From Nocardioides aromaticivorans (GTDB lineage: Bacteria > Actinomycetota > Actinomycetes > Propionibacteriales > Nocardioidaceae): a stretch of DNA of 64,000 nucleotides. This document shows positions 1-64,000 of this stretch, piece by piece. The position numbers were made by a program, and so were the translations under genes. The stretch is taken from NCBI RefSeq assembly GCF_013408525.1, contig NZ_JACBZM010000001.1, positions 992,001 to 1,056,000 on the forward strand, given 5' to 3'. Below the pieces are notes generated by a model, which was not told the origin of the DNA, searched no databases, and saw nothing but the letters and a program-made list of their open reading frames with translations. How positions within the stretch are numbered: the first letter of the stretch is position 1; each line of letters opens with the position of its first letter.

Positions 1-855
1 GACGAGCAGCCACGGGTACTGCCCGACGCCCCAGCCCGACACGACTGACGCGACCGCGAGGACCGCGGTGATCCGGGCCACCGCGTAGCGGCGGCGCCAG
101 AGCAGGTACATCGTGGCCACGCCGGCGATCGCTGCGAGCACGACGAGCGGTGCGGCGCGGCCCTCGAGCCCGTCGGCCAGCGTGGGCGCGTCGTGCTCGA
201 TCGGCACCAGCGCGGCGAAGACCAGGGCACCGGTGACCAGGCCGACGAGGAGGGCCCGCACCCGGATCTCCCCCGCCAGGCGGTGGTTGCCGCTGCGCTC
301 GGCGTCGGCCACGAGGAAGGTCCCGGCGAGGAAGGCGCAGGTGCCGACGGCGATCAGGCCGCCGAACAGCGACGTCGGGTTCACCCACGACGACCAGCGG
401 TCACCCGCACCGTCCATCGGCACCCGGCCCGAGACGATCGCCCCCGCGACGGTGCCCAGGAAGAACGGGGTGATGATGCTGGAGGCGGCGAAGACGACCC
501 CGAACAGCCGGGCCTGGCCGAGCGTCTCGGCGTACTTGCGGAAGGCGAAGCTGGCGCCGCGCAGCACGATGCCCAGCAGGGCCAGCAGGAGCGGCAGCAC
601 CAGCGTCGACATCGCGGCGGCGAAGGACTCGGGGAAGCCGGTCCACCAGATGACCAGCACGTAGATCAGCCAGACGTGGTTGGCCTCCCAGACCGGGCCG
701 ATGCTGTGGTCGACGAGCGTGCGCAGCTCCGCGCCGCGGCGACTGCTGCCCGCGGTCAGGTCGAAGAAGCCCGAGCCGAAGTCGGCACCGCCCAGCACGG
801 CGTAGGCGACGACCCCGACGAAGAGTGCGGCGGCGACCGCGACCTCGATGCTCAT
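1..855 (-). CDS. cydB: Cytochrome bd ubiquinol oxidase subunit II (3' end cut by window edge)
   Basis: Small membrane subunit of the cytochrome bd quinol oxidase, which reduces oxygen at low tension without pumping protons. The 285 codons present start MSIEVAVAAALFVGVVAYAV and keep the family's GGADFGSG signature near residue 25, WEANHVWLI near residue 57 and repeated hydrophobic helices. The family is usually about 335 residues, so roughly 50 C-terminal residues lie outside the window. Its ATG (855-853) overlaps the cydA TGA (854-852) as ATGA, so the two subunits are translationally coupled. This ATG is chosen because of that overlap and because the protein begins directly with the first helix. 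Confidence 0.95.
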   Translation of the reverse strand, partial: MSIEVAVAAALFVGVVAYAVLGGADFGSGFFDLTAGSSRRGAELRTLVDHSIGPVWEANHVWLIYVLVIWWTGFPESFAAAMSTLVLPLLLALLGIVLRGASFAFRKYAETLGQARLFGVVFAASSIITPFFLGTVAGAIVSGRVPMDGAGDRWSSWVNPTSLFGGLIAVGTCAFLAGTFLVADAERSGNHRLAGEIRVRALLVGLVTGALVFAALVPIEHDAPTLADGLEGRAAPLVVLAAIAGVATMYLLWRRRYAVARITAVLAVASVVSGWGVGQYPWLLV

Positions 856-2345
856 CGGCGCTCCCCCTCGCCCGGAGTGGCGGTGGCCGGCGCGTAGGGG
901 CTCGGCAGGTCCACCGCGCCCTCCCGCCAGCGCCGGGCCATCGACCGGAGTACGACGACCGCGCCCACGGTCATGCCGGTGTAGACCACCGTGCTGATGC
1001 CGAGCAGCCACCACAGGCTGGCGGTGTAGTCGCCGACCGCGTCGGTGGTGCGCATGACGTCATACACGATCCAGGGCTGGCGGCCGACCTCGGTCGCGAT
1101 CCAGCCCGCCTCGAGCGCGACCACCGCGAGCGGGCCGGCGACCGCGGCGAAGCGCAGGAACCACCGCTTCTCGAGCAGGTCGCGGCCCCGCCGGCGCTGC
1201 ACCCAGAAGAACGCGACGACGGCCGCGAGGAGGGTGCCGATGCCGACCATCGTCTGGAAGGCCAGGTGGGTCATGTTGACCGGCGGGTGGTCCTCCTCGG
1301 GGATCGTGTCGAGGCCGGACACCGGCTTGTCGGGCGAGTTCATCGCGATCAGGGAGCCCAGGTAGGGGATGTCGATCGAGCCCTTCACCTCGCCGTCGAC
1401 CAGCACTCCCCCGAGCCGCAGCGGCGACGGGCTCTCGGTGGTCTCGGCGAGCTCGAACGCCGCCAGCTTCGCCGGCTGGCGCTCGTCGAGGCCGAAGCCG
1501 AGCACGTGCCCGACGAACGGCTGGGTGACGGCCGCGACCGAGGCGAACACGAACGGCACCATGAAGCCCAGCCGGTGGTGGGCGTCGCGGCGGCCGCGGA
1601 GCATGCCGACGGCGTACACGCCGGCGACGGAGAAGCCGGCCAGCATGTAGGCGCCGACCCACATGTGCGCGAACTGCAGGAAGGCGTGGCCGTTGAAGAG
1701 CACCTTCCACGGCTCGACGTCGGTCACCTCGCCGTCGACGATCCGGAAGCCGGTCGGCACGTTCATCCAGGCGTTGACCGCGAGCACGCAGTAGGCGCCG
1801 ATGATCCCGGTGACCGCCATCGGCAGCACCATCAGCACGTGCCGCTTCGGGGGCATCCGGTTCCAGCCGTAGAGGTAGATGCCGAGGAAGATCGCCTCGA
1901 GGAAGAACGCGAGCCCCTCGAATGCGAAGGGCAGGCCGAGCACGTCGCCGTACGTCCCCATCAGGCCGGGCCACAGCACGCCCATCTCGAAGCTGAGGAC
2001 CGTGCCGGAGACGGCGCCGATCGCGAAGAGCACCGCCGACACCTTCGCCCAGCGCTGCGCCAGGCCGAGGGCGACCGGGTCGTCCTTGCGGATGCCGCGC
2101 AGGTGCATCACGAAGATCATCGCGGGGAACGCGACGCCGAAGCAGGCCAGGATGATGTGCCAGCCGAGCGAGAGCGCCATCTGCTCGCGGGCCGGGAGCA
2201 GGCCGGCGGGCTCGGCCTCGGCGGCGATCCGGCCGGCGACCTGGCTGGCGACCTGGCTGGCGACCTGGCTGGCGTGGGCGAGGGTGGCGGTGACGACGTC
2301 GGGGGTCAGCACGTCCCCGACGCTACCGCTTGTGAATGTGTTCAC
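852..2345 (-). CDS. cydA: Cytochrome bd ubiquinol oxidase subunit I
   Basis: Haem-binding, quinol-oxidising subunit of cytochrome bd. The family core begins REQMALSLGWHII (His is a haem ligand position) and continues with FAFEGLAFFLEAIF and a quinol-loop region around residues 265-335; the short loop resembles the cyanide-insensitive (CIO) branch. About 50 residues precede the usual family start, including an SQVA repeat. The GTG at 2345 has GGAGG four bases upstream, but that GGAGG sits in a terminator stem and the GTG lies inside a Crp-type box. Alternatives are GTG 2312, seven bases after a TAGCGT -10-like motif (leaderless), or ATG 2180. The product call is firm; the start is not. Confidence 0.93.
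   Translation of the reverse strand: MNTFTSGSVGDVLTPDVVTATLAHASQVASQVASQVAGRIAAEAEPAGLLPAREQMALSLGWHIILACFGVAFPAMIFVMHLRGIRKDDPVALGLAQRWAKVSAVLFAIGAVSGTVLSFEMGVLWPGLMGTYGDVLGLPFAFEGLAFFLEAIFLGIYLYGWNRMPPKRHVLMVLPMAVTGIIGAYCVLAVNAWMNVPTGFRIVDGEVTDVEPWKVLFNGHAFLQFAHMWVGAYMLAGFSVAGVYAVGMLRGRRDAHHRLGFMVPFVFASVAAVTQPFVGHVLGFGLDERQPAKLAAFELAETTESPSPLRLGGVLVDGEVKGSIDIPYLGSLIAMNSPDKPVSGLDTIPEEDHPPVNMTHLAFQTMVGIGTLLAAVVAFFWVQRRRGRDLLEKRWFLRFAAVAGPLAVVALEAGWIATEVGRQPWIVYDVMRTTDAVGDYTASLWWLLGISTVVYTGMTVGAVVVLRSMARRWREGAVDLPSPYAPATATPGEGERR
2235..2270 (-). repeat. Three tandem 12-bp repeats in the 5' part of cydA
   Basis: GGCGACCTGGCT occurs three times head to tail (2235-2246, 2247-2258, 2259-2270) and encodes a repeated Ser-Gln-Val-Ala unit ahead of the conserved CydA core. 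It looks like replication slippage. A repeat of this kind in a conserved enzyme suggests either a tolerated N-terminal tail or a stretch that is not translated because the true start lies further downstream. Confidence 0.85.
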
Positions 2346-2346
2346 A
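2331..2346. promoter_or_regulatory. Crp/GlxR-type operator at cydA
   Basis: TGTGA-ATGTGT-TCACA is an exact match to the TGTGA-N6-TCACA consensus of cAMP receptor proteins. It lies just upstream of, or overlapping, the 5' end of cydAB. In mycobacteria Crp is known to control cydAB, so the location makes functional sense. If it acts as a class II activator site (centre near -41.5), transcription would start near 2297, arguing for a CydA start downstream of 2345. Confidence 0.65.
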
Positions 2347-2350
2347 AAGC

Positions 2351-2382
2351 CTCCGGGGGTGAGACCATCCTCACCCCCGGAG
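2351..2382 (-). terminator. Intrinsic terminator-like hairpin between the membrane-protein gene and cydA
   Basis: CTCCGGGGGTGAG (2351-2363) and CTCACCCCCGGAG (2370-2382) form a perfect 13-bp stem with a six-base loop. It lies eight bases beyond the TAG of the upstream gene (2391). There is no clear U tract. It should isolate cydAB from the upstream gene, so that cydAB needs its own promoter. Confidence 0.75.
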
Positions 2383-2390
2383 ACCCGGGA

Positions 2391-3332
2391 CTACTCGGAG
2401 CCGTCGTCCTTCCGCGCCTCGTCGAGCACGTCGTTCAGCTCGTCGAGGGCGTCGCCGCTCGGGGCGTTCGCCACGCCGGTCCAGTCCGGCGAGGGCAGGA
2501 CCTGCTCGGTGACCTCGCCCTGCTGGACCCGGCGGATCGCGTCGACGATCTCGTCGATGTTGTTGGGCACCGCGCGCTGGCACGCCTTCAGCTCCGACTC
2601 GAGCTTCAGCGTCAGGCGCGGCTTGCCGTCCGCGACCGCCTCGGCCGTCGTACCGCTGGTGACGGCACTCTTCGAGAGGTCCGGGACGTTCGCGCAGACG
2701 TGGTAGACCTCGCCGCCGCCGGCCCAGTAGACCTTGTCCTCGCCGAGCAGCTGGACGACGGCCTGCTTCTCCGCGGTGTACTTCTCGATCGACGGCGGGT
2801 CGTAGTTCACGCCGAGCGCCACCGCGACGAGCGCGAGGACGACGCCGACGCCGCCGGCCCAGCCCTTCTGCTGCTTCGACATGTCCTTGTTGAGGAAGAT
2901 CAGCACGATGATCGGCACGAAGGCGATCAGCGGGATGATCGCGCCGAGCTGGCTCTTGAGGAAGAACGAGATGCCGTTGGCGCTCGACGGCGGGTCGAGC
3001 TCCTGCGCCTTCTTCCACAGCTGCGAGCCGATGATGGTCAGGATCGCCATCACGACGAGCAGGCCGATAAGCGTCACGAAGGCCCAGGTCGGGAACTTCT
3101 CGTCGGCGACGAGGACGCCCCGGTCGTCGACCGAGGTGCTGGCCTCGAGGATCCCCTTGTTCAGGAGCAGCCCGAAGATGCCACCCAGCTCGGCCGCGAT
3201 CGACAGCGCCCAGAGGACGAGGGCGATGATGCGGTAGGTCTTGGCCTTCGACTTCGCCTCGGGCGTGGCATGCCACGTCCGGTCGTCGGCGCCGTCCGAG
3301 CCGGCAGCCTTCTTGCTCGCATTGCGAACCAT
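2391..3332 (-). CDS. Multi-pass membrane protein of unknown function
   Basis: Product of 313 residues. A charged, Lys-rich cytoplasmic N-terminus (residues 1-32) is followed by hydrophobic segments near 34-58, 84-105, 128-148 and 160-178, then a soluble C-terminal domain of about 130 residues with two cysteines (in VCANVP and LKACQR), presumably extracytoplasmic. The pattern is known from actinobacterial hypothetical membrane proteins, but I recognise no enzymatic motif and give no function. GGGGGAG lies six bases before the ATG at 3332. It is transcribed alone: it is 56 bp from the next gene upstream and is followed by a hairpin terminator. Confidence 0.8.
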   Translation of the reverse strand: MVRNASKKAAGSDGADDRTWHATPEAKSKAKTYRIIALVLWALSIAAELGGIFGLLLNKGILEASTSVDDRGVLVADEKFPTWAFVTLIGLLVVMAILTIIGSQLWKKAQELDPPSSANGISFFLKSQLGAIIPLIAFVPIIVLIFLNKDMSKQQKGWAGGVGVVLALVAVALGVNYDPPSIEKYTAEKQAVVQLLGEDKVYWAGGGEVYHVCANVPDLSKSAVTSGTTAEAVADGKPRLTLKLESELKACQRAVPNNIDEIVDAIRRVQQGEVTEQVLPSPDWTGVANAPSGDALDELNDVLDEARKDDGSE

Positions 3333-3388
3333 GGTGTTCTCCCCCGGGATTCTGGATCAGGTGGCAGAACCCTAGGGCCTTTCGTCGC

Positions 3389-4246
3389 CTACGCGCGCAG
3401 GTCGGTGATCGCGATCCGCACCGTGAGCGTGTCGCCGGCCATCCGGATCCGGCCGCGCATGCCCGCCGCGAGCACCATCGGCAGCACCGCCTTGGTGTCC
3501 GACGGCGCGGTCAGCACGATCTCGTCGGCGCCGGCGCCGCGGGCGGCGCGGGCGACGTCGGCGAGCAGGCGGGTGCCGACGCCGCGTCGGTGCCAGGCCG
3601 GGTCGACCCAGAGGTCCACGGGCCACGGCTCGCCGCCGGCAGGGGTGTACTCCGCGCGGCCGGCGACCTTGCCGCCGGCGAGCGCCGACACGACGGCTCC
3701 CGTGGTCACGAACTCCGGGTCGCCCGCGCCCGGCTGCTGCGGCGAGGGGGGTGCCTGCGCGTCGAGGACCTCGCCGACGAGCTCGGCGAGGGCCGCCGCG
3801 CGCTGCCGCTCGGTGGTCGTGAACGGCGTGTCACGGCGGATCTGGATGGTCGCGGAGCCGCCGACGGTCATCTCGAGGACGTCGACGTGGGCGGTGCTCG
3901 GCGCCACCTCTGCGTCGAACAGGTGCGCCGCGACGTCCGGGAAGGTCGCCGGCTGGGCGACGATCGACCGCACCGCCTGGACGTAGCGGGTCGGCTGGTC
4001 CTCCAGCGCCGCCGTCGTGACCGGTACGGCGGACACCGTCTCGCCGCCCGCACCGTCGACCAGCTCGCGGAGCTGGTCCTGGGTCCAGTCGTGAGGGACC
4101 TGCAGCACCAGCTCGTCGGTGACCGTCGCCTCGCCGGGGAAGACCTGCACGGTCTGGATGTTCACGCCCGCGCGGCCGCACGCCGCCGCGAGCTCGGCGA
4201 GCGCTCCCGGTCGGTCGGGCAGTCCGGCGCGCACTCTCCACAACAT
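3389..4246 (-). CDS. ACT domain - GNAT acetyltransferase fusion protein
   Basis: Residues 1-75 form an ACT-like regulatory fold (LPDRPGALAELAAACGRAGVNI, the usual small-ligand sensor motif). Residues about 165-285 carry a GNAT fold with the acetyl-CoA loop HRRGVGTRLL preceded by DLWVDPAW. The joint architecture suggests an N-acetyltransferase whose activity responds to an amino acid, or a domain pair used for sensing only; the acceptor is not evident. Length 285. The ATG at 4246 is used because the ACT strand begins immediately. The gene appears monocistronic, with 56 bp to the downstream membrane-protein gene. Confidence 0.8.
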   Translation of the reverse strand: MLWRVRAGLPDRPGALAELAAACGRAGVNIQTVQVFPGEATVTDELVLQVPHDWTQDQLRELVDGAGGETVSAVPVTTAALEDQPTRYVQAVRSIVAQPATFPDVAAHLFDAEVAPSTAHVDVLEMTVGGSATIQIRRDTPFTTTERQRAAALAELVGEVLDAQAPPSPQQPGAGDPEFVTTGAVVSALAGGKVAGRAEYTPAGGEPWPVDLWVDPAWHRRGVGTRLLADVARAARGAGADEIVLTAPSDTKAVLPMVLAAGMRGRIRMAGDTLTVRIAITDLRA

Positions 4247-4272
4247 GTGCCCACTATGCCGGAGGGATGTGA

Positions 4273-4461
4273 CCGGATGCGATCACGAAGATTTCTTGGG
4301 AGGACATCGCGAAGCCCTGCTCCGCGTGCGAATCTGGCCCCGAGCCCGAGGACGAGGACGCCGTCCGGGTGATCATGCTCGCCGCCCCGGCCGTCCAGGC
4401 CGGCCTGATGACGCCCGAGCTGCGCCCGATGCGGGTCAGCTTCCTGCGCGGCCGGGACTGA
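4273..4461 (+). pseudogene. Short coding-like stretch with CxxC motif and no usable start codon
   Basis: In the frame ending at TGA 4459-4461, about 60 codons show the strong G/C third-position bias of real genes here. They encode a peptide with CSACESG, an acidic run and a conserved-looking tail ending FLRGRD. No ATG, GTG, TTG or CTG occurs in frame before GTG 4369; upstream the frame is closed by TGA 4270-4272, which directly follows GGAGGG-ATG. Possibilities are a decayed small gene, an unusual ATT/ATC start, or a sequence error near 4267-4275. No function is assigned. Confidence 0.35.
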
Positions 4462-4482
4462 GCCCCGGCCGCGAAAAGCGGA

Positions 4483-4517
4483 CCGGCCCGCCGTACCGGA
4501 GCGGTACGACGGGCCGG
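4483..4517 (-). terminator. Terminator hairpin downstream of groEL
   Basis: CCGGCCCGCCGTACC (4483-4497) pairs with GGTACGACGGGCCGG (4503-4517) with one mismatch and a five-base loop. It lies 24 bp past the groEL stop codon and probably ends the groES-groEL1 transcript. It is near-symmetrical and could also serve the short plus-strand frame ending at 4461. Confidence 0.75.
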
Positions 4518-4540
4518 GCTGCTGCTGCGGAGCGCAGGTC

Positions 4541-6208
<1,668 letters not shown>

Positions 6209-6273
6209 TCATGCGACGTGGTCGCCGGGGCGACCGATGCGCATGACGTCCCGGGCGGTTCGAGACTCGAAGG

Positions 6274-6567
6274 TCAGGCGAGGACCGCGAGGACGTCGCG
6301 GGCCGAGAGGATGAGGTACTCCTGGCCGGCGTACTTGACCTCGGTGCCGCCGTACTTGCTGTAGATGACCTTGTCACCCACGGCGACGTCGAGCGGGACG
6401 CGGTTGCCGTTGTCGTCGATACGACCGGGGCCGATCGCGAGGACCTCGCCCTCCTGCGGCTTCTCCTTGGCCGTGTCGGGGATGACCAGACCGGAGGCGG
6501 TGGTCTGCTCGGCCTCGAGGGGCTTGACGACGATCCGGTCCTCGAGCGGCTTGATGTTGACCGACAC
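6274..6567 (-). CDS. groES: Co-chaperonin GroES
   Basis: Ten-kilodalton lid of the GroEL chaperonin. The product is 97 residues from GTG 6567 ([11 protein letters not shown]), matching the normal family length, with the mobile loop around [18 protein letters not shown] and the closing [20 protein letters not shown] lies eight bases before GTG 6567. A GTG five codons upstream (6582) overlaps that ribosome site and is less likely. First gene of the groES-groEL1 operon, behind two CIRCE elements. Confidence 0.97.
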
Positions 6568-6652
6568 GATGTCGACCTCCACTTTCTAGGCTGATGCGGT
6601 GAGTACTTCTGTTCGTGGTCCGGTCGCGAGCACCTGGGCACTCTGACCGGCG

Positions 6653-6679
6653 TTGGCACACTCGGACCGAGAGTGCCAG
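6653..6679. promoter_or_regulatory. CIRCE element, proximal copy (HrcA operator)
   Basis: TTGGCACAC-N9-GAGTGCCAG. Each arm matches the CIRCE consensus TTAGCACTC-N9-GAGTGCTAA at seven of nine positions and the nine-base spacer is exact. It lies about 90 bp upstream of groES. A further CIRCE half-site (GGGCACTC) is visible near 6636-6643. Confidence 0.75.
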
Positions 6680-6687
6680 TGACGAAA

Positions 6688-6714
6688 CTAGCACTCACCG
6701 CAAGCGAGTGCCAG
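6688..6714. promoter_or_regulatory. CIRCE element, distal copy, overlapping a putative groES promoter
   Basis: CTAGCACTC-N9-GAGTGCCAG, near-perfect to the CIRCE consensus recognised by the heat-shock repressor HrcA. On the minus strand a TAGTTT (-10-like) begins inside this element and a TGGCAC (-35-like) lies 17 bases earlier. HrcA binding would therefore occlude RNA polymerase at the groES-groEL1 promoter. Confidence 0.88.
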
Positions 6715-6794
6715 AGCCACCCGTCCCCAGGATCTGGAGAGTCCCTACCAAAGTCGGTTGACCCCGCTCCGCCCGACACGGAAGCGTTGGCGCC

Positions 6795-8966
6795 ATGTTC
6801 GCTGCGCTCGGCCGCTTCGTGACCCGTTTCCGCTGGTACGTCATCGGGGCGTGGCTGCTCCTGGCGGTGCTCGTCACCGCGACGGCACCCGCCCTGGAGT
6901 CCACCCAGGACAACTCGGAGTTCCTGCCCGACCACTACGAGTCGATCCAGGCGCTCCAGCTCCAGGAGGACAAGTTCTCCGACGCCTTCTCACCGGGCGC
7001 GATCCTCGTGATCGAGCGCGACGGGGGCGGCAAGCTGACCGCAGCCGACCAGGCCGAGGTCGCGACGATCGCCGAGGAGCTCGCGCCCGAGCTCGGCAGG
7101 AAGACCTTCCAGCAGCTGGTCATCGCGCAGGGCGAGGACGGCAGGCCCAACCTCTCGGCCGACGGCACCGTGATGTTCGCGGTCATCCCGCTGGCCGACG
7201 GCGCGACCGGCTACGACACGCAGGCGATCGACGACGCGAAGGACCTTCGCGCCGACATCAAGGAGCTGACGAAGGACTCCGACCTCGACGTCCGCGCCAC
7301 CGGCGCGGTGCCGCAGAGCCTCGACTCCCAGGAGTCCAGCGAGGACACGCTGCTGATCGTCGGCATCGCCACGATCGTGCTCATCGTCGGGCTGCTCGCG
7401 CTGATCTTCCGCAGCGTGCTGATCTGCGTGCTGCCCGTCGTGGTCGTCGGCATCGTCTCGACGATCGCCACCGGCGCCATCGCCTGGGCCAACGACGTCT
7501 TCGACCTCAAGGCGGACGCCTCGGTCCAGCAGATCCTCGTCGTCGTCCTGTACGGCGTCGGCACCGACTACATCCTGTTCTTCCTGTTCCGGCACCGCGA
7601 GCGGCTGCGCCAGGGCGCGAGCGTGCGGGACTCGGTCGTCCACAGCCTCGACCGCGCGGGCGAGGCGATCGCCTCCGCGGGCGGCGCGGTGATCGTGGCC
7701 TTCATGGCGCTCATCCTCAGCTCGCTCAGCATCTTCCGCGCGATCGGCCCGGCCCTCGCGATCGCGGTCTTCGTGACCCTGCTGGCCGCGCTGACACTGG
7801 TCCCGGCCGCGGTCTCGCTGTTGGGCAAGGCGCTCTTCTGGCCCTCGAAGTCGTGGCAGAAGGAGCCGAAGCACGGCACCTTCATCAAGCTGGGCAAGGC
7901 CGTCGGCCAGCGTCCGGGCATCACCGCGCTCGTGTCCGGCGGCGCGATGACGGTGCTGGCGATCTTCGCGCTCAGCTTCAACCCGTCCTTCGACTTCAAC
8001 TCGAGCCTGCCCGAGGGCGTCGAGTCCACGGAGGCGCTGGAGACCTTCCAGGAGCACTTCTCCGCGGGCGCGGCCGAGCCCGTCCCCGTGCTCGTCGACG
8101 CCGAGGGCGCCGACGTGACCGACGACCAGCTCGCTGCGTTCGGCAAGGCCCTCGGCGAGGCCGAGGGCGTGGACAGCGTCGCCGGTCCGGTGCCCTCGAA
8201 GGACCGCACCGCCTTCCAGTTCTACCTGACCCTGTCCGACGACCCCGTCTCCGACGCTGCCCAGGACAACGTCGCCGGACCGATCCGCGACGCGGCGCAC
8301 CAGGCGGCGCCCGACGGCACCGAGGCGTACGTCGGCGGTACGCCCGGCATCTTCGCCGACATGTCGAAGGCGATGGCCCGTGACTACAAGGTCGTCTTCC
8401 CGGTGGCCGCAGCCGTGATCCTGCTGATCCTCGCGCTGCTGCTGCGCAGCCTGGTCGCACCGTGGTTCCTGATGGCCGCCGTCGGGCTCGGCTTCGCGGC
8501 CACGCTCGGCATCACCGTGATCGCCTTCCAGAACATCGGCGGCGAGGCCGGCCTGATCTTCATGCTGCCGATCTACATCTACCTGTTCGTGACGGCGCTG
8601 GGCACGGACTACAACATCCTGATGATCGCCCGGCTCCGCGAGGAGGCCCGCGAGGGACGCGACCCGCACAGCGCGGCCGCCCAGGCCGTCACGCACGCCG
8701 GCCCGACCATCGCCGCAGCCGGCGTCATCCTGGCCGGCACCTTCGCCTCGCTGATGCTCGGCGGCAACACCCTGATCGTGTCGATGGGCTTCGCGCTGGC
8801 GGTCGGCATCCTGATCGTGTCGTTCGTGATGTCGATGTTCTTCACGCCGGCGCTGACCTCGCTGCTCGGCCACGCTGCCTGGTGGCCGGGCCACGGCGAC
8901 GAGGCGAAGGACGGGGACAACGCCGGCCACGCCGACGACACCGACGGGGTCGTCCTCACCAAGTGA
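6795..8966 (+). CDS. MMPL-family (RND) membrane transporter
   Basis: Product of 723 residues with the duplicated RND layout: helix 1 at residues 13-32, a large extracytoplasmic domain, helices about 185-360, a second extracytoplasmic domain about 390-530, then helices about 530-700. Both halves carry the MMPL signature at the proton relay: GVGTDYILFFLFRHRER (near residue 255) and ALGTDYNILMIARLREE (near residue 600). Family members export lipids or hydrophobic compounds at the expense of the proton gradient; the substrate cannot be read here. It is divergent from groES and lies 23 bp upstream of the methyltransferase gene, so the two may be cotranscribed. Confidence 0.92.
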   Translation: MFAALGRFVTRFRWYVIGAWLLLAVLVTATAPALESTQDNSEFLPDHYESIQALQLQEDKFSDAFSPGAILVIERDGGGKLTAADQAEVATIAEELAPELGRKTFQQLVIAQGEDGRPNLSADGTVMFAVIPLADGATGYDTQAIDDAKDLRADIKELTKDSDLDVRATGAVPQSLDSQESSEDTLLIVGIATIVLIVGLLALIFRSVLICVLPVVVVGIVSTIATGAIAWANDVFDLKADASVQQILVVVLYGVGTDYILFFLFRHRERLRQGASVRDSVVHSLDRAGEAIASAGGAVIVAFMALILSSLSIFRAIGPALAIAVFVTLLAALTLVPAAVSLLGKALFWPSKSWQKEPKHGTFIKLGKAVGQRPGITALVSGGAMTVLAIFALSFNPSFDFNSSLPEGVESTEALETFQEHFSAGAAEPVPVLVDAEGADVTDDQLAAFGKALGEAEGVDSVAGPVPSKDRTAFQFYLTLSDDPVSDAAQDNVAGPIRDAAHQAAPDGTEAYVGGTPGIFADMSKAMARDYKVVFPVAAAVILLILALLLRSLVAPWFLMAAVGLGFAATLGITVIAFQNIGGEAGLIFMLPIYIYLFVTALGTDYNILMIARLREEAREGRDPHSAAAQAVTHAGPTIAAAGVILAGTFASLMLGGNTLIVSMGFALAVGILIVSFVMSMFFTPALTSLLGHAAWWPGHGDEAKDGDNAGHADDTDGVVLTK

Positions 8967-8989
8967 CGCCTGCCTGACAGGATCGGGGG

Positions 8990-10165
8990 GTGGACCTCGC
9001 GACCTTCCAGTGGCTGCTGACCGATGACGGGCAGGCGCTGCTGGCCGAGGCCACCGCCCTGGTCGCCGGCGGCGCGACACCGCTCGCGGCCGGCTCCGCC
9101 CTCCGTCGTACGACGACGGGCGAGCGAGCCGCCGCCGCGCTCTCGCAGGTGGAGCTCCGGGAGCGGGCCGCGGCGAAGTTCGGCGAGTCCGCCGCCCGGA
9201 TGTACTTCACCCCCGACGCGCTCGAGCAGGCCACCCGGCAACGGGTGGCGGCCCACCGCGCGGGCCGGGCCGCCGCCTTCGGCGCGCAGACGCTGGTCGA
9301 CCTCGGCTGCGGCATCGGCGGCGACCTCGTCGCGGCGGCACGGGCCGGCATCATCTGCGCCGGCGTGGACCTCGACCCCGTGCGGGTCGCGATCGCCGCG
9401 GCGAACCTCGCGGCGCTCGACCTGCCGGGTGCGGTCCAGGTCGCCGACGCGACGACGGTCGACCACACCGGCTTCGACCTCGCCTTCGCCGACCCGGCGC
9501 GGCGCTCGGGTGCCGGCCGCACCTTCCGCGTGGAGGACTGGACGCCGCCGTGGACCTGGGTGGAGGGCCTGCTCCGGCGCAGCGCCTGCGTCAAGGTGGC
9601 GCCCGGCATCCCGCACGACCTGGTGCCCGCCGGCGTCGAGGCCGAGTGGGTCAGCGACGACGGCGAGGTGAAGGAGGCGGCGCTCTGGTCCGGCCTGACC
9701 GCCACCGTCGCCCGCCGCGCGACGGTCATCGGCGACGGCGGGCTCGCGACCATCACCGACGAGGAGGACCCGGGAGCGGCGGAGGTCGGCACCCGCGAGG
9801 TCGGCGGCTACCTCTACGAGCCCGACGGGGCGGTGATCCGAGCCGGACTGGTGACCGCGGTCGCGGCCGGCGTCCACGGTGGCCTGGTCGACCCGAGGAT
9901 CGCCTATGTCACCGGTGACGAGGCGTTCCGCAGCCCGTTCGCCCGCGGCTACCGCGTCCTCGAGCAGCTCCCCTACCGCGAGAAGCAGCTCAAGGCCGCC
10001 CTGCGCGAGCGTGGCGTCGGTCGGATCACCATCAAGAAGCGCGGCGTCGACGTCGTGCCCGAGCAGCTGCGCAAGCGGCTCGCCCTGACCGGGGACGCCG
10101 AGGCGACGGTCGTGCTCACCCGCGTCGCCGGCGAGGGCACCGCCCTGCTGGTGGAGCCCTTCTGA
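8990..10165 (+). CDS. THUMP-like class I SAM-dependent methyltransferase
   Basis: Product of 391 residues. A helical N-terminal region of about 95 residues is followed by a Rossmann methyltransferase core with motif I LVDLGCGIGGDL (near residue 102), an acidic motif II GVDLDP and DLAFADPARR (near residue 165). The C-terminal 80 residues (REKQLKAALRERGVGRITIKKRG...) match the THUMP-like domain known from this actinobacterial family, which suggests an RNA substrate; the modified base is unknown. It starts at GTG 8990, directly preceded by a run of six G that may act as the ribosome site. Confidence 0.85.
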   Translation: MDLATFQWLLTDDGQALLAEATALVAGGATPLAAGSALRRTTTGERAAAALSQVELRERAAAKFGESAARMYFTPDALEQATRQRVAAHRAGRAAAFGAQTLVDLGCGIGGDLVAAARAGIICAGVDLDPVRVAIAAANLAALDLPGAVQVADATTVDHTGFDLAFADPARRSGAGRTFRVEDWTPPWTWVEGLLRRSACVKVAPGIPHDLVPAGVEAEWVSDDGEVKEAALWSGLTATVARRATVIGDGGLATITDEEDPGAAEVGTREVGGYLYEPDGAVIRAGLVTAVAAGVHGGLVDPRIAYVTGDEAFRSPFARGYRVLEQLPYREKQLKAALRERGVGRITIKKRGVDVVPEQLRKRLALTGDAEATVVLTRVAGEGTALLVEPF

Positions 10166-10206
10166 CCATCGGGCCGGGCACGCCGCTGGACGCCGGACGC
10201 CGGGAG

Positions 10207-10854
10207 TCAGCGGCCGAGGGCGGCCGCCTCCGCACCGATCGTGGTGTCCTCGCCGTGCCCGGTGTGGACGACGGTGTCGTCCGGGAGCGAGAAGAGCGTC
10301 GCTCGGATCGACGCCTCGAGGGTCGGCCGGTCGCTGTACGACCGCCCGGTCGCGCCGGGGCCGCCGTGGAAGAGCGTGTCGCCGGTGAAGACGCAGCCGA
10401 GGTCGGCGGCGTACAGGCACACGGCGCCGGGCGCGTGTCCGGGCGTGTGCAGGACCCGCAGCGTGGTCCCCGCGACCGGGATCTCCAGGCCGTCGGCGAG
10501 GTCGACGTCCCAGAGGTAGCCGTCGGCGTCGTCCGGCCCGCCGTGGACGAGCTCCCAGAGCGGGCGGTCGTCGGGGTGCAGCAGGACCGGCGCCCCCGAC
10601 CCGCCGTTGACCCGTTCGCGCAGGGCCGGTGCGACGCGGACGTGGTCGTCGTGGGCGTGGGTGCACACGATCGCCACGACCCGCCTCTCCCCCACCACCG
10701 CGAGGATGTCGTCGACGGAGTGCGGCGCGTCGACCACGACGCACTCGTCGTCGTCACCGACCACCCAGATGTTGTTGTCGACGTCGAAGGTCTCGCCGTC
10801 GAGGGAGAAGGTGCCGCTCGTGACGGCGTGGTCGACCCTGGGTGCGCCGCCCAT
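10207..10854 (-). CDS. MBL-fold metallo-hydrolase, partner of mycothiol-dependent formaldehyde dehydrogenase
   Basis: Product of 215 residues with the metallo-beta-lactamase zinc motif THAHDDH (near residue 72), a second His in LHTPGHAPGAV, Asp in FTGDTLF and a final TGHGEDT. The fold is glyoxalase II-like. Its ATG (10854-10852) shares one base with the stop of the upstream mycothiol dehydrogenase (TGATG). The same gene pair occurs in mycobacteria (Rv2259-Rv2260). I infer a thioester hydrolase acting on S-formylmycothiol, finishing formaldehyde oxidation to formate. A longer upstream open frame is a shadow of the dehydrogenase gene. Confidence 0.88.
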   Translation of the reverse strand: MGGAPRVDHAVTSGTFSLDGETFDVDNNIWVVGDDDECVVVDAPHSVDDILAVVGERRVVAIVCTHAHDDHVRVAPALRERVNGGSGAPVLLHPDDRPLWELVHGGPDDADGYLWDVDLADGLEIPVAGTTLRVLHTPGHAPGAVCLYAADLGCVFTGDTLFHGGPGATGRSYSDRPTLEASIRATLFSLPDDTVVHTGHGEDTTIGAEAAALGR

Positions 10855-11966
10855 CAGAGCACCACCACGGACCGGAGTACGTCGCCGTGGTGCATCCGCT
10901 CGAAGGCCGCCTCGACGTCGCCGAGGCCGACCTCCTCGGTGACGAAGGCGTCGAGGTCGAGCCGGCCCTGGCGGTAGAGGTCGACCAGCATCGGGAAGTC
11001 GCGCGAGGGCAGGCAGTCGCCGTACCAGCTGGACTTGAGGGCACCGCCGCGGCCGAAGACGTCGATGAGGGGGAGGTCCGGCACCTTCATGTCGGGTGTC
11101 GGCACGCCGACGAGGACCACCGTTCCGGCGAGGTCGCGGGCGTAGAACGCCTGCTTCCACGTCTCCGGGCGGCCCACGGCCTCGACCACCACGTCGGCGC
11201 CCTCGGCACCGTCGTAGGTCGCCGCGCAGATCCGCTTGATCTCCTCCGCCGGGTCCAGCGCTGACGAGTCGACCGTGTGCGTCGCGCCCATCTCCTTCGC
11301 CTTGGCGAGCTTCTTGGCGTCGATGTCGACCGCGATGATGGGGTTCGCGCCCGCGAGCGCGGCGCCCGCGATCGCGGCCACCCCGACGCCGCCGCAGCCG
11401 ATGACGGCGATCGAGCGGCCGCGGGTGATGCCGCCCGTGTTGATCGCGGCGCCGATGCCGGCCATCACGCCACACCCCAGCAGGCCGACCGCCGCCGGAC
11501 GGGCGTCCGGGTCGACCTTCGTGCACTGCCCGGCCGCGACGAGGGTCTTCTCCGCGAACGCGCCGATGCCCAGCGCCGGGGAGAGCTCCGTCCCGGCGTC
11601 CGGCCCGTCGGCCAGGGTCATCCGCTGCTTCGCGTTGTGGGTGTTGAAGCAGTAGTGCAGGTCTCCGCGCCTGCAGGCCCGGCACTCGCCGCAGACCGCG
11701 CGCCAGTTGAGGACGACGAAGTCGCCGGGAGCGACTCCGGTGACGTCCGGACCCACAGCCTCGACGATGCCGGACGCCTCGTGGCCCAGCAGGAACGGGA
11801 AGTCGTCGTTGATCCCGCCCTCCCGGTAGTGCAGGTCGGTGTGGCACACCCCGCAGGTCAGCACCTTCACGACCGCCTCGCCCGGCCCCGGGTCCGGCAC
11901 GTTGATCGTGGCGATCTCCACGGGCGCACCCTTGGTGCGGGCGATGACGGCGCGGACCTGCTGCAT
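10854..11966 (-). CDS. mscR: S-(hydroxymethyl)mycothiol dehydrogenase
   Basis: Zinc-dependent medium-chain alcohol dehydrogenase that oxidises the formaldehyde-mycothiol adduct with NAD. Catalytic zinc ligands are in [13 protein letters not shown] and the GHEASG segment; the structural zinc loop has four Cys ([15 protein letters not shown]); the Rossmann motif is [10 protein letters not shown]. Start chosen at ATG 11966, with AAGGAG five bases upstream; a GTG-initiated form five codons longer is possible. Length 370, close to the family's 360. MscR also denitrosates S-nitrosomycothiol in mycobacteria. Two-gene operon with the MBL hydrolase. Confidence 0.92.
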
Positions 11967-12030
11967 GGCGACTCCTTGCACGGTGACGGGGGTGTCCCCC
12001 GAACCTAGCGAGCCGGAGGTTGGCCGCCGG

Positions 12031-12609
12031 TCACTTCCACTCGACGCTGGCGAGGATCGACTCGATCCACGCCTCGCCCTCGGCGTCCTTGCGCGGGAAC
12101 ACGAAGTCGATCGTCATGACGAGACCCTGGTGGATCGCGACGATGCCGTAGTAGTAGCCACGGTCGTCGACACCGCTCAGCACGGCGGTCTCGACACCGG
12201 CGATGTCGCGGTCCTCGGCCCGCGCGATCTCGGGACGCGGCCCCTGCACGGTCGGCAGGACGGCAGCGACCGCGGTGTCCAGGTCGTCGGCCTTGCCGAG
12301 GCCGTGACTCAGGTGGACCTCGTAGGAGTTGCGCGCGTCGATGTCGAGATGTCCGGACAGGCCGCCGCGCCCCTCGGCCCAGGGCTGGCCGGCCGGGAGG
12401 TGGAGGGAGGCGAGCTCGCTGCTCAGGACCTTGCCGGTGGCCGCCTCCGGGCCCTCGGTCTGCTCCGCGGAGGGGCTGCCCGTGCCTCCCGACGGATCGC
12501 CGGCGCTCGACGACCCGTCCGTGGGGCTCGCGCCCGGGTCGTCGTCGGTCGAGCACCCGCCGAGCACCACGGCGAGCGCCAGCGCCGCCCACATCTGTCG
12601 AGAACGCAC
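12031..12609 (-). CDS. Small secreted lipoprotein of unknown function
   Basis: Product of 192 residues from GTG 12609 with AGGAGAGG upstream. The signal peptide ends in a lipobox LGGC (Cys near residue 19), then a Ser/Gly/Thr/Asp-rich flexible linker to about residue 60. The globular part contains an [20 protein letters not shown] segment and a closing [11 protein letters not shown], the pattern of LpqN/LpqT-like actinobacterial lipoproteins, but I do not see enough to name a family. Predicted to be anchored on the outer face of the membrane. The gene is isolated from its neighbours. Confidence 0.75.
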
Positions 12610-12748
12610 CCGAGACCCCTCTCCTGATCGGACCGGTGCAGCCTAACCGTTGCCTCCGTCGCCGTGGTTTGCCGACCCGGGCGCCGGGGTACGCGCACCG
12701 CACGCAGCCCGGCACTGACCACCTCGGGATCGAAAGGCCACACCAGCG

Positions 12749-13288
12749 ATGAATTTCCCCACGGAGTTCCGCACCGACCTGATGGCGCGACCAGCCGACG
12801 CGGAGGCCCTGGAGGGGCTCAAGCTGGTCGAGGAGAAGATCAACGACGTCATCACCGCGATCAACAGGGAGCTCGACCAGTTCGACCCCGCGATCTTCCA
12901 GAAGGACGGCGAGATCAAGCCGCAGTCCTTCGGTGACACCGACCGTGCGCCCCTGCTCGCCCTCCACCACCGCCGCGCACACCAGGTGACCGCGGAGACG
13001 CTCTCCGGGGTCCGCGAGGACCTGATCGCGTTCCGCCAGGCCTGCCGTGACGCCCGCGGCTTCGTGGAGCAGGCCGACCAGGACGCGGCCGCGGAGATCA
13101 CCCTCACCCACAAGGCCGTCGAACGGCTCAACGAGGGGTCGGCCACGTCCCACGGCGAGTCGGCCAACCAACAGGCGCAGCAGGCGGGCGTGGGATCGGA
13201 GCCCACGAGCGACGACGGCACGGGCACCCCGAGCGGCAGCACGCCGACGACCGCCGACACCACCGGCACGGACGGAGAGACGTCATGA
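12749..13288 (+). CDS. Helical type VII-like secreted protein with disordered tail (first of a coupled pair)
   Basis: Product of 179 residues. Residues about 1-130 are almost wholly alpha-helical with no signal peptide or membrane segment; the last 45 residues are a Ser/Thr/Gly/Asp-rich disordered tail. The size, helical hairpin and coupling to a larger Gly-rich partner recall PE/EspC-type proteins of ESX secretion, but no WXG motif is visible. GAAAGG lies about 11 bases before the ATG. The TGA (13286-13288) overlaps the next ATG as ATGA, so the two proteins are made together, probably as a heterodimer. Confidence 0.65.
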   Translation: MNFPTEFRTDLMARPADAEALEGLKLVEEKINDVITAINRELDQFDPAIFQKDGEIKPQSFGDTDRAPLLALHHRRAHQVTAETLSGVREDLIAFRQACRDARGFVEQADQDAAAEITLTHKAVERLNEGSATSHGESANQQAQQAGVGSEPTSDDGTGTPSGSTPTTADTTGTDGETS

Positions 13289-14544
13289 GCGGGGAGAACA
13301 TCCGCCGACTGCAGCGAGCCGTGGCCCCGATGAGCCTGGGCGACGTCAAGACGTCGAAGTCGGCCTGGAGCGACGGCGCCACGAGCCTCGGCAAGGTCGA
13401 GGCCGCCCTCAACCTCGCCGAGCCCGGCATCATCGCGGGATTCGGCGCAGGCACCGACATCGCCACGGCCGCGCAGAAGGCGATCGCCGGCATGCGCACG
13501 AAGGTGGTCGAGCGCAAGACCGACATGACCAACGCCCACGACGCCCTCGACACCGTGCAGGTCGCGATGGAGGACGCCAAGGAGATCGCCCTCGCCCAGG
13601 AGGACATCGAGGCTCCGGGCGCCGCACCGACCTTCCCCACCGACGTCGGCCCCGACGAGGACGACCAGATCCGGGCCGTCAAGCAGTTCGGCGCGCAGAC
13701 GCGGGTCCACAACCAGCGGGTCGCGTCCTACGACCACGCGGACGTGGAGGCGCTCAAGGCGCTGGCCGCCCTCGACACGGCCTATGACCACGCGATCCCG
13801 GTGTTCCAGAAGATCCACGGCGAGCCGGTCGAGGAGCCGGGCGGCACGCCGACGGGCACCGGACCGGGCGGCACCCCGCGTGGGGTGCGCCCGCCGACGT
13901 ACACGCCTCCCCCGGGCGGCCTGATCGGCATCGACGACAACGACCCGCGCGACCCCGACTTCGGCGATCCCGACGACGGCGGCACCGACGACCCCGACTT
14001 CCCCGACATCGACCCGGGCGATCCCCGCGACCCCGGTGTCATCGACCCGGGCGGCCCCGGCGGTCCGGGCGGCCCCGGCGGCTCGGGCATCGGTGGCCCC
14101 GGTGGTCCCGGAGGCATCGGCGGTCCCGGCGGCATCAACCCCGGACTGGTCGGCGGCGGGCTGCTCGCCGGTGGGCTGGTGGGTCCGGGAGCCATCAACG
14201 GCATCCGCGGCCTGCTCTCGCGCGGCGGCCTGAGCAGCGGCGCCCCGGCGATCGGCGCCTCGAGCCGCGCGGGCGGCCCCGGCTCCCTCGGTCGCGGCGG
14301 GCTCGCGCCCGGTAGCCAGGTCGGTCGTGGTGCGGGCGGTCGTGGCGCCGGCGGTCGTGGTGCCGGTGGCCGTGGCGTTCCCGGATCACAGGGCGGGCGT
14401 GGTGGCCGCGGCGCGGCGGGAGCCGCCGGGGGCCGCGGCGGTCGCCGCAAGGACGAGGAGCGCGACGGCGCCGCCCAGGAGCTGTACGACGACGGGCAGG
14501 ACTGGCTCGACGACGAGGGCACCGCGCCCGGCGTCCTCGGCTGA
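13285..14544 (+). CDS. PPE/EspB-like protein with Gly/Pro-rich low-complexity region
   Basis: Product of 419 residues. Residues 1-180 are helical (heptad-like SWATSL-type segments around LGKVEAALNLAEPGI and VVERKTDMTNAHDAL), then a Pro/Asp/Gly region with repeated DPxxPDxDPGDPRDPG, then Gly-rich repeats (GGPGG, and four tandem RGAGG units near residue 350). The acidic C-terminus carries QELYDDGQDWLDDEG and ends APGVLG. That helical plus low-complexity layout and terminal WxxDEG-APGVL motif resemble ESX-secreted PPE/EspB-like proteins of actinobacteria. No signal peptide. A hairpin terminator follows directly. Confidence 0.65.
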   Translation: MSGENIRRLQRAVAPMSLGDVKTSKSAWSDGATSLGKVEAALNLAEPGIIAGFGAGTDIATAAQKAIAGMRTKVVERKTDMTNAHDALDTVQVAMEDAKEIALAQEDIEAPGAAPTFPTDVGPDEDDQIRAVKQFGAQTRVHNQRVASYDHADVEALKALAALDTAYDHAIPVFQKIHGEPVEEPGGTPTGTGPGGTPRGVRPPTYTPPPGGLIGIDDNDPRDPDFGDPDDGGTDDPDFPDIDPGDPRDPGVIDPGGPGGPGGPGGSGIGGPGGPGGIGGPGGINPGLVGGGLLAGGLVGPGAINGIRGLLSRGGLSSGAPAIGASSRAGGPGSLGRGGLAPGSQVGRGAGGRGAGGRGAGGRGVPGSQGGRGGRGAAGAAGGRGGRRKDEERDGAAQELYDDGQDWLDDEGTAPGVLG

Positions 14545-14549
14545 GCACG

Positions 14550-14575
14550 CCCGCCGCGCGAGGCAGCGCGGCGGG
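14550..14575. terminator. Bidirectional terminator between converging genes
   Basis: CCCGCCGCGC (14550-14559) pairs with GCGCGGCGGG (14566-14575) around a six-base loop. It lies between the plus-strand PPE-like gene (ends 14544) and minus-strand tsaD (ends 14594), as expected for a shared terminator. Confidence 0.75.
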
Positions 14576-14593
14576 GCGGCGGGGCGGGGCCGG

Positions 14594-15649
14594 TCAGCCC
14601 GCGAGCACGTCCGTGACCGGGAGGCTCGAGTCGGCCGGGAGGTCCAGCGACGACGGGGTGCGCCCGCGGGCGACCATCGTGGACCCGAGGGCGGCGACCA
14701 TCGCGCCGTTGTCGGTGCACAGGCCCGGCCGCGGGACGCGGACCCGGACGCCGAGTTTGCCGGCCCGCTCCTCCGCCATCGCCCGCAGGCGGGAGTTGGC
14801 GGCGACGCCGCCCCCGATCATCAGGTCCTCGATGCCCTCGGCGGCAGCCGCGTCGAGCGCCTTGCGGACCAGCACGTCGCAGACCGCCTCCTGGAAGGAC
14901 GCGGCCACGTCGGCGACGGGCACGGGCTCCCCGGAGCGCTCACGGGCCTCGACCCAGCGCGCGACGGCCGTCTTGAGCCCGGAGAACGAGAAGTCGAAGC
15001 GGTGCCGCTCGAGGTCGCGGCGGCTGGTGAGCCCCCGCGGGAAGTCGATGGCGACCTGGTTGCCCTCGCGTGCGGCCCGGTCGATGTGCGGGCCGCCGGG
15101 GAACGGCAGCCCGAGCAGGCGGGCGACCTTGTCGAACGCCTCGCCCGCGGCGTCGTCGATGGTCGCGCCCATCGGGTCGACCCCGCTGTCGGTGCCGGTG
15201 ATGTCGGTGACGCGCAGCAGGCTGGAGTGGCCACCGGACACGAGGAGCGCCAGGCAGGGCTCCGGCAGCGGGCCGTGCTCGAGCTGGTCGACCGCCACGT
15301 GCGACGCGAGGTGGTTGACGCCGTAGATCGGCTTGCCGAGCGAGAGGGCGAGCGCCTTGGCCGACGCGACGCCGACCAGCAGGGCACCGGCCAGGCCGGG
15401 GCCGTGGGTGACCGCGATGGCGTCGACGTCGGACAGCGCGATGCCGGCCGTGTCGCACGCACGCTGGATCGTCGGGACCATCGCCTCGAGGTGGGCGCGG
15501 CTGGCGACCTCCGGCACGACCCCGCCGAACCGGGCGTGCTGGTCGACGCTGCTCGCCACGGCGTCGGCGAGCAGGGTGTTGCCCCGGACGATGCCGACGC
15601 CCGTCTCGTCGCAGGAGGTCTCGATGCCCAGCACCAGCGGTTCGCTCAT
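14594..15649 (-). CDS. tsaD: tRNA N6-adenosine threonylcarbamoyltransferase
   Basis: Catalytic subunit that transfers the threonylcarbamoyl group to A37 of ANN-decoding tRNAs. Product of 351 residues; starts [20 protein letters not shown], with the metal-binding pair H113 and H117 in [17 protein letters not shown] near residue 138 and the nucleotide motif [11 protein letters not shown] near residue 278. The ATG at 15649 shares one base with the rimI stop (TGATG). A longer open frame upstream runs through rimI and is not real. Last gene of tsaB-rimI-tsaD. Confidence 0.97.
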
Positions 15650-16113
15650 CACCACCGCCCCATTGTGACGGGTGTGGCGAGGACGAGCGCGGTCGCACCG
15701 TCGCGGTAGTAGCGCGCCCGCCGGCCGAGCTCGGTGAAGCCGTGGCGCTCGTAGAACATCCGGGCGGCCAGGTTGTCCTCGCGGACCTCCAGCAGGAGCC
15801 GCTCGGCGCCGCGGCTCGCGGCGTGCACGTGGACGGCCTCCAGCAGGGTGCGCGCGATGCCCGCGCGCCGCAGGTCCTCGGGGACGGCGATCCGCTGCAG
15901 CTCGGCGTCGACGTCGACGACGCTCACCACCGCGTAGCCGACGAACTCGTCGTCCCGCTCGGCGACGAGGACCCCGACGGTGGGCACCGTGCCGTCGACG
16001 GCCTGCTCCAGCAGCACCGGCGACCACGGGTCGAGCGGGAACGCCAGCTCCTCGAGCGCGGCGACGTCCTCGACGTCGGCCGGCCCGGCGGCGCGGACCA
16101 GGACCCCGGTCAC
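15649..16113 (-). CDS. rimI: Ribosomal-protein-alanine N-acetyltransferase RimI
   Basis: GNAT enzyme that acetylates the N-terminal alanine of ribosomal protein S18 in E. coli and other N-termini in actinobacteria. Product of 154 residues with the acetyl-CoA loop [16 protein letters not shown] (near residue 80) and the family's [24 protein letters not shown] with catalytic-type Glu and Tyr. Overlaps tsaB by four bases (ATGA) and tsaD by one base. In most actinobacteria the gene sits between tsaB and tsaD, as here. Confidence 0.93.
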
Positions 16114-16769
16114 GGCGTCGGGGTCACGTCGGGCAGCACGGCCTTCGGGGCGTGCGGGATCTCCGCGTCGGGACGGCGCAGGTACATCGGCTCGGGGTCC
16201 AGCAGGGTCACCCGGTCGGCGACGACGGCGCGGGCCAGCCAGGCGGCGTCGGGGCGCAGCGGCCCCCGCACTCCGGGGAACGCGTCGGGGTAGAGCGAGG
16301 CCCCCTCGCCCACGACGGGGCGGTCGGTCGCGAGCGCCGCCGGCCGGTCGACGACGGGCTCGCTGGTGCGCCGCCCCTCCCCCGAGTACGACGCCAGGTA
16401 GACCTCCTTGCGCCGGGCGTCCGTGGCGACGAGGAAGTCGCCGTCGACGGCCCCGGTGTCGACGGCCTCGACGGCGAGGGCGTCGAGGGAGCAGACACCG
16501 AGCACGGGGACGTCGAGGACGTGGCCCATGGTGCGGGCGGTGACGAGTCCGACGCGGAGCCCGGTGAACGGGCCGGGTCCGGCGCCCACCGCGATCCGGG
16601 TGAGGTCGGCCGGCTGCGCGCCCGCCAGGCCGAGGACCTTCGCGATCAGCGGGGCGAGCTGCTCACCGTGCCGCATCGCGACGCCCGCCGTCTCGGCGGC
16701 GACGACGTCGGTGCCGTCGTGGAGGGCGACGGTCACCGTCGGGGAGGCGGTGTCGAGGGCGAGCAGCAC
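16110..16769 (-). CDS. tsaB: tRNA threonylcarbamoyladenosine biosynthesis protein TsaB
   Basis: Scaffold partner of TsaD and TsaE in the t6A37 transferase complex. Product of 219 residues beginning at GTG 16769 with the ASKHA-fold opening [15 protein letters not shown]; the family signature [14 protein letters not shown] lies near residue 63. Normally tsaE lies immediately upstream; here four GH16 genes (16815-20841) intervene. ATGA overlap with rimI shows operon coupling. Confidence 0.95.
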
Positions 16770-16814
16770 GGAGGCGAGGCTACCGTCCGCCGCCCCCGGG
16801 ACGGAGCGCCAGGC

Positions 16815-17675
16815 TCAGCGCCAGGCCTTCACCCAGTCGATCTCCATGGTCGCGGGCAGGGACACCCGGCCGTCGTACAGGTTGTTGCCGCCGCCGAGGT
16901 ACTGGCTGATGTTCATGATCATCCGCTTGCGGAAGCTCGGCGCGGCGTGGGTGCTGGTGAGGCAGGTCCGGCCGTCGACCTTGATCGAGAGCTGGCTGTA
17001 GCTCCACTCGAGGACGTAGGTGTGCCACAGGCCGCGCTGCGACTTGCAGCTCCACGAGGTGTTGAAGCCGTCGACCGCGCCGTAGCTGTCGGCCCAGTAG
17101 TGCAGGAAGGGCACGTTGAGCGAGGGCTGGTAGGAGTAGGTCTCCATGACGTCGATCTCGCCCGTGTTGGGCCAGTTGTCGTCCGAGGAGTAGCGCGTGT
17201 CCGGCCAGAGCCAGAAGGCCTCGTGCAGGCCGGGCAGGCTCGTGTTCCGCACCTTGATCCGGGCCTCGAACCGGCCGTACTGCTGGCTGAACCGGTAGTA
17301 GCTGCTGACCGTCGCGCCGGCGTACTTCGCGCGGGTGCCGTTGGCGCGGGCAGGGCAGCGCACGGTGCTGGTGGTCTTGACGGCGCTCAGCCGGAGCCTG
17401 CCCATGCTGACCCCGATGGTGCGCGGGCTGTTGAGCGTGCACAGGTCGCCGGTCCCCGGCTGGTTCAGCCCGATCCACTTCTTGGTGTCGAGCGTCGAGC
17501 CGCCGAAGTTGTCGACGAAGGTGCAGGTCCAGTAGCCGCCGGTGCTGCGCGCGACGACGGTCCCGCACGCATCGGCGGCGGCCGCCCGGGGAGCCGGGGC
17601 GACCGGTGCCAGCGGAACCGCGAGCGCGGCGGCCAGCAGGCACACCGTGAGCAGGGCAGACCTCAACGAGCGCAT
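16815..17675 (-). CDS. Secreted GH16-family glycoside hydrolase, paralog 1
   Basis: Product of 286 residues with a Sec signal peptide (cleavage after AAAA near residue 35). The GH16 catalytic motif E-x-D-x-x-E is complete: E173, D175, E178 in GEIDVMETYS. Flanking blocks are YGRFEARIKV, HEAFWLWPD, LWHTYVLEWS and a final MEIDWVKAWR. GH16 enzymes cut beta-1,3/1,4-glucans, agarose or related glycans; specificity cannot be read here. An N-terminal ACG...WTCTFVDNF segment with paired cysteines is shared with the three neighbouring paralogs and may be a disulphide clamp. Preceded by 143 bp containing an inverted repeat. Confidence 0.9.
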   Translation of the reverse strand: MRSLRSALLTVCLLAAALAVPLAPVAPAPRAAAADACGTVVARSTGGYWTCTFVDNFGGSTLDTKKWIGLNQPGTGDLCTLNSPRTIGVSMGRLRLSAVKTTSTVRCPARANGTRAKYAGATVSSYYRFSQQYGRFEARIKVRNTSLPGLHEAFWLWPDTRYSSDDNWPNTGEIDVMETYSYQPSLNVPFLHYWADSYGAVDGFNTSWSCKSQRGLWHTYVLEWSYSQLSIKVDGRTCLTSTHAAPSFRKRMIMNISQYLGGGNNLYDGRVSLPATMEIDWVKAWR

Positions 17676-17766
17676 CGCATCCCCATGTCCGTCGTGAGAG
17701 CAGGCGGGCGGGGGGTGGAGCTCCCCCGAGTTCGCAGGTAAAGGTAGCCGTCGCGGGCGACAAGTG

Positions 17767-17790
17767 GAACCTGTACCAGTTCACAGGTTC
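17767..17790. promoter_or_regulatory. Inverted repeat in the spacer upstream of GH16 paralog 1
   Basis: GAACCTGT (17767-17774) and ACAGGTTC (17783-17790) are perfect 8-bp arms around eight bases. The element ends just before a TACCTT -10-like motif on the minus strand and could overlap its -35, so it may be an operator for paralog 1. Equally it may be a weak terminator for paralog 2, which ends at 17819. Confidence 0.45.
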
Positions 17791-17818
17791 GGCACAGGTC
17801 CCCCGGGCCGGCCTCCGG

Positions 17819-18700
17819 TCAGCGCCACACCTTGACGTAGTCGACCTGCATCGTGGCGGGCAGCGGCACCTGGCCGTCGTACTGGTTGCTTCCGCCGCCC
17901 AGGAACTGGGTGAGGTTGATGATGAACGGCTTCTGGTAGCTGCTCGCGCCGCGGGTGTTGGTCAGGCAGGTCCGGCCGTCGACGTAGATCGTCAGCCGGT
18001 CGGCGAACCACTCCAGCGCGTAGGTGTGCCACTCGCCGCGCGACGACGGGCAGTTCCAGGCCGTGTTGACGCCCTGGACCCCGCCGTACTGGTCGTCGCT
18101 GTAGTGCAGGAACGGGATCGCCAGGTCGGGCCGCGACGAGAAGGTCTCCGCGATGTCGATCTCGCCGGACTCGGGCCACGGCGAGTCGGAGGTGTACCGG
18201 ACGTCGGGCCACAGCCAGAACGCCTCGTGCAGGCCCGGCGCGGAGGCGGCCTGGACCTTGATCCGCGCCTCGAACCGGCCGTACTGCTGGCCGAACCGGC
18301 GATAGGTGGTCGCCCATCCGGAGGCGTACGACGCCCGGGTGCCGTCGGCGCGCAGCGGGCACTGCGTGGTCGCGTCGGTCCTGATCGCCGACAGGCGCAG
18401 CGCGCCGTTGGACACCGAGATGGTGCGCGGGCTGTTGAGGATGCACAGGTCACCGGTGCCGGGCTGGCTGAAGCCCAGCCAGCGCGACGGCTCGAGGCTG
18501 GTCCCGGAGAAGTTGTCGACCATCGTGCAGGTCCAGCTGCCGCCGCCCGGCTTCGCGACCCGGGCACCGCAGTCGAGCTTGGTGGACCCGCTCGGGGCGG
18601 AGGAGGCCGCCGGCACCGGCGCCGACGGCGTCAGCGGCACGGCCAGGGCGGCGGCCAGCAGGCCGGCCGCCAGCAGTGCGGCAAGGCGGATCGGACGCAT
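17819..18700 (-). CDS. Secreted GH16-family glycoside hydrolase, paralog 2
   Basis: Product of 293 residues from ATG 18700, with GGGGGA upstream; longer open frames are shadows. Sec signal peptide to about residue 33, a short Ser/Ala linker, then the DCG...GGSWTCTMVDNF block. Catalytic residues E180, D182 and E185 in GEIDIAETFSS are intact. IAE is shared with paralog 4, whereas paralogs 1 and 3 have VME and IME. Ends MQVDYVKVWR. Probably acts outside the cell on a beta-glucan-like polymer. Confidence 0.9.
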   Translation of the reverse strand: MRPIRLAALLAAGLLAAALAVPLTPSAPVPAASSAPSGSTKLDCGARVAKPGGGSWTCTMVDNFSGTSLEPSRWLGFSQPGTGDLCILNSPRTISVSNGALRLSAIRTDATTQCPLRADGTRASYASGWATTYRRFGQQYGRFEARIKVQAASAPGLHEAFWLWPDVRYTSDSPWPESGEIDIAETFSSRPDLAIPFLHYSDDQYGGVQGVNTAWNCPSSRGEWHTYALEWFADRLTIYVDGRTCLTNTRGASSYQKPFIINLTQFLGGGSNQYDGQVPLPATMQVDYVKVWR

Positions 18701-18810
18701 GACTTCCCCCTGGTGGACGTGCGCGAGATCCCGCGTGACGAAGGCTCCCGGGGAGGAAGGTAGCGCCTTGCACGTGCCGCCGGACAGGGGTCTCGGGACC
18801 GGATCCGGGT

Positions 18811-19671
18811 TCAGCGCCAGGCCTTCACCCAGTCGACCTCCATCGTCACGGGCAGGGCGACGCGGCCGTCGTATGCATTGGCGCCGGTGCCCGTGAACTG
18901 GGTGAAGCAGATGATGAAGCGCTTGTGGAAGGCGTCGCCGGAGACGTTGTTGACCAGGCAGGTGTCCCCGTCGACGAGGATCTCCAGGCGCTCGGCGGTC
19001 CACTCCAGGGTGTAGGTGTGCCACTCGCCGCGGGTCGTCTCGCACCCCCAGGCGGTGTTGACGCCGTTGTTCGGCTTCTCGCCCGCCTCGTAGTGGAGGA
19101 ACGGGATCACCCGGTCGGGCTGGTGGGAGTAGGTCTCCATGATGTCGATCTCGCCCGACTGCGGCCAGGGCTTGTCGGCGCCGTACCGGACGTCGGGCCA
19201 GAGCCAGAAGGCCTCGTGGACTCCGGGGCCGTCGACGTCCTGGACCTTGATCCGGGCCTCGAACCGGCCGTACTTCTGGCTCCAGCGACCGTAGGACGTC
19301 ACCCAGCCCGAGGCGTACGACGCCCGGCTGCCGTCGGCGCGTGCCGGGCAGGTCGTGGCTGCGTCCGTGCGCAGCACCGACAGCCGGAGGCTGCCGTCGG
19401 CCACGGACACCGTCCGCGGGTCGTCGACGGCGCACAGGTCGTCGGTGCCGACGACCTCGGAGACCTTCCAGGTGTCGGGGTCGAGCCGGTCACCGGAGAA
19501 GTCCTCGACGAGGGTGCACTCCCAGGCGCCGCCGCCCGGCTTCGCGAACCTCTTGCCGCACTCGTCGCTGCCCTCGATCCGCTCCCGGGTCGCCCACAGG
19601 GCCACGCCGACGCCCGCGACGAGGACCACGAGGGCCACGGCGACGACGAGGACGGGACGGGAGGGACGCAC
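18811..19671 (-). CDS. Membrane-anchored GH16-family glycoside hydrolase, paralog 3
   Basis: Product of 286 residues. Residues 7-27 are one long hydrophobic stretch with no clear cleavage site, followed by charged ATRERIEGSDECG, which suggests a signal anchor instead of secretion. Catalytic E174, D176 and E179 in GEIDIMETYS are present. The start is GTG 19671 with TACCGT eight bases upstream, a leaderless arrangement. It lies 51 bp downstream of paralog 4 and could also be cotranscribed with it. Confidence 0.88.
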   Translation of the reverse strand: MRPSRPVLVVAVALVVLVAGVGVALWATRERIEGSDECGKRFAKPGGGAWECTLVEDFSGDRLDPDTWKVSEVVGTDDLCAVDDPRTVSVADGSLRLSVLRTDAATTCPARADGSRASYASGWVTSYGRWSQKYGRFEARIKVQDVDGPGVHEAFWLWPDVRYGADKPWPQSGEIDIMETYSHQPDRVIPFLHYEAGEKPNNGVNTAWGCETTRGEWHTYTLEWTAERLEILVDGDTCLVNNVSGDAFHKRFIICFTQFTGTGANAYDGRVALPVTMEVDWVKAWR

Positions 19672-19722
19672 GGGGTGCCACGGTAGTGGCCGGTTGGTCG
19701 CCGTGAGGGCGGGTGCGAGAAA

Positions 19723-20841
19723 TCAGGACCAGGCCTTCACCCAGTCGACCTCCATCGTGGCGGGCAGCGGGACCGAGCCCGTCCACAGGTTGGTGCCGAC
19801 GCCGAGCAGCTGGCTGAGGTTGATGATGAACGGCTTGCGGAAGCTGGCCGCGCCGGAGGTGTTGACCAGGCAGGACCGGCCGTCGACGAACACCTCGAGC
19901 CGGTCGGCGGTCCACTCGAGGGCGTAGGTGTGCCACTCCCCGCGCTGGGCGCGGCACTTCCAGGCGGTGTTCAGCCCGGGCACCGGCCCGCCGCTGTCGG
20001 CGCTGTAGTGGAGGAACGGGATCGCGAGGTCCGGGTGCGACGAGTAGGTCTCGGCGATGTCGATCTCGCCGCTGTTCGGCCAGTCGGCGTCGGAGGAGAA
20101 GCGGATGTCCGGCCACAGCCAGAAGGCCTCGTGCAGCCCGGGCAGGTCGCTCGCCTGCGACCTCATCCGCGCCTCGAAGCGGCCGTACTGCTGGCTCCAG
20201 CGCCCGTAGGTGGAGATCCAGCCGGCGGCGTAGCTGCCCCGCGAGCCGTCGGCGCGCTGCGGGCACGGCTCCTCCTCGCTCGCCTGCACCACGCTGAGCC
20301 GGAGCGTGCCGTCGGCGACGGCCACCGTGCGCGGCCCGGCCGCGACGCAGCGGTCGCCCTGCCCGAGCATGTTCTGGCCGAGCCAGCGGTCGGTGTCGAG
20401 GCTGCTGCCGGTGAAGTCCTCGAGGAAGGTGCACGCGTAGTAGCCGCCGGTGCGCCGCTTCGGGCGCGCACCGCAGGCGTCGGTCGGCGGCGCGGGCGGC
20501 TTCAGCGGTACGACGCGCCGCACCGTGCTGGCCCGCCGCAGCGAGACCGAGCGGAACGACCGCGTCGTCGCCGGAGCCGGTACGACGACCCGGTACCTCC
20601 CGGTGCTCGCGGCGCGGACCCGTCGCACCGTCACCCAGCGGCTGGTCCGCACCTGGACGGAGACCAGGGCACGCGGCCGGGCCCGGCCGGTCAGCACGAC
20701 GCTCTTGGTGGTCGTGGTCGGCCGGTCGAGGACGGGGGCCGGGGCGCGTCCCGCCTCCGCGGCCGGAACGCCGTCGGGCACGAGGCCCACCGACAGCACG
20801 ACGGCCAGCACGGCCGTGACCATCACTCGCAGAGCGCGCAT
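19723..20841 (-). CDS. Secreted GH16-family glycoside hydrolase with extra N-terminal domain, paralog 4
   Basis: Product of 372 residues: signal peptide (to about residue 30), an additional all-beta-like, Arg-rich segment at residues 38-112 (SVVLTGRARPRALVSVQVR...), then the same GH16 module as its neighbours with E259, D261 and E264 in GEIDIAETYSS. The extra domain has the look of an Ig or fibronectin-like spacer and may bind cell wall; I do not recognise the family. Upstream gene of the four-paralog block; the copies differ enough that the duplications are not recent. Confidence 0.9.
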   Translation of the reverse strand: MRALRVMVTAVLAVVLSVGLVPDGVPAAEAGRAPAPVLDRPTTTTKSVVLTGRARPRALVSVQVRTSRWVTVRRVRAASTGRYRVVVPAPATTRSFRSVSLRRASTVRRVVPLKPPAPPTDACGARPKRRTGGYYACTFLEDFTGSSLDTDRWLGQNMLGQGDRCVAAGPRTVAVADGTLRLSVVQASEEEPCPQRADGSRGSYAAGWISTYGRWSQQYGRFEARMRSQASDLPGLHEAFWLWPDIRFSSDADWPNSGEIDIAETYSSHPDLAIPFLHYSADSGGPVPGLNTAWKCRAQRGEWHTYALEWTADRLEVFVDGRSCLVNTSGAASFRKPFIINLSQLLGVGTNLWTGSVPLPATMEVDWVKAWS

Positions 20842-20988
20842 CTTCGACCTCCCTGTCCCGATCCGCTGCCCTTCGAGGCTAGGAATCGGGGAGGGGTCTC
20901 AGGAACCTGCGCGCGGGCCGACCTGACCGGTCCCGGAGGACCAAGCGGCTGGGACGGGGGTCCGCGGGACCGGGTCCCAACGCGGGGG

Positions 20989-21909
20989 TCAGGCCCGCAG
21001 GTCGACGCCGAGCCAGCGCAGGCCGACGGGGTCGATCTCGACCACCCGCGGGTCGGCCTCCGGGTCGACGTCGGTGGCCGCGGTCGCCCGCATGATCCGC
21101 ACCTCGAGCCGGGCGTCGGCGAGGCCCTCGGCCAGTCCGGTCCCCCACTCCACGACGGTCACGGCCTCGTCCAGGTCCGTGTCCAGGTCGAGGTCGTCGA
21201 GCTCGGCCTGCCCGCCCAGCCGGTAGGCGTCGACGTGCACCAGCGCCGGCCCGTCGCCCAGCGACGGGTGCACGCGCGCGATCACGAAGGTCGGCGACGT
21301 GATCCCGCCGCGCACGCCCAGCCCGGCCCCGAGGCCCTGGGTGAAGGTCGTCTTGCCGGCGCCGAGCTCGCCGCTGAGCACCAGCACGTCACCGGCCCGC
21401 AGCAGGCCCGCGACGCGCTCACCGAGGTCGCGCATGTCGTCGGCCGACGGGACCTCCACGGCGAGCGGCACGGGTCGCGCCATCTCGATGTACGGCGGGT
21501 GGCGGTCGGTCTCGACGAAGCCCATGTCGCGCCAGAAGCCCGCCGTGCGCGGGAGCTCCTGGCGGGCGAGGATCACGGCTCGTCGTACACCGGGACGACG
21601 GGAGGCGGCGGCGAGCGCGGCCCTCACCAGCTCGCGCGCGAGCCCGCGCCCCTGGGCGGACGGGTCGACCCCGAAGCGGCGCAGGTAGATCGCGTCGTCG
21701 ACCGGGTCGAGGACCACGGTGCCGACCGGCCGGCCGTCGTCGAGCGCCAGCAGGCCGCCCCCCGGCGCGAGCATCGCGCCGATCGTGTCGACGGTCTCGG
21801 CGAGCGCGTCGGCCGGCGGATCGAGCACGGGGCGCGCGGCGAAGGCGGCCTTGACGACGGCCAGGACGTCGTCGGCCCGCTCGGGGCCGACCTCGATGAT
21901 CTCGATCAC
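20989..21909 (-). CDS. tsaE: GNAT acetyltransferase - TsaE fusion
   Basis: Product of 306 residues from GTG 21909, whose GTG overlaps the stop of the upstream hydrolase gene (GTGA). Residues 1-145 are a GNAT domain (FGVDPSAQGRGLARELVRAAL, then TAGFWRDMGFVETDRHPPYIEM). Residues 150-306 are TsaE, the ATPase of the t6A37 complex: Walker A SGELGAGKTTFTQGLG around K186, the SPTFVIARVH block and VVEWGTGLAEGL. TsaE alone is usually about 155 residues, so the front half is an added enzyme. The acceptor of the acetyltransferase is unknown. An in-frame extension above 21909 is not supported. Confidence 0.92.
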   Translation of the reverse strand: MIEIIEVGPERADDVLAVVKAAFAARPVLDPPADALAETVDTIGAMLAPGGGLLALDDGRPVGTVVLDPVDDAIYLRRFGVDPSAQGRGLARELVRAALAAASRRPGVRRAVILARQELPRTAGFWRDMGFVETDRHPPYIEMARPVPLAVEVPSADDMRDLGERVAGLLRAGDVLVLSGELGAGKTTFTQGLGAGLGVRGGITSPTFVIARVHPSLGDGPALVHVDAYRLGGQAELDDLDLDTDLDEAVTVVEWGTGLAEGLADARLEVRIMRATAATDVDPEADPRVVEIDPVGLRWLGVDLRA

Positions 21910-23000
21910 GATGCCGTCGCCCTCGCTGCGGCGGCGGTGATCAGCTGGTCGAGCTCGGCGTTGACGAGCTCGTGCCGCTCCATGATCACCATGTGGCCGG
22001 CGCCCTCGCACTCGAGGAGCCGCGAGCCCGGGATCCGCGACTGGAGCTTGCGGGAGTGGCCGATCGAGGTCAGCTTGTCGGCGGTGCCGCAGATGACCGA
22101 CACGGGCACGGCGCCGAGCGCGGCCACGGTGTGGAACTTGTCGAGGCCGGCGAAGTTCGGGAAGAAGTCGGCGACCACCTCGAAGGGCGTCGCGGCGAGC
22201 ATCTCGTCGACGAACTCGACGTACCCCTTCGGAACGGCCTCGCCGAAGGCGAACCGGTCGGTCGCCACGGTCGCCACGGCGGACCCGGCGCGGCGCAGGC
22301 CGTCGATGGCACGGTGGCCCAGGTGCAGCGTGCGGACCGCGCTGCTCGCCAGCGGTCCGGTCAGGCGGGCGGGCAGCATCGGCAGCAGCATGCGGCCCGG
22401 GTCGAGGCCGCCGGCGGTGGTCGAGATCAGGCCGATGCCGACGACGCGGGTGCCGATCAGCTCGGGGAACTGCTCGGCGAACGCCACGATCGACACGCCG
22501 CCCATCGAGTGGCCGACGAGGACGACCGGTCCCTCCGGGGCGACCTGGTCGATCACGGTGTGGAGGTCGCGGCCGAGCTGCTCGATCGTGGAGTGCGCGC
22601 GGTCGGAGTTGCCGGAGCGGCCGTGGGAGCGCTGGTCGTAGTAGACCGCCCGGACCAGGCCGCGGTAGGCCGCGCGCTGGAAGTGCCAGCAGTCGAGGTT
22701 GAGGCAGTAGCCGTGGACGAAGACGACGGTGACCCGCGGCGCCGCGTGGGTACGACGGAGAAGCCGGTCCATCGCGCCGGTCGCCGCCGGCGCCTCCAGC
22801 TCGTCGACCTCCACGTGCAGCGCCACGCCGTCGTCCGCCACGACCGTGACCGGCTCCGAGCGCAGGGTGCCGAACGGGATCGACTCCCCCGCCCTCCGGC
22901 TGATCTGCCGCTGCTTGCGCACGATCCCGACGGCAGCCGTGCCCGCCGCCAGGCCGAGGGCACCCGCGAGCGAGCCGGCGACCTTCCCTCGGCGGCTCAT
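21906..23000 (-). CDS. Alpha/beta-fold hydrolase
   Basis: Product of 364 residues. A short N-terminal hydrophobic segment (residues 8-26) suggests membrane attachment or a signal. The core has HGYCLNLDCWHF (oxyanion region), DQRSHGRSG, the nucleophile elbow GHSMGG, Asp in GTADKLT and the catalytic His in GAGHMVIMERHE. Substrate unknown; such genes sit between alr and tsaE in many actinobacteria. The start ATG (23000) overlaps the alr stop as ATGA and its stop overlaps the tsaE GTG, giving continuous translational coupling. Confidence 0.88.
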   Translation of the reverse strand: MSRRGKVAGSLAGALGLAAGTAAVGIVRKQRQISRRAGESIPFGTLRSEPVTVVADDGVALHVEVDELEAPAATGAMDRLLRRTHAAPRVTVVFVHGYCLNLDCWHFQRAAYRGLVRAVYYDQRSHGRSGNSDRAHSTIEQLGRDLHTVIDQVAPEGPVVLVGHSMGGVSIVAFAEQFPELIGTRVVGIGLISTTAGGLDPGRMLLPMLPARLTGPLASSAVRTLHLGHRAIDGLRRAGSAVATVATDRFAFGEAVPKGYVEFVDEMLAATPFEVVADFFPNFAGLDKFHTVAALGAVPVSVICGTADKLTSIGHSRKLQSRIPGSRLLECEGAGHMVIMERHELVNAELDQLITAAAARATAS

Positions 23001-24175
23001 CGGGTGGGCTCCGTGGCGTCGCCGTCGACGTACCTGCGGGTCATCCGGCCCCCGATCCTCGTCACGATCTCGTAGTTGATGGTGCCGCAGGCCTCGGCCC
23101 AGTCCTGGGCGCTGGGCCCGCCGGCGGCGGGCGGCCCGAAGACGATCACCTCGCTGCCCACGGGCGGGTGGTCGCCGCCGAGGTCGACGACGACCTGGTC
23201 CATGCACACGGTGCCGCGGATCGGGCGCCGCTTCCCGTCGATGCCGACCTGGGCGGCCGCCTCGGGGGCGTCGCGACGGAAGGCGTGGCGCGGGATGCCC
23301 TCCCCGTAGCCGACCGGGACGAGACCGACGGTGGTCGGGCGGTCGGCCGTCCAGAGGTGGCCGTAGGAGACGGAGTCGCCGGCGGAGAGCTCCTTGACCA
23401 TGACGAGCGGGGCCCGGACCGTCATCGCGGGGACCAGCCCGATCTCGGTGGCCTCCCCGGGCGCCGGATCGAGCCCGTACATCGCGATGCCGCAGCGGAC
23501 GGCGTCGAAGCGGGACGAGGGCCGCAGGATCGCCGCGGCGGAGTTGGCGAGGTGGCGCAGCTCGGGGCGCAGGCCGGCCTGCTCGGCGAGCGCGAGCGCG
23601 TCGCGGAAGGCCTGCTCCTGGCGGTCGTTGGCCACATGAGCGGGCTCGTCGGCGCAGGCGAAGTGCGACCAGATGCCGGTGACCCGCCAGAGGCCGGCCT
23701 CCTCCCCCGCGCGGGCGCGGGCGAACACCTCGGCCCAGGCCGCGCGGGGCGCGCCACCGCGGGACAGGCCGGTGTCGACCTTGAGCTGGATCCGGGCCGG
23801 CTCGGCGCGGCCCTCGAGGGCGGCCGCGATCGCGTCCAGCTCCTCGACGGAGTAGGCACTGACGTCGATGCCCGCGTCGGCGGCGGCGCGGTGGTCGGAG
23901 TGCTGCGTGGTGATCCAGCACAGCAGCGGTCCCTCGACGCCGGCCGCGCGCAGCGCGAGCGCCTCCTCGATCGTGGCCGTCGCGAGCCACTCCGCGCCGC
24001 CCTCGAGCGCCGCCCGGGCGCTCTCGACCATGCCGTGCCCGTAGCCGTCGGCCTTCACCACAGCGATCAGCGGCACGCCGGCGGTCTGCCGCAGGAGGCG
24101 AGCGTTCGCGCGGATCGCGGCGAGGTCGACGACGATCTCGGCGGGGCCGAGGGGCGGGCGGTGCATGTCTCTCAT
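22997..24175 (-). CDS. alr: Alanine racemase
   Basis: PLP enzyme converting L-alanine to the D-alanine needed for peptidoglycan. Product of 392 residues: Schiff-base Lys41 in AVVKADGYGHG, catalytic-type Tyr in GYGEGIPR near residue 285, and RGTVCMDQVVVDLG. Arg in LSRGGAP and HLANSAA are also typical. It starts at ATG 24175 or ATG 24166 (MHRPP), three codons later. Lies 18 bp downstream of the bifunctional NAD(P)HX repair gene. Confidence 0.95.
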   Translation of the reverse strand: MRDMHRPPLGPAEIVVDLAAIRANARLLRQTAGVPLIAVVKADGYGHGMVESARAALEGGAEWLATATIEEALALRAAGVEGPLLCWITTQHSDHRAAADAGIDVSAYSVEELDAIAAALEGRAEPARIQLKVDTGLSRGGAPRAAWAEVFARARAGEEAGLWRVTGIWSHFACADEPAHVANDRQEQAFRDALALAEQAGLRPELRHLANSAAAILRPSSRFDAVRCGIAMYGLDPAPGEATEIGLVPAMTVRAPLVMVKELSAGDSVSYGHLWTADRPTTVGLVPVGYGEGIPRHAFRRDAPEAAAQVGIDGKRRPIRGTVCMDQVVVDLGGDHPPVGSEVIVFGPPAAGGPSAQDWAEACGTINYEIVTRIGGRMTRRYVDGDATEPTR

Positions 24176-24193
24176 CGTCCCATCACGGGGTGG

Positions 24194-25582
24194 TCAGGGT
24201 GCGGTCAGGCTCGCGATGAGGTCCGGGAGCGCCGCCGCGACGTCGCCGGCGACGATCGGCCCGTCCTGGGACGCGAGCGTTGCGGCCGCGCCGTGGAGCC
24301 ACGAGCCGACCGAGGCTGCATCGAAGGGGTCGAGCCCGGTCGCGAGCAGGGCGCCGACCAGCCCGCCGAGCACGTCACCGGCCCCGGCGGTCGCCAGCCA
24401 CGGGGTGCCCGTCGTGGTCACCCGGACCCGCCCGCCGGGTCGCGCGACGACGGTGTGGCGGCCCTTGAGCAGCACCACGGCGTCGTACCGGTCGGCGGCG
24501 GCGCGGGCGTGGGCCAGCGGCTCGGCCTCGATCTCCTCACGGTCGACGCCGAGCATGCGGGACAGCTCGCCGGCGTGCGGGGTGAGGACGGCGTCACGCC
24601 CCCGCGCGAGGTCGGCGAAGGCGAGCGCGTCGGCGTCGACGACCACGGGTACGTCGTCGGCGAGGGCGTCGCGCAGGGCCGGCTCGGCGGCGGCGTCGCT
24701 GCCCGAGCCGACCACCCAGGCCTGCACCCGGCCCGGCCCGACGACCTCCGGGTGGGCGGCACGGACCAGGTCGAGGACGGACTCGTCGCCGTCGTACCGG
24801 ACCATGCCGGCGAGCCCGCAGGCCGCGCCCGCGACGCTGAGCAGGCCGGCGCCGGGGTAGGCGTCGGAGCCCGCGCGGATGCCGACGACGCCGCGGGTGT
24901 ACTTGTGCCCGTCCGGGTCGGGCACCGGCAGCATCGCGGCGACGTCCTCGGGCTGCAGCGCCTCGATCGCGGCCGGCGGCAGGAACGGGTCGAGCCCGAT
25001 GTCGACGAGGTCGACGGCGCCGCACGCCAGGGCCGCGGGGTCGAGCAGGTGGCAGGCCTTGTGCGTGCCGAAGGTGACGGTCAGGTCGGCCTCGACGTGC
25101 TCACCGGGCGTGGCGCCGGAGTCGACGTCGACGCCCGAGGGCGTGTCGACCGCGACCACCGGGATGCCGGCCGCGGCGGCCAGCGCCTCGACGGCGCCGT
25201 CGCGCAGGCCCGGGCGCCCGCCGATTCCGACGATGCCGTCGACGACCACGTCGAAGCGCACGGCGGCCCGGGGGGTGCCGACGCGGCCGCCGGCCGTGCG
25301 GAGCGCGGCCAGCCCGGCCTCGTGGACGGTCGTGGACAGCAACCACGCCTCGACGAGCGCTCCGCGCCGGGCAAGCACCGCGCCGGCGTACAGGGCATCG
25401 CCGCCGTTGTGGCCCGGGCCGACCAGCAGCAGCACCCGGCGGCCGTAGCCGCCGCCGAGCAGGTCGAGGACCGCGTTCGCGAGGCCGTACGCCGCCCGCT
25501 GCATGAGCGTCCCCTCGGGGACCGTCGCCATCAGGGCGGCCTCGGCGGCGCGGACCTCCTCGACGGTGTGGGCGCGGAGCAC
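24194..25582 (-). CDS. nnr: Bifunctional NAD(P)H-hydrate epimerase / ADP-dependent NAD(P)H-hydrate dehydratase
   Basis: Repairs damaged NADHX/NADPHX. Residues 1-215 form the YjeF-N epimerase (GPGHNGGDAL near residue 55, VDTPSGVDVDSG near residue 145, FGTHKACHLL). Residues about 225-462 form the ribokinase-like dehydratase (KYTRGVVGIRAGS, VVDADAL, LTPHAGEL, and the nucleotide motif ATAGAGDVLGGLVGALLATG). Length 462 is normal for the fused form. Eight bp separate it from acpS upstream. Confidence 0.95.
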   Translation of the reverse strand: MLRAHTVEEVRAAEAALMATVPEGTLMQRAAYGLANAVLDLLGGGYGRRVLLLVGPGHNGGDALYAGAVLARRGALVEAWLLSTTVHEAGLAALRTAGGRVGTPRAAVRFDVVVDGIVGIGGRPGLRDGAVEALAAAAGIPVVAVDTPSGVDVDSGATPGEHVEADLTVTFGTHKACHLLDPAALACGAVDLVDIGLDPFLPPAAIEALQPEDVAAMLPVPDPDGHKYTRGVVGIRAGSDAYPGAGLLSVAGAACGLAGMVRYDGDESVLDLVRAAHPEVVGPGRVQAWVVGSGSDAAAEPALRDALADDVPVVVDADALAFADLARGRDAVLTPHAGELSRMLGVDREEIEAEPLAHARAAADRYDAVVLLKGRHTVVARPGGRVRVTTTGTPWLATAGAGDVLGGLVGALLATGLDPFDAASVGSWLHGAAATLASQDGPIVAGDVAAALPDLIASLTAP

Positions 25583-25589
25583 GACGGCC

Positions 25590-25943
25590 TCAGGACTCCA
25601 GGACGACGACGGCGGAGGCGATCCCGCCGTCGTGGGTCAGCGACAGGTGGACCGAGCGGACGCCGAGGCGGTCGGCGACGGCGAGCACCGAGCCGCGCAT
25701 GACGAAGCGCGGGCGGCCGGTCTCCTCCGACACCACCTCCGAGTCGTGCCAGTGCATCCCGCCGGGCGCGCCCAGCGCCTTGGCCAGAGCCTCCTTGGCC
25801 GCGAAGCGCGCCGCCAGCGAGCTGATCGGGCGGTCCCGCTCGGCCTCGACGAAGAGCTTGTCGACCAGCGCGGGAGTACGACGGCACGACTCCTCGAACC
25901 GGGCGATCTCGCACACGTCGATCCCGACGCCGACCACGGCCAT
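25590..25943 (-). CDS. acpS: Holo-[acyl-carrier-protein] synthase
   Basis: Transfers phosphopantetheine from CoA to the serine of acyl carrier proteins. Product of 117 residues with the family signatures [14 protein letters not shown] (Mg-binding Asp9) and [12 protein letters not shown] (Glu and Lys), ending [15 protein letters not shown]. Three bases lie between the glmS stop and its own ATG on the minus strand, so it is cotranscribed with glmS. It could in principle also activate the carrier domain of the Pls-like synthetase at 41.9-45.7 kb, although Sfp-type enzymes are more usual for that. Confidence 0.95.
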
Positions 25944-25946
25944 CGG

Positions 25947-27791
25947 CTACTCGACCGTGACGGACTTGGCGAGGTTGCGGGGCTGGTCGACGTCGTGGCC
26001 CAGCGCGGTGGCGAGCTCGCAGGCGAACAGCTGGAGCGGCAGGATCGCGACGAGGGGCTGCAGGAGCACGGGCACCTTCGGCAGCCGGATCAGGTCGTCG
26101 GCGTACGGCTCGATGGAGGTGTCGCCGGCCTCGGCCAGGCAGATCGTGCGGGCACCACGGGCCCGCACCTCCTGGATGCCGCTCAGCATCTTGCCGTGCA
26201 GGCTGTCGCGCCCCTTCGGGGGCACGACGCACAGCACCGGCAGGCCCTCCTCGACGAGCGCGATCGGGCCGTGCTTGAGCTCGCCGGCGGCGAAGCCCTC
26301 GGCGTGCAGGTAGGCGAGCTCCTTGAGCTTGAGCGCGCCCTCGAGCGCGACCGGGTAGCCGGCGTGGCGGCCGAGGAAGAGCACGGAGCGGGTCGTCGCG
26401 TGGGCGCGGGCCAGCTCGTAGACCGCGTCGGCGCCCTCGAGCACCGTCTCGATGTGCCCGGGCATCGCCTCGAGCTGCTCCATGATCTCGTCGATCTCGT
26501 CGCCGAAGCGGGTGCCCTTGACCTGCGCCATGTAGAGCGCGAGCAGGTAGCAGGCGACCAGCTGGGTCAGGAAGCCCTTGGTCGACGCGACGCCGATCTC
26601 GGGGCCGGCGTGGGTGTAGATCACCGCGTCGGACTCGCGCGGGATCGAGGAGCCGTTGGTGTTGCAGATCGCGAGCACCTTGGCCCGCTGGCTGCGCGCG
26701 TGCCGGATGGCCTGCAGGGTGTCGGCGGTCTCGCCGGACTGGCTGATCGCGACGATCAGCGTCGTGGAGTCGATGATCGGGTCGCGGTAGCGGAACTCCG
26801 ACGCGAGCTCGACCTCGACCGGGGTGCGGGTCCAGTGCTCGATGGCGTACTTGGCGACCATGCCGGCGTAGAAGGACGTGCCGCAGGCGATGATGATGAT
26901 CTTGTCGACGTCGCGCAGCTCCTCGTCAGCGAGGCGCATCTCGTCGAGCTGCAGCTGCCCCGCCGCCGTACGACGGCCGATCAGCGAGTCTGCGACAGCC
27001 CGCGGCTGCTCGAAGATCTCCTTGCGCATGAACCAGTCGTGGCCGTCCTTCTCCGCCGCGGACAGGTCCCAGTCGACGTGGAACTGCTTCGCCTCGACCG
27101 GGCGGCCGTGGAAGTCGGTGACGAGGACCTCGTCGCGCGTCATCACCACGATCTGGTCCTGGCCGAGCTCGAGCGCCTCGCGGGTGAACTCGATGAACGC
27201 GGCGACGTCGGAGCCGAGGAAGTTCTCCCCCTCGCCCAGGCCGACGACCAGCGGCGAGTTGCGGCGGGCGGCGACGACCTTGTCCGGCTCCTCGGCGTCG
27301 ATCGCGACGAGCGTGAACGCGCCGTCGAGCTGCTGGCACACGCGCTGCATGGCGGTGGTCAGGTCGACCCCCGACTGGACCTGCAGCTCCACGAGGTGGG
27401 CGACGATCTCGGTGTCGGTGTCGGAGAGCAGCACGTGGTCGTCGGCCTCGACGCGCTCACGGAGCTCGATGAAGTTCTCGATGATGCCGTTGTGCACCAG
27501 CGCGACCCGGCGGGAGCCGCCGGTGTGCGGGTGGGCGTTGACGTCGTTGGGCGGGCCGTGGGTGGCCCACCGGGTGTGCCCGATCCCGGTGTGGGCCACG
27601 GGCAGCGGCGTCTCGTCGAGCACCTTCTCGAGGTTGGCTAGCTTGCCGGCCCGCTTCTCCAGGGCGATGGCCCCGCCGTCCACGACCGCCACCCCGGCCG
27701 AGTCGTAGCCGCGGTACTCCAGCCGACGCAGGCCGTCGATGACCGTGTCCGTGGCCGACCTGGGCCCGACATATCCGACGATCCCGCACAT
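25947..27791 (-). CDS. glmS: Glutamine--fructose-6-phosphate aminotransferase (isomerizing)
   Basis: Makes glucosamine-6-phosphate, the entry to UDP-GlcNAc and peptidoglycan. Product of 614 residues: the N-terminal glutaminase begins MCGIVGYVG (Cys after removal of Met is the nucleophile), with GHTRWATHG and the sugar-isomerase domains carrying CGTSFYAG, SQSGETADT, ASTKGF and the C-terminal LPRNLAKSVTVE-type tail (QPRNLAKSVTVE here). A GlmM gene lies about 8 kb away on the same strand. Start ATG 27791; a much longer frame upstream overlaps coaA and is rejected. Confidence 0.97.
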   Translation of the reverse strand: MCGIVGYVGPRSATDTVIDGLRRLEYRGYDSAGVAVVDGGAIALEKRAGKLANLEKVLDETPLPVAHTGIGHTRWATHGPPNDVNAHPHTGGSRRVALVHNGIIENFIELRERVEADDHVLLSDTDTEIVAHLVELQVQSGVDLTTAMQRVCQQLDGAFTLVAIDAEEPDKVVAARRNSPLVVGLGEGENFLGSDVAAFIEFTREALELGQDQIVVMTRDEVLVTDFHGRPVEAKQFHVDWDLSAAEKDGHDWFMRKEIFEQPRAVADSLIGRRTAAGQLQLDEMRLADEELRDVDKIIIIACGTSFYAGMVAKYAIEHWTRTPVEVELASEFRYRDPIIDSTTLIVAISQSGETADTLQAIRHARSQRAKVLAICNTNGSSIPRESDAVIYTHAGPEIGVASTKGFLTQLVACYLLALYMAQVKGTRFGDEIDEIMEQLEAMPGHIETVLEGADAVYELARAHATTRSVLFLGRHAGYPVALEGALKLKELAYLHAEGFAAGELKHGPIALVEEGLPVLCVVPPKGRDSLHGKMLSGIQEVRARGARTICLAEAGDTSIEPYADDLIRLPKVPVLLQPLVAILPLQLFACELATALGHDVDQPRNLAKSVTVE

Positions 27792-27854
27792 GGGCCGACA
27801 GTCTAGTTGGGACGCGGCCGTCGGCCGACACGGCGCGACTGGAAGAATCGCCAC

Positions 27855-28841
27855 ATGGTCACGGCCACCGAGACGCCGGGGGCCCACGGCGAGGACTCGC
27901 CGCGGGAGTCCTCGCCGTACGTCGAGCTCGACCGTGCCACCTGGGCGATGCTGGCCTCGGAGACCGAGAGCCCGCTGACGAGCGACGAGGTGGCGCGGCT
28001 GCGCGGCATCGGCGACCAGCTGGACCTCGCGGAGATCCGCGACGTCTACCTGCCGCTCTCCCGCCTGCTCAGCCTCCGCGTGCGCGCCGCCACGGCGCTG
28101 CACCACGCCCAGCAGGAGTTCCTCCACGGCCTGACCCCGCCGCGCACCCCGTTCGTGATCGGTCTCGCGGGCTCGGTGGCCGTCGGCAAGTCGACCGCCG
28201 CGCGCGTTCTCCAGCAGATGCTCGCCCGCTGGCCCGAGCACCCCAATGTCGCCCTCGTCACCACCGACGGCTTCCTCTACCCCAACGCCGAACTGGTCAA
28301 GCGGGGCCTCCTCGAGCGCAAGGGCTTCCCCGAGTCGTACGACCGCAAGGCCCTCATGCGCTTCGTGATCGACATCAAGTCCGGCAAGGACGAGGTCGAG
28401 GCGCCGGTCTACTCCCACCTCGTCTACGACGTCCGCCAGGACCAGAAGGTCGTCGTGAAGAAGCCGGACATCGTCATCGTCGAGGGCCTCAACGTCCTCC
28501 AGCCGGCCCGCGTCCGGGGCGACGGCCGGGTCGGGCTCGGGCTGTCGGACTTCTTCGACTTCTCCATCTACGTCGACGCCAACACCAACCACATCCGGGA
28601 GTGGTACGTCGACCGCTTCCTGCGCCTGCGCGAGACCGCCTTCCGCGACCCCGACTCCTACTTCGCCAAGTACGCCGCCCTGAGCCACGACTCGGCGGTC
28701 GACGAGGCCCGCCGGATCTGGGACACCATCAACGGCCCCAACCTGGCGCAGAACGTCCTGCCGACCCGGTCGCGGGCGACGCTCGTGCTGCGGAAGTCCG
28801 CCGACCACTCGGTGGACTGGGTGCGGTTGCGCAAGATCTGA
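27855..28841 (+). CDS. coaA: Pantothenate kinase, type I
   Basis: First committed step of CoA synthesis: phosphorylates pantothenate. Product of 328 residues from ATG 27855 with GGAAG upstream. P-loop GSVAVGKST at residues 106-114, DGFLYPN near residue 140, Lys-rich [11 protein letters not shown], and EGLNVLQ near residue 215; ends [12 protein letters not shown] as in bacterial CoaA. An upstream in-frame ATG (27807) would add 16 basic residues without a ribosome site. Divergent from glmS, with a 63-bp shared spacer. Confidence 0.95.
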
Positions 28842-28867
28842 CGCCGTCGGTGGTCGCGGAGGTCGCG

Positions 28868-28905
28868 GGTGGTCGAGGAGGTCGCGCAGCGACCGTCTCG
28901 AGACC
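28868..28905 (+). repeat. REP-like hairpin element, copy A
   Basis: The 38-bp element opens with GGTGGTCGAGGA and closes with GTCTCGAGACC. The inner arms GGTCGC and GCGACC flank GCA and form a hairpin. The closing GTCTCGAGAC is itself palindromic. It is the start of the first 153-bp unit in the coaA-HNH spacer. Elements of this sequence type are common between genes in Nocardioides, from my memory of such genomes. Confidence 0.75.
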
Positions 28906-29020
28906 TCTTGCTCCGGTGCACCTGCTGTGCCCTGCGGTTTGTCCGTGGTCGGGTCTTCAAGCGCAGCGACGAGGACAGTGGGCGCGGGGCTGGGTTCCGG
29001 CTGTCGGGTGCCGTCCGCCC

Positions 29021-29058
29021 GGTGGTCGAGGAGGTCGCGCAGCGACCGTCACGAGACC
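29021..29058 (+). repeat. REP-like hairpin element, copy B
   Basis: Same 38-bp element as copy A with one change (GTCACGAGACC in place of GTCTCGAGACC). It begins exactly 153 bp after copy A and is followed by the same flanking sequence, so it arose by tandem duplication of the whole unit. Confidence 0.75.
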
Positions 29059-29290
29059 TCTGGCTCCGGTGCACCCGCTGTGCCCTGCGGTTTGTCCACG
29101 GTCGGGTTCTCAAGCGGCAGCGACGAGGACGGTGGGCGCGGGGCTGGGTTCGGTTGTCGGATGCGGTCCGGCAGCTCCGCCGTCACTTCTTGCGCCGCCT
29201 GTCGTCCACAAGGCCCGGCGGGCGCGCCGTTGTGCACAGGCAAGTCCCGCGCCAACCGGTTGTGTCGGTCCTCCGTGATCCAATACACGT

Positions 29291-30541
29291 ATGGCCACGC
29301 AGGACAGACACCACCAGCTCGCGGACATGTCCGCCGACGCCGTGCTGTCCTTCGCCGAGCAGCGCCACGCGGCCCGACTCGATGCCGAGCGCGACATCCT
29401 CGAAGCCGCCTACCAGTGGGCCGTCCTCCACTCACCCGACGCACTGCCGCCCGGCGACAAGCGCGGTCGCGAGCGCGCGAAGCCCGCGGGTGCGGCCGGT
29501 ACGCCGCGGATCACCGAACACGCCGCCGCGACCTTCGGCGCCCGCATCCAGACCTCGCCGTACGGCGCGAAGAGGCTGATCGCCGACGCCGCCGACCTCC
29601 ACCACCGCCTCCCCAACCTCTGGGCAGGCGTGAAAGCCGGGACCGTCCGCTCCACCCACGCCCGGCACGTCGCCGACGCCACCCGCGAACTGACTGCGGA
29701 CGAGGCCGCCTGGGTCGACGCCGAGGTCGTGGAGATCGCTGACGGCCGGTTGGCCTGGACCCGGTTCGAAGCCATCGTCGAGGGCAAGGTCGCCGCCGCC
29801 TGCCCCGAGCTCGCGAGGGCCAAGGAGGAGGCCGCGGCGAAGGACACCTTCATCCGCCGCTCCCGCGTCGACAAGCACGGCATCATGACGATGACCATCC
29901 GCGACCACGCCGCCGTGATCCTCGGCTCCGAGGCCGGCCTCGACGCTACCGCCGACGGGTTGAAGGACCAGATGCCCGATGCCACCAAGAGCGAGCGGCG
30001 CCTGGCGGCGTTCGCGCTGCTCACCAACCCTGAGGCCCACGTCGATCTCTCGGTGGGTCCGGTGAAGCCGAAGGTCCTCATCCGGCTGCACTGCACCCCC
30101 GACTCGGCCATCGCCCGGATGGAGGGCCACGGCCCCCTGACGATCGAGTACGTCCGCCACCTGGTCGCCCACTTCGCTAGCCAGGTCAAGGTCCAGCCGG
30201 TCATCAATCTCAACCAGGGCGCCGCCGTCGACGCCTACGAGATCCCGCACCGGCTCCGCGAAGCGGTGCACCTGATCCACCCCGGCGACACGTTCCCCTT
30301 CGCCGCCAACACGACGAAGAACGTCGACCTCGACCACCAGATCCCCTACGCCGAGAGCGGACCCACCTCCACCGACAACCTCGGCCCCCTCACCCGCACC
30401 CACCACCGCATCAAGACCCACACCGGCTGGCAAGTACGACAACCCTTCCCCGGGATCGTCATCTGGCGAGACCCACACGGGGCCCACTACCTGGTCGACC
30501 AGACCGGAACACGACGAGTCGACGGCAACCACGCCGCCTGA
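29291..30541 (+). CDS. DUF222 / HNH endonuclease domain protein (13E12-repeat family)
   Basis: Product of 416 residues. Residues about 20-290 are the helical DUF222 domain; residues about 345-385 carry the HNH nuclease motif with NVDLDHQIPYAESGPTSTDNL and THHRIKTHTGW, so the metal and catalytic histidines appear present. Such proteins occur in many, highly variable copies in actinobacterial genomes, associated with repeats; their role (mobile or self-propagating nuclease, phase variation) is unresolved. The gene lies just after a tandem duplication of repeat units, fitting a mobile history. Confidence 0.88.
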   Translation: MATQDRHHQLADMSADAVLSFAEQRHAARLDAERDILEAAYQWAVLHSPDALPPGDKRGRERAKPAGAAGTPRITEHAAATFGARIQTSPYGAKRLIADAADLHHRLPNLWAGVKAGTVRSTHARHVADATRELTADEAAWVDAEVVEIADGRLAWTRFEAIVEGKVAAACPELARAKEEAAAKDTFIRRSRVDKHGIMTMTIRDHAAVILGSEAGLDATADGLKDQMPDATKSERRLAAFALLTNPEAHVDLSVGPVKPKVLIRLHCTPDSAIARMEGHGPLTIEYVRHLVAHFASQVKVQPVINLNQGAAVDAYEIPHRLREAVHLIHPGDTFPFAANTTKNVDLDHQIPYAESGPTSTDNLGPLTRTHHRIKTHTGWQVRQPFPGIVIWRDPHGAHYLVDQTGTRRVDGNHAA

Positions 30542-30560
30542 CCGTTGGCTGCCTCGCCCC

Positions 30561-31232
30561 TCAGGCCCAGAGGCCCTCAGCCGCGATCCGGCGCGGGTCG
30601 ACGCCGTCGTCGAGCAAGGCGACCAGCCGTGCCGCCAGGATGTCCGGTGCCCCGGGTGGGACCAGCAGGTGGGTCGACCACACCATCCGGTCGTCGCGGT
30701 GGTGGATGGTGATGCGATCGCCCTCCCGTGCGGCCCAGTGGGTCGTCGCGGGCCTGAGCTCCTTCATGTGCCGGATCACCGCCCGCGGCCGTGTCTCCCA
30801 GCTCCGGTCCGCCATGGCGTCGCGGACCACGGCCACATAGCGGTCGCGCTCGAAGCTCAGGGTGGGCAGGTCGAGAGGTTGCCGCCATTCCGGCTCCAAT
30901 CCCGTAGCAGGATCGGGTCCGCTGCCGGATTCGGGGAGGGCCGCGTCATAGACCCCCGTCAACGTTCGGAAGTCGGTCCACTCGACCTGCTCGCCTCGTC
31001 CGATGACCAGTCCGGCGACATTCGCGCAGCCGAACTCGCCGCAGGCGCAGCCGTAGAAGGCGATCCGGCGCGGCGGATCCTGGGGAAGCAGCGCGCCGCT
31101 GTCCAGGATGTCGGCCGGGTCGTTGCCCTCGTCCGCGCCGGACGAGGCGAGGAGGTCCTCACCGTCGACGAGCAGCCGCACGCTCGGGTAGTTGGGGACG
31201 CGGGAGTCGATCCGGATGGTCAGCTCGTTCAC
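30561..31232 (-). CDS. Unknown protein with CxCxxxxC motif, coupled to a Ser/Thr kinase
   Basis: Product of 223 residues from GTG 31232, which overlaps the kinase stop codon (GTGA). No signal peptide or membrane helix. A cysteine cluster GCACGEFGCANV (near residue 63) could bind metal. The remainder is mixed alpha/beta with FERDRYVAVVRDAM and a C-terminal DPRRIAAEGLWA. I have seen similar hypothetical proteins in actinobacteria but know no function. Coupling suggests it works with, or is a substrate of, the kinase; it could also be accidental. It converges on the HNH gene with only 19 bp between. Confidence 0.75.
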   Translation of the reverse strand: MNELTIRIDSRVPNYPSVRLLVDGEDLLASSGADEGNDPADILDSGALLPQDPPRRIAFYGCACGEFGCANVAGLVIGRGEQVEWTDFRTLTGVYDAALPESGSGPDPATGLEPEWRQPLDLPTLSFERDRYVAVVRDAMADRSWETRPRAVIRHMKELRPATTHWAAREGDRITIHHRDDRMVWSTHLLVPPGAPDILAARLVALLDDGVDPRRIAAEGLWA

Positions 31233-32908
31233 TCGACCACCACGCCGCGCATCTCCGACGGCGGCCGGAACCGGACCTTGCCCTCGTCGATCGCCTGCTG
31301 CGGGTCGGAGCCCTTCCGGACGTACACCGTGAAGCCGAAGCGGTAGTCGATGTACAGGACGGCCAGCTTCTCCAGCTCCTTCGAGGCGTCGTAGTAGCTC
31401 CACCGGTAGTACGCCGGGCGGCCGTCCACCTCGACGGTCTCGGGCTCGTCGCCGGACTCCTCGCGATAGTGCGGCAGGCCGCCGGCGTCCTGGCTCCACA
31501 ACGAGTAGTTGACCTCGACCGGGGTTCCGTCCGACAGGTTGACATTGCACTTCCACAGTGCCGGGCGCTTCACCGCCCCACCGGCGTCGTAACAGGGACC
31601 CGAGCGGGTCAGCTCCGGGTACGCCCAGAACAGGCCGGGCAGGCCGAACGGCTCGGTGCAGGTGTCGAGCGAGGCGACCACCCGGTCGGGCTCGTTCCAG
31701 CAGCGCGGTCCCGGCTCGGCGACCGGGGAGGTGGCGGGCGACGTGGCCGGAGAGGTCCCCACGGTCATGCCGGACGTCGTCGTACCGGCTGCTCCTCCGC
31801 CGTCCCCGTCGTCACCCGAGAAGACCCCGGCCGCCGCGAGCGCGCCAGCCGTGCCGGCGACCACCACCAGCACCGCGAGGACGATGCCGACGAGCCTGCC
31901 CCGCGACCGCCGGCCCCGATCCGGACCCGACGGCGCCCGAGGCGCCGGGGGTGCGGGCGGCCCGACGGGTGGCCGGGGCGGGGGTGCGTCCCGGTCACGG
32001 GTGGACTCGCGGGTGCGCCCGGGACCGACCGGCACGCTGGGCGAGGTCATCGTGGGCGCTGCGGGGCCGGCCTCCGCCACCGTCCGCACCGAGCGCAGGA
32101 AGGACTGCATCTCGGGGGCACTGGCGAACCGGTCGGCCGGATCCTTGGCCATCGAGCGGCGGACGAGCTGGTTGACGGCGTGGCTCCACGGGTCGTCGCC
32201 GGGCAGCTGCGGGACGGGCGCCGACTGGTGGGCCACGGCCAGCTGGACCATGGTGCCCTCGTACGGCAGCCTGCCGGTCACGAGGAACCACAGCAGGCAG
32301 CCCACGGCGTAGAGGTCGGTGCGCTCGGTCGCCGGGTGCCCGTCGAAGCGCTCCGGCGCGAGATAGGCCCAGGTGCCGATCACGCCCTGCGTCTGCTCGG
32401 TGTTGACCACATCGGCCGCCTGGGCGATGCCGAAGTCGCAGAGGAACGCCCGGACGCCGCTCGCCTCGCGGCGCAGCAGCACGTTGCTCGGCTTCACGTC
32501 GCGGTGCACCAGGCCGACGGCGTGGGCGTCGGCGAGGCCGTCGAGCACCTGGTCGACGAGCCCGAGTGCCTCGGCGGGCGGCAACGGGCCCCGCGCCTCG
32601 ACGAGAGCCGTCAGGTCGCCGTCGGGGATGAGCTGCGTGGAGATGTAGAGCCAGCCGTCGTGCTCTCCCGTGTCGTAGACCTGGACGACGTGCGGCGAGT
32701 CCAGACGGGCCAGGGCCTGCGCCTCCCGCCGGAAGCGCGCGACCATGTCGGGCGAGCCGACGAGCTGCGGCGCGAGCAGCTTCAGCGCGACGCGGCGCCC
32801 CAAGTCCTCGTGGACGGCGGTGAGCACGACGCCCATCCCGCCGTGGCCCAGCCGGTCGACGACGCGGTAGCGCCCGAAGACCTCACCCGGTTCCGGCAAC
32901 GCGCCCAT
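31229..32908 (-). CDS. Membrane serine/threonine protein kinase (PknB-like)
   Basis: Product of 559 residues. The kinase domain (residues 14-275) has the Gly loop LGHGGMGVV (21-29), Lys43, catalytic HRDVKPSN with D137 and N142, DFG 158-160 and a YLAPE activation segment, so it should be active. A Pro-rich linker (about 300-350) leads to one membrane helix (about 360-382) and a 175-residue outer domain with four cysteines, a sensor of unknown ligand without PASTA repeats. ATG 32908 has no Shine-Dalgarno but TAGAGT seven bases upstream, suggesting a leaderless message. A longer in-frame start is rejected. Confidence 0.92.
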   Translation of the reverse strand: MGALPEPGEVFGRYRVVDRLGHGGMGVVLTAVHEDLGRRVALKLLAPQLVGSPDMVARFRREAQALARLDSPHVVQVYDTGEHDGWLYISTQLIPDGDLTALVEARGPLPPAEALGLVDQVLDGLADAHAVGLVHRDVKPSNVLLRREASGVRAFLCDFGIAQAADVVNTEQTQGVIGTWAYLAPERFDGHPATERTDLYAVGCLLWFLVTGRLPYEGTMVQLAVAHQSAPVPQLPGDDPWSHAVNQLVRRSMAKDPADRFASAPEMQSFLRSVRTVAEAGPAAPTMTSPSVPVGPGRTRESTRDRDAPPPRPPVGPPAPPAPRAPSGPDRGRRSRGRLVGIVLAVLVVVAGTAGALAAAGVFSGDDGDGGGAAGTTTSGMTVGTSPATSPATSPVAEPGPRCWNEPDRVVASLDTCTEPFGLPGLFWAYPELTRSGPCYDAGGAVKRPALWKCNVNLSDGTPVEVNYSLWSQDAGGLPHYREESGDEPETVEVDGRPAYYRWSYYDASKELEKLAVLYIDYRFGFTVYVRKGSDPQQAIDEGKVRFRPPSEMRGVVVE

Positions 32909-32915
32909 GGCTGGA

Positions 32916-32921
32916 ACTCTA
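32916..32921 (-). promoter_or_regulatory. -10-like TAGAGT placed for a leaderless kinase transcript
   Basis: TAGAGT on the minus strand fits TANNNT and lies seven bases before the ATG at 32908, with no ribosome binding site between. In actinobacteria this spacing typically gives an mRNA starting at the start codon. Confidence 0.5.
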
Positions 32922-32973
32922 GGGCGATGCGCGGTGGACCGGGCGTGGTTCGGCGCTACTCCCCGCCGGCCGC

Positions 32974-34140
32974 TCACACCTGCGGCAGGTCCAGCGGGCC
33001 GTCGTAGTCCTCGACCTCGCCGGGCACCGGCTCGACGGCGTACTCACGCGAGCCGTCGAGGCCGATCCGGACGACGGCCCAGCGCTGGTCGACGTGGTCT
33101 CCGTCGCCGTCCTCCGCCCAGTCGCTGACGACGGCGAGCAGGTGCGCGTCGTCCTCCTAGACCACCTCGAAGATGCCGACCTGCTCCGCCGTCCTCAGCC
33201 GCAGCCGCTCCGTGCCCGTGCGGGCGTCGAGCACCGTGAGCTCGTGGTCGCCGGAGCCTCCGTACGTCGATGTGCCGGCCATCACCCGGGAGGAGTCCGG
33301 GGAGAACGAGACGAGACGGTCCTCGCAGGTCGTCCAGAGGACGGAGCCCTTCGGGTCGGCCACCCCCGCGCACGACCCGTCGCCGTCCTCGATGATCTCG
33401 GTGGTGCCGGCAGTGAGCCCGTTCGCAGCGACGGCCTCCACGTCGGGGATCCCGCGGTCGGTCGCGACGGGTCGGCGGCCGGGACGCAGGATCCACGCGC
33501 TCCCCGACGGACCTCCGTCGCCGATGGCCTCCCAGCGCTTCAGCAGGACGACGCAATCCGCGTCGGCGCCCGTGCAGTCGGTGCCGGTCACGGTCACCAC
33601 GGTCATCGGCAGGCCGAGGTCGGTCGCGGGGATGGCGAGCTCGGTGGCCACACGACCTCCGTCCTGCACGACCACCGCCTTCCCGCCGGCGATGAAGGCG
33701 CCGAGCCGGCCGTCGGTCGAGGCGACCACACCCCCTTCCACGGCGTCCAGCTCGGTGACCCACTCCGCAACGCGGGAGCCGTCGGCGTCCAGGGCGAAGA
33801 CCCGACCCTGCCCCATGTCGTCGGGAGTCGTGCCCACCAGGAAGCCGTCGTCGAGGGCGACGAATTCGGCGACCTCGACACCGGAGTCGACCGCGAGGGT
33901 CAGCCGTTCGGCTCCCCGCCGGAGCTCCGCGCCGGCGAGGTAGCCCTGCGCCGGCCCCTCGCCCACCGGCAGGTCACCCAGCGTCAGCGCACCGTCGGCG
34001 GCAGGACCACCCCGGCGGTGCTCGTCGTCGCCCGCCAGCACCACCGGTGCGGCGACCGCGACCGCGACGACACCCACCACGCCGGCCACGACGGCCCAGG
34101 GCCTCAGCGACCTCGACGACATCGACGACATCGACGACAT
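32974..34140 (-). pseudogene. Membrane-anchored beta-propeller-like protein interrupted by an in-frame amber codon
   Basis: An N-terminal helix (about residues 14-36) is followed by repeated beta-strand blocks (RVFALDADGSRVAEW, GSVLWTTCEDRLVSFSPDSSRVMAG, HELTVLDARTGTERLRL) typical of WD40/PQQ-like propellers. TAG at 33157-33159 stops the frame after 327 residues. The same frame continues with about 60 codons of good coding bias (..HLLAVVSDWAEDG.., ..RWAVVRIGLDGSREY..) to TGA 32974-32976, clearly the missing last blades. A GAG to TAG change would explain it. Three tandem 9-bp repeats give MSSMSSMSS at the start. GGAGGA lies upstream of ATG 34140. Confidence 0.75.
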
Positions 34141-34207
34141 GGAGCGAATCCTCCGCGACCGCCCCTGCCGCCGTCCCGGGAACCCGGAGATCTCCCCCGG
34201 CAGTCGG

Positions 34208-35563
34208 CTACAGCGCCAGCCGCTCCCGTACGACGTCAGCGAGCTGGTTCGCGACCGACTCCGCCTGCTCGGCGGTCGGCGCCTCGACCATGACGCGCAC
34301 GAGCGGCTCGGTCCCCGAGGGCCGGAGCAGCACCCGTCCGGACGAGCCCAGCTCGGCCTCGGCCTCCTGGACCGCGGCGACGAGCGCGACGTCGTCGGTG
34401 CGGGTGCGGTCGACGCCGCCGACGTTGACCAGGACCTGCGGGAGGCGGGTCATCACGCCCGCGAGGTCCTGCAGGGACGAGCCGGTGGCGACCATGCGCT
34501 GAAGCACGTGCAGGGCGGTCAGCAGGCCGTCGCCGGTGGTGGCGTGGTCGCGCAGGATGACGTGGCCGGACTGCTCGCCGCCGAGCGAGTAGCCGCCGGC
34601 GCGCATGTCTTCCAGCACGTAGCGGTCGCCGACGGCGGTCTGCCGGACGGTGACGCCGGCGGCGGTCATCGCCTGCACCAGGCCGAGGTTGCTCATCACG
34701 GTCGCGACGAGGGTGTCGTCGACGAGCCGGCCGGCGGCCTTCAGCGCCAGCGCGAGGATGCCCATGATCTGGTCGCCGTCGACGACCTCGCCGGTGTGGT
34801 CGACGGCCAGGCAGCGGTCGGCGTCGCCGTCGACCGCGAAGCCCGCGTCGGCGCCGTGCTCGAGGACCGCCTTGCGCAGCGGGTCGAGGTGGGTGGAGCC
34901 GCAGCCGTCGTTGATGTTGAGGCCGTCGGGCTCCGCGCCGATGGTGATCACCGTGGCGCCGGCGAGGCGCAGCGCGTGCGGGCCGACCTCGCTGGCCGCG
35001 CCGTGCGCGCAGTCGAGTACGACGGTCAGCCCGGCCAGGGGGCGGGCGTCGGGTGCGTCGAGGGTGCCGACGAGGTGGGCGGCGTACTCCTCGACAGTGG
35101 GGCCGTAGGGGGTGACCCGGCCGACGGCACCGCCGGTGGGGCGATCCCAGTCCTGGCCGAGGTGCTCCTCGATCTCCCGCTCCAGGGCGTCGTCGAGCTT
35201 CACGCCACCGCGGGCGAGGAACTTGATGCCGTTGTCGGGCATGGCGTTGTGCGAGGCGCTGATGACGACACCGACGTCGGCGTTGAGCGCGTCGGTGAAG
35301 TAGGCGACGCCGGGGGTCGGCAGGACCCGCAGGCGGAGCACGTCGACGCCGGCGGAAGCGAGGCCGGCGACGACCGCGTGCTCCAGGAACTGTCCGGAGA
35401 TCCGGGTGTCGCGGCCGACGACGGCCAGCGGGCGCGGCCGGTCGAAGTCACCGTGCTCGACGAGCACGCGGGCCGCGGCGACGCCGAGGCCGAGCGCCAG
35501 CTCGGCGGTGAGCTTGTCGTTGGCCAGGCCGCGGACCCCGTCGGTCCCGAAGATGCGGGTCAC
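34208..35563 (-). CDS. glmM: Phosphoglucosamine mutase
   Basis: Interconverts glucosamine-6-phosphate and glucosamine-1-phosphate for UDP-GlcNAc synthesis. Product of 451 residues starting [12 protein letters not shown]; phosphoserine loop [12 protein letters not shown] near residue 100, metal loop DGDADRC near residue 242, sugar loop GGEQSGH near residue 326 and phosphate loop [12 protein letters not shown] near residue 417. It follows rpsI by 107 bp containing a strong terminator, so it probably has its own promoter; the rplM-rpsI-glmM order is the usual actinobacterial one. Confidence 0.97.
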
Positions 35564-35608
35564 GTCGTACTCCCTCGTGTCGTGCAGGTGCTGCGGTGCA
35601 AAACGGGC

Positions 35609-35648
35609 GACGGGGCCACGGACCGCAGCAGCGGTGCGTGGCCCCGTC
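35609..35648 (-). terminator. Strong intrinsic terminator after rpsI
   Basis: Arms GACGGGGCCACG (35609-35620) and CGTGGCCCCGTC (35637-35648) enclose a second stem ACCGC/GCGGT with loop AGCA. On the minus strand the hairpin is followed by GCCCGTTTTGC. This is the best terminator in the window and ends the rplM-rpsI transcript before glmM. Confidence 0.85.
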
Positions 35649-35670
35649 GTGGTGATCGCCTCGCGGCAGA

Positions 35671-36171
35671 TCAGCGCTTCGAGTACTGCGGCGCCTTGCG
35701 GGCCTTCTTGAGACCGGCCTTCTTGCGCTCGGTCGCACGGGCGTCGCGGGTCAGCAGACCGGCCTTCTTCAGGGTCGGGCGGTTGGCCTCGACGTCGATG
35801 CCGTTGAGCGAGCGGGCAACGCCCAGGCGCAGCGCGCCGGCCTGGCCGGTGATGCCGCCGCCGTGGATGCGGGCGATCACGTCGAAGCGGCCCTCGAGGC
35901 CGAGAGCCGCGAAGGGCTCGTTGACGACCTGCTGGTGCAGCTTGTTCGGGAAGTAGTCCTCGATCGTGCGGCCGTTGATGGTCCAGGTGCCGGTGCCGGG
36001 CACCAGGCGGACGCGGGCGACGGCCTCCTTGCGACGGCCGGTGGCCGCGCCGGGGGCGATGGTCGCCGGGCGGGCGTCGATCGCGGCGGACGGGGAGGTC
36101 TCGCTGGTGTAGGCGACACCCTGCTCGTCGGTCTCGAAGGTCTCCTCGACCTCGGTGGTGTTCTCAGTCAT
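35671..36171 (-). CDS. rpsI: 30S ribosomal protein S9
   Basis: Small-subunit protein whose C-terminal tail reaches the P-site tRNA. Product of 166 residues: an acidic 40-residue N-terminal extension usual for actinobacteria, then [34 protein letters not shown] and the basic tail ending [12 protein letters not shown] 36171 with GAGGA seven bases upstream; a longer frame above it overlaps rplM and is rejected. Twenty bp separate it from rplM. Confidence 0.97.
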
Positions 36172-36191
36172 CTCTGGATCCTCGAAGTCGA

Positions 36192-36635
36192 TTACTGGGA
36201 GATCTGGGTGATCTCGAAGGGAACGGCCTTCTGGGCCTCGTGCGGGTGAGCCGGGCCGTTGTAGACCTTCAGCTTCTTGATCATCTGCCGGCCGAGGCGG
36301 TTCTTCGGCAGCATGCCCCACACGGCCTTCTCGACGGCCTTGCGGGCGTCCTTGTCGATGACCTCGCCGATCGGGGTCGCGGTCAGACCACCCGGGAAGC
36401 CGGAGTGGCGGTAGACCATCTTGGCGTTGCGCTTGTTGCCGGACAGGGCGACCTTGTCGGCGTTGACGACGATGACGTAGTCACCGGTGTCGGCGTTCGG
36501 CGCGAAGATCGGCTTGTGCTTGCCGCGCAGCAGGTTGGCGGCGGTGACCGCGAGCCGGCCGAGGACGACGTCGGTCGCGTCGATCACGAGCCAGGCGCGC
36601 TCGACGTCACCGGGCTTCGGAGCATAGGTACGCAT
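36192..36635 (-). CDS. rplM: 50S ribosomal protein L13
   Basis: Early-assembling large-subunit protein. Product of 147 residues starting [15 protein letters not shown], with [30 protein letters not shown] and [18 protein letters not shown]. First gene of rplM-rpsI. The ATG at 36635 matches the usual protein start although no strong Shine-Dalgarno precedes it; an ATG four codons upstream (MESSM) is possible. About 120 bases of leader separate it from the predicted promoter. Confidence 0.96.
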
Positions 36636-36793
36636 GGAGGATTCCATTCGTTCGTGTCGGACACGTCCGAAGGCTCCGGACGTGGCATCTTCTGACGAAC
36701 ACTGCACCCACCTTCTGGTGGGCGACTGCCCTCGCGAGGAGAGCGGCAGGAGACGCATCGAGAAGGGTACGGCGGCCCGGACCCCCGGTCCAA
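36636..36793 (-). promoter_or_regulatory. rplM-rpsI promoter and structured leader
   Basis: On the minus strand TTGGAC (36793-36788) and TACCCT (36769-36764) are separated by 18 bases and predict a start near 36757, giving a leader of about 120 bases. The leader contains a CCCACC-loop-GGTGGG hairpin (36707-36722) and two mutually exclusive CGGAC/GTCCG pairings near 36658-36682. Ribosomal protein leaders often fold for autoregulation; that role here is inference. Confidence 0.5.
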
Positions 36794-36920
36794 ATCAGGA
36801 CCGGCCGCCAAGCTACTGCCCGGTAGCTCCGTGGAGCAGGAAAACCTCGCGGCTCGTGCCGACGCCACGGTTCGGGACACCGGGTTCCGGCCTCCATGAC
36901 CGGCGGGCTAGGTTGCAAGG

Positions 36921-38210
<1,290 letters not shown>

Positions 38211-38233
38211 TCGCGACGGGCTGAGCGCGCAGC

Positions 38234-39433
38234 ATGCGCGTGGCCGTGGTCGGCCTCGGTACTGCCGGGGCCACCACGGCCTGTCTGCTTTTCGACCAGG
38301 GTCATGACGTCACCGTCGTCGAGCAGGCCGACGACCCGCGGCCGGTCGGCGCGGGCATCTGGCTCCAGGGCCTGGGCCAGCAGGTGCTGGACCGGCTCGA
38401 CCTGCTCGGCCCGATGCGCGAGGCCTCCCGGGTGGTCCGGCGGGTCCGGATGGAGGGCCGCGGCGGGCGCCGCCTCGTCGACATCGGGTACGACGCCCGG
38501 CCGGCCTCGTCGCCGGCGCTGGGGGTCCACCGCGGCGACCTGTTCGGCCTGCTGTTCGGCGCGGTCCGCGAGCGCGGCATCCGCCTCGAGCTCGGGGCGC
38601 GGGTCAGCGCCGTCGAGCCGCGCACCGGCGGGATCGCGCTCACCGTCGACGACCCCGGCGGGCCGGACGCCCGCGACCTCGGCCGCTTCGACCTCGTCAT
38701 CGGCGCCGACGGCAGCCGCTCACGGGTCCGGGCCGCGCTGGGGCTGGCCACCCGCGACCGGGAGTACCGCTACGGCGCGCTGTGGGCGATCGTGCCCGAC
38801 CGGCACGGGCTGACCGGCGACACCCTCTTCCAGCGGATGGACGGCACCCGGCGCTATCTCGGGGTGCTGCCGACGGGGACCGACCGAGCGTCGTTGTTCT
38901 GGTCGGTGCGCACCGCCGACGCCGCCGCCGTGGTCGCCGGCGGACTCGACGGCTGGCGCTCGGAGGCGCGCCCGCTGGCAGGCCCCTACGCGCCGCTGGT
39001 GGACGAGGTGACCGAGCTGCTGCCGGCGTCCTACCGCACGGTGGCCGTGCGGTCGTCGTACCGGGTCGTGGGCGGGGGCCGCAGCGCCGGCGTCCTGGTC
39101 GGCGACGCCGCGCACGCGATGAGCCCCCAGCTCGGCGCCGGCACCTCCCTGGCGCTGGCGGACGCCTGGACGCTCGCGAGGGCCGTCGAGCGGCACGACG
39201 ACCTCACCACCGCGCTGCAGTGGTACGACGACCAGCGCCGCGCCCACGTGCGGTGGTACCGCTGGTGGACCCGCGCGATGACCCCGGCGTTCCAGGGCGA
39301 CCTGACCGCACTGGCGCTCCCCCGCGACCTGCTCGCGCCGGTGGTGGCCCGCACGCCGGGGATGCCGCGCCTGCTGGTGGGCACGCTCACCGGCGACCGG
39401 CGCTCGCTCCTCCGGACGTGGGACCTGCCGTAG
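38234..39433 (+). CDS. FAD-dependent monooxygenase / NAD(P)-binding oxidoreductase
   Basis: Product of 399 residues of the p-hydroxybenzoate hydroxylase-like class. N-terminal dinucleotide fold VVGLGTAGATTACLL with VVEQADD; second motif DLVIGADGSRSRVR near residue 155; third FAD motif GVLVGDAAHAMSPQLGAGTSLALADAWTLA near residue 285. No membrane segment. Substrate unknown. It lies 23 bp after gltA and may be cotranscribed. Its last 47 bases overlap the end of the converging ATP-grasp gene. Confidence 0.88.
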   Translation: MRVAVVGLGTAGATTACLLFDQGHDVTVVEQADDPRPVGAGIWLQGLGQQVLDRLDLLGPMREASRVVRRVRMEGRGGRRLVDIGYDARPASSPALGVHRGDLFGLLFGAVRERGIRLELGARVSAVEPRTGGIALTVDDPGGPDARDLGRFDLVIGADGSRSRVRAALGLATRDREYRYGALWAIVPDRHGLTGDTLFQRMDGTRRYLGVLPTGTDRASLFWSVRTADAAAVVAGGLDGWRSEARPLAGPYAPLVDEVTELLPASYRTVAVRSSYRVVGGGRSAGVLVGDAAHAMSPQLGAGTSLALADAWTLARAVERHDDLTTALQWYDDQRRAHVRWYRWWTRAMTPAFQGDLTALALPRDLLAPVVARTPGMPRLLVGTLTGDRRSLLRTWDLP

Positions 39434-40481
39434 CGCCCCGCTTCCGTGCCCGCCACCGCAGCCGCTCCTCCTGGAAGCGCGCCCAGTGCTCGAAGCGCCG
39501 ACCGGCCAGCAGGTCGGCGGTGAGCCGCACCTCGGCCTCGTGGTAGAGCCGGCCGAGCAGGGCGTCGTACTCCGGCTTCCAGAGGTCGGAACGGCTGGGC
39601 ACCGAGCTGAACTCGCAGAAGACCAGCTCGTCGGGCGCGTTGTGGAAGTCGATCCGCATGAACGGCACCGGGAGCTCGAGGCTGAGCGCCCGCGCCTGGG
39701 CCAGCTTGGCCGGGCACAGGCCGCCACGGTCGAGTGTGGTGTCCGCCGGGTCGGCGAAGGCGGGCAGCGGCTTGTGCCCGGGCACCACCGGCTGGAGGTC
39801 GGCGGTGAAGTAGGCGTACTCGACCCTCGGGAAGCGACGGATCTCCACGAGCAGCGCGACGTCGCCGTAGAAGCAGTAGGCCTTCACGTCGCGGGCCGGG
39901 AGGCCGTCGGCGCCGAGGACCAGCTCCTGAACCCGCCAGCGGTGCTCCTTGGGCGGTCCGCCCAGCTGGCGCGCGGCGACGGCCCTGATGTCGGCGATCG
40001 AGCCGAGCCGCTCCGTGGTCGCGACGCTGACCACCTCGCCGTCGCCCAGCACGAAGAAGACGCCCGCGGACTCGTTCGCCCGCAGCGGCTTGAGCACCGT
40101 GCCGGGCCGCAGGTGCGCCAGGGACTGGGTGAAGCCGCCCGCGAAGAGCACCTCGGCCACCGGCACGCCCGCCGCGGTGGCGAGCTCCCGGTCCCACGAC
40201 TTGTCGACGCCGAGGAACTGCTCGGGCAGGACGCCCAGCTGCTTCTTCCGGCGGCGCGAGACGATGCTGCGCCAGAACGAGTCGGCCGGGACGAGCTCGC
40301 CGCGCCGGGCCAGGTGGGACATCGCCGGCTGGGTGAGGTCCTCCGGGGCGGCGGCGGACAGCGCGCTCAGGTAGACGTCGGGGTCGCCCTCGGCGAGCTG
40401 GTCGAGCAGCGCGCGGACCTCGGCGGAGGCGGCGCCGCGGGCGTCGAGCGCGCGGTCGAGCTCGTGGTGGGGGCTGGGCAT
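39387..40481 (-). CDS. TupA-like ATP-grasp protein
   Basis: Product of 364 residues from ATG 40481 (MPSPHHELDRAL). The central and C-terminal parts show an ATP-grasp layout: TVLKPLRANESAGVFFV (ATP-binding Lys region), RWRVQELVLG, a Lys-containing VKAYCFYGDVALLVEI, and the metal-site run MRIDFHNAPDELVFCEFSSVPSRSD. This matches the TupA-like group near teichuronopeptide synthesis enzymes, which form amide bonds to amino acids on polymers; that activity here is inferred. Downstream of an M1 peptidase and a Pls-type synthetase. The 3' end overlaps the converging monooxygenase gene. Confidence 0.75.
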   Translation of the reverse strand: MPSPHHELDRALDARGAASAEVRALLDQLAEGDPDVYLSALSAAAPEDLTQPAMSHLARRGELVPADSFWRSIVSRRRKKQLGVLPEQFLGVDKSWDRELATAAGVPVAEVLFAGGFTQSLAHLRPGTVLKPLRANESAGVFFVLGDGEVVSVATTERLGSIADIRAVAARQLGGPPKEHRWRVQELVLGADGLPARDVKAYCFYGDVALLVEIRRFPRVEYAYFTADLQPVVPGHKPLPAFADPADTTLDRGGLCPAKLAQARALSLELPVPFMRIDFHNAPDELVFCEFSSVPSRSDLWKPEYDALLGRLYHEAEVRLTADLLAGRRFEHWARFQEERLRWRARKRGATAGPTSGGASAGRR

Positions 40482-40499
40482 GCGGAGACCTCGGGACGT

Positions 40500-40519
40500 G
40501 CTGGGGGAGCGGCCCCAGC
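40500..40519 (-). terminator. Hairpin between the M1 peptidase and ATP-grasp genes
   Basis: GCTGGGG (40500-40506) and CCCCAGC (40513-40519) form a 7-bp stem with a six-base loop, 43 bp past the M1 peptidase stop and 19 bp before the ATP-grasp ATG. It could attenuate transcription between the two genes or hold the leader of the second. Confidence 0.5.
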
Positions 40520-40561
40520 CTCGCAGTGTCGGCCGACCGCCACCCGAGGTTCGCGGATTCT

Positions 40562-41860
40562 TTACCCGGGGAAGGGCGGCAGCGCCTCGTCGTACAGCCA
40601 CGGGGCCAGCATGGACGCGACGTCGGTGCCCGTCCGCTCCCCCGCGAACGCGAGGAAGTCGTCGGTGGTGACATTGCTGCCGTCGTACGCCTCGACCCAG
40701 CCGGAGAGCAGGTCGAAGAAGGCGTCGTCGCCGACGGCGACCCGCAGCGCGTGGAGGGCGAGCGCGCCGCGCTTGTAGACGCGGTCGTCGAACATCAGCT
40801 CCGGGCCCGGGTCGGCGAGGACGAGGTCCTGGCCGGCCTCCGCGAGCCGCTCGTGGTGGTGGCGCGCCCAGCCGTCGCAGCTGCGCGGGCCGCCGGACTC
40901 CTCCGACCACAGCCACTCGCTGTAGCAGGCGAAGCCCTCGTGCAGCCAGATGTCCTGCCAGCGGCGCAGCGTCACGGCGTTGCCGAACCACTGGTGCGCC
41001 ATCTCGTGCGCGACCAGCCGCACGTGCGACCACTCCGCCGTGCAGAAGTTGCGGCCGAAGGTGGACAGGCTCTGGCTCTCGAGCGGGATCTCGAGGTCGT
41101 CGTCGGTGATGACGGCGGCGTACTTCTCGAACGGGTAGGTCCCGAAGACCCGCTCGAAGTACTCCAGCATCGCGCCCTGCTGGTCGAAGGAGCCCGCGAG
41201 GTCGGCGTCGGACGGTGCGATCGTGGTGACCGTCGGGCCGTGGGTCGTGGAGGCGTAGCGGCCGATCTGCACGGTGGCGAGGTAGGACGCCATCGGGCGG
41301 TCCATGACATAGGTCCACTCCTCGACGCTCGCGCGGCGGCGGTGCTCGACCAGCTCGCCGTTGGAGACCACGACGTAGCCCGCGGGGGCGCCCAGGGAGA
41401 TCCGGTAGGTGGCCTTGTCGTCGGGCCGGTCGTTGCAGGGGAACCAGGTCGGCGCGCCGTGCGGCTGGGCCGCGACGATCACGCCGTCGGCGAGCTCCTC
41501 CCAGCCGGCGTCGCCGTGGTGGCGGTCGATGACCGGCTTGGGTACGCCGCCGTACGCGATGGTCAGCCGCAGCTCCGCGCCGGACGGCACCGGGCGGTCG
41601 AGCTGCAGGACCAGCCGCTCGGAGCGTGCGCTCCACTTGCGCAGCCGGGCGCCGTCGACGCGGACCTTGGTGGCCCGCAGGTGCGCGAGGTCGAGCACCA
41701 GCCGGGCGGTCTCCTCGAGCGTCACCACGTCGAGGGTGGCCGTCCCGGAGAGGCGGTTGCCCTCGAGCGCGTAGACGAGGTCGAGGTCGTAGTGCCGGAC
41801 GGAGTACGACGGGTCGCCGTGGCCCGGCAGGTAGGGGTCAGCGGTCGGCAGGTGCGGCAT
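40562..41860 (-). CDS. M1-family zinc metallopeptidase
   Basis: Product of 432 residues. Zinc motif HEMAH (H285-H289) followed after 18 residues by E308 in WLHEGFACYSEWLW, the HExxH-18-E pattern of M1 aminopeptidases; the usual GAMEN exopeptidase loop is represented by the divergent LESQSLSTFG. Upstream is the M1 beta-domain (residues 20-200). No signal peptide. It lacks the long C-terminal domain of PepN. Its stop lies 80 bp before the ATP-grasp ATG and its start 9 bp after the Pls-like gene. Epsilon-poly-lysine-degrading Pld enzymes are M1 peptidases, which makes the linkage notable. Confidence 0.9.
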   Translation of the reverse strand: MPHLPTADPYLPGHGDPSYSVRHYDLDLVYALEGNRLSGTATLDVVTLEETARLVLDLAHLRATKVRVDGARLRKWSARSERLVLQLDRPVPSGAELRLTIAYGGVPKPVIDRHHGDAGWEELADGVIVAAQPHGAPTWFPCNDRPDDKATYRISLGAPAGYVVVSNGELVEHRRRASVEEWTYVMDRPMASYLATVQIGRYASTTHGPTVTTIAPSDADLAGSFDQQGAMLEYFERVFGTYPFEKYAAVITDDDLEIPLESQSLSTFGRNFCTAEWSHVRLVAHEMAHQWFGNAVTLRRWQDIWLHEGFACYSEWLWSEESGGPRSCDGWARHHHERLAEAGQDLVLADPGPELMFDDRVYKRGALALHALRVAVGDDAFFDLLSGWVEAYDGSNVTTDDFLAFAGERTGTDVASMLAPWLYDEALPPFPG

Positions 41861-41869
41861 CGTCGCGCG

Positions 41870-44800
41870 CTACTCGGCCCACGGGCCGATCGGGTTGCCG
41901 ATCCACCGCGTCTTGTCCGGCACCGTCTCGCCCCTCATCACCAGTGACACCGGCCCGACGGTAGCGTGCTTGCCCAGCGTGGCGGCAGGCAGCACCACGG
42001 AGTTCGGCCCGAGCGTCGCCCCGCGACGCAGCCGCACGGCGTCGGTCGCGAGCAGCCGGTCGTGGAAGAGGTGGGTCTGCACGACGCTGCCCTGGTTGAC
42101 GGTCGCGCCGTCGCCGAGCTCGACGAGGTCGGCCTCGGGCAGCCAGTACGACTCGCACCACACGCCGCGACCGACCCGTGCGCCCATCGCCTTGAACCAC
42201 AGCGTGATCAGGGGCGAGCCCGTCGCGAGTCCGGCGAACCACGGCGTGGCGAGCACCTCGATGAAGGTGTCGGCCAGCTCGTTGCGCCACACGAACGAGC
42301 TCCACAGCGGGTGCGAGCCGGCGCGCACCTTGCCGACGAGGAGCCACTTGGCGGCGATCGCGACCAGCGCGGCCACGGCGCCGGCCGCCCACAGCAGGAG
42401 GGGTACGGCGACCAGGCCGGCCACGGCGCCGTACTCGCTCCACGCCGCGAGGGTCCCCGCCACCACGGCGACGTGGAGCCCGACGGCCAGGGCCAGCGGG
42501 ATGACACGGGCCAGCTCCCAGCAGGCACGGGCGACCTTGAGCCGGCGCGGCGGCGCGTAGGTGCGCTCGTCGGCGGAGCCCTGCTCGGCGCGGCGCAGCG
42601 GTGCGGGCGGACTGCCCAGCCACGACTCGCCGGCCTTGACGGTGCCGCGCGCGGGCGCGGCGGACAGCACGGCCACCAGCGAGCGCTTCGGCACCTTGCG
42701 GCCCGGCGCGGCCATCGCGGAGTTGCCGACGAACGCGCGCTTGCCGACCTTGACCCGCTCGGCGCGCAGCCAGCCGCCACCGAGCTCGTAGCCGCCGATG
42801 AGGGTGTCGTCGGCGAGGAAGGCCTGGTCGCTGACCGTCGTGAGGGACGGGATCATCAGCACCGTCGACGCCTCGACGTCGCGGCCGATCCGGGCGCCCA
42901 GCAGGCGCAGCCAGGTCGGGGTGAGCTGGGAGCTGTAGAGCGGGAACAGCCAGGTCCGGGCCTCGTCGAGCACCCGGATCGTCGACCACACGCACAGCGC
43001 GGGCCGGCTCTGCAGCGGGTGGGCGCCGGCCTTGACGCCCCGGCCCAGCAGGCGCACGACGGCGAGGACGAGGACGGCGAGGGTCACCGCGCCGAGCACC
43101 ACGCCGGGGACCAGCCACGGCAGCACCGCCCGCACGGCGTCGCCTACGCCGTCGGTCCCGCCGAGGTCGGCGAGCAGCAGCGCGGGCACCAGCGCGGCGG
43201 CGATCGCGAGGGCCGGGAGCAGCGCGAGCCCGGCCGCGGCGGCGGCGTACGAGACGGCCCAGAGGCGGAGCGTGCGCCTCGTCGCGGCCGGGCGTTCGGC
43301 CCACGGGCCGCGGGCGGCCGAGCTGGCGCGGGTCGCGGGGGCGCCGGACCAGAACTCGCCGGCCGGCACCTCGCCGAACACGGCGGACCCGGGCGCGACC
43401 TCGGCGTCGTCGCCCACGACCGCGTCCGGGCCGAGCATCGAGCGGGTGCCGACGCGGGCGCGCGGACCGACCCGGATCCCGCCGACGTGCAGCGTGTCCC
43501 CGTCGATCCAGTAGCCGGTGAGGTCGACCTCGGGCTCGATCGACGCGCCCTTGCCGACCGTGAGCAGCCCGGTCACCGGCGGCAGCGAGTGGAGGTCGGC
43601 GCCCCGGGCGACCTTCGCGCCCAGCAGGCGGGCGTACCAGGTCATGTACGGCGCCCCGGCGAGCCGCGTCGCGCCGAGCTCGTCGGCGATCCGCTCGGCC
43701 ATCCAGATGCGCAGGTGCACCTTCCCGCCACGGGGGTACTCCCCCGGCCGGACGCCGGCCCGCACCGCCTGCACCAGCTTGGCCGCCAGCAGCATCCGGC
43801 CGGGAGGGGTCACGAAGACCACCAGCAGCAGGGCCAGCAGCCACCACGGCACGGCCGGCAGCCAGTCGACGTCGAGCAGGTCGTGGACGACCCGGGAGAA
43901 GGCGAGCGTGCCGGCGAGCCAGCGCGGCGCGGCCAGCGCCCGCAGCAGCGGGACCGCGACCACCTGTCCGAGCTGGGTCTTGCGCGGGATCGGCAGCACC
44001 TTGCGGCTCTGCTCGGCGAGCGCGGTCGGCTCGAGCGCGTCGAGGAAGCGGGCGAGGCCGTCGACGGTCGGGTGCTCGTAGAGGTCCGCGACCGTCAGGT
44101 CGGGGTGGTCGGCGCGGAGCAGGGTGACGACCTGCGCGGCCGTCAGGCTCCCGCCGCCGAGGTCGAAGAAGTCGGCGTCCGGGCCCTCCGGGACGGCACC
44201 GACCACCTTCTGCCAGACCTCCGCGATGACGGCGGCGGTGCCGTGCAGGCCGAAGTCGGCGGGATCGGCCGTCGGCAGCGGCCACGGGAGGGCGTCGCGG
44301 TCGACCTTGCCGGAGGTGCGGGTCGGGATGTCGTCGACGACCGCGAGCCGCGGGACGAGCGCGGCGGGCATGGTCGCCCGCAGGTGGGCGGTCGCCGCGG
44401 CGCCGTCGTACGCGGGGGTGGTGGCGAGGTAGCCGACGAGGAGCTGGTTGCCGGTCGTCGTACGACGCACGGCGGCGGCCGCCGCGGTGACACCCGGCAG
44501 GGACAGCAGGGCCGAGTCGATCTCGCCGAGCTCGATCCGGCGCCCGCCGAGCTTGACCTGGTCGTCGGCGCGCCCCGCGAAGAGCAGCCCCGCGGCGTCG
44601 TTGACGACGATGTCGCCGCTCCGGTAGGCGCGGTCCCAGCCGAGCGTCGGCATCGGGGCGTACTTCTCGGCGTCCTTGGCCGGGTCGAGGTAGCGGGCGA
44701 GCCCGACGCCGCCGATGATCAGCTCGCCCCGCTCACCCTCCCCCACGGGCTCGCCCGTCGCCGGGTCGACGACCACGAGGTCCCAGCCGGCGAGCGGCAG

Positions 44801-45736
44801 GCCGATCCGGACCGGGCCCTGCGCGGTGACCAGCGCGCCGCACGCGACGACCGTCGCCTCGGTCGGGCCGTAGGTGTTCCAGACCTCGCGCCCCTCACGG
44901 ACCAGGCGGACGGCGAGCTCGGGCGGCAGCGCCTCGCCGCCGAGGATGACCATCCGCACCCTCTCGAGCGCGTCGTCGGGCCAGAGACTGACGAGGGTCG
45001 GGACGGTCGAGACGATGGTGATGTCGTTGGCGGTCAGCCACGGGCCCACGTCGACCCCGCTGCGGACGAGGGCGCGCGGGGCGGGGACCAGGCAGGCGCC
45101 GTACCGCCAGGCCAGCCACATCTCCTCGCAGCTCGCGTCGAAGGCGACGCTGAGGCCCGCCATCACCCGGTCGCCCGGGCCGATCGGGGCGTCCTGCAGG
45201 AACATCAGCGACTCGGCGTCGACGAAGGCCGCGGCGCTGCGGTGGGTGACGGCGACCCCCTTCGGCGTGCCCGTCGAGCCCGACGTGAAGATCACCCACG
45301 CGTCGTCGTCGACCGTCGGGTCCTGCCGCTGGCGGGGCGCGGCGTCGCGGCGGGGCTCGATGACCAGTCCGGTCCCGACCAGCGCGGCCACGGCGGCCTC
45401 GCCGAAGACGAGCCGGGCGCGCTCCTCGGGGTCGTCGGCGTCGACCGGGACGTACGCCGCGCCCGCGAACAGGATGCCCATGATCGCGACGTAGAGGTCC
45501 GTCGTGCCGGACGGGAGCCGGACGCCGACCTTGTCGCCCGGGCCGATGCCGAGCTCGGCGAGGTCGGCCGCGACCGCCTCGGCCGCCTCCGCGAACTCCT
45601 CGTAGGTCACGGTGTCGTTGCCGCTGTCGAGGGCCATCGCGTCGGGGTGCTCCGCCGCCGTACGACGGAACACGTCGACGAGGGTGCGGGGGGCGGGTGC
45701 CTCGTCGCCGCGCAGCAGGGGGGACGGGGCGTTCAC
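41870..45736 (-). CDS. Pls/PosA-type single-module peptide synthetase (A - T - membrane - hexapeptide)
   Basis: Product of about 1289 residues. The adenylation domain (1-490) has TSGSTGTPKG (151-160), AFDASCEEMW, NTYGPTE, YRSGD and K477 in TSGKVDRD. The carrier domain has DFFDLGGGSL with S530. After it come about six hydrophobic segments in three pairs and left-handed beta-helix hexapeptide repeats, the layout and length of the epsilon-poly-L-lysine synthetase Pls. By hand alignment the pocket residues read D200, A201, E204, S243, I264, G266, T288, V296, V297, K477, close to a lysine code. The GTG 45736 start lies inside an inverted repeat with GGAGAG directly adjacent, so the exact start is uncertain. 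Confidence 0.88.
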   Translation of the reverse strand: MNAPSPLLRGDEAPAPRTLVDVFRRTAAEHPDAMALDSGNDTVTYEEFAEAAEAVAADLAELGIGPGDKVGVRLPSGTTDLYVAIMGILFAGAAYVPVDADDPEERARLVFGEAAVAALVGTGLVIEPRRDAAPRQRQDPTVDDDAWVIFTSGSTGTPKGVAVTHRSAAAFVDAESLMFLQDAPIGPGDRVMAGLSVAFDASCEEMWLAWRYGACLVPAPRALVRSGVDVGPWLTANDITIVSTVPTLVSLWPDDALERVRMVILGGEALPPELAVRLVREGREVWNTYGPTEATVVACGALVTAQGPVRIGLPLAGWDLVVVDPATGEPVGEGERGELIIGGVGLARYLDPAKDAEKYAPMPTLGWDRAYRSGDIVVNDAAGLLFAGRADDQVKLGGRRIELGEIDSALLSLPGVTAAAAAVRRTTTGNQLLVGYLATTPAYDGAAATAHLRATMPAALVPRLAVVDDIPTRTSGKVDRDALPWPLPTADPADFGLHGTAAVIAEVWQKVVGAVPEGPDADFFDLGGGSLTAAQVVTLLRADHPDLTVADLYEHPTVDGLARFLDALEPTALAEQSRKVLPIPRKTQLGQVVAVPLLRALAAPRWLAGTLAFSRVVHDLLDVDWLPAVPWWLLALLLVVFVTPPGRMLLAAKLVQAVRAGVRPGEYPRGGKVHLRIWMAERIADELGATRLAGAPYMTWYARLLGAKVARGADLHSLPPVTGLLTVGKGASIEPEVDLTGYWIDGDTLHVGGIRVGPRARVGTRSMLGPDAVVGDDAEVAPGSAVFGEVPAGEFWSGAPATRASSAARGPWAERPAATRRTLRLWAVSYAAAAAGLALLPALAIAAALVPALLLADLGGTDGVGDAVRAVLPWLVPGVVLGAVTLAVLVLAVVRLLGRGVKAGAHPLQSRPALCVWSTIRVLDEARTWLFPLYSSQLTPTWLRLLGARIGRDVEASTVLMIPSLTTVSDQAFLADDTLIGGYELGGGWLRAERVKVGKRAFVGNSAMAAPGRKVPKRSLVAVLSAAPARGTVKAGESWLGSPPAPLRRAEQGSADERTYAPPRRLKVARACWELARVIPLALAVGLHVAVVAGTLAAWSEYGAVAGLVAVPLLLWAAGAVAALVAIAAKWLLVGKVRAGSHPLWSSFVWRNELADTFIEVLATPWFAGLATGSPLITLWFKAMGARVGRGVWCESYWLPEADLVELGDGATVNQGSVVQTHLFHDRLLATDAVRLRRGATLGPNSVVLPAATLGKHATVGPVSLVMRGETVPDKTRWIGNPIGPWAE

Positions 45737-45764
45737 CTCTCCATCGTTTCGGATCGAGGTGAAC
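45731..45764. promoter_or_regulatory. Inverted repeat spanning the Pls-like start codon
   Basis: GTTCACCTC (45731-45739) and GAGGTGAAC (45756-45764) are perfect 9-bp arms 16 bases apart. The left arm contains the putative ribosome site and GTG start of the synthetase gene, so the repeat may be a repressor operator or an mRNA hairpin that hides the start. Confidence 0.5.
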
Positions 45765-45792
45765 GGTGGGTGGCGCGCCCGCGGTCGCTTCG

Positions 45793-45821
45793 TTGTGCCG
45801 GCTTGTGATGTGGGCCACAAT
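45793..45821 (+). promoter_or_regulatory. Promoter with Crp-like box before the acyl-CoA synthetase gene
   Basis: TTGTGC (45793-45798) and CACAAT (45816-45821) are 17 bases apart, and the GTG start at 45829 follows the -10 by seven bases, a leaderless arrangement. TGTGA-N6-CCACA (45804-45819) overlaps the spacer and -10 and differs from the Crp consensus at one position, so cAMP-dependent repression is conceivable. Confidence 0.5.
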
Positions 45822-45828
45822 CTGCGGG

Positions 45829-47454
<1,626 letters not shown>

Positions 47455-47462
47455 CCGGCCCC

Positions 47463-47592
47463 GGTGGTCGAGGAGGTTGCGCAGCAACCGTCACGAGACC
47501 CCTGGCCATGGTGCGCTCACGGTGTCCGGCACCGTCCCAGCACCGGCTCGCCGGGTCTCGAGACGGGCGCCAGGGCGCCCTCCTCGACCACC
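47463..47592. repeat. REP-like element: two hairpin copies in inverted orientation
   Basis: Left copy 47463-47500 opens GGTGGTCGAGGA and has inner arms GGTTGC/GCAACC; right copy 47554-47592 is inverted, closes with TCCTCGACCACC and has inner arms GGGCGCC/GGCGCCC. Both end in a GAGAC palindrome side facing the centre. They are related to copies A and B at 28.9-29.1 kb. The 130-bp unit fills the spacer between two converging genes, a usual REP/BIME site, and could also stop transcription. Confidence 0.8.
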
Positions 47593-47600
47593 GACTCGGG

Positions 47601-48365
47601 TCAGTGCGCGATGGCCGCCCGCACCCGGGCGGTCGTCGCCGCGAACTCCGGCAGCGCGCGGACCTGGTCCGGCGTCAGCGAGGCGTCGGCGGAGAAGGGC
47701 ACCTGCTCGTCGAAGACGATCCGCCCCGGGCGCGGGCTCATCACGAGCACCCGCGAGCCGAGGAAGACCGCCTCGTCGACGCTGTGCGTGATGAACAGGA
47801 TCGTCTTGCCGGTCTCGCGCCACAGCGTGAGCAGCTCGTTCTGCAGCCGCTCGCGGGTGAGCGCGTCGAGGGCGCCGTAGGGCTCGTCCATCAGCACGAC
47901 CTCGGGGTCGCCGGCGAGCACGCGGGCGATCTGGGCGCGCTGCTGCATGCCGCCGGACAGCTCGTAGGGCCGCCGGTCGGCCGCGTCGGTGAGGCCGACG
48001 AGCGACAGGTAGCGGTCGGCCGTCGCCAGCCGCTCGGCCTTGCCGATCCCGCGCAGCTTCGGGCCGAGCGCGACATTGCGGCGTACGTCGAGCCACGGGT
48101 AGAGCGTCGGCTGCTGGAAGACGACGCCGCGGTCCACGCCGGGGCCGCGGACCGTCGTACCGCCGACGGCGATGGAGCCCGACGACGGCGCGACGAAGCC
48201 GGCGATCATCCGCAGGAAGGTCGTCTTGCCGCACCCGGACGGCCCGGCGAGCGTCACCAGCTCGCCGGGCTCGATGGCGAGGTCGATCCGGTCGAGCGCG
48301 GGCACGGCGCCGCCGCGGGCCCGGAACTCGTGCGCCAGGCCCGCCACGTCGATGCCCTTGCTCAT
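47601..48365 (-). CDS. Taurine/sulfonate-type ABC transporter ATP-binding protein
   Basis: Product of 254 residues. Walker A GPSGCGKTTF near residue 41, Q-loop QQPTLYPWLDV near residue 83 (a TauB/SsuB hallmark), signature ELSGGMQQR near residue 138, Walker B VVLMDEPYGALD and switch His in FITHSVDEA. The last gene of a three-gene operon (permease, binding protein, ATPase); 16 bp separate it from the binding protein gene. Confidence 0.92.
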   Translation of the reverse strand: MSKGIDVAGLAHEFRARGGAVPALDRIDLAIEPGELVTLAGPSGCGKTTFLRMIAGFVAPSSGSIAVGGTTVRGPGVDRGVVFQQPTLYPWLDVRRNVALGPKLRGIGKAERLATADRYLSLVGLTDAADRRPYELSGGMQQRAQIARVLAGDPEVVLMDEPYGALDALTRERLQNELLTLWRETGKTILFITHSVDEAVFLGSRVLVMSPRPGRIVFDEQVPFSADASLTPDQVRALPEFAATTARVRAAIAH

Positions 48366-48381
48366 CGGCTCGTCCCGCCCG

Positions 48382-49428
48382 TCATTCCGCCGAGGCGGCG
48401 ACCGAGGCGTCCACCCCGTCGTCGTACGTCGCCGCGGGGGCCACGGCCGAGATGCCGTCCTGCTGCAGCAGGAACTTCGCCGTGCCCAGCAGGTCGGTGC
48501 CCAGCTTCTTCCCCAGCCAGTCGTCGCCGGCCTGGTCGGCCGCCCGCAGGTAGGTCAGCCCGGCGAACTGCGCCTTGGCCTCGTCGGTGCTGACGCCGAC
48601 CTCGATCGCGACGCTCTCGGCCGCCTTGTCCGGGTCGTCGAGGATCTGCTCGACGGCGTAGTCCTGTGCCTTCGCCCAGGCCTCGAGGACCTTCGGGTTC
48701 TCCTCGATGAAGCTGGTCGACGCGAGGCCGAGGTCGTAGGTCGGCTTGCCGGCCTCGGCGGTGTCCTTGCTCGAGAGGATGACGGTGCCGCCCTGCTTCT
48801 TCAGCTCCGACAGGGTCGGGTCCCAGATCCACGCCGCGTCGATGTCGCCGTTGGCCCAGGCGGGCGCGATCTGCTCGGGCTCGCTGTTGATCAGCTTGTA
48901 GTCGGCCGGGTCCTCGCCCGCGTCGGCGATCGCCTGCAGCAGCGAGTAGTGGGCGGTCGAGCCGAACGGGGTGGCGATGGTCTTGCCCTTGAGCCCCTTG
49001 ATGTCGGTGGCGGCGCCGTCGCGCACGACGAGCGACTCGGCCTCACCGATGACGTCGTGGATCCAGATCACCTTCACCGGCAGGCTCAGGGGTGCCGAGA
49101 GCGCCTTCGTCGACGGCGACGAGCCGGCGAGGCCGATGTCGATGCTGCCGGCGCCGAACGCCTGGACGACGTCGCCTCCCGAGGCGAAGTTGTTCCACTC
49201 GATGGTGGCGTTGGGCAGGCAGTTCTCGAGGAGCTTCTGGTCCTTCACGACGACGTCGCCGTTGGGGATCTTCTGATAGCCGATCCGGACCGTGCCCTCG
49301 ACCGACTCGTCGGCCGTCCACGGGCAGTCGCTGGCGGCGGCCTCGGTGTCCTCGCCGAGGCTGCAGGCGGAGAGCGGGAGGACGACGGCGGCCAGCGCGG
49401 CGGCGGCGGTCCAGCGGGAGGTCTTCAT
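48382..49428 (-). CDS. Taurine/sulfonate-type ABC transporter substrate-binding lipoprotein
   Basis: Product of 348 residues from ATG 49428 (MKTSRW), two bases after the permease stop; a start seven codons earlier is less likely. Lipobox LSAC near residue 21. The mature part has IGYQKIPNGDVVVKD, a serine pocket NFASGGDVVQAFGAGSIDIGLAGSSPSTKAL typical of TauA-like proteins, GLKGKTIATPFGSTAHYSLL and NGDIDAAWIWDPTL. A sulfonate such as taurine is the likely ligand by family; nitrate or aromatic compounds cannot be excluded. Confidence 0.9.
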   Translation of the reverse strand: MKTSRWTAAAALAAVVLPLSACSLGEDTEAAASDCPWTADESVEGTVRIGYQKIPNGDVVVKDQKLLENCLPNATIEWNNFASGGDVVQAFGAGSIDIGLAGSSPSTKALSAPLSLPVKVIWIHDVIGEAESLVVRDGAATDIKGLKGKTIATPFGSTAHYSLLQAIADAGEDPADYKLINSEPEQIAPAWANGDIDAAWIWDPTLSELKKQGGTVILSSKDTAEAGKPTYDLGLASTSFIEENPKVLEAWAKAQDYAVEQILDDPDKAAESVAIEVGVSTDEAKAQFAGLTYLRAADQAGDDWLGKKLGTDLLGTAKFLLQQDGISAVAPAATYDDGVDASVAASAE

Positions 49429-49430
49429 GG

Positions 49431-50264
49431 TCAGGCCTTTCCTCGCCACGGGACGACGAGCTTCTCGATGGAGCGGATGACGGCGTCAAGGGCGATCGCG
49501 GTGAGGCCGATGACGAGGATGCAGGCGACCGACAGCGCGATCTTGTTCTGCGTCCCGGAGAGGTAGGCCAGGCCCCCGATGCCCGGCAGACCGTTGACGA
49601 GCTCCGCGGCCACGACCGTGGTCCACGCGAAGCCCACCGCGACGCGCAGCCCGGACAGGATGTCCGGCAGCGTCGCGGGGAGGACGACCTGGGTCGTCAG
49701 CTGCAACCCGGAGGCCCCGAGGCTCCGGGCGGCATTGAGCTGGTCCTGCTTCACCCCGCGCACCCCGTTGATGGTGGCGAGCGTGATCGGCGGGAAGGCC
49801 GCGAGGAAGAGCAGCCACACCTTCGAGGTGTCGTAGATGCCGAACCACGCGACGAGGAAGCCGATGTAGGCCAGCGGCGGCAGCGAGCGCAGGAAGTCGA
49901 CGTACGGGCCGACCAGGTCGCCGACCCACCGCACGGTGCCCATCAGCAGCCCCAGCGGTACGCCGACCACGACGCCGAGCACGAGGCCCAGCCCGATCCG
50001 CCGCAGGCTCACCACGAGGTGCTCCCACAGGAAGTAGTGCTCCTCGCCACGCACGACGCGGTCCACCCCGCCACCGACCGGGTGGTAGCTGTTGGCGCGG
50101 ACGAACGCGTCCCACACCTCCAGCGGACTGGGGGTCAGGTAGTGCGGCTCGACCAGGTCCGCGGCGGCGACCACCGACCACGCCACCAGGAGCACGACGA
50201 GGCTGGCCAGGAGCCCGAGCCATCGGCGCGGGCCACGGACCACATCGGGGTGCGAGGAGGACAT
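49431..50264 (-). CDS. Taurine/sulfonate-type ABC transporter permease
   Basis: Product of 277 residues of the SsuC/TauC family with about six membrane helices and the EAA-type coupling loop ARSLGASGLQLTTQVVLPATLPDILSGLRVAVG near residue 175. First gene of the operon. ATG 50264 has no Shine-Dalgarno; TAGATT (50273-50278) lies eight bases upstream and suggests a leaderless transcript. A 60-residue insertion after helix 1 (HPVGGGVDRVVRGEEHYFLW) is longer than in TauC of E. coli. Confidence 0.92.
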   Translation of the reverse strand: MSSSHPDVVRGPRRWLGLLASLVVLLVAWSVVAAADLVEPHYLTPSPLEVWDAFVRANSYHPVGGGVDRVVRGEEHYFLWEHLVVSLRRIGLGLVLGVVVGVPLGLLMGTVRWVGDLVGPYVDFLRSLPPLAYIGFLVAWFGIYDTSKVWLLFLAAFPPITLATINGVRGVKQDQLNAARSLGASGLQLTTQVVLPATLPDILSGLRVAVGFAWTTVVAAELVNGLPGIGGLAYLSGTQNKIALSVACILVIGLTAIALDAVIRSIEKLVVPWRGKA

Positions 50265-50358
50265 GGCCGGGTAATCTACAGTGTCTCACTCGACATTGTT
50301 CACTTGGTATGCTGACGCGGCATCCCACCCACAGCAGAGCGGAAGGTGCGACTCGACC

Positions 50359-52947
50359 ATGGCGCCCCGGAGCCATCGATCCCTGCGGCGCTTGGCCCGC
50401 CCCGCCCGCGCCGCCGTCCGCAGGCTCCGGCAGCGGCGGGCCGCACCCCCCACCCCGGCCGAGGAGCAGCGCGCGGCCTGGCTGGCCGAGAGCGCGGCGC
50501 ACGTCGAGGCCCGTCGCTTCGAGGACGCCGAGCGGGTGCTCGACAAGGCCCTCGCCTCCGAGCCCGACGAGATCACGCTGCTCGCCGCGCGGGCCCGACT
50601 CGAGGGCCGGCGCGGCGACTGGGCCGCAGCCCGCGACCGCTGGGCCGAGCTGGTCGCCACCCGCGCCGACGACCTCAACGCGCCGGGCTGGGTCAGCGCC
50701 GTGCACAGCCACCGACGCGCCCGCGACATCGACGCGGCCGAGGCGATCGCGACCCAGGCGCTCGAGCGCTACGCCCACCGCCGGATCGTGCTCTGGGAGA
50801 CCGCCCACGTCGCGATGGCGCGCGCCGACTGGGACCAGGCCGTCGTGCGCTGGGTGCGCTACTGGCGATCGGCCGCCCGCGACGACCCCGACCCGCGCCC
50901 GCTCCCCCGCCGCGCCTCGCAGGCCGACTGGTTCGAGGCCGCGTGGCACGAGGTCGTCAACCACCTCGACTCCGCCGACGCCCTGCTCGACCGGCCCGCG
51001 GGGCCCCTCTTCCACCGCGCCCTCGCCCGCGTGCTCGGCAAGTCGAGCATGGACGACGACCGGATCCGGGTCCTCGAGCGCGCGGCGCGGCTCTACCCCG
51101 ACGACGCCCCCGTGGCCTACGAGCTGGCCGCCGCCCGTCTGGAGTCCGGTACGACGCCGGGCGCCCTGCCGATCGGCGCGGACGAGGTCGCCGAGGTGCG
51201 CGGAGCGCTGCCGTCGTACACGGCGACGGGGACGGGCCTGGGCCCGGTCCGGCTGGTCCGGGTGCCACGGCACTCCTCGCTCGAGCTGGCGCTGCGGTCC
51301 GGCCACTACATCGACCGTCCGGCGGTCGGCCGGCTGGTGCAGGAGATCAGCGAGCGCGACCGCTGGCCCGAGCCGCTGAGCCCGACCAACATCCTGCTGG
51401 CGCAGGCACGGGCGTGGGCGGACGAGTTCGGCGCGCGGTTCGCGTCCCCGCCGCACCTGCCGGCCGAGACCCTGTCCGACGCGGTGATGGTGAACGTCTA
51501 CCACGAGTCGGCGCTGTTCGTGCCGATGCAGCGCCTCGCCGCCGAGCTGGCCGCGCGGGCCGCCGGCGAGCCGGTCCTGATCGAGGTCCTCGGCACCGAG
51601 CTCGGCTACCTCGAGGGCTACGCGTCCGGCGACTTCGACCTGGTCTTCCTCTACTTCGCGCTCCTCGAGCGGGGCGCCAACGCCTTCCTCGTGCGGATCG
51701 AGAACGAGTCGGTCGGCCGGGCGACGGAGACGGTGCGCTTCGTCCCGAAGTGGCGCTCGGTGATGGCCGCGCTCGACGTGGTCGAGGATCCGGCGCCGCA
51801 CACGCGAGCGGTGGTCCCCGCGGGCATCCGCCGCGTCGTGCCGCTCGTCGAGGAGCTCGACGACGTCGTCGTCTACCAGTCCGGCTCGGTCGTCAAGGAG
51901 TTCGCCTACGACCGCTCGATCGAGCAGCAGTACCCGATCCACGCCACCGCCCGCCTCCACCCGGAGGAGAGCGTCCTGCAGACCTTCGAGTACCCGCTCA
52001 CCCGGGTCGCCCGGCTCACCGGTCGCGCCCTCGGCGCCGAGGGCGGCAGGGCGAGGGGGTCGGTCGAGGTCGGCGAGCCGCTGGGCGGCACCTGGCAGGA
52101 GTGGTTGCACCGCGCGACGTCACCGCTCCTGGAGCACCTCGCCCGCACCGCCGCGGCCGACATCGAGCGGCGCGGTGTCACCGAGGCGCACATCGGCGAC
52201 CACCTGTACGCCGAGAGCGTGATCGTCGGCGACACGGTCCGCCGTGCGGGCGGCCGGGTCATCGTGTGGCCGCACTCGACCAACCCGGTCCACGTCGACC
52301 TGCGCCGCGCCGACTCCTTCGACGAGGTGCACGCGGTGACGCACAGCGGCGCCGAGGCCTGGCGCCGGGCGTTCCCCGACAAGGTCGTGCACCACTCGGC
52401 CGACTCGATGCTGTCGCCGTCCCCGCCGCGGCCGTTCGAGCCCGGCAAGCCGGTCTCGCTGGTGATCTTCGGCGGTCGCTCGACACTCGGCAACATGCCG
52501 ACCCTCGACACCGCCGCCCACCGCGAGCTCTACATCCGGCTCTTCGACGAGCTGGCCGCCCTGCGCGAGCACCACCCGGTCGACGTCTACTTCAAGCCCC
52601 GAGGCCTCACCGGCGAGCACGAGCACTGGCTCTTCCAGACGGTCGGCAAGACGGCCGGCTGGAAGCCGATCTACCAGCACTCGCTGCGCCTCGAGCTGCC
52701 CAACATGGTCTTCGCGTCGGTCTCGATGGGCACCTCCGCACTCATCGAGGGCCTCACCCGCGGCGTCCCGGGCTTCGTGGTCCGCGAGTTCCCCGTGCGC
52801 GACTACACGACGCTCGACGCCGAGGCGTTCCCGATCGTCCCGGCCGCCGAGGCGATGGAGCTGCTCGCGAAGGCCACCACCGCCGAGGGGTACGACGAGC
52901 TGGTGGCCCGGGAGCTGCACCACATGAAGGACGAGCTCGGGCTCTGA
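50359..52947 (+). CDS. TPR-containing, GT-B-like surface glycan protein
   Basis: Product of 862 residues from ATG 50359, GGAAGG twelve bases upstream. Residues 1-30 are strongly basic; residues about 35-240 are helical pairs of TPR type (EARRFEDAERVLDKALASEPDEITLLAARARLE). The C-terminal half looks like a two-domain GT-B fold: a first domain with YGYLEGY-type and YHESALF segments, then GRVIVWPHSTNPVHVDLRRADSF and a closing SMGTSALIEGLTRGVPGFVVREFPVRDYTTLDAE (split here for reading), the usual donor-site pattern. I infer a glycosyl- or polyol-phosphate transferase of the nonulosonic acid region. The exact family is not recognised. Confidence 0.65.
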   Translation: MAPRSHRSLRRLARPARAAVRRLRQRRAAPPTPAEEQRAAWLAESAAHVEARRFEDAERVLDKALASEPDEITLLAARARLEGRRGDWAAARDRWAELVATRADDLNAPGWVSAVHSHRRARDIDAAEAIATQALERYAHRRIVLWETAHVAMARADWDQAVVRWVRYWRSAARDDPDPRPLPRRASQADWFEAAWHEVVNHLDSADALLDRPAGPLFHRALARVLGKSSMDDDRIRVLERAARLYPDDAPVAYELAAARLESGTTPGALPIGADEVAEVRGALPSYTATGTGLGPVRLVRVPRHSSLELALRSGHYIDRPAVGRLVQEISERDRWPEPLSPTNILLAQARAWADEFGARFASPPHLPAETLSDAVMVNVYHESALFVPMQRLAAELAARAAGEPVLIEVLGTELGYLEGYASGDFDLVFLYFALLERGANAFLVRIENESVGRATETVRFVPKWRSVMAALDVVEDPAPHTRAVVPAGIRRVVPLVEELDDVVVYQSGSVVKEFAYDRSIEQQYPIHATARLHPEESVLQTFEYPLTRVARLTGRALGAEGGRARGSVEVGEPLGGTWQEWLHRATSPLLEHLARTAAADIERRGVTEAHIGDHLYAESVIVGDTVRRAGGRVIVWPHSTNPVHVDLRRADSFDEVHAVTHSGAEAWRRAFPDKVVHHSADSMLSPSPPRPFEPGKPVSLVIFGGRSTLGNMPTLDTAAHRELYIRLFDELAALREHHPVDVYFKPRGLTGEHEHWLFQTVGKTAGWKPIYQHSLRLELPNMVFASVSMGTSALIEGLTRGVPGFVVREFPVRDYTTLDAEAFPIVPAAEAMELLAKATTAEGYDELVARELHHMKDELGL

Positions 52948-53061
52948 CGCCTGCGCCGGAGGAAAATCCCGCGCGCGGGGTCGCGACGTCCGATAGGGTC
53001 GCCTGCAGGAGCGCCGGGAAGCCTGGTCGGCACAGTGTTCGTCGACCCCGAAGGGCTTCCC

Positions 53062-53574
53062 GTGACCGTCTTCCTCATCCTCGGCATGGTCGGGATCGCC
53101 GTCGTCCTGGCCTCGCTGGTGGCCGGTGACCTGCTCGACGGTGCCTTCGACGCACTCGAGGCCGACTGGATCTCCACGGCGGCCCTCGGCGGCTTCACCT
53201 CCGCCTTCGGATTCGGCGGCGCGATCGCCGACGGCGCGGGCGCGCCGCTGCCGGCATCGATCGCCGTCGGGGTGGTCTCCGGTGTCGTCGTCGCCTGGTT
53301 CGCCTGGTGGTTGACCCGGCTCGTCAAGGACGGCCCCAGCGACGGCACGGTCGCGATCAGCGACAGCGTCGGCCAGGTCGCCCGGGTGATCACCGCGATC
53401 CCCGCCGACGGGTACGGCGTCGTCCGGGTCGTCGTCGGCGGCCATCCCCTGCAGCTCAACGCCAGCGCCTACCAGCCCATCGAGGCGGGCGCCGAGGTCA
53501 ACGTGACCGGCGTCCTGTCGCCGACCGCCGTGAGCGTCACCGAGGTGTGGCAACCGCCTGCCCGGCCGGCCTGA
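53062..53574 (+). CDS. NfeD-like membrane protein, flotillin partner
   Basis: Product of about 170 residues. Hydrophobic segments near residues 2-22, 45-60 and 70-88 are followed by a soluble OB-fold domain (residues 105-165, GVVRVVVGGHPLQLNASAYQPIEAGAEVNVTGV). This is the short NfeD1b-type architecture, which regularly sits before a flotillin gene, as here. GTG 53062 has AAGGG six bases upstream; GTG 53035 is an alternative. Probable role: membrane microdomain organisation. Confidence 0.82.
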   Translation: MTVFLILGMVGIAVVLASLVAGDLLDGAFDALEADWISTAALGGFTSAFGFGGAIADGAGAPLPASIAVGVVSGVVVAWFAWWLTRLVKDGPSDGTVAISDSVGQVARVITAIPADGYGVVRVVVGGHPLQLNASAYQPIEAGAEVNVTGVLSPTAVSVTEVWQPPARPA

Positions 53575-53630
53575 GCGCCCCTCCCTCCCCGAACCCCCAG
53601 CAGTCCCCACCGACAAGAAAGTCGAGACAC

Positions 53631-55145
53631 ATGAACACCGCCGTCTGGGTGCCGGTCGCCGGCATCGTCGTCCTCCTGGTCCTCCTCGTCCTGCTGGTCA
53701 CCAGCCGCTACAAGGTGGCCGGCCCCAACCAGGCCTTCATCGTCACCGGCCGCAAGGGCAAGGCCGTGGTCAACCCCGAGACCGGGGAGCTGACGACGGA
53801 CCTGTCCGGGCAGAAGGTCGTGCTCGGCGGCGGCGTCTTCGTCGTCCCGTTCGTCCAGAAGCTGGCGACGATGGACCTGTCCAGCCGCCGGATCTCCGTG
53901 CAGATCCGCGGCGCGGTGTCGGGCCAGGGCATCAAGCTCAACCTCGACGGCGTCGCGATCGTCAAGGTCGGCGGCAACGCCGACCAGATCCGCCTCGGCG
54001 CCCAGCGCTTCCTCTCGCAGCAGGCCGACATCGAGACCTTCACCCAGGAGGTGCTCGCCGGTGCGCTGCGCTCGATCGTCGGCGGCCTCACGGTCGAGCA
54101 GATCATCCGCGACCGGGCCGCCTTCGCCCAGCGCGTCGCCGACGAGTCGGAGAGCTCGCTCACCGGCCAGGGCCTGATCCTCGACGCGTTCCAGATCCAG
54201 GACGTGACCGACGACGGCACCTATCTCGCCGACCTGGGCCGGCCCGAGGCCGCTCGCGCCAGCCAGGCCGCCCGGATCGCTGAGGCCAACGCCCGGCAGG
54301 CCGCCGAGCAGGCGCAGATCGCCGCGGAGCAGGAGATCGCCATCGCGCAGCGGGCGCTCGCGCTGAAGCAGGCCGAGATCAAGGCCGAGACCGACGCGGC
54401 CTCCGCGCAGGCCGCGGCGGCCGGACCGCTGGCCCAGGCCGACCGCGACCAGGCGATCCTCACCGAGCAGGAGAAGGTCGCGGTCCGCCAGGCCGCGCTG
54501 ACCGAGCGCCAGCTCGAGACCCAGGTCCGCAAGCCGGCCGACGCCGAGCGCTACCGCGTCGAGCAGGAGGCCGAGGCCCGTCGTACGGCGGAGATCGCGG
54601 CCGCCGACGCCCGCAAGGCCGCGACCATCGCAGCCGCGCAGGCGAAGGCCGAGGAGACCAAGCTGAGCGGTGAGGCCGAGAAGGGCCGCCGCGCGGCGCT
54701 GGCCGAGGCCGAGGCGATCGAGGGCATCAAGCGCGGTGAGGCGGAGAAGGGCCGCCGCCTCGCCGAGGCCGACGCCACCCGGGCCGAGGGTGAGGCGCAG
54801 GCCGCCGCGACCCTCGCGATCGGCCAGGCCGAGGCCGAGGCGATGGACAAGCGCGCCGAGGCGTTCGCGCACTACAACGACGCCGCGGTGCTGCAGATGC
54901 TGATCGAGGTGCTGCCGCAGATCGCCAAGGAGGTCGCCGCACCGATCGCCGCGATCGACCAGCTCACCGTGCTGTCCACCGACGGTGCCGGCGCCCTGCC
55001 GAGGCAGGTCACCGACAACGTGGCGCAGACCCTCCAGATGCTGAGGACCTCGACGGGTCTCGACCTCGAGGCCCTCATCCAGAAGTCGGTCGGCAAGGCG
55101 GGCAGCGGTACGACGCCGCCCGCCCTCGACGGCGTGGGGGCCTGA
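53631..55145 (+). CDS. Flotillin-like SPFH/band 7 protein
   Basis: Product of 504 residues. One N-terminal membrane helix (residues 6-24), an SPFH domain (about 28-195, RYKVAGPNQAFIVTG ... GLTVEQIIRDRAAF), then a 200-residue Ala/Glu/Arg/Gln coiled coil (residues about 205-410) with repeated EAE and KGRR units and a helical C-terminus. Flotillins scaffold membrane microdomains and can bring together kinases, transporters or cell-wall enzymes. It follows the NfeD gene by 56 bp, forming the standard pair. No strong Shine-Dalgarno is visible before ATG 53631. A longer frame upstream overlaps nfeD and is rejected. Confidence 0.93.
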   Translation: MNTAVWVPVAGIVVLLVLLVLLVTSRYKVAGPNQAFIVTGRKGKAVVNPETGELTTDLSGQKVVLGGGVFVVPFVQKLATMDLSSRRISVQIRGAVSGQGIKLNLDGVAIVKVGGNADQIRLGAQRFLSQQADIETFTQEVLAGALRSIVGGLTVEQIIRDRAAFAQRVADESESSLTGQGLILDAFQIQDVTDDGTYLADLGRPEAARASQAARIAEANARQAAEQAQIAAEQEIAIAQRALALKQAEIKAETDAASAQAAAAGPLAQADRDQAILTEQEKVAVRQAALTERQLETQVRKPADAERYRVEQEAEARRTAEIAAADARKAATIAAAQAKAEETKLSGEAEKGRRAALAEAEAIEGIKRGEAEKGRRLAEADATRAEGEAQAAATLAIGQAEAEAMDKRAEAFAHYNDAAVLQMLIEVLPQIAKEVAAPIAAIDQLTVLSTDGAGALPRQVTDNVAQTLQMLRTSTGLDLEALIQKSVGKAGSGTTPPALDGVGA

Positions 55146-55170
55146 CGGCGACGCTCGGCCCGGGGCCTGC

Positions 55171-56223
55171 TCAGTCCGCGAGCAGGTCCCAGGTCAGCGG
55201 CGTACCGCGCGGGGCCGCCTCGCGGACGCGGCGGCCCAGGACCTCGTCCCAGTGCTTCGGCGGCAGGCCGGAGCCCGGGCGGATGCTGCGGAGGTTCTGC
55301 TCGGTCAGCACCTCGCCGGCGGCGACGTCCTCGACGAGGTAGAGCGAGCGGCGACGGCCGCGGGCGCCCTCCTCGGCCTCGGTCGGCTGGTAGCGGACCT
55401 CGCCGAGGGCGACCCGCGCGGCCGCCGTCTCCGTGACGAGCTGCGCGAACTCCGGCGGCTCGAGCGAGAACGGGCTGTCGACGGCGCCGTCGTTGCGGTC
55501 GAGCGTGATGTGCTTCTCGAGGACGACGGCACCCAGCGCGACGGCCGCGACGGCGACGCCCACGCCGAGGCTGTGGTCGGACAGCCCGACCTCGCAGCCG
55601 AAGCGCTCGCGCAGGTCGGGGATCGTCAGCAGGTGCGAGTCCTCGGGCCGGGCGGGGTAGCTGGTGGTGCACTTGAGCAGCACCAGGTCCTCGCAGCCGC
55701 CCTCCCGGGCCGCCGCGACGGCGTCCTCGATCTCCTCCAGCGTGGCCATGCCGGTGGAGATGATGAGCGGCTTGCCGGTGGCCGCGGTGTAGCGGATGAG
55801 CGGGATGTCGATGATCTCCGACGACGCGATCTTGAAGCAGGGCACGTCGAGCCCGAGCAGGAAGTCGACGGCGGTGCGGTCGAAGGGCGAGCTGAAGCAG
55901 AGCATCCCGTGCTCGCGGGCGCGGGCCATGATCGGCTCGTGCCACTCCCACGGCGTCATCGCCTCGGAGTAGAGGTCGTGCAGGGTCCGGCCGTACCAGA
56001 GCGAGCCGGGGTTCTGGATCGTGAACTCCTCGCGGTCCACGTCGATCGTCATCGTGTCCGCGGTGTAGGTCTGCAGCTTCACCGCGTGCACGCCGGAGCC
56101 CGCGAGCGAGTCGACGATCGCGAGCGCCCGGTCGAGCGAGCCGTGGTGGTTGCCCGAGATCTCCGCGATCACGAACGGGTCGGCGTCGCGGCCGACCGGG
56201 ATGCCACCGATCTGCATGGCCAC
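55171..56223 (-). CDS. pseI: Pseudaminic acid synthase
   Basis: NeuB-family enzyme that condenses a 2,4-diacetamido-trideoxy-altrose with phosphoenolpyruvate. Product of 350 residues: VIAEISGNHHGSLDRAL, AVKLQTYTADTMTID and YSEAMTPWEWHEPI (the PseI-type wording of these motifs, not the sialic acid type), FKIASSEIID, STGMATLEEI and a C-terminal SAF antifreeze-like domain (residues about 295-350). GTG 56223 or ATG 56217 may start it, four bp after the methyltransferase-like gene. Last gene of the pse operon. Confidence 0.92.
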   Translation of the reverse strand: MAMQIGGIPVGRDADPFVIAEISGNHHGSLDRALAIVDSLAGSGVHAVKLQTYTADTMTIDVDREEFTIQNPGSLWYGRTLHDLYSEAMTPWEWHEPIMARAREHGMLCFSSPFDRTAVDFLLGLDVPCFKIASSEIIDIPLIRYTAATGKPLIISTGMATLEEIEDAVAAAREGGCEDLVLLKCTTSYPARPEDSHLLTIPDLRERFGCEVGLSDHSLGVGVAVAAVALGAVVLEKHITLDRNDGAVDSPFSLEPPEFAQLVTETAAARVALGEVRYQPTEAEEGARGRRRSLYLVEDVAAGEVLTEQNLRSIRPGSGLPPKHWDEVLGRRVREAAPRGTPLTWDLLAD

Positions 56224-56227
56224 GCCC

Positions 56228-57265
56228 TCAGGCCCGCCGGAGCACGACGAGCTCGCCGGCCGACTGGATCAGCGGCTCGCCGTACCGGCCGGCGACCTCG
56301 AAGCCGTGCCGGGCGAACGCGTCGACGATGAACTGCGAGGTGACCGGCTCGATCGCGCCACCGGCCCGGCCGGCCTCGGCGCGCCGCTTGCCGGCACGCG
56401 AGTTCAGCGAGACGGCGTAACGCACGCCGCGCGCGGCGACCAGGTCGACGTAATTGCTCACCACGTCGGGCTCCATCTCCTGGAAGGAGAAGGAGTTCAC
56501 GAACACCTCGTAGTCGCTGCGCAGGTCGGGCAGCCGCCAGCTCGGGATGGTGCCGTGGGCGGGCACCTCGAACCCGCCGTCCGGCAGGTCGGCGGGCGTG
56601 AGGACCGGCCGGTCGAGGATCTGGGTGAGGTACCACGCGGTGATCACGACCAGCGGCGGGATGTCGGCGTCGACGTACCGGGCGTCCGGGTCGCGCTGGG
56701 TGACGATCTCGCCGAGCACGCCGAAGCCGCCGCCGATCTCCAGGAAGGAGCGCGGTGGCGCGTCGACGTGCTTGCTCAGCGCGGTGAGGCAGAGCAGGTA
56801 GTTGAGGTAGGGGCGGCTCCAGCCGACGTCGGTGCCGGTGAAGCGGAAGCGCTGGGCGTTGCCGAGCTCGTTCTCGCCGTACGACAGCAGGTCGAAGGGC
56901 CAGCGCTCCTGGTCCCAGGCGAGCTGGACGGCGTGGTAGTCGCGGCGGGCCTCGATGCTGCCGCCGAGGATGGAGCGGATCCGGGCCTCGCTGACCGCCG
57001 GGTTGGCGACCTGTGACGCCTCGATCATCTTCTGCATCGCCTTGCCCGGGTACCCGTCGCCGTAACGCGGGTAGAACCAGCTGCGCGAGGACGGCCACGA
57101 CTTGAAGGTCGGCAGGCCGCGCTTGCGGAGGTCGCCGAGCAGCTGCTCGACGCCCGGGCCCCAGAAGTTCGTGGGGGTGTAGAGCGGGTCGCGCTGCTCG
57201 ATGCCGGCGAGGAGGTCGTCGACCATCCCGCTCCAGTCGGTCAGCTCCGTACTCGTGTCGACCAT
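56228..57265 (-). CDS. Putative sugar O-methyltransferase
   Basis: Product of 345 residues. A helical N-terminal part (SWFYPRYGDGYPGKAM, SILGGSIEARRDYH) precedes a Rossmann methyltransferase core with FLEIGGGFGVLGEIV (SAM loop near residue 175), DADIPPLVVITAWYL and NSFSFQEME. This matches the group of putative sugar O-methyltransferases encoded with NeuB/PseI genes. I infer methylation of the nonulosonic acid or the glycan carrying it. ATG 57265 lies within the 3' end of the acyltransferase gene (25-bp overlap). Confidence 0.78.
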   Translation of the reverse strand: MVDTSTELTDWSGMVDDLLAGIEQRDPLYTPTNFWGPGVEQLLGDLRKRGLPTFKSWPSSRSWFYPRYGDGYPGKAMQKMIEASQVANPAVSEARIRSILGGSIEARRDYHAVQLAWDQERWPFDLLSYGENELGNAQRFRFTGTDVGWSRPYLNYLLCLTALSKHVDAPPRSFLEIGGGFGVLGEIVTQRDPDARYVDADIPPLVVITAWYLTQILDRPVLTPADLPDGGFEVPAHGTIPSWRLPDLRSDYEVFVNSFSFQEMEPDVVSNYVDLVAARGVRYAVSLNSRAGKRRAEAGRAGGAIEPVTSQFIVDAFARHGFEVAGRYGEPLIQSAGELVVLRRA

Positions 57266-58344
57266 CGCGCACTGTCCTTCAGCTTGAGGAACTTGGATTC
57301 GATCAGGTGGTAGGAGAGGGTCGCCACCGCGACGGAGAGCAGCACCTCGACGACGACGCGGGTCCAGACCTGCGAGGTCTCGGCGCCCGGCAGCTGCTGC
57401 TTGACGACGTAGTAGACGGTGTAGTGCCACAGGTAGAGGCCGTAGGAGATCTTGCCGAGCCCGCGCAGCGGCGCCCAGGTGAGCACGGCGTGCACCCAGC
57501 GCGGCCCCTTCCCGTCGCGTACGACGACCAGGATCGCGACCGCGGAGGCGAGCGTGGTCGCGGGCACCATCAGCCCGTAGACCCACACGCCCTTGTCCTG
57601 CCCGCACAGCGAGACCAGCACGGCGAGCGAGGCGGCGAAGGCCAGCCCGCCGAGGAAGCGCCAGCCGCGCCAGGCGACGACGACGGCGAGCAGGCAGCCG
57701 ACGAGCAGCGAGAACGACACGACGAGGGGGTCGTTGTGCAGCCGCTGGAGGCTGGCGCCGGTGTCGATCAGCCAGTAGCGGTAGGCGAGCGACAGCCCGA
57801 TCATCGCGACCAGCGCGAGCGCCAGTCCGCGCCGGCTGAGGCGCAGCACGCTGAGCAGCCCGATCAGCAGGGCCGGCCAGACGAGGTAGAACTGCTCCTC
57901 CATGGCCAGCGACCAGGTGTGCGGCGTGAGGGTGACGTACTCGCCGAGGGTGCGCACGATGTTGGTGACGTAGAGGCCCGCCCAGAGCACCTGCTCCAGC
58001 CGCTCGTCGTACCGGATCGCGACGACGGCCGTGACGATGACGTAGAGCACCATCGCCGGCATCAGCCGCAGCGCGCGGCGGATGTAGAAGCGTGAGAGCG
58101 AGATGTCGTCGCGGGTGTCCCACTCCTCCAGCAGCAGCCGGGTGATCAGGAAGCCGGACAGCACGAAGAAGACCGTGACGCCCACGGTGCCGGCGGTGCC
58201 GCTGTGGGGCAGCGCGGTGTGGTTGAAGAGGACCATCGCCACCGCGATGGCGCGCAGGCCGTCGAGCGCCGGGCGCTGGCCGAGGCGGTAGCCGTCGGCG
58301 GTGACCGCGGCCGGACGGGTGGCGGTGGCGGTCTGCTCAGCCAT
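57241..58344 (-). CDS. OafA/YrhL-type membrane acyltransferase
   Basis: Product of 367 residues of acyltransferase family 3 with about ten helices: RPALDGLRAIAVAMVLFNH (catalytic-type His42 region), VFFVLSGFLITRLLLEEW and a TWSLAMEEQFYLVWP loop near residue 145. Such enzymes O-acetylate surface sugars using cytoplasmic acyl-CoA. It lacks the C-terminal SGNH domain of larger relatives. Overlaps the upstream epimerase gene by 8 bp; likely decorates the pseudaminic-type sugar. Confidence 0.9.
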   Translation of the reverse strand: MAEQTATATRPAAVTADGYRLGQRPALDGLRAIAVAMVLFNHTALPHSGTAGTVGVTVFFVLSGFLITRLLLEEWDTRDDISLSRFYIRRALRLMPAMVLYVIVTAVVAIRYDERLEQVLWAGLYVTNIVRTLGEYVTLTPHTWSLAMEEQFYLVWPALLIGLLSVLRLSRRGLALALVAMIGLSLAYRYWLIDTGASLQRLHNDPLVVSFSLLVGCLLAVVVAWRGWRFLGGLAFAASLAVLVSLCGQDKGVWVYGLMVPATTLASAVAILVVVRDGKGPRWVHAVLTWAPLRGLGKISYGLYLWHYTVYYVVKQQLPGAETSQVWTRVVVEVLLSVAVATLSYHLIESKFLKLKDSARWSTRVRS

Positions 58345-59224
58345 GGCCGACCCGCTCCCGCACCATCGCGGAGAGCCCGTACGACGCCGTCCAGCCCAGC
58401 AGGTCGCGGGCGCGCGTCGTGTCGAGGCGGTACTCCGAGGTGTCCTCCCGGTCCACCGGCTCGAAGACGACCGCGTCGTCGCCGAGGCCGCACTGGGCGG
58501 CGACCTCGCGGGCCATCTCGGCGACCGAGAAGCCTCCGGTGCCGATGTTGGCGACCAGCGGGCTGGGCAGGCCGGGGCGGGTGGCGGCGAGCTCGAGCGC
58601 CGTCGCCACGTCGCGCACGTCGACGAAGTCGCGGACCACGGCGCCCTTGCCGGACACCGTCAGCGGACCGCCGGCGAGCCCTTGGGCGGCGAGGCGCGGC
58701 AGCGCGCCGCGGCCCCCGTCACCGGGTCCGACGACCTGCGCGATCCGCAGCGCGACCGTGCCGATGCCCGAGGTGCGGGCGTAGAGCGCGAGGACGTCCT
58801 CGCCCATCCGCTTGCTGAGGCCGTAGAAGGTGTCCGGGCCCTCCGGCTCGTCCTCGCGGATCGGCCCGCGCAGGTGGCCGGGGTAGGCCAGCCGGGAGGA
58901 GGCCAGCACGAAGCGGCCGACACCGGCCGCCACGGCCGCGCGGAGGAGCTCCTCGGTCAGCGCCACGTTCGCCGGGAGGTACGACGCCAGCGGGGTCGCG
59001 AGGCTGTCGACGCTCCGGGCCGCGAGGTGGACCACCGCGTCGGCGCCGGCGAGCAGCTCGGCCGGCGCCGGGGCGGGGCTCGCCGTGAGGGCCGGCTCGT
59101 CGAGCCGGCGGAGCAGGCCGTCCTCACCCCGGCCGAGCGGCACGACGTCGTACCCCTGGGCGCGGAGGTGGGTGACGGCGTGGCCCCCGAGGAAGCCACG
59201 CGCGCCGGTGACGACGATCCTCAA
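58337..59224 (-). CDS. NAD-dependent epimerase/dehydratase (extended SDR)
   Basis: Product of 295 residues from TTG 59224, with GAGGG about seven bases upstream; it begins MRIVVTGARGFLGGHAV as usual for the family, so the longer in-frame form is unlikely. Rossmann motif GARGFLGG at residues 8-15, substrate-site SSRLAYPG and catalytic YGLSK (Tyr and Lys) near residue 140, RDFVDVRDVATALELA near residue 200. It is shorter and different from PseB, so it probably makes or modifies another sugar nucleotide of the locus. Coupled to its neighbours on both sides. Confidence 0.85.
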   Translation of the reverse strand: MRIVVTGARGFLGGHAVTHLRAQGYDVVPLGRGEDGLLRRLDEPALTASPAPAPAELLAGADAVVHLAARSVDSLATPLASYLPANVALTEELLRAAVAAGVGRFVLASSRLAYPGHLRGPIREDEPEGPDTFYGLSKRMGEDVLALYARTSGIGTVALRIAQVVGPGDGGRGALPRLAAQGLAGGPLTVSGKGAVVRDFVDVRDVATALELAATRPGLPSPLVANIGTGGFSVAEMAREVAAQCGLGDDAVVFEPVDREDTSEYRLDTTRARDLLGWTASYGLSAMVRERVGHG

Positions 59225-59234
59225 GCGCGGGCCC

Positions 59235-60359
59235 TCAATCGTTGTCGCGCGTGATCGCGTAGCCGAGCCGCGCGACCGTGCCGTTGACGTCGCGGGCGAG
59301 CTCACCCGGCTCGGTGTGGAACTCCTCGAAGACCACCTCGCCGAGGTCGGCGAAGCTGTGGTCGGCCGGCTCGAAGGGGATCTTCGGGTCGGTCAGGTGG
59401 AAGCGCAGCGTGTGGTGCACGCCGGTCGGCAGCTCGGGGTCGCCGGGCCACTCGCCACCGGACAGCACGTCGAAGACGGTCATCATCAGGTCGAAGCCGG
59501 TGTGCACCTCGATCAGGCGCCACAGGTGGCAGCCGTCGAGGCGCGGCGCGACCTCCACGATCCGGGGACCGTCGCTGGTGAGGATCATCTGGAAGTACAG
59601 CGGTCCGTTGGTCACGCCGAGGGCGGCCACGAAGGCGTCGATGAGGCCCTTGACCTGGGCGGAGGTGACGTCGTCGAGCTCACGCGAGGGCATCGTGTGG
59701 CTGCTGGGGATCCCGGTCAGCGGCCCCTCCCAGACGTGCCGGTCGGAGGCGAGCAGCAGGTGGGCGACGCCGTCGACGACGAAGACGTGGACGGAGAACT
59801 CGGGGCCCTCGAGCAGCTGCTCGATGACCGCCGCGCCGTTGCGCGACGACGCGAGCGCGGCGGGCAGGGCGGCGACGGCCTCGTCGTGGTCCTGGACGAT
59901 GGTGATGCCGCGCTGGCCCTGGTTGTCGACCGGCTTGACGATCGCCGGGTAGGCGACGAAGCCGGTGAGGTCGGCGGCGGTGCGCACGACCTGGTGCGGC
60001 ACCGGGCTGAGGCCGTTCTTGGTGAGGAAGCCCCGCAGGAGGTCCTTGCGGTGGAGCGTCTCGGTGACGGCCGGCGAGTGGAACAGCGGCAGGCCGAGCT
60101 GCTCGCTGACCGCGGCGACGGTCGGCATCGCGATGTCGGAGCCGACGGAGTAGACGACGTCGACGGCCAGCTCCTTCGCGAGCGCGGCGACACCGGCGGG
60201 GTCGAGGATGTCGACGACGAAGAACTCGTCGGCGGCCGCGACGCCGGCGCCCTCGCGGACGTGTCCGCACGCGTAGACCCGCCACCCGGCAGCGCGGAGC
60301 CGGTGCATGGCGTCCGCCTGTCCCGGCAGCGCTCCGAGAATGAGCGCGGAGCGCGGCAT
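59235..60359 (-). CDS. ATP-grasp enzyme of the nonulosonic acid locus
   Basis: Product of 374 residues from ATG 60359, GAGGGAG four bases upstream; ATG 60386 (nine codons earlier, overlapping the pseG stop as ATGA) is a good alternative. Pre-ATP-grasp fold with LILGALPGQADAMHRLRAAG, DILDPAGVAALAKELAVDVVYSVGSD, then the ATP-grasp core AIVKPVDNQGQRGI, AVIEQLLEGPEFSV and metal site RIVEVAPRLDGCHL. It resembles carbamoyl-phosphate/BtrJ/PylC-like ligases. In a sugar locus it may attach an amino acid or other acid to an amino sugar; that is inference. Confidence 0.82.
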   Translation of the reverse strand: MPRSALILGALPGQADAMHRLRAAGWRVYACGHVREGAGVAAADEFFVVDILDPAGVAALAKELAVDVVYSVGSDIAMPTVAAVSEQLGLPLFHSPAVTETLHRKDLLRGFLTKNGLSPVPHQVVRTAADLTGFVAYPAIVKPVDNQGQRGITIVQDHDEAVAALPAALASSRNGAAVIEQLLEGPEFSVHVFVVDGVAHLLLASDRHVWEGPLTGIPSSHTMPSRELDDVTSAQVKGLIDAFVAALGVTNGPLYFQMILTSDGPRIVEVAPRLDGCHLWRLIEVHTGFDLMMTVFDVLSGGEWPGDPELPTGVHHTLRFHLTDPKIPFEPADHSFADLGEVVFEEFHTEPGELARDVNGTVARLGYAITRDND

Positions 60360-60382
60360 CCTGCTCCCTCGTTCCTGATCCG

Positions 60383-61771
60383 TCATCGCCCGCCCTGTCC
60401 CGGAACGAGCGCTGCGAGCCGTGTCGGCTCTCCTTCGCTGCACGGCCACACTAACCGATCGAGGACGTCGTCCATGATCCCGGCGGCACGTTTGTCGAGT
60501 ATATCGATATGGTTTATCGAGTCCACATCGGGGCCGTCCCGGGTGACCCGGAGACAGGCCGAGGGCACGCCGTCGACCTCGACCACGACCACCACCACGT
60601 CCGGAACGACGAGATCCGACGCGAATCGGTTCCCTGCTGCGACCCACCCCGCCGGGTCGTCGCCGCGCGCGACGGCGACCGGCGCGTCCTCCGGCCCCGC
60701 GAGTCGGAGCCGCAGCCCGTCGTCGGGACCGGTCGGACGCGTGGGGAGCACGGCGTGGGCGACCCGCGCGGCGCCGTACCCGTCGACGAGCGGGGGCGGG
60801 AGGGGCAGTGCACCCTCCGCGGCCCGGTCGAGCAGGGCGCGGTAGCCGTCGACGCCGACCTCGCCGACGAGACCTGCCCAGGTCGTCAGGCCCGCCTCCG
60901 CGAGCGCCCGGGTCACGCCGGACTGGTGCGGTGCGGTCGTCGTGACGATCGCCGGCACCTGCAGGCAGATCCGCTCCCAGGTCGCGGTGCCGCTCGCCCC
61001 GATGGCGAGGTCGGCGCGCTGCAGGCTCGGCGCCAGCGAGCGCAGCGCGACGTGCAGCTCCGCCCCCGGTACGTCGGCCACCAGGTCCTCGAGGCCGGGC
61101 GCGAGCGCCGCGCGCGAGCCCACGACCACCTCGACCCGCTCGAACGCCGGGCGGCCGCGCAGCGCCTCCAGGACGGTCCGGGTCTCCCCCGCCGGGTCGG
61201 TGCCGCCGAAGGACACCAGCAGGCGTCGCGGCGGCACGGCGGCCGGGGACGACTCCTTCCGGAGCTCGGCGTAGGCCGGGTGCAGCAGGGCGTAGCGCGG
61301 ACCGAGCAGCAGCTCGCAGCCGTCGGGCACGGTGCCGTCGTAGCGGCCGGCGCTGCCGGCGCCGTACCAGTTGTGGTCGACGAGCAGGTCCACCTCGCGA
61401 CGCCGCCCGGCGAGGTCGTCGACCGCGACGACCCGGTCCGCGATGCGGCGTACCTCCGCCTCCCAGACGTGGTCGAGGCCGTAGTGGTCGACGACGACCA
61501 CGTCGACCGCTCCCCCGGCGCGCTCGATGGTCGCCCGGGCGTCGGCGAGCTGGGCGGCGACCGGCCACGGGCGTCCGGTGGCGTCGGCCTGCTCGGGCAC
61601 GGTGAGGTTGCGGTGCCCGGCCGCCGTGATCCTCGGGTCGTCGCCGGTGGTCACCACGACGACCTCGGCGCCGCGGGCGGCCAACAGGTCGGCGAGCGCG
61701 AGCTGGCGGACCAGGTGGCCGCTGCCGATGCGGGGGCCGGCATCGGCACGGACCAGGACGACCGGTGCCAC
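60383..61771 (-). CDS. pseG: PseG-like UDP-sugar hydrolase with extra C-terminal domain
   Basis: Product of 462 residues from GTG 61771, five bases past the pseF stop. Residues 1-345 match PseG, which removes UDP from the altrose precursor: RADAGPRIGSGHLVRQLALAD with the catalytic-type His, VVDHYGLD, VDLLVDHN, VSFGGTDPAGET and IGASGTATWE. PseG is normally about 330-360 residues; here about 110 residues follow, with LRLRLAGPEDAPVA and VEVDGVPSACLRV that look like part of a GNAT fold. Codons near 60475-60520 (NHIDIL) are unusually AT-rich, including ATA. The stop is next to the ATP-grasp start. Confidence 0.85.
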   Translation of the reverse strand: MAPVVLVRADAGPRIGSGHLVRQLALADLLAARGAEVVVVTTGDDPRITAAGHRNLTVPEQADATGRPWPVAAQLADARATIERAGGAVDVVVVDHYGLDHVWEAEVRRIADRVVAVDDLAGRRREVDLLVDHNWYGAGSAGRYDGTVPDGCELLLGPRYALLHPAYAELRKESSPAAVPPRRLLVSFGGTDPAGETRTVLEALRGRPAFERVEVVVGSRAALAPGLEDLVADVPGAELHVALRSLAPSLQRADLAIGASGTATWERICLQVPAIVTTTAPHQSGVTRALAEAGLTTWAGLVGEVGVDGYRALLDRAAEGALPLPPPLVDGYGAARVAHAVLPTRPTGPDDGLRLRLAGPEDAPVAVARGDDPAGWVAAGNRFASDLVVPDVVVVVVEVDGVPSACLRVTRDGPDVDSINHIDILDKRAAGIMDDVLDRLVWPCSEGEPTRLAALVPGQGGR

Positions 61772-61776
61772 GAGCG

Positions 61777-62499
61777 TCAGTCCTCGGACTCCGCGAGCCG
61801 GTGGATCAGCTCGGCGCGCTCCCAGTCCTCGGGGGTGTCGATGTCCTGGACCCGCCAGTGCGGCAGCACATGGGGCACCGTGCGCGCGGCGAGCACCGAG
61901 GGCCCGGTCAGCCAGGCGTCCACCGTGCCCCAGTAGAACTGCCCGGCGTCGTGGTAGGCCTCGACCAGGTCCTGGCTGCGGGTGAGCGCGAACTCCGGCC
62001 AGAGCATGTGCATCCAGCCGTCCTCCCCGACCGCCAGGGCGCGCTGCACCGGCGCCGCGTACGACGCCGCGGACATCACGAACTGCGCGCCGGACGACCT
62101 CAGCCTCTCCCGACCCGCGGCCAGGTCGTCGCCGCTGACGAACACCGCCGCGGGGTAGACCACGCACAGCTCGTCCACCGCCTGGCCGGCAGCCGTGAGC
62201 TCGCGGATCGCGTGCTGGATGACCGGCCGGGTGCCGGTGTGGTCGTCGGACAGCTCGGCCGGCCGGCGGAAGGGCACGTCGGCGCCCGCGGCCTCGGCGA
62301 TCGCGGCGATCTCGTCGTCGTCGGTCGAGACCACCACCCGGTCGAAGATCCCGCTCTCGACCAGGGTGCCCACGACCCGGGTCAGCAGCGGGACGCCGCG
62401 GAACGGCTTGACGTTCTTGCGCGGGATCCGCTTGCTGCCACCGCGGGCCGGGACCAGGGCGACCACGCCCGCGTCGGGGCTCGGCTGGGGGTCGGACAC
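61777..62499 (-). CDS. pseF: Pseudaminic acid cytidylyltransferase
   Basis: Activates the nonulosonic acid with CTP. Product of 240 residues from GTG 62499: ALVPARGGSKRIPRKNVKPF (nucleotide loop), RVVVSTDDDEIAAIAEAAGADVPFRRP (split family block) and LSDDHTGT, FVSGDDL, QFYWGTVDAWL and DIDTPEDWERAEL. Closest by motif to PseF; a CMP-legionaminate enzyme is the alternative. First gene of the operon. TAGGGT (62507-62512) lies seven bases upstream of the GTG, another leaderless-type start. Confidence 0.92.
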   Translation of the reverse strand: MSDPQPSPDAGVVALVPARGGSKRIPRKNVKPFRGVPLLTRVVGTLVESGIFDRVVVSTDDDEIAAIAEAAGADVPFRRPAELSDDHTGTRPVIQHAIRELTAAGQAVDELCVVYPAAVFVSGDDLAAGRERLRSSGAQFVMSAASYAAPVQRALAVGEDGWMHMLWPEFALTRSQDLVEAYHDAGQFYWGTVDAWLTGPSVLAARTVPHVLPHWRVQDIDTPEDWERAELIHRLAESED

Positions 62500-62586
62500 G
62501 CCCCCGACCCTAGTGGGAGGAGAGTCTGGGTGAATGCTCAACGGCGTCTCAGGGCGCTCACAGGCCCCGTCGCCACAGTAGAGGAC

Positions 62587-63810
62587 ATGACCCAGGTCCT
62601 GCCCCCGTCGCCGTCCTCGCAGCCGCCGACCCCGCCGGCACCGCCGTTCCTCCCGCCGTTCACCGCGCCGCCGACCCCGAACTCCCAGCGGCCCGGTCGA
62701 TCGACGTTCGCGGCCCTCGTGCTGTCCGGTGCGCTGCTGGTCGGGGGCGGGGCCGGGGTCGGCGGGGCGGCGATCTACGACGCCGTCAACGGTCCCGACA
62801 GCTCCGGTGGAGGCGGCTCCGCTCCGCTGCAGGTCGCCGACAACGGCAATCAGCCGGCAGCCTCCGGCAGCGTCGAGGCCGTCGCCTCGAAGGTGCTGCC
62901 CTCCGTCGTCGCCCTCGAGGTCTCGGGGTCCGGCTCGTCGGGGAGCGGCTCGGGCGTCGTGCTGGACGACGACGGGATGATCCTCACCAACGACCACGTC
63001 GTGACCCTCGGCGGCCAGATCTCCGCCCAGCAGGCTGAGGTCACCGCCTCGTTCAGCGACGGCACGAAGGCCAGGGCGACGGTCGTCGGCACCGACCCGC
63101 TGACCGACACCGCGCTGGTCAAGGTCGAGGGGGTCAAGGACCTGACCCCGATCACGATCGGCAAGTCCGGCAACCTCGACGTCGGCGAGCAGGTCGTCGC
63201 GATCGGGTCGCCGTTCGGCCTCGACGCGACCGTCACCAGCGGCATCGTCAGCGCCCTCGACCGCCCGGTCGAGGTGGCGCGCGACCAGGACGGCAACGTG
63301 ACGGCCTACCCGGCCATCCAGACCGACGCCGCCATCAACCCCGGCAACAGCGGCGGTCCGCTCGTCAACATGGACGGCCAGCTCGTCGGCATCAACGCGT
63401 CCATCCGCTCGACGTCCTCCGGCGCCGGTGCCGAGTCGGGCTCGATCGGGCTCGGCTTCGCGATCCCCATCGACGAGGTGCTGCCGATCATCGAGCAGCT
63501 GCGCGCGGGCGACACCCCGACCCACGCCCGGCTCGGGATCCAGGTCTCCGACGTCGCCGGGCGTGCCGGGTCGAGCGACACCACGCTCACCGGTGCTCGG
63601 ATCGAGGAGCTCGAGAAGGGCTCGGCCGCGGCCAAGGCCGGTCTGGAGTCCGGTGACGTGATCACCGCGATCGACGACCACCGCATCGACGACACCGAGG
63701 CGCTCATCGCCACGGTCCGGTCCTACCGCCCCGGCGACACCGTCAAGGTGACCTACCTCCGCAACGGCAAGGAGGACACGACCGAGCTCGAGCTCGGCTC
63801 GGACGGCTGA
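62587..63810 (+). CDS. HtrA/DegP-like membrane-anchored serine protease with PDZ domain
   Basis: Product of 407 residues. A Pro-rich cytoplasmic segment (1-35), one membrane helix (about 40-63), a Gly/Ser linker, then a trypsin-like domain with triad H137 (ILTNDHVV), D174 (TDTALV) and S255 (GNSGGPL). A PDZ domain (about 310-405) contains AGLESGDVITAIDDHRID. It should act outside the membrane in protein quality control, like PepD/HtrB of mycobacteria. Start ATG 62587, GAGG two bases upstream; TAGAGG there may also be a -10. A longer frame upstream overlaps pseF. Confidence 0.93.
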   Translation: MTQVLPPSPSSQPPTPPAPPFLPPFTAPPTPNSQRPGRSTFAALVLSGALLVGGGAGVGGAAIYDAVNGPDSSGGGGSAPLQVADNGNQPAASGSVEAVASKVLPSVVALEVSGSGSSGSGSGVVLDDDGMILTNDHVVTLGGQISAQQAEVTASFSDGTKARATVVGTDPLTDTALVKVEGVKDLTPITIGKSGNLDVGEQVVAIGSPFGLDATVTSGIVSALDRPVEVARDQDGNVTAYPAIQTDAAINPGNSGGPLVNMDGQLVGINASIRSTSSGAGAESGSIGLGFAIPIDEVLPIIEQLRAGDTPTHARLGIQVSDVAGRAGSSDTTLTGARIEELEKGSAAAKAGLESGDVITAIDDHRIDDTEALIATVRSYRPGDTVKVTYLRNGKEDTTELELGSDG

Positions 63811-63822
63811 TCCACGGCTCCG

Positions 63823-64000
63823 TCAGGAGCCGCCGCCACCGGCCTTGCGGCGGTGCATCTTCGGGGCACCGCCGACGACCTCGGAGCCGTGCGCCTTCTC
63901 GCGGACCGGCCCGTCCTCGTGGACGCCCTTCTCCTTGCGGTTCTTGCGGTCGAGGGCCTCGCGCATCCTGGCCTTCAGGTCCTCGTTCGCTTCGTTCGCA
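63823..64000 (-). CDS. DUF5302-type small basic protein (5' end cut by window edge)
   Basis: The 59 codons present end in TGA 63825-63823. They contain NEDLKARMREALDRKN, a basic/acidic alternating region with an AHG motif and a C-terminal KMHRRKAGGGGS. The DLK-REALDRKN plus AHG...RRK pattern matches the small actinobacterial DUF5302 family of unknown function. The start codon lies beyond the window. Converges on the protease gene with 12 bp between. Confidence 0.7.
   Translation of the reverse strand, partial: ANEANEDLKARMREALDRKNRKEKGVHEDGPVREKAHGSEVVGGAPKMHRRKAGGGGS

Follow-up and report, generated by a model that had tools for sequence, protein, structure and literature searches.

A pls-pldII-type operon beside a TupA-like ATP-grasp gene assigned to a pseudaminic acid module in Nocardioides aromaticivorans

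The 64,000-nucleotide stretch of Nocardioides aromaticivorans DNA analysed here (the window) very probably contains two neighbouring things: the usual pls-pldII operon and a displaced TupA-like ATP-grasp gene of a pseudaminic acid module. On its domains and pocket residues the pls gene is assigned as an epsilon-poly-L-lysine synthetase gene, and together with the adjoining M1 peptidase gene it represents an already known system and no new kind. The ATP-grasp gene most likely belongs to the neighbouring surface-sugar cluster and not to the polymer system, as judged from its relatives.

The three-gene locus

Three minus-strand frames of the open reading frame list make up the locus, in the order pls, M1 peptidase and TupA-like ATP-grasp. 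The respective start codons are GTG at 45736, ATG at 41860 and ATG at 40481, and the intergenic gaps measure 9 bp between pls and the M1 gene and 80 bp between the M1 and ATP-grasp genes. The first-pass annotation had described three adjacent same-strand genes of Pls, M1 and TupA-like type, which the domain matches and start codons confirm. Because the M1 and ATP-grasp genes share a strand and lie 80 bp apart, they may be co-transcribed. RNA folding of this gap gave a z value of -0.22, and a terminator scan of positions 39000-46200 yielded one terminator-like site, located inside the ATP-grasp gene, where 0.5 are expected by chance. The window contains four short tandem-repeat arrays, none of them at the gene borders of interest, and no tRNA gene that could mark an insertion was found within it.

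The synthetase and its M1 partner

The pls gene (41870..45736, minus strand, GTG start) encodes a 1288-residue protein identified by the Pls/PosA terminal-domain model TIGR02353 (full length, 660.1 bits, cut-off 423.1), by its pocket and by its match to the adenylation (A) domain of Streptomyces albulus Pls (7wew_A; E 6.4e-185, 63% identity over 481 columns). Pfam matches to AMP-binding, PP-binding and hexapeptide families agree with an architecture in which an A domain and a carrier (T) domain are joined to a membrane terminal domain that has three segments in tandem. The A domain (44693..45670, minus strand; PF00501, residues 58-383 of the 1323-residue frame) contains nine of the ten pocket residues (D200, A201, E204, S243, I264, G266, T288, V296 and V297), and the tenth, K477, lies further on. 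The T domain (44042..44230, minus strand; PF00550, 49 bits, cut-off 20.8) carries an LGGGS motif at residue 526. The membrane terminal domain (41888..43966, minus strand; TIGR02353 positions 3-695 of 695), with hexapeptide-repeat-like segments, is assigned as the polymerising region; a simple hydropathy scan places five hydrophobic stretches in it, the longer of which are probably helix pairs.

The pocket, D-A-E-S-I-G-T-V-V-K, is identical to that of S. albulus Pls (7wew) at all ten positions. The first-pass annotation had read these residues by hand, proposed a lysine-type Pls and suggested an alignment of the A domain with the S. albulus enzyme; that alignment bears out the hand reading at every position and places the lysine-type assignment on firmer ground than originally claimed. 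The same ten residues occur in all 18 relatives that were read, a set compiled without loci L042 and L058. At the second pocket position alanine is described as the mark of lysine, methionine of ornithine, and phenylalanine of Dap or Dab (PMC10522769). PosA, the delta-poly-L-ornithine synthetase, shares the three-part architecture and the family model with the window Pls and differs in its pocket, D-M-E-H-N-G-T-V-S-K. It is also described as a single-gene operon, unlike pls in the window.

The M1 metallopeptidase gene (40562..41860, minus strand, 432 residues) occupies the pldII position, 9 bp after pls. Its product matches M1 structures over almost the whole length and contains the zinc motif HEMAH-X18-E (40937..41008, minus strand). 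In Streptomyces and Corynebacterium, pls and a peptidase gene are reported to form an operon, and the polymer is degraded by PldII (PMC8117764; PMC9223678). The domain order, the ten pocket residues and an M1-type gene directly downstream are common to the window and to the published pls-pldII operon of S. albulus and Corynebacterium variabile; the S. albulus pldII frame, at 1404 nt and so about 467 residues (PMC9223678), is longer than the 432-residue M1 frame of the window. The M1 gene is inferred, from its position and M1 type, to be the pldII counterpart.

The pairing of the two genes is conserved. M1 directly follows pls in 22 of the 23 Pls-family loci of the order, including the window; the list took loci above 400 bits to Pls, and L020 (genome G052), which scored below this, was examined as L042. 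The sole locus without M1, L042, has phenylalanine at the second pocket position, that is, a Phe-type pocket. Across the class, represented by 30 loci taken from 105 genomes with a match, M1 follows 25 of 26 lysine-type pls genes and none of the four divergent ones, and locus L115 has a lysine-type Pls and no M1 within 1.5 kb. A close M1 homologue (at least 47% identity) is present in all three genomes with pls and in neither of the two without it, among five genomes tested. A pldII-independent M1 gene adjacent to pls by chance was rejected, because M1 is conserved beside pls. The idea of a producer with its own processing enzyme is supported by the conserved pair, and has already been published as the pls-pldII operon (PMC8117764, PMC9223678). 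Across the loci examined the M1 partner accompanies lysine-type and not divergent synthetases, so that its presence could serve as a cheap marker of lysine-type family members.

By this assignment Pls would adenylate L-lysine and load it onto its own carrier domain, and the membrane domain would then link the lysines through side-chain (isopeptide) bonds into epsilon-poly-L-lysine, an antimicrobial polymer. The M1 peptidase, presumably co-transcribed with pls, would hydrolyse the polymer and protect the producer. Nocardioides thereby gains a well-supported epsilon-poly-lysine locus, based on a direct pocket match and not on mere resemblance.

The ATP-grasp gene and the pseudaminic acid module

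The TupA-like ATP-grasp amide ligase gene (39387..40481, minus strand, 364 residues; PF14305, 65.1 bits, cut-off 25) encodes a protein with an ATP-grasp fold by structure prediction. A sequence search of solved structures with this protein returned no match at E <=1, and PHROGs returned none for either it or the TPR protein described below. The gene is scarce, occurring at full length in two of 215 genus genomes, that of N. aromaticivorans included. Among 21 pls-family loci compared (the window and 20 of the 22 other genomes over the cut-off, G043 and G051, whose shorter loci figure in the order-wide list above, being left out and one of the two G020 copies being used) it is present in two and missing in 19. 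Conservation extends to the pls-M1 pair and not to the gene trio that the first-pass annotation had envisaged, and that annotation had named a trio lacking conservation among relatives as a refuting result. In both Nocardioides carriers no more than about 7 kb separates the gene from pls. In the second, Nocardioides sp. Root190, it sits beside a TPR-glycosyltransferase (TPRGT) gene and is separated from the pls operon by a convergent acyl-CoA ligase gene. The two carriers share 49% identity in the ATP-grasp protein against 87% in Pls and 78% in M1, figures that do not establish a common insertion followed by plain vertical inheritance.

The gene is linked to pseudaminic acid genes in other genera: its closest named relatives beyond Nocardioides, in Brevibacterium and Demequina, lie in clusters of pseudaminic acid type with no pls close by. 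Relatives of the ATP-grasp and TPRGT proteins were sought by scoring the 8000 candidates sharing most words with the query; the ATP-grasp gene contexts leave out P0001-P0003, the closest to the window protein among the candidates scored (86-90% identical), and seven of the 21 remoter ATP-grasp loci were placed as an outgroup. In Brevibacterium a one-strand run reads PseF-PseG-ATPgrasp-epimerase-PseI-TPRGT-ATPgrasp, the last member being the relative of the window ATP-grasp, and pls is on a different contig. In Demequina the relative lies beside PseI and TPRGT, and a search of that genome found no pls. Two further metagenomic ATP-grasp proteins each come from a contig equal in length to that of a TPRGT protein (15898 and 10414). 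An N. limicola-like genome (G112) has pseudaminic acid genes and two TPRGT genes without such an ATP-grasp gene.

The pseudaminic acid cluster of the window spans 50.4-62.5 kb and begins 10 kb beyond the ATP-grasp gene. Its first gene (50392..52947, plus strand) encodes an 851-residue candidate pseudaminyltransferase with TPR matches in Pfam and a predicted GT-B-like glycosyltransferase domain at residues 468-851; relatives of this protein adjoin PseI in the compared loci. The remaining genes are on the minus strand: pseI, pseudaminic acid synthase (55171..56223; TIGR03586, 472.5 bits, cut-off 340.25); a putative NanM-like sugar O-methyltransferase (56228..57265; TIGR04371, 136.7 bits, cut-off 44); a membrane acyltransferase of the Acyl_transf_3 family (57241..58344; PF01757, 113.3 bits, cut-off 31); an NAD-dependent sugar epimerase/dehydratase (58337..59224; PF01370, 133.7 bits, cut-off 20.9); a second ATP-grasp ligase of an unrelated subfamily (59235..60308; PF01071 at 43.5 and PF13535 at 40.4 bits, cut-offs 27, NCBIfam matches below cut-off); a pseG-like UDP-sugar hydrolase (60383..61771; TIGR03590, 213.9 bits, cut-off 153.55); and pseF, pseudaminic acid cytidylyltransferase (61777..62499; TIGR03584, 287 bits, cut-off 205.7). 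Three NCBIfam equivalog models of the Pse pathway (PseI, PseF and PseG) thus exceed their cut-offs, and the annotated part of the cluster yielded no PseB, PseC or PseH. Unlike the Pse pathway proper, the cluster includes a TPR-glycosyltransferase of an unnamed family.

The window protein shares PF14305, the ATP-grasp fold and a glycan gene context with the TupA-like amidoligases, namely the Cj1438 C-terminal domain and TupA of Bacillus halodurans, the latter tied to a polyglutamate/polyglucuronate wall polymer. Cj1438C is reported to amidate glucuronic acid at its C6 carboxylate (PMC11800379), whereas the window protein is stand-alone and lies beside pseudaminic acid genes. By analogy with Cj1438, the presumed reaction of the window protein is the amidation of a sugar acid in a pseudaminic-type glycan. 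Moving the supposed third component to the pseudaminic acid module with its OGT-like TPR-glycosyltransferase removes a false lead, and within that module sugar-acid amidation becomes testable.

Alternative explanations

The ATP-grasp enzyme could instead be a recent addition to the pls-pldII operon of this clade, capping epsilon-poly-lysine or coupling the polymer or lysine to another molecule. Its gene is on the same strand, 80 bp past the M1 stop, both full-length genus members of its family are close to pls, and a scan of positions 39000-46200 found no promoter-like site, typical actinobacterial promoters being outside its reach. Nonetheless, such a three-gene system is improbable and was not retained as the main reading: 19 of the 21 loci lack the gene, and in Brevibacterium and Demequina it accompanies pseudaminic acid genes with no pls close by; in Root190, moreover, it lies outside the pls operon. 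The earlier proposal of a new third component is unsupported on the same two grounds. A hybrid reading, in which the ATP-grasp enzyme joins epsilon-poly-lysine or lysine to a glycan carboxyl and the M1 peptidase trims the resulting cell-anchored cationic isopeptide polymer, seems extremely doubtful; it would make the proximity to pls in both Nocardioides carriers functional, not accidental.

Pls/PosA family members yield several polymers (PMC10522769), and what is made could also be changed by the membrane domain, yet another cationic homopolymer (of ornithine, Dab or Dap) or a branched polymer is very unlikely, given that the pocket matches S. albulus Pls at every one of its ten residues and that the M1 partner was seen only at lysine-type synthetases among the loci examined; an ornithine, Dab or Dap product was rejected because of the pocket. 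There is a somewhat larger, still small, chance that the pls-M1 pair is silent or has another role, its adjacency to the glycan module merely marking a variable chromosomal site. Gene content between the conserved flanks does vary among genomes, a pls match over the cut-off is confined to 13 of 37 genus genomes (N. aromaticivorans included), and the intact pls of C. variabile is reported to be silent in culture (PMC8117764). Against this, the frames and motifs in the window are intact and the pls-M1 pair is widely kept.

The synthetase and its M1 peptidase

The window covers C1:992001-1056000 of a 5.26 Mb genome, and three consecutive minus-strand genes in it encode, in order, the Pls-type synthetase (41870-45736), the M1 metallopeptidase (40562-41860) and the TupA-like ATP-grasp protein (39387-40481). 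The M1 gene starts 9 bp past pls. The ATP-grasp gene lies on the same strand, 80 bp 3' of M1, and may be co-transcribed with it. Pls has AMP-binding, PP-binding and hexapeptide matches, and its Pls/PosA terminal domain is full length (660.1 bits, cut-off 423.1). The best solved structure is that of the S. albulus Pls A domain (7wew, E 6.4e-185), which shares 63% sequence identity with the window Pls A domain across 481 columns. All ten pocket residues (D200, A201, E204, S243, I264, G266, T288, V296, V297 and K477) recur unchanged in 7wew and in each of the 18 relatives compared, a set that excludes L042 and L058. By the first-pass annotation, the pocket also agrees at eight of ten positions with the bacitracin lysine code. 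The complete match with 7wew bears out the lysine-type synthetase proposed in the first-pass annotation. According to PMC10522769, the second pocket place of the Pls/PosA family is Ala for lysine, Met for ornithine and Phe for Dap/Dab. Judged by sequence, pls and M1 are assigned to a lysine-type operon of known kind, with M1 at the position of pldII in the pls-pldII operon of PMC9223678. An acyl-CoA ligase gene (45829-47454) adjoins pls divergently; it also adjoins pls, with 87-94% identity, in the five syntenic relatives compared.

The M1 protein carries the zinc motif HEMAH-X18-E. Within the order, 23 of 58 genomes encode a synthetase above the cut-off, and the M1 gene is directly downstream in 22 of the 23 loci compared, the window's own counted. 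At the lone exception (L020/L042, genome G052), the synthetase is 30% identical and its second pocket residue is Phe. In the class as a whole, a synthetase match was obtained for 105 of 394 genomes. Among the 30 loci compared, 26 are lysine-type by pocket motifs, with an M1 gene at most 1.5 kb away in 25 (exception L115); the other four are divergent, and none of them has an M1 gene within 1.5 kb. Divergent family members lacking a nearby M1 are L042, L096, L097, L113 and L114, the pocket being read for L042 alone. Five genomes that contain parts of the modules were also compared. The three in which pls is arranged as in the window (the host, Root190 and Brevibacterium G608) each have a close M1 homologue (47-100%). 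Where pls was not found, the M1 homologue is just 34% identical (G112) or absent (Demequina G609).

Distribution and neighbourhoods of the ATP-grasp gene

The ATP-grasp gene is absent from 19 of the 21 pls-family loci compared and is full length in two of 215 genus genomes, the window's own counted, with weak, partial matches in eight more. Its proposed role as a new third component of the polymer system was not sustained by these counts. Scoring of 8000 candidates in a protein collection gave at least 15 homologues, one of which, 90% identical, is from a Nocardioides MAG. A scan of genome contigs gave 24 ATP-grasp loci. Pls and M1 are present in one, Nocardioides sp. Root190 (L069), and homologues of PseI and of the TPR-glycosyltransferase, a TPR plus GT-B-like protein, in three: Root190, Brevibacterium yomogidense (L070) and Demequina aurantiaca (L071). 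L086 has a weak NeuB match (27%). The proteins of L069, L070, L071 and the window form one clade (support 100/100) apart from an outgroup of seven remoter loci.

In L070 a single strand carries PseF, PseG, an ATP-grasp gene of another subfamily, an epimerase, PseI, the TPR-glycosyltransferase and then the TupA-like ATP-grasp gene; Brevibacterium pls and its M1 gene are on a different contig. A search for pls in the Demequina genome found none. In Root190 the ATP-grasp gene adjoins the TPR-glycosyltransferase gene, and a convergent acyl-CoA ligase gene separates it from pls. The contigs of metagenomic ATP-grasp proteins P0005 and P0010 equal in size those of TPR-glycosyltransferases P0018/P0026 (15898) and P0062 (10414), respectively, an indication, not proof, that they are the same contigs; the equal-size criterion (34144) rightly assigns P0063 to the L070 contig.

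The window contains the same kind of module at 50392-62499. It includes the TPR-glycosyltransferase (50392-52947), PseI (472.5 bits, cut-off 340.25), PseG (213.9, 153.55), PseF (287, 205.7), a sugar O-methyltransferase, an acyltransferase, an epimerase and another ATP-grasp protein. Intervening genes encode an ABC transporter (47.6-50.2 kb) and a flotillin-like protein.

Pathway of the ATP-grasp gene

G112 has Pse genes, and neither pls nor the ATP-grasp gene was found there. The Pse and pls modules thus each occur alone. Most likely, the ATP-grasp gene belongs to a pathway other than the pls-M1 operon. A bolder reading, in which it is functionally joined to pls, has low odds. It draws on the proximity of the gene to pls in both Nocardioides carriers and on its same-strand position 80 bp past M1 in the window. 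The two carriers' ATP-grasp proteins are only 49% identical, versus 87% for Pls and 78% for M1, a divergence that counts against assignment to the Pse module and implies either fast evolution or separate arrival in the same neighbourhood. Beside the fast-evolution option stands the TPR-glycosyltransferase, likewise just 58-60% identical between the proteins compared.

Pseudaminic acid genes and the TPR-glycosyltransferase

The Nocardioides pseudaminic acid cluster spans window positions 55171-62499, with PseI, PseF and PseG above the NCBIfam cut-offs. Among five genomes compared, flagellin is present in the host and Root190 and was not found in G112, Brevibacterium or Demequina; the Pse module is therefore not tied to flagella.

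The TPR-glycosyltransferase occurs in three of 215 genus genomes (the window's, Root190 and G112). Proteins of this type, 850-890 residues long, are encoded in the window, L069, L070, L071, L131 and L132 and adjoin pseudaminic-acid-type genes in the loci compared. Beyond the TPR they have no Pfam or NCBIfam name. Their predicted architecture (pLDDT 89.5, with a low whole-chain TM score) resembles that of O-GlcNAc transferase/SPINDLY, and they are candidate pseudaminyltransferases of an unnamed family. Two copies per cluster are found in Root190 (L069/L094) and G112 (L131/L132), and one in the window.
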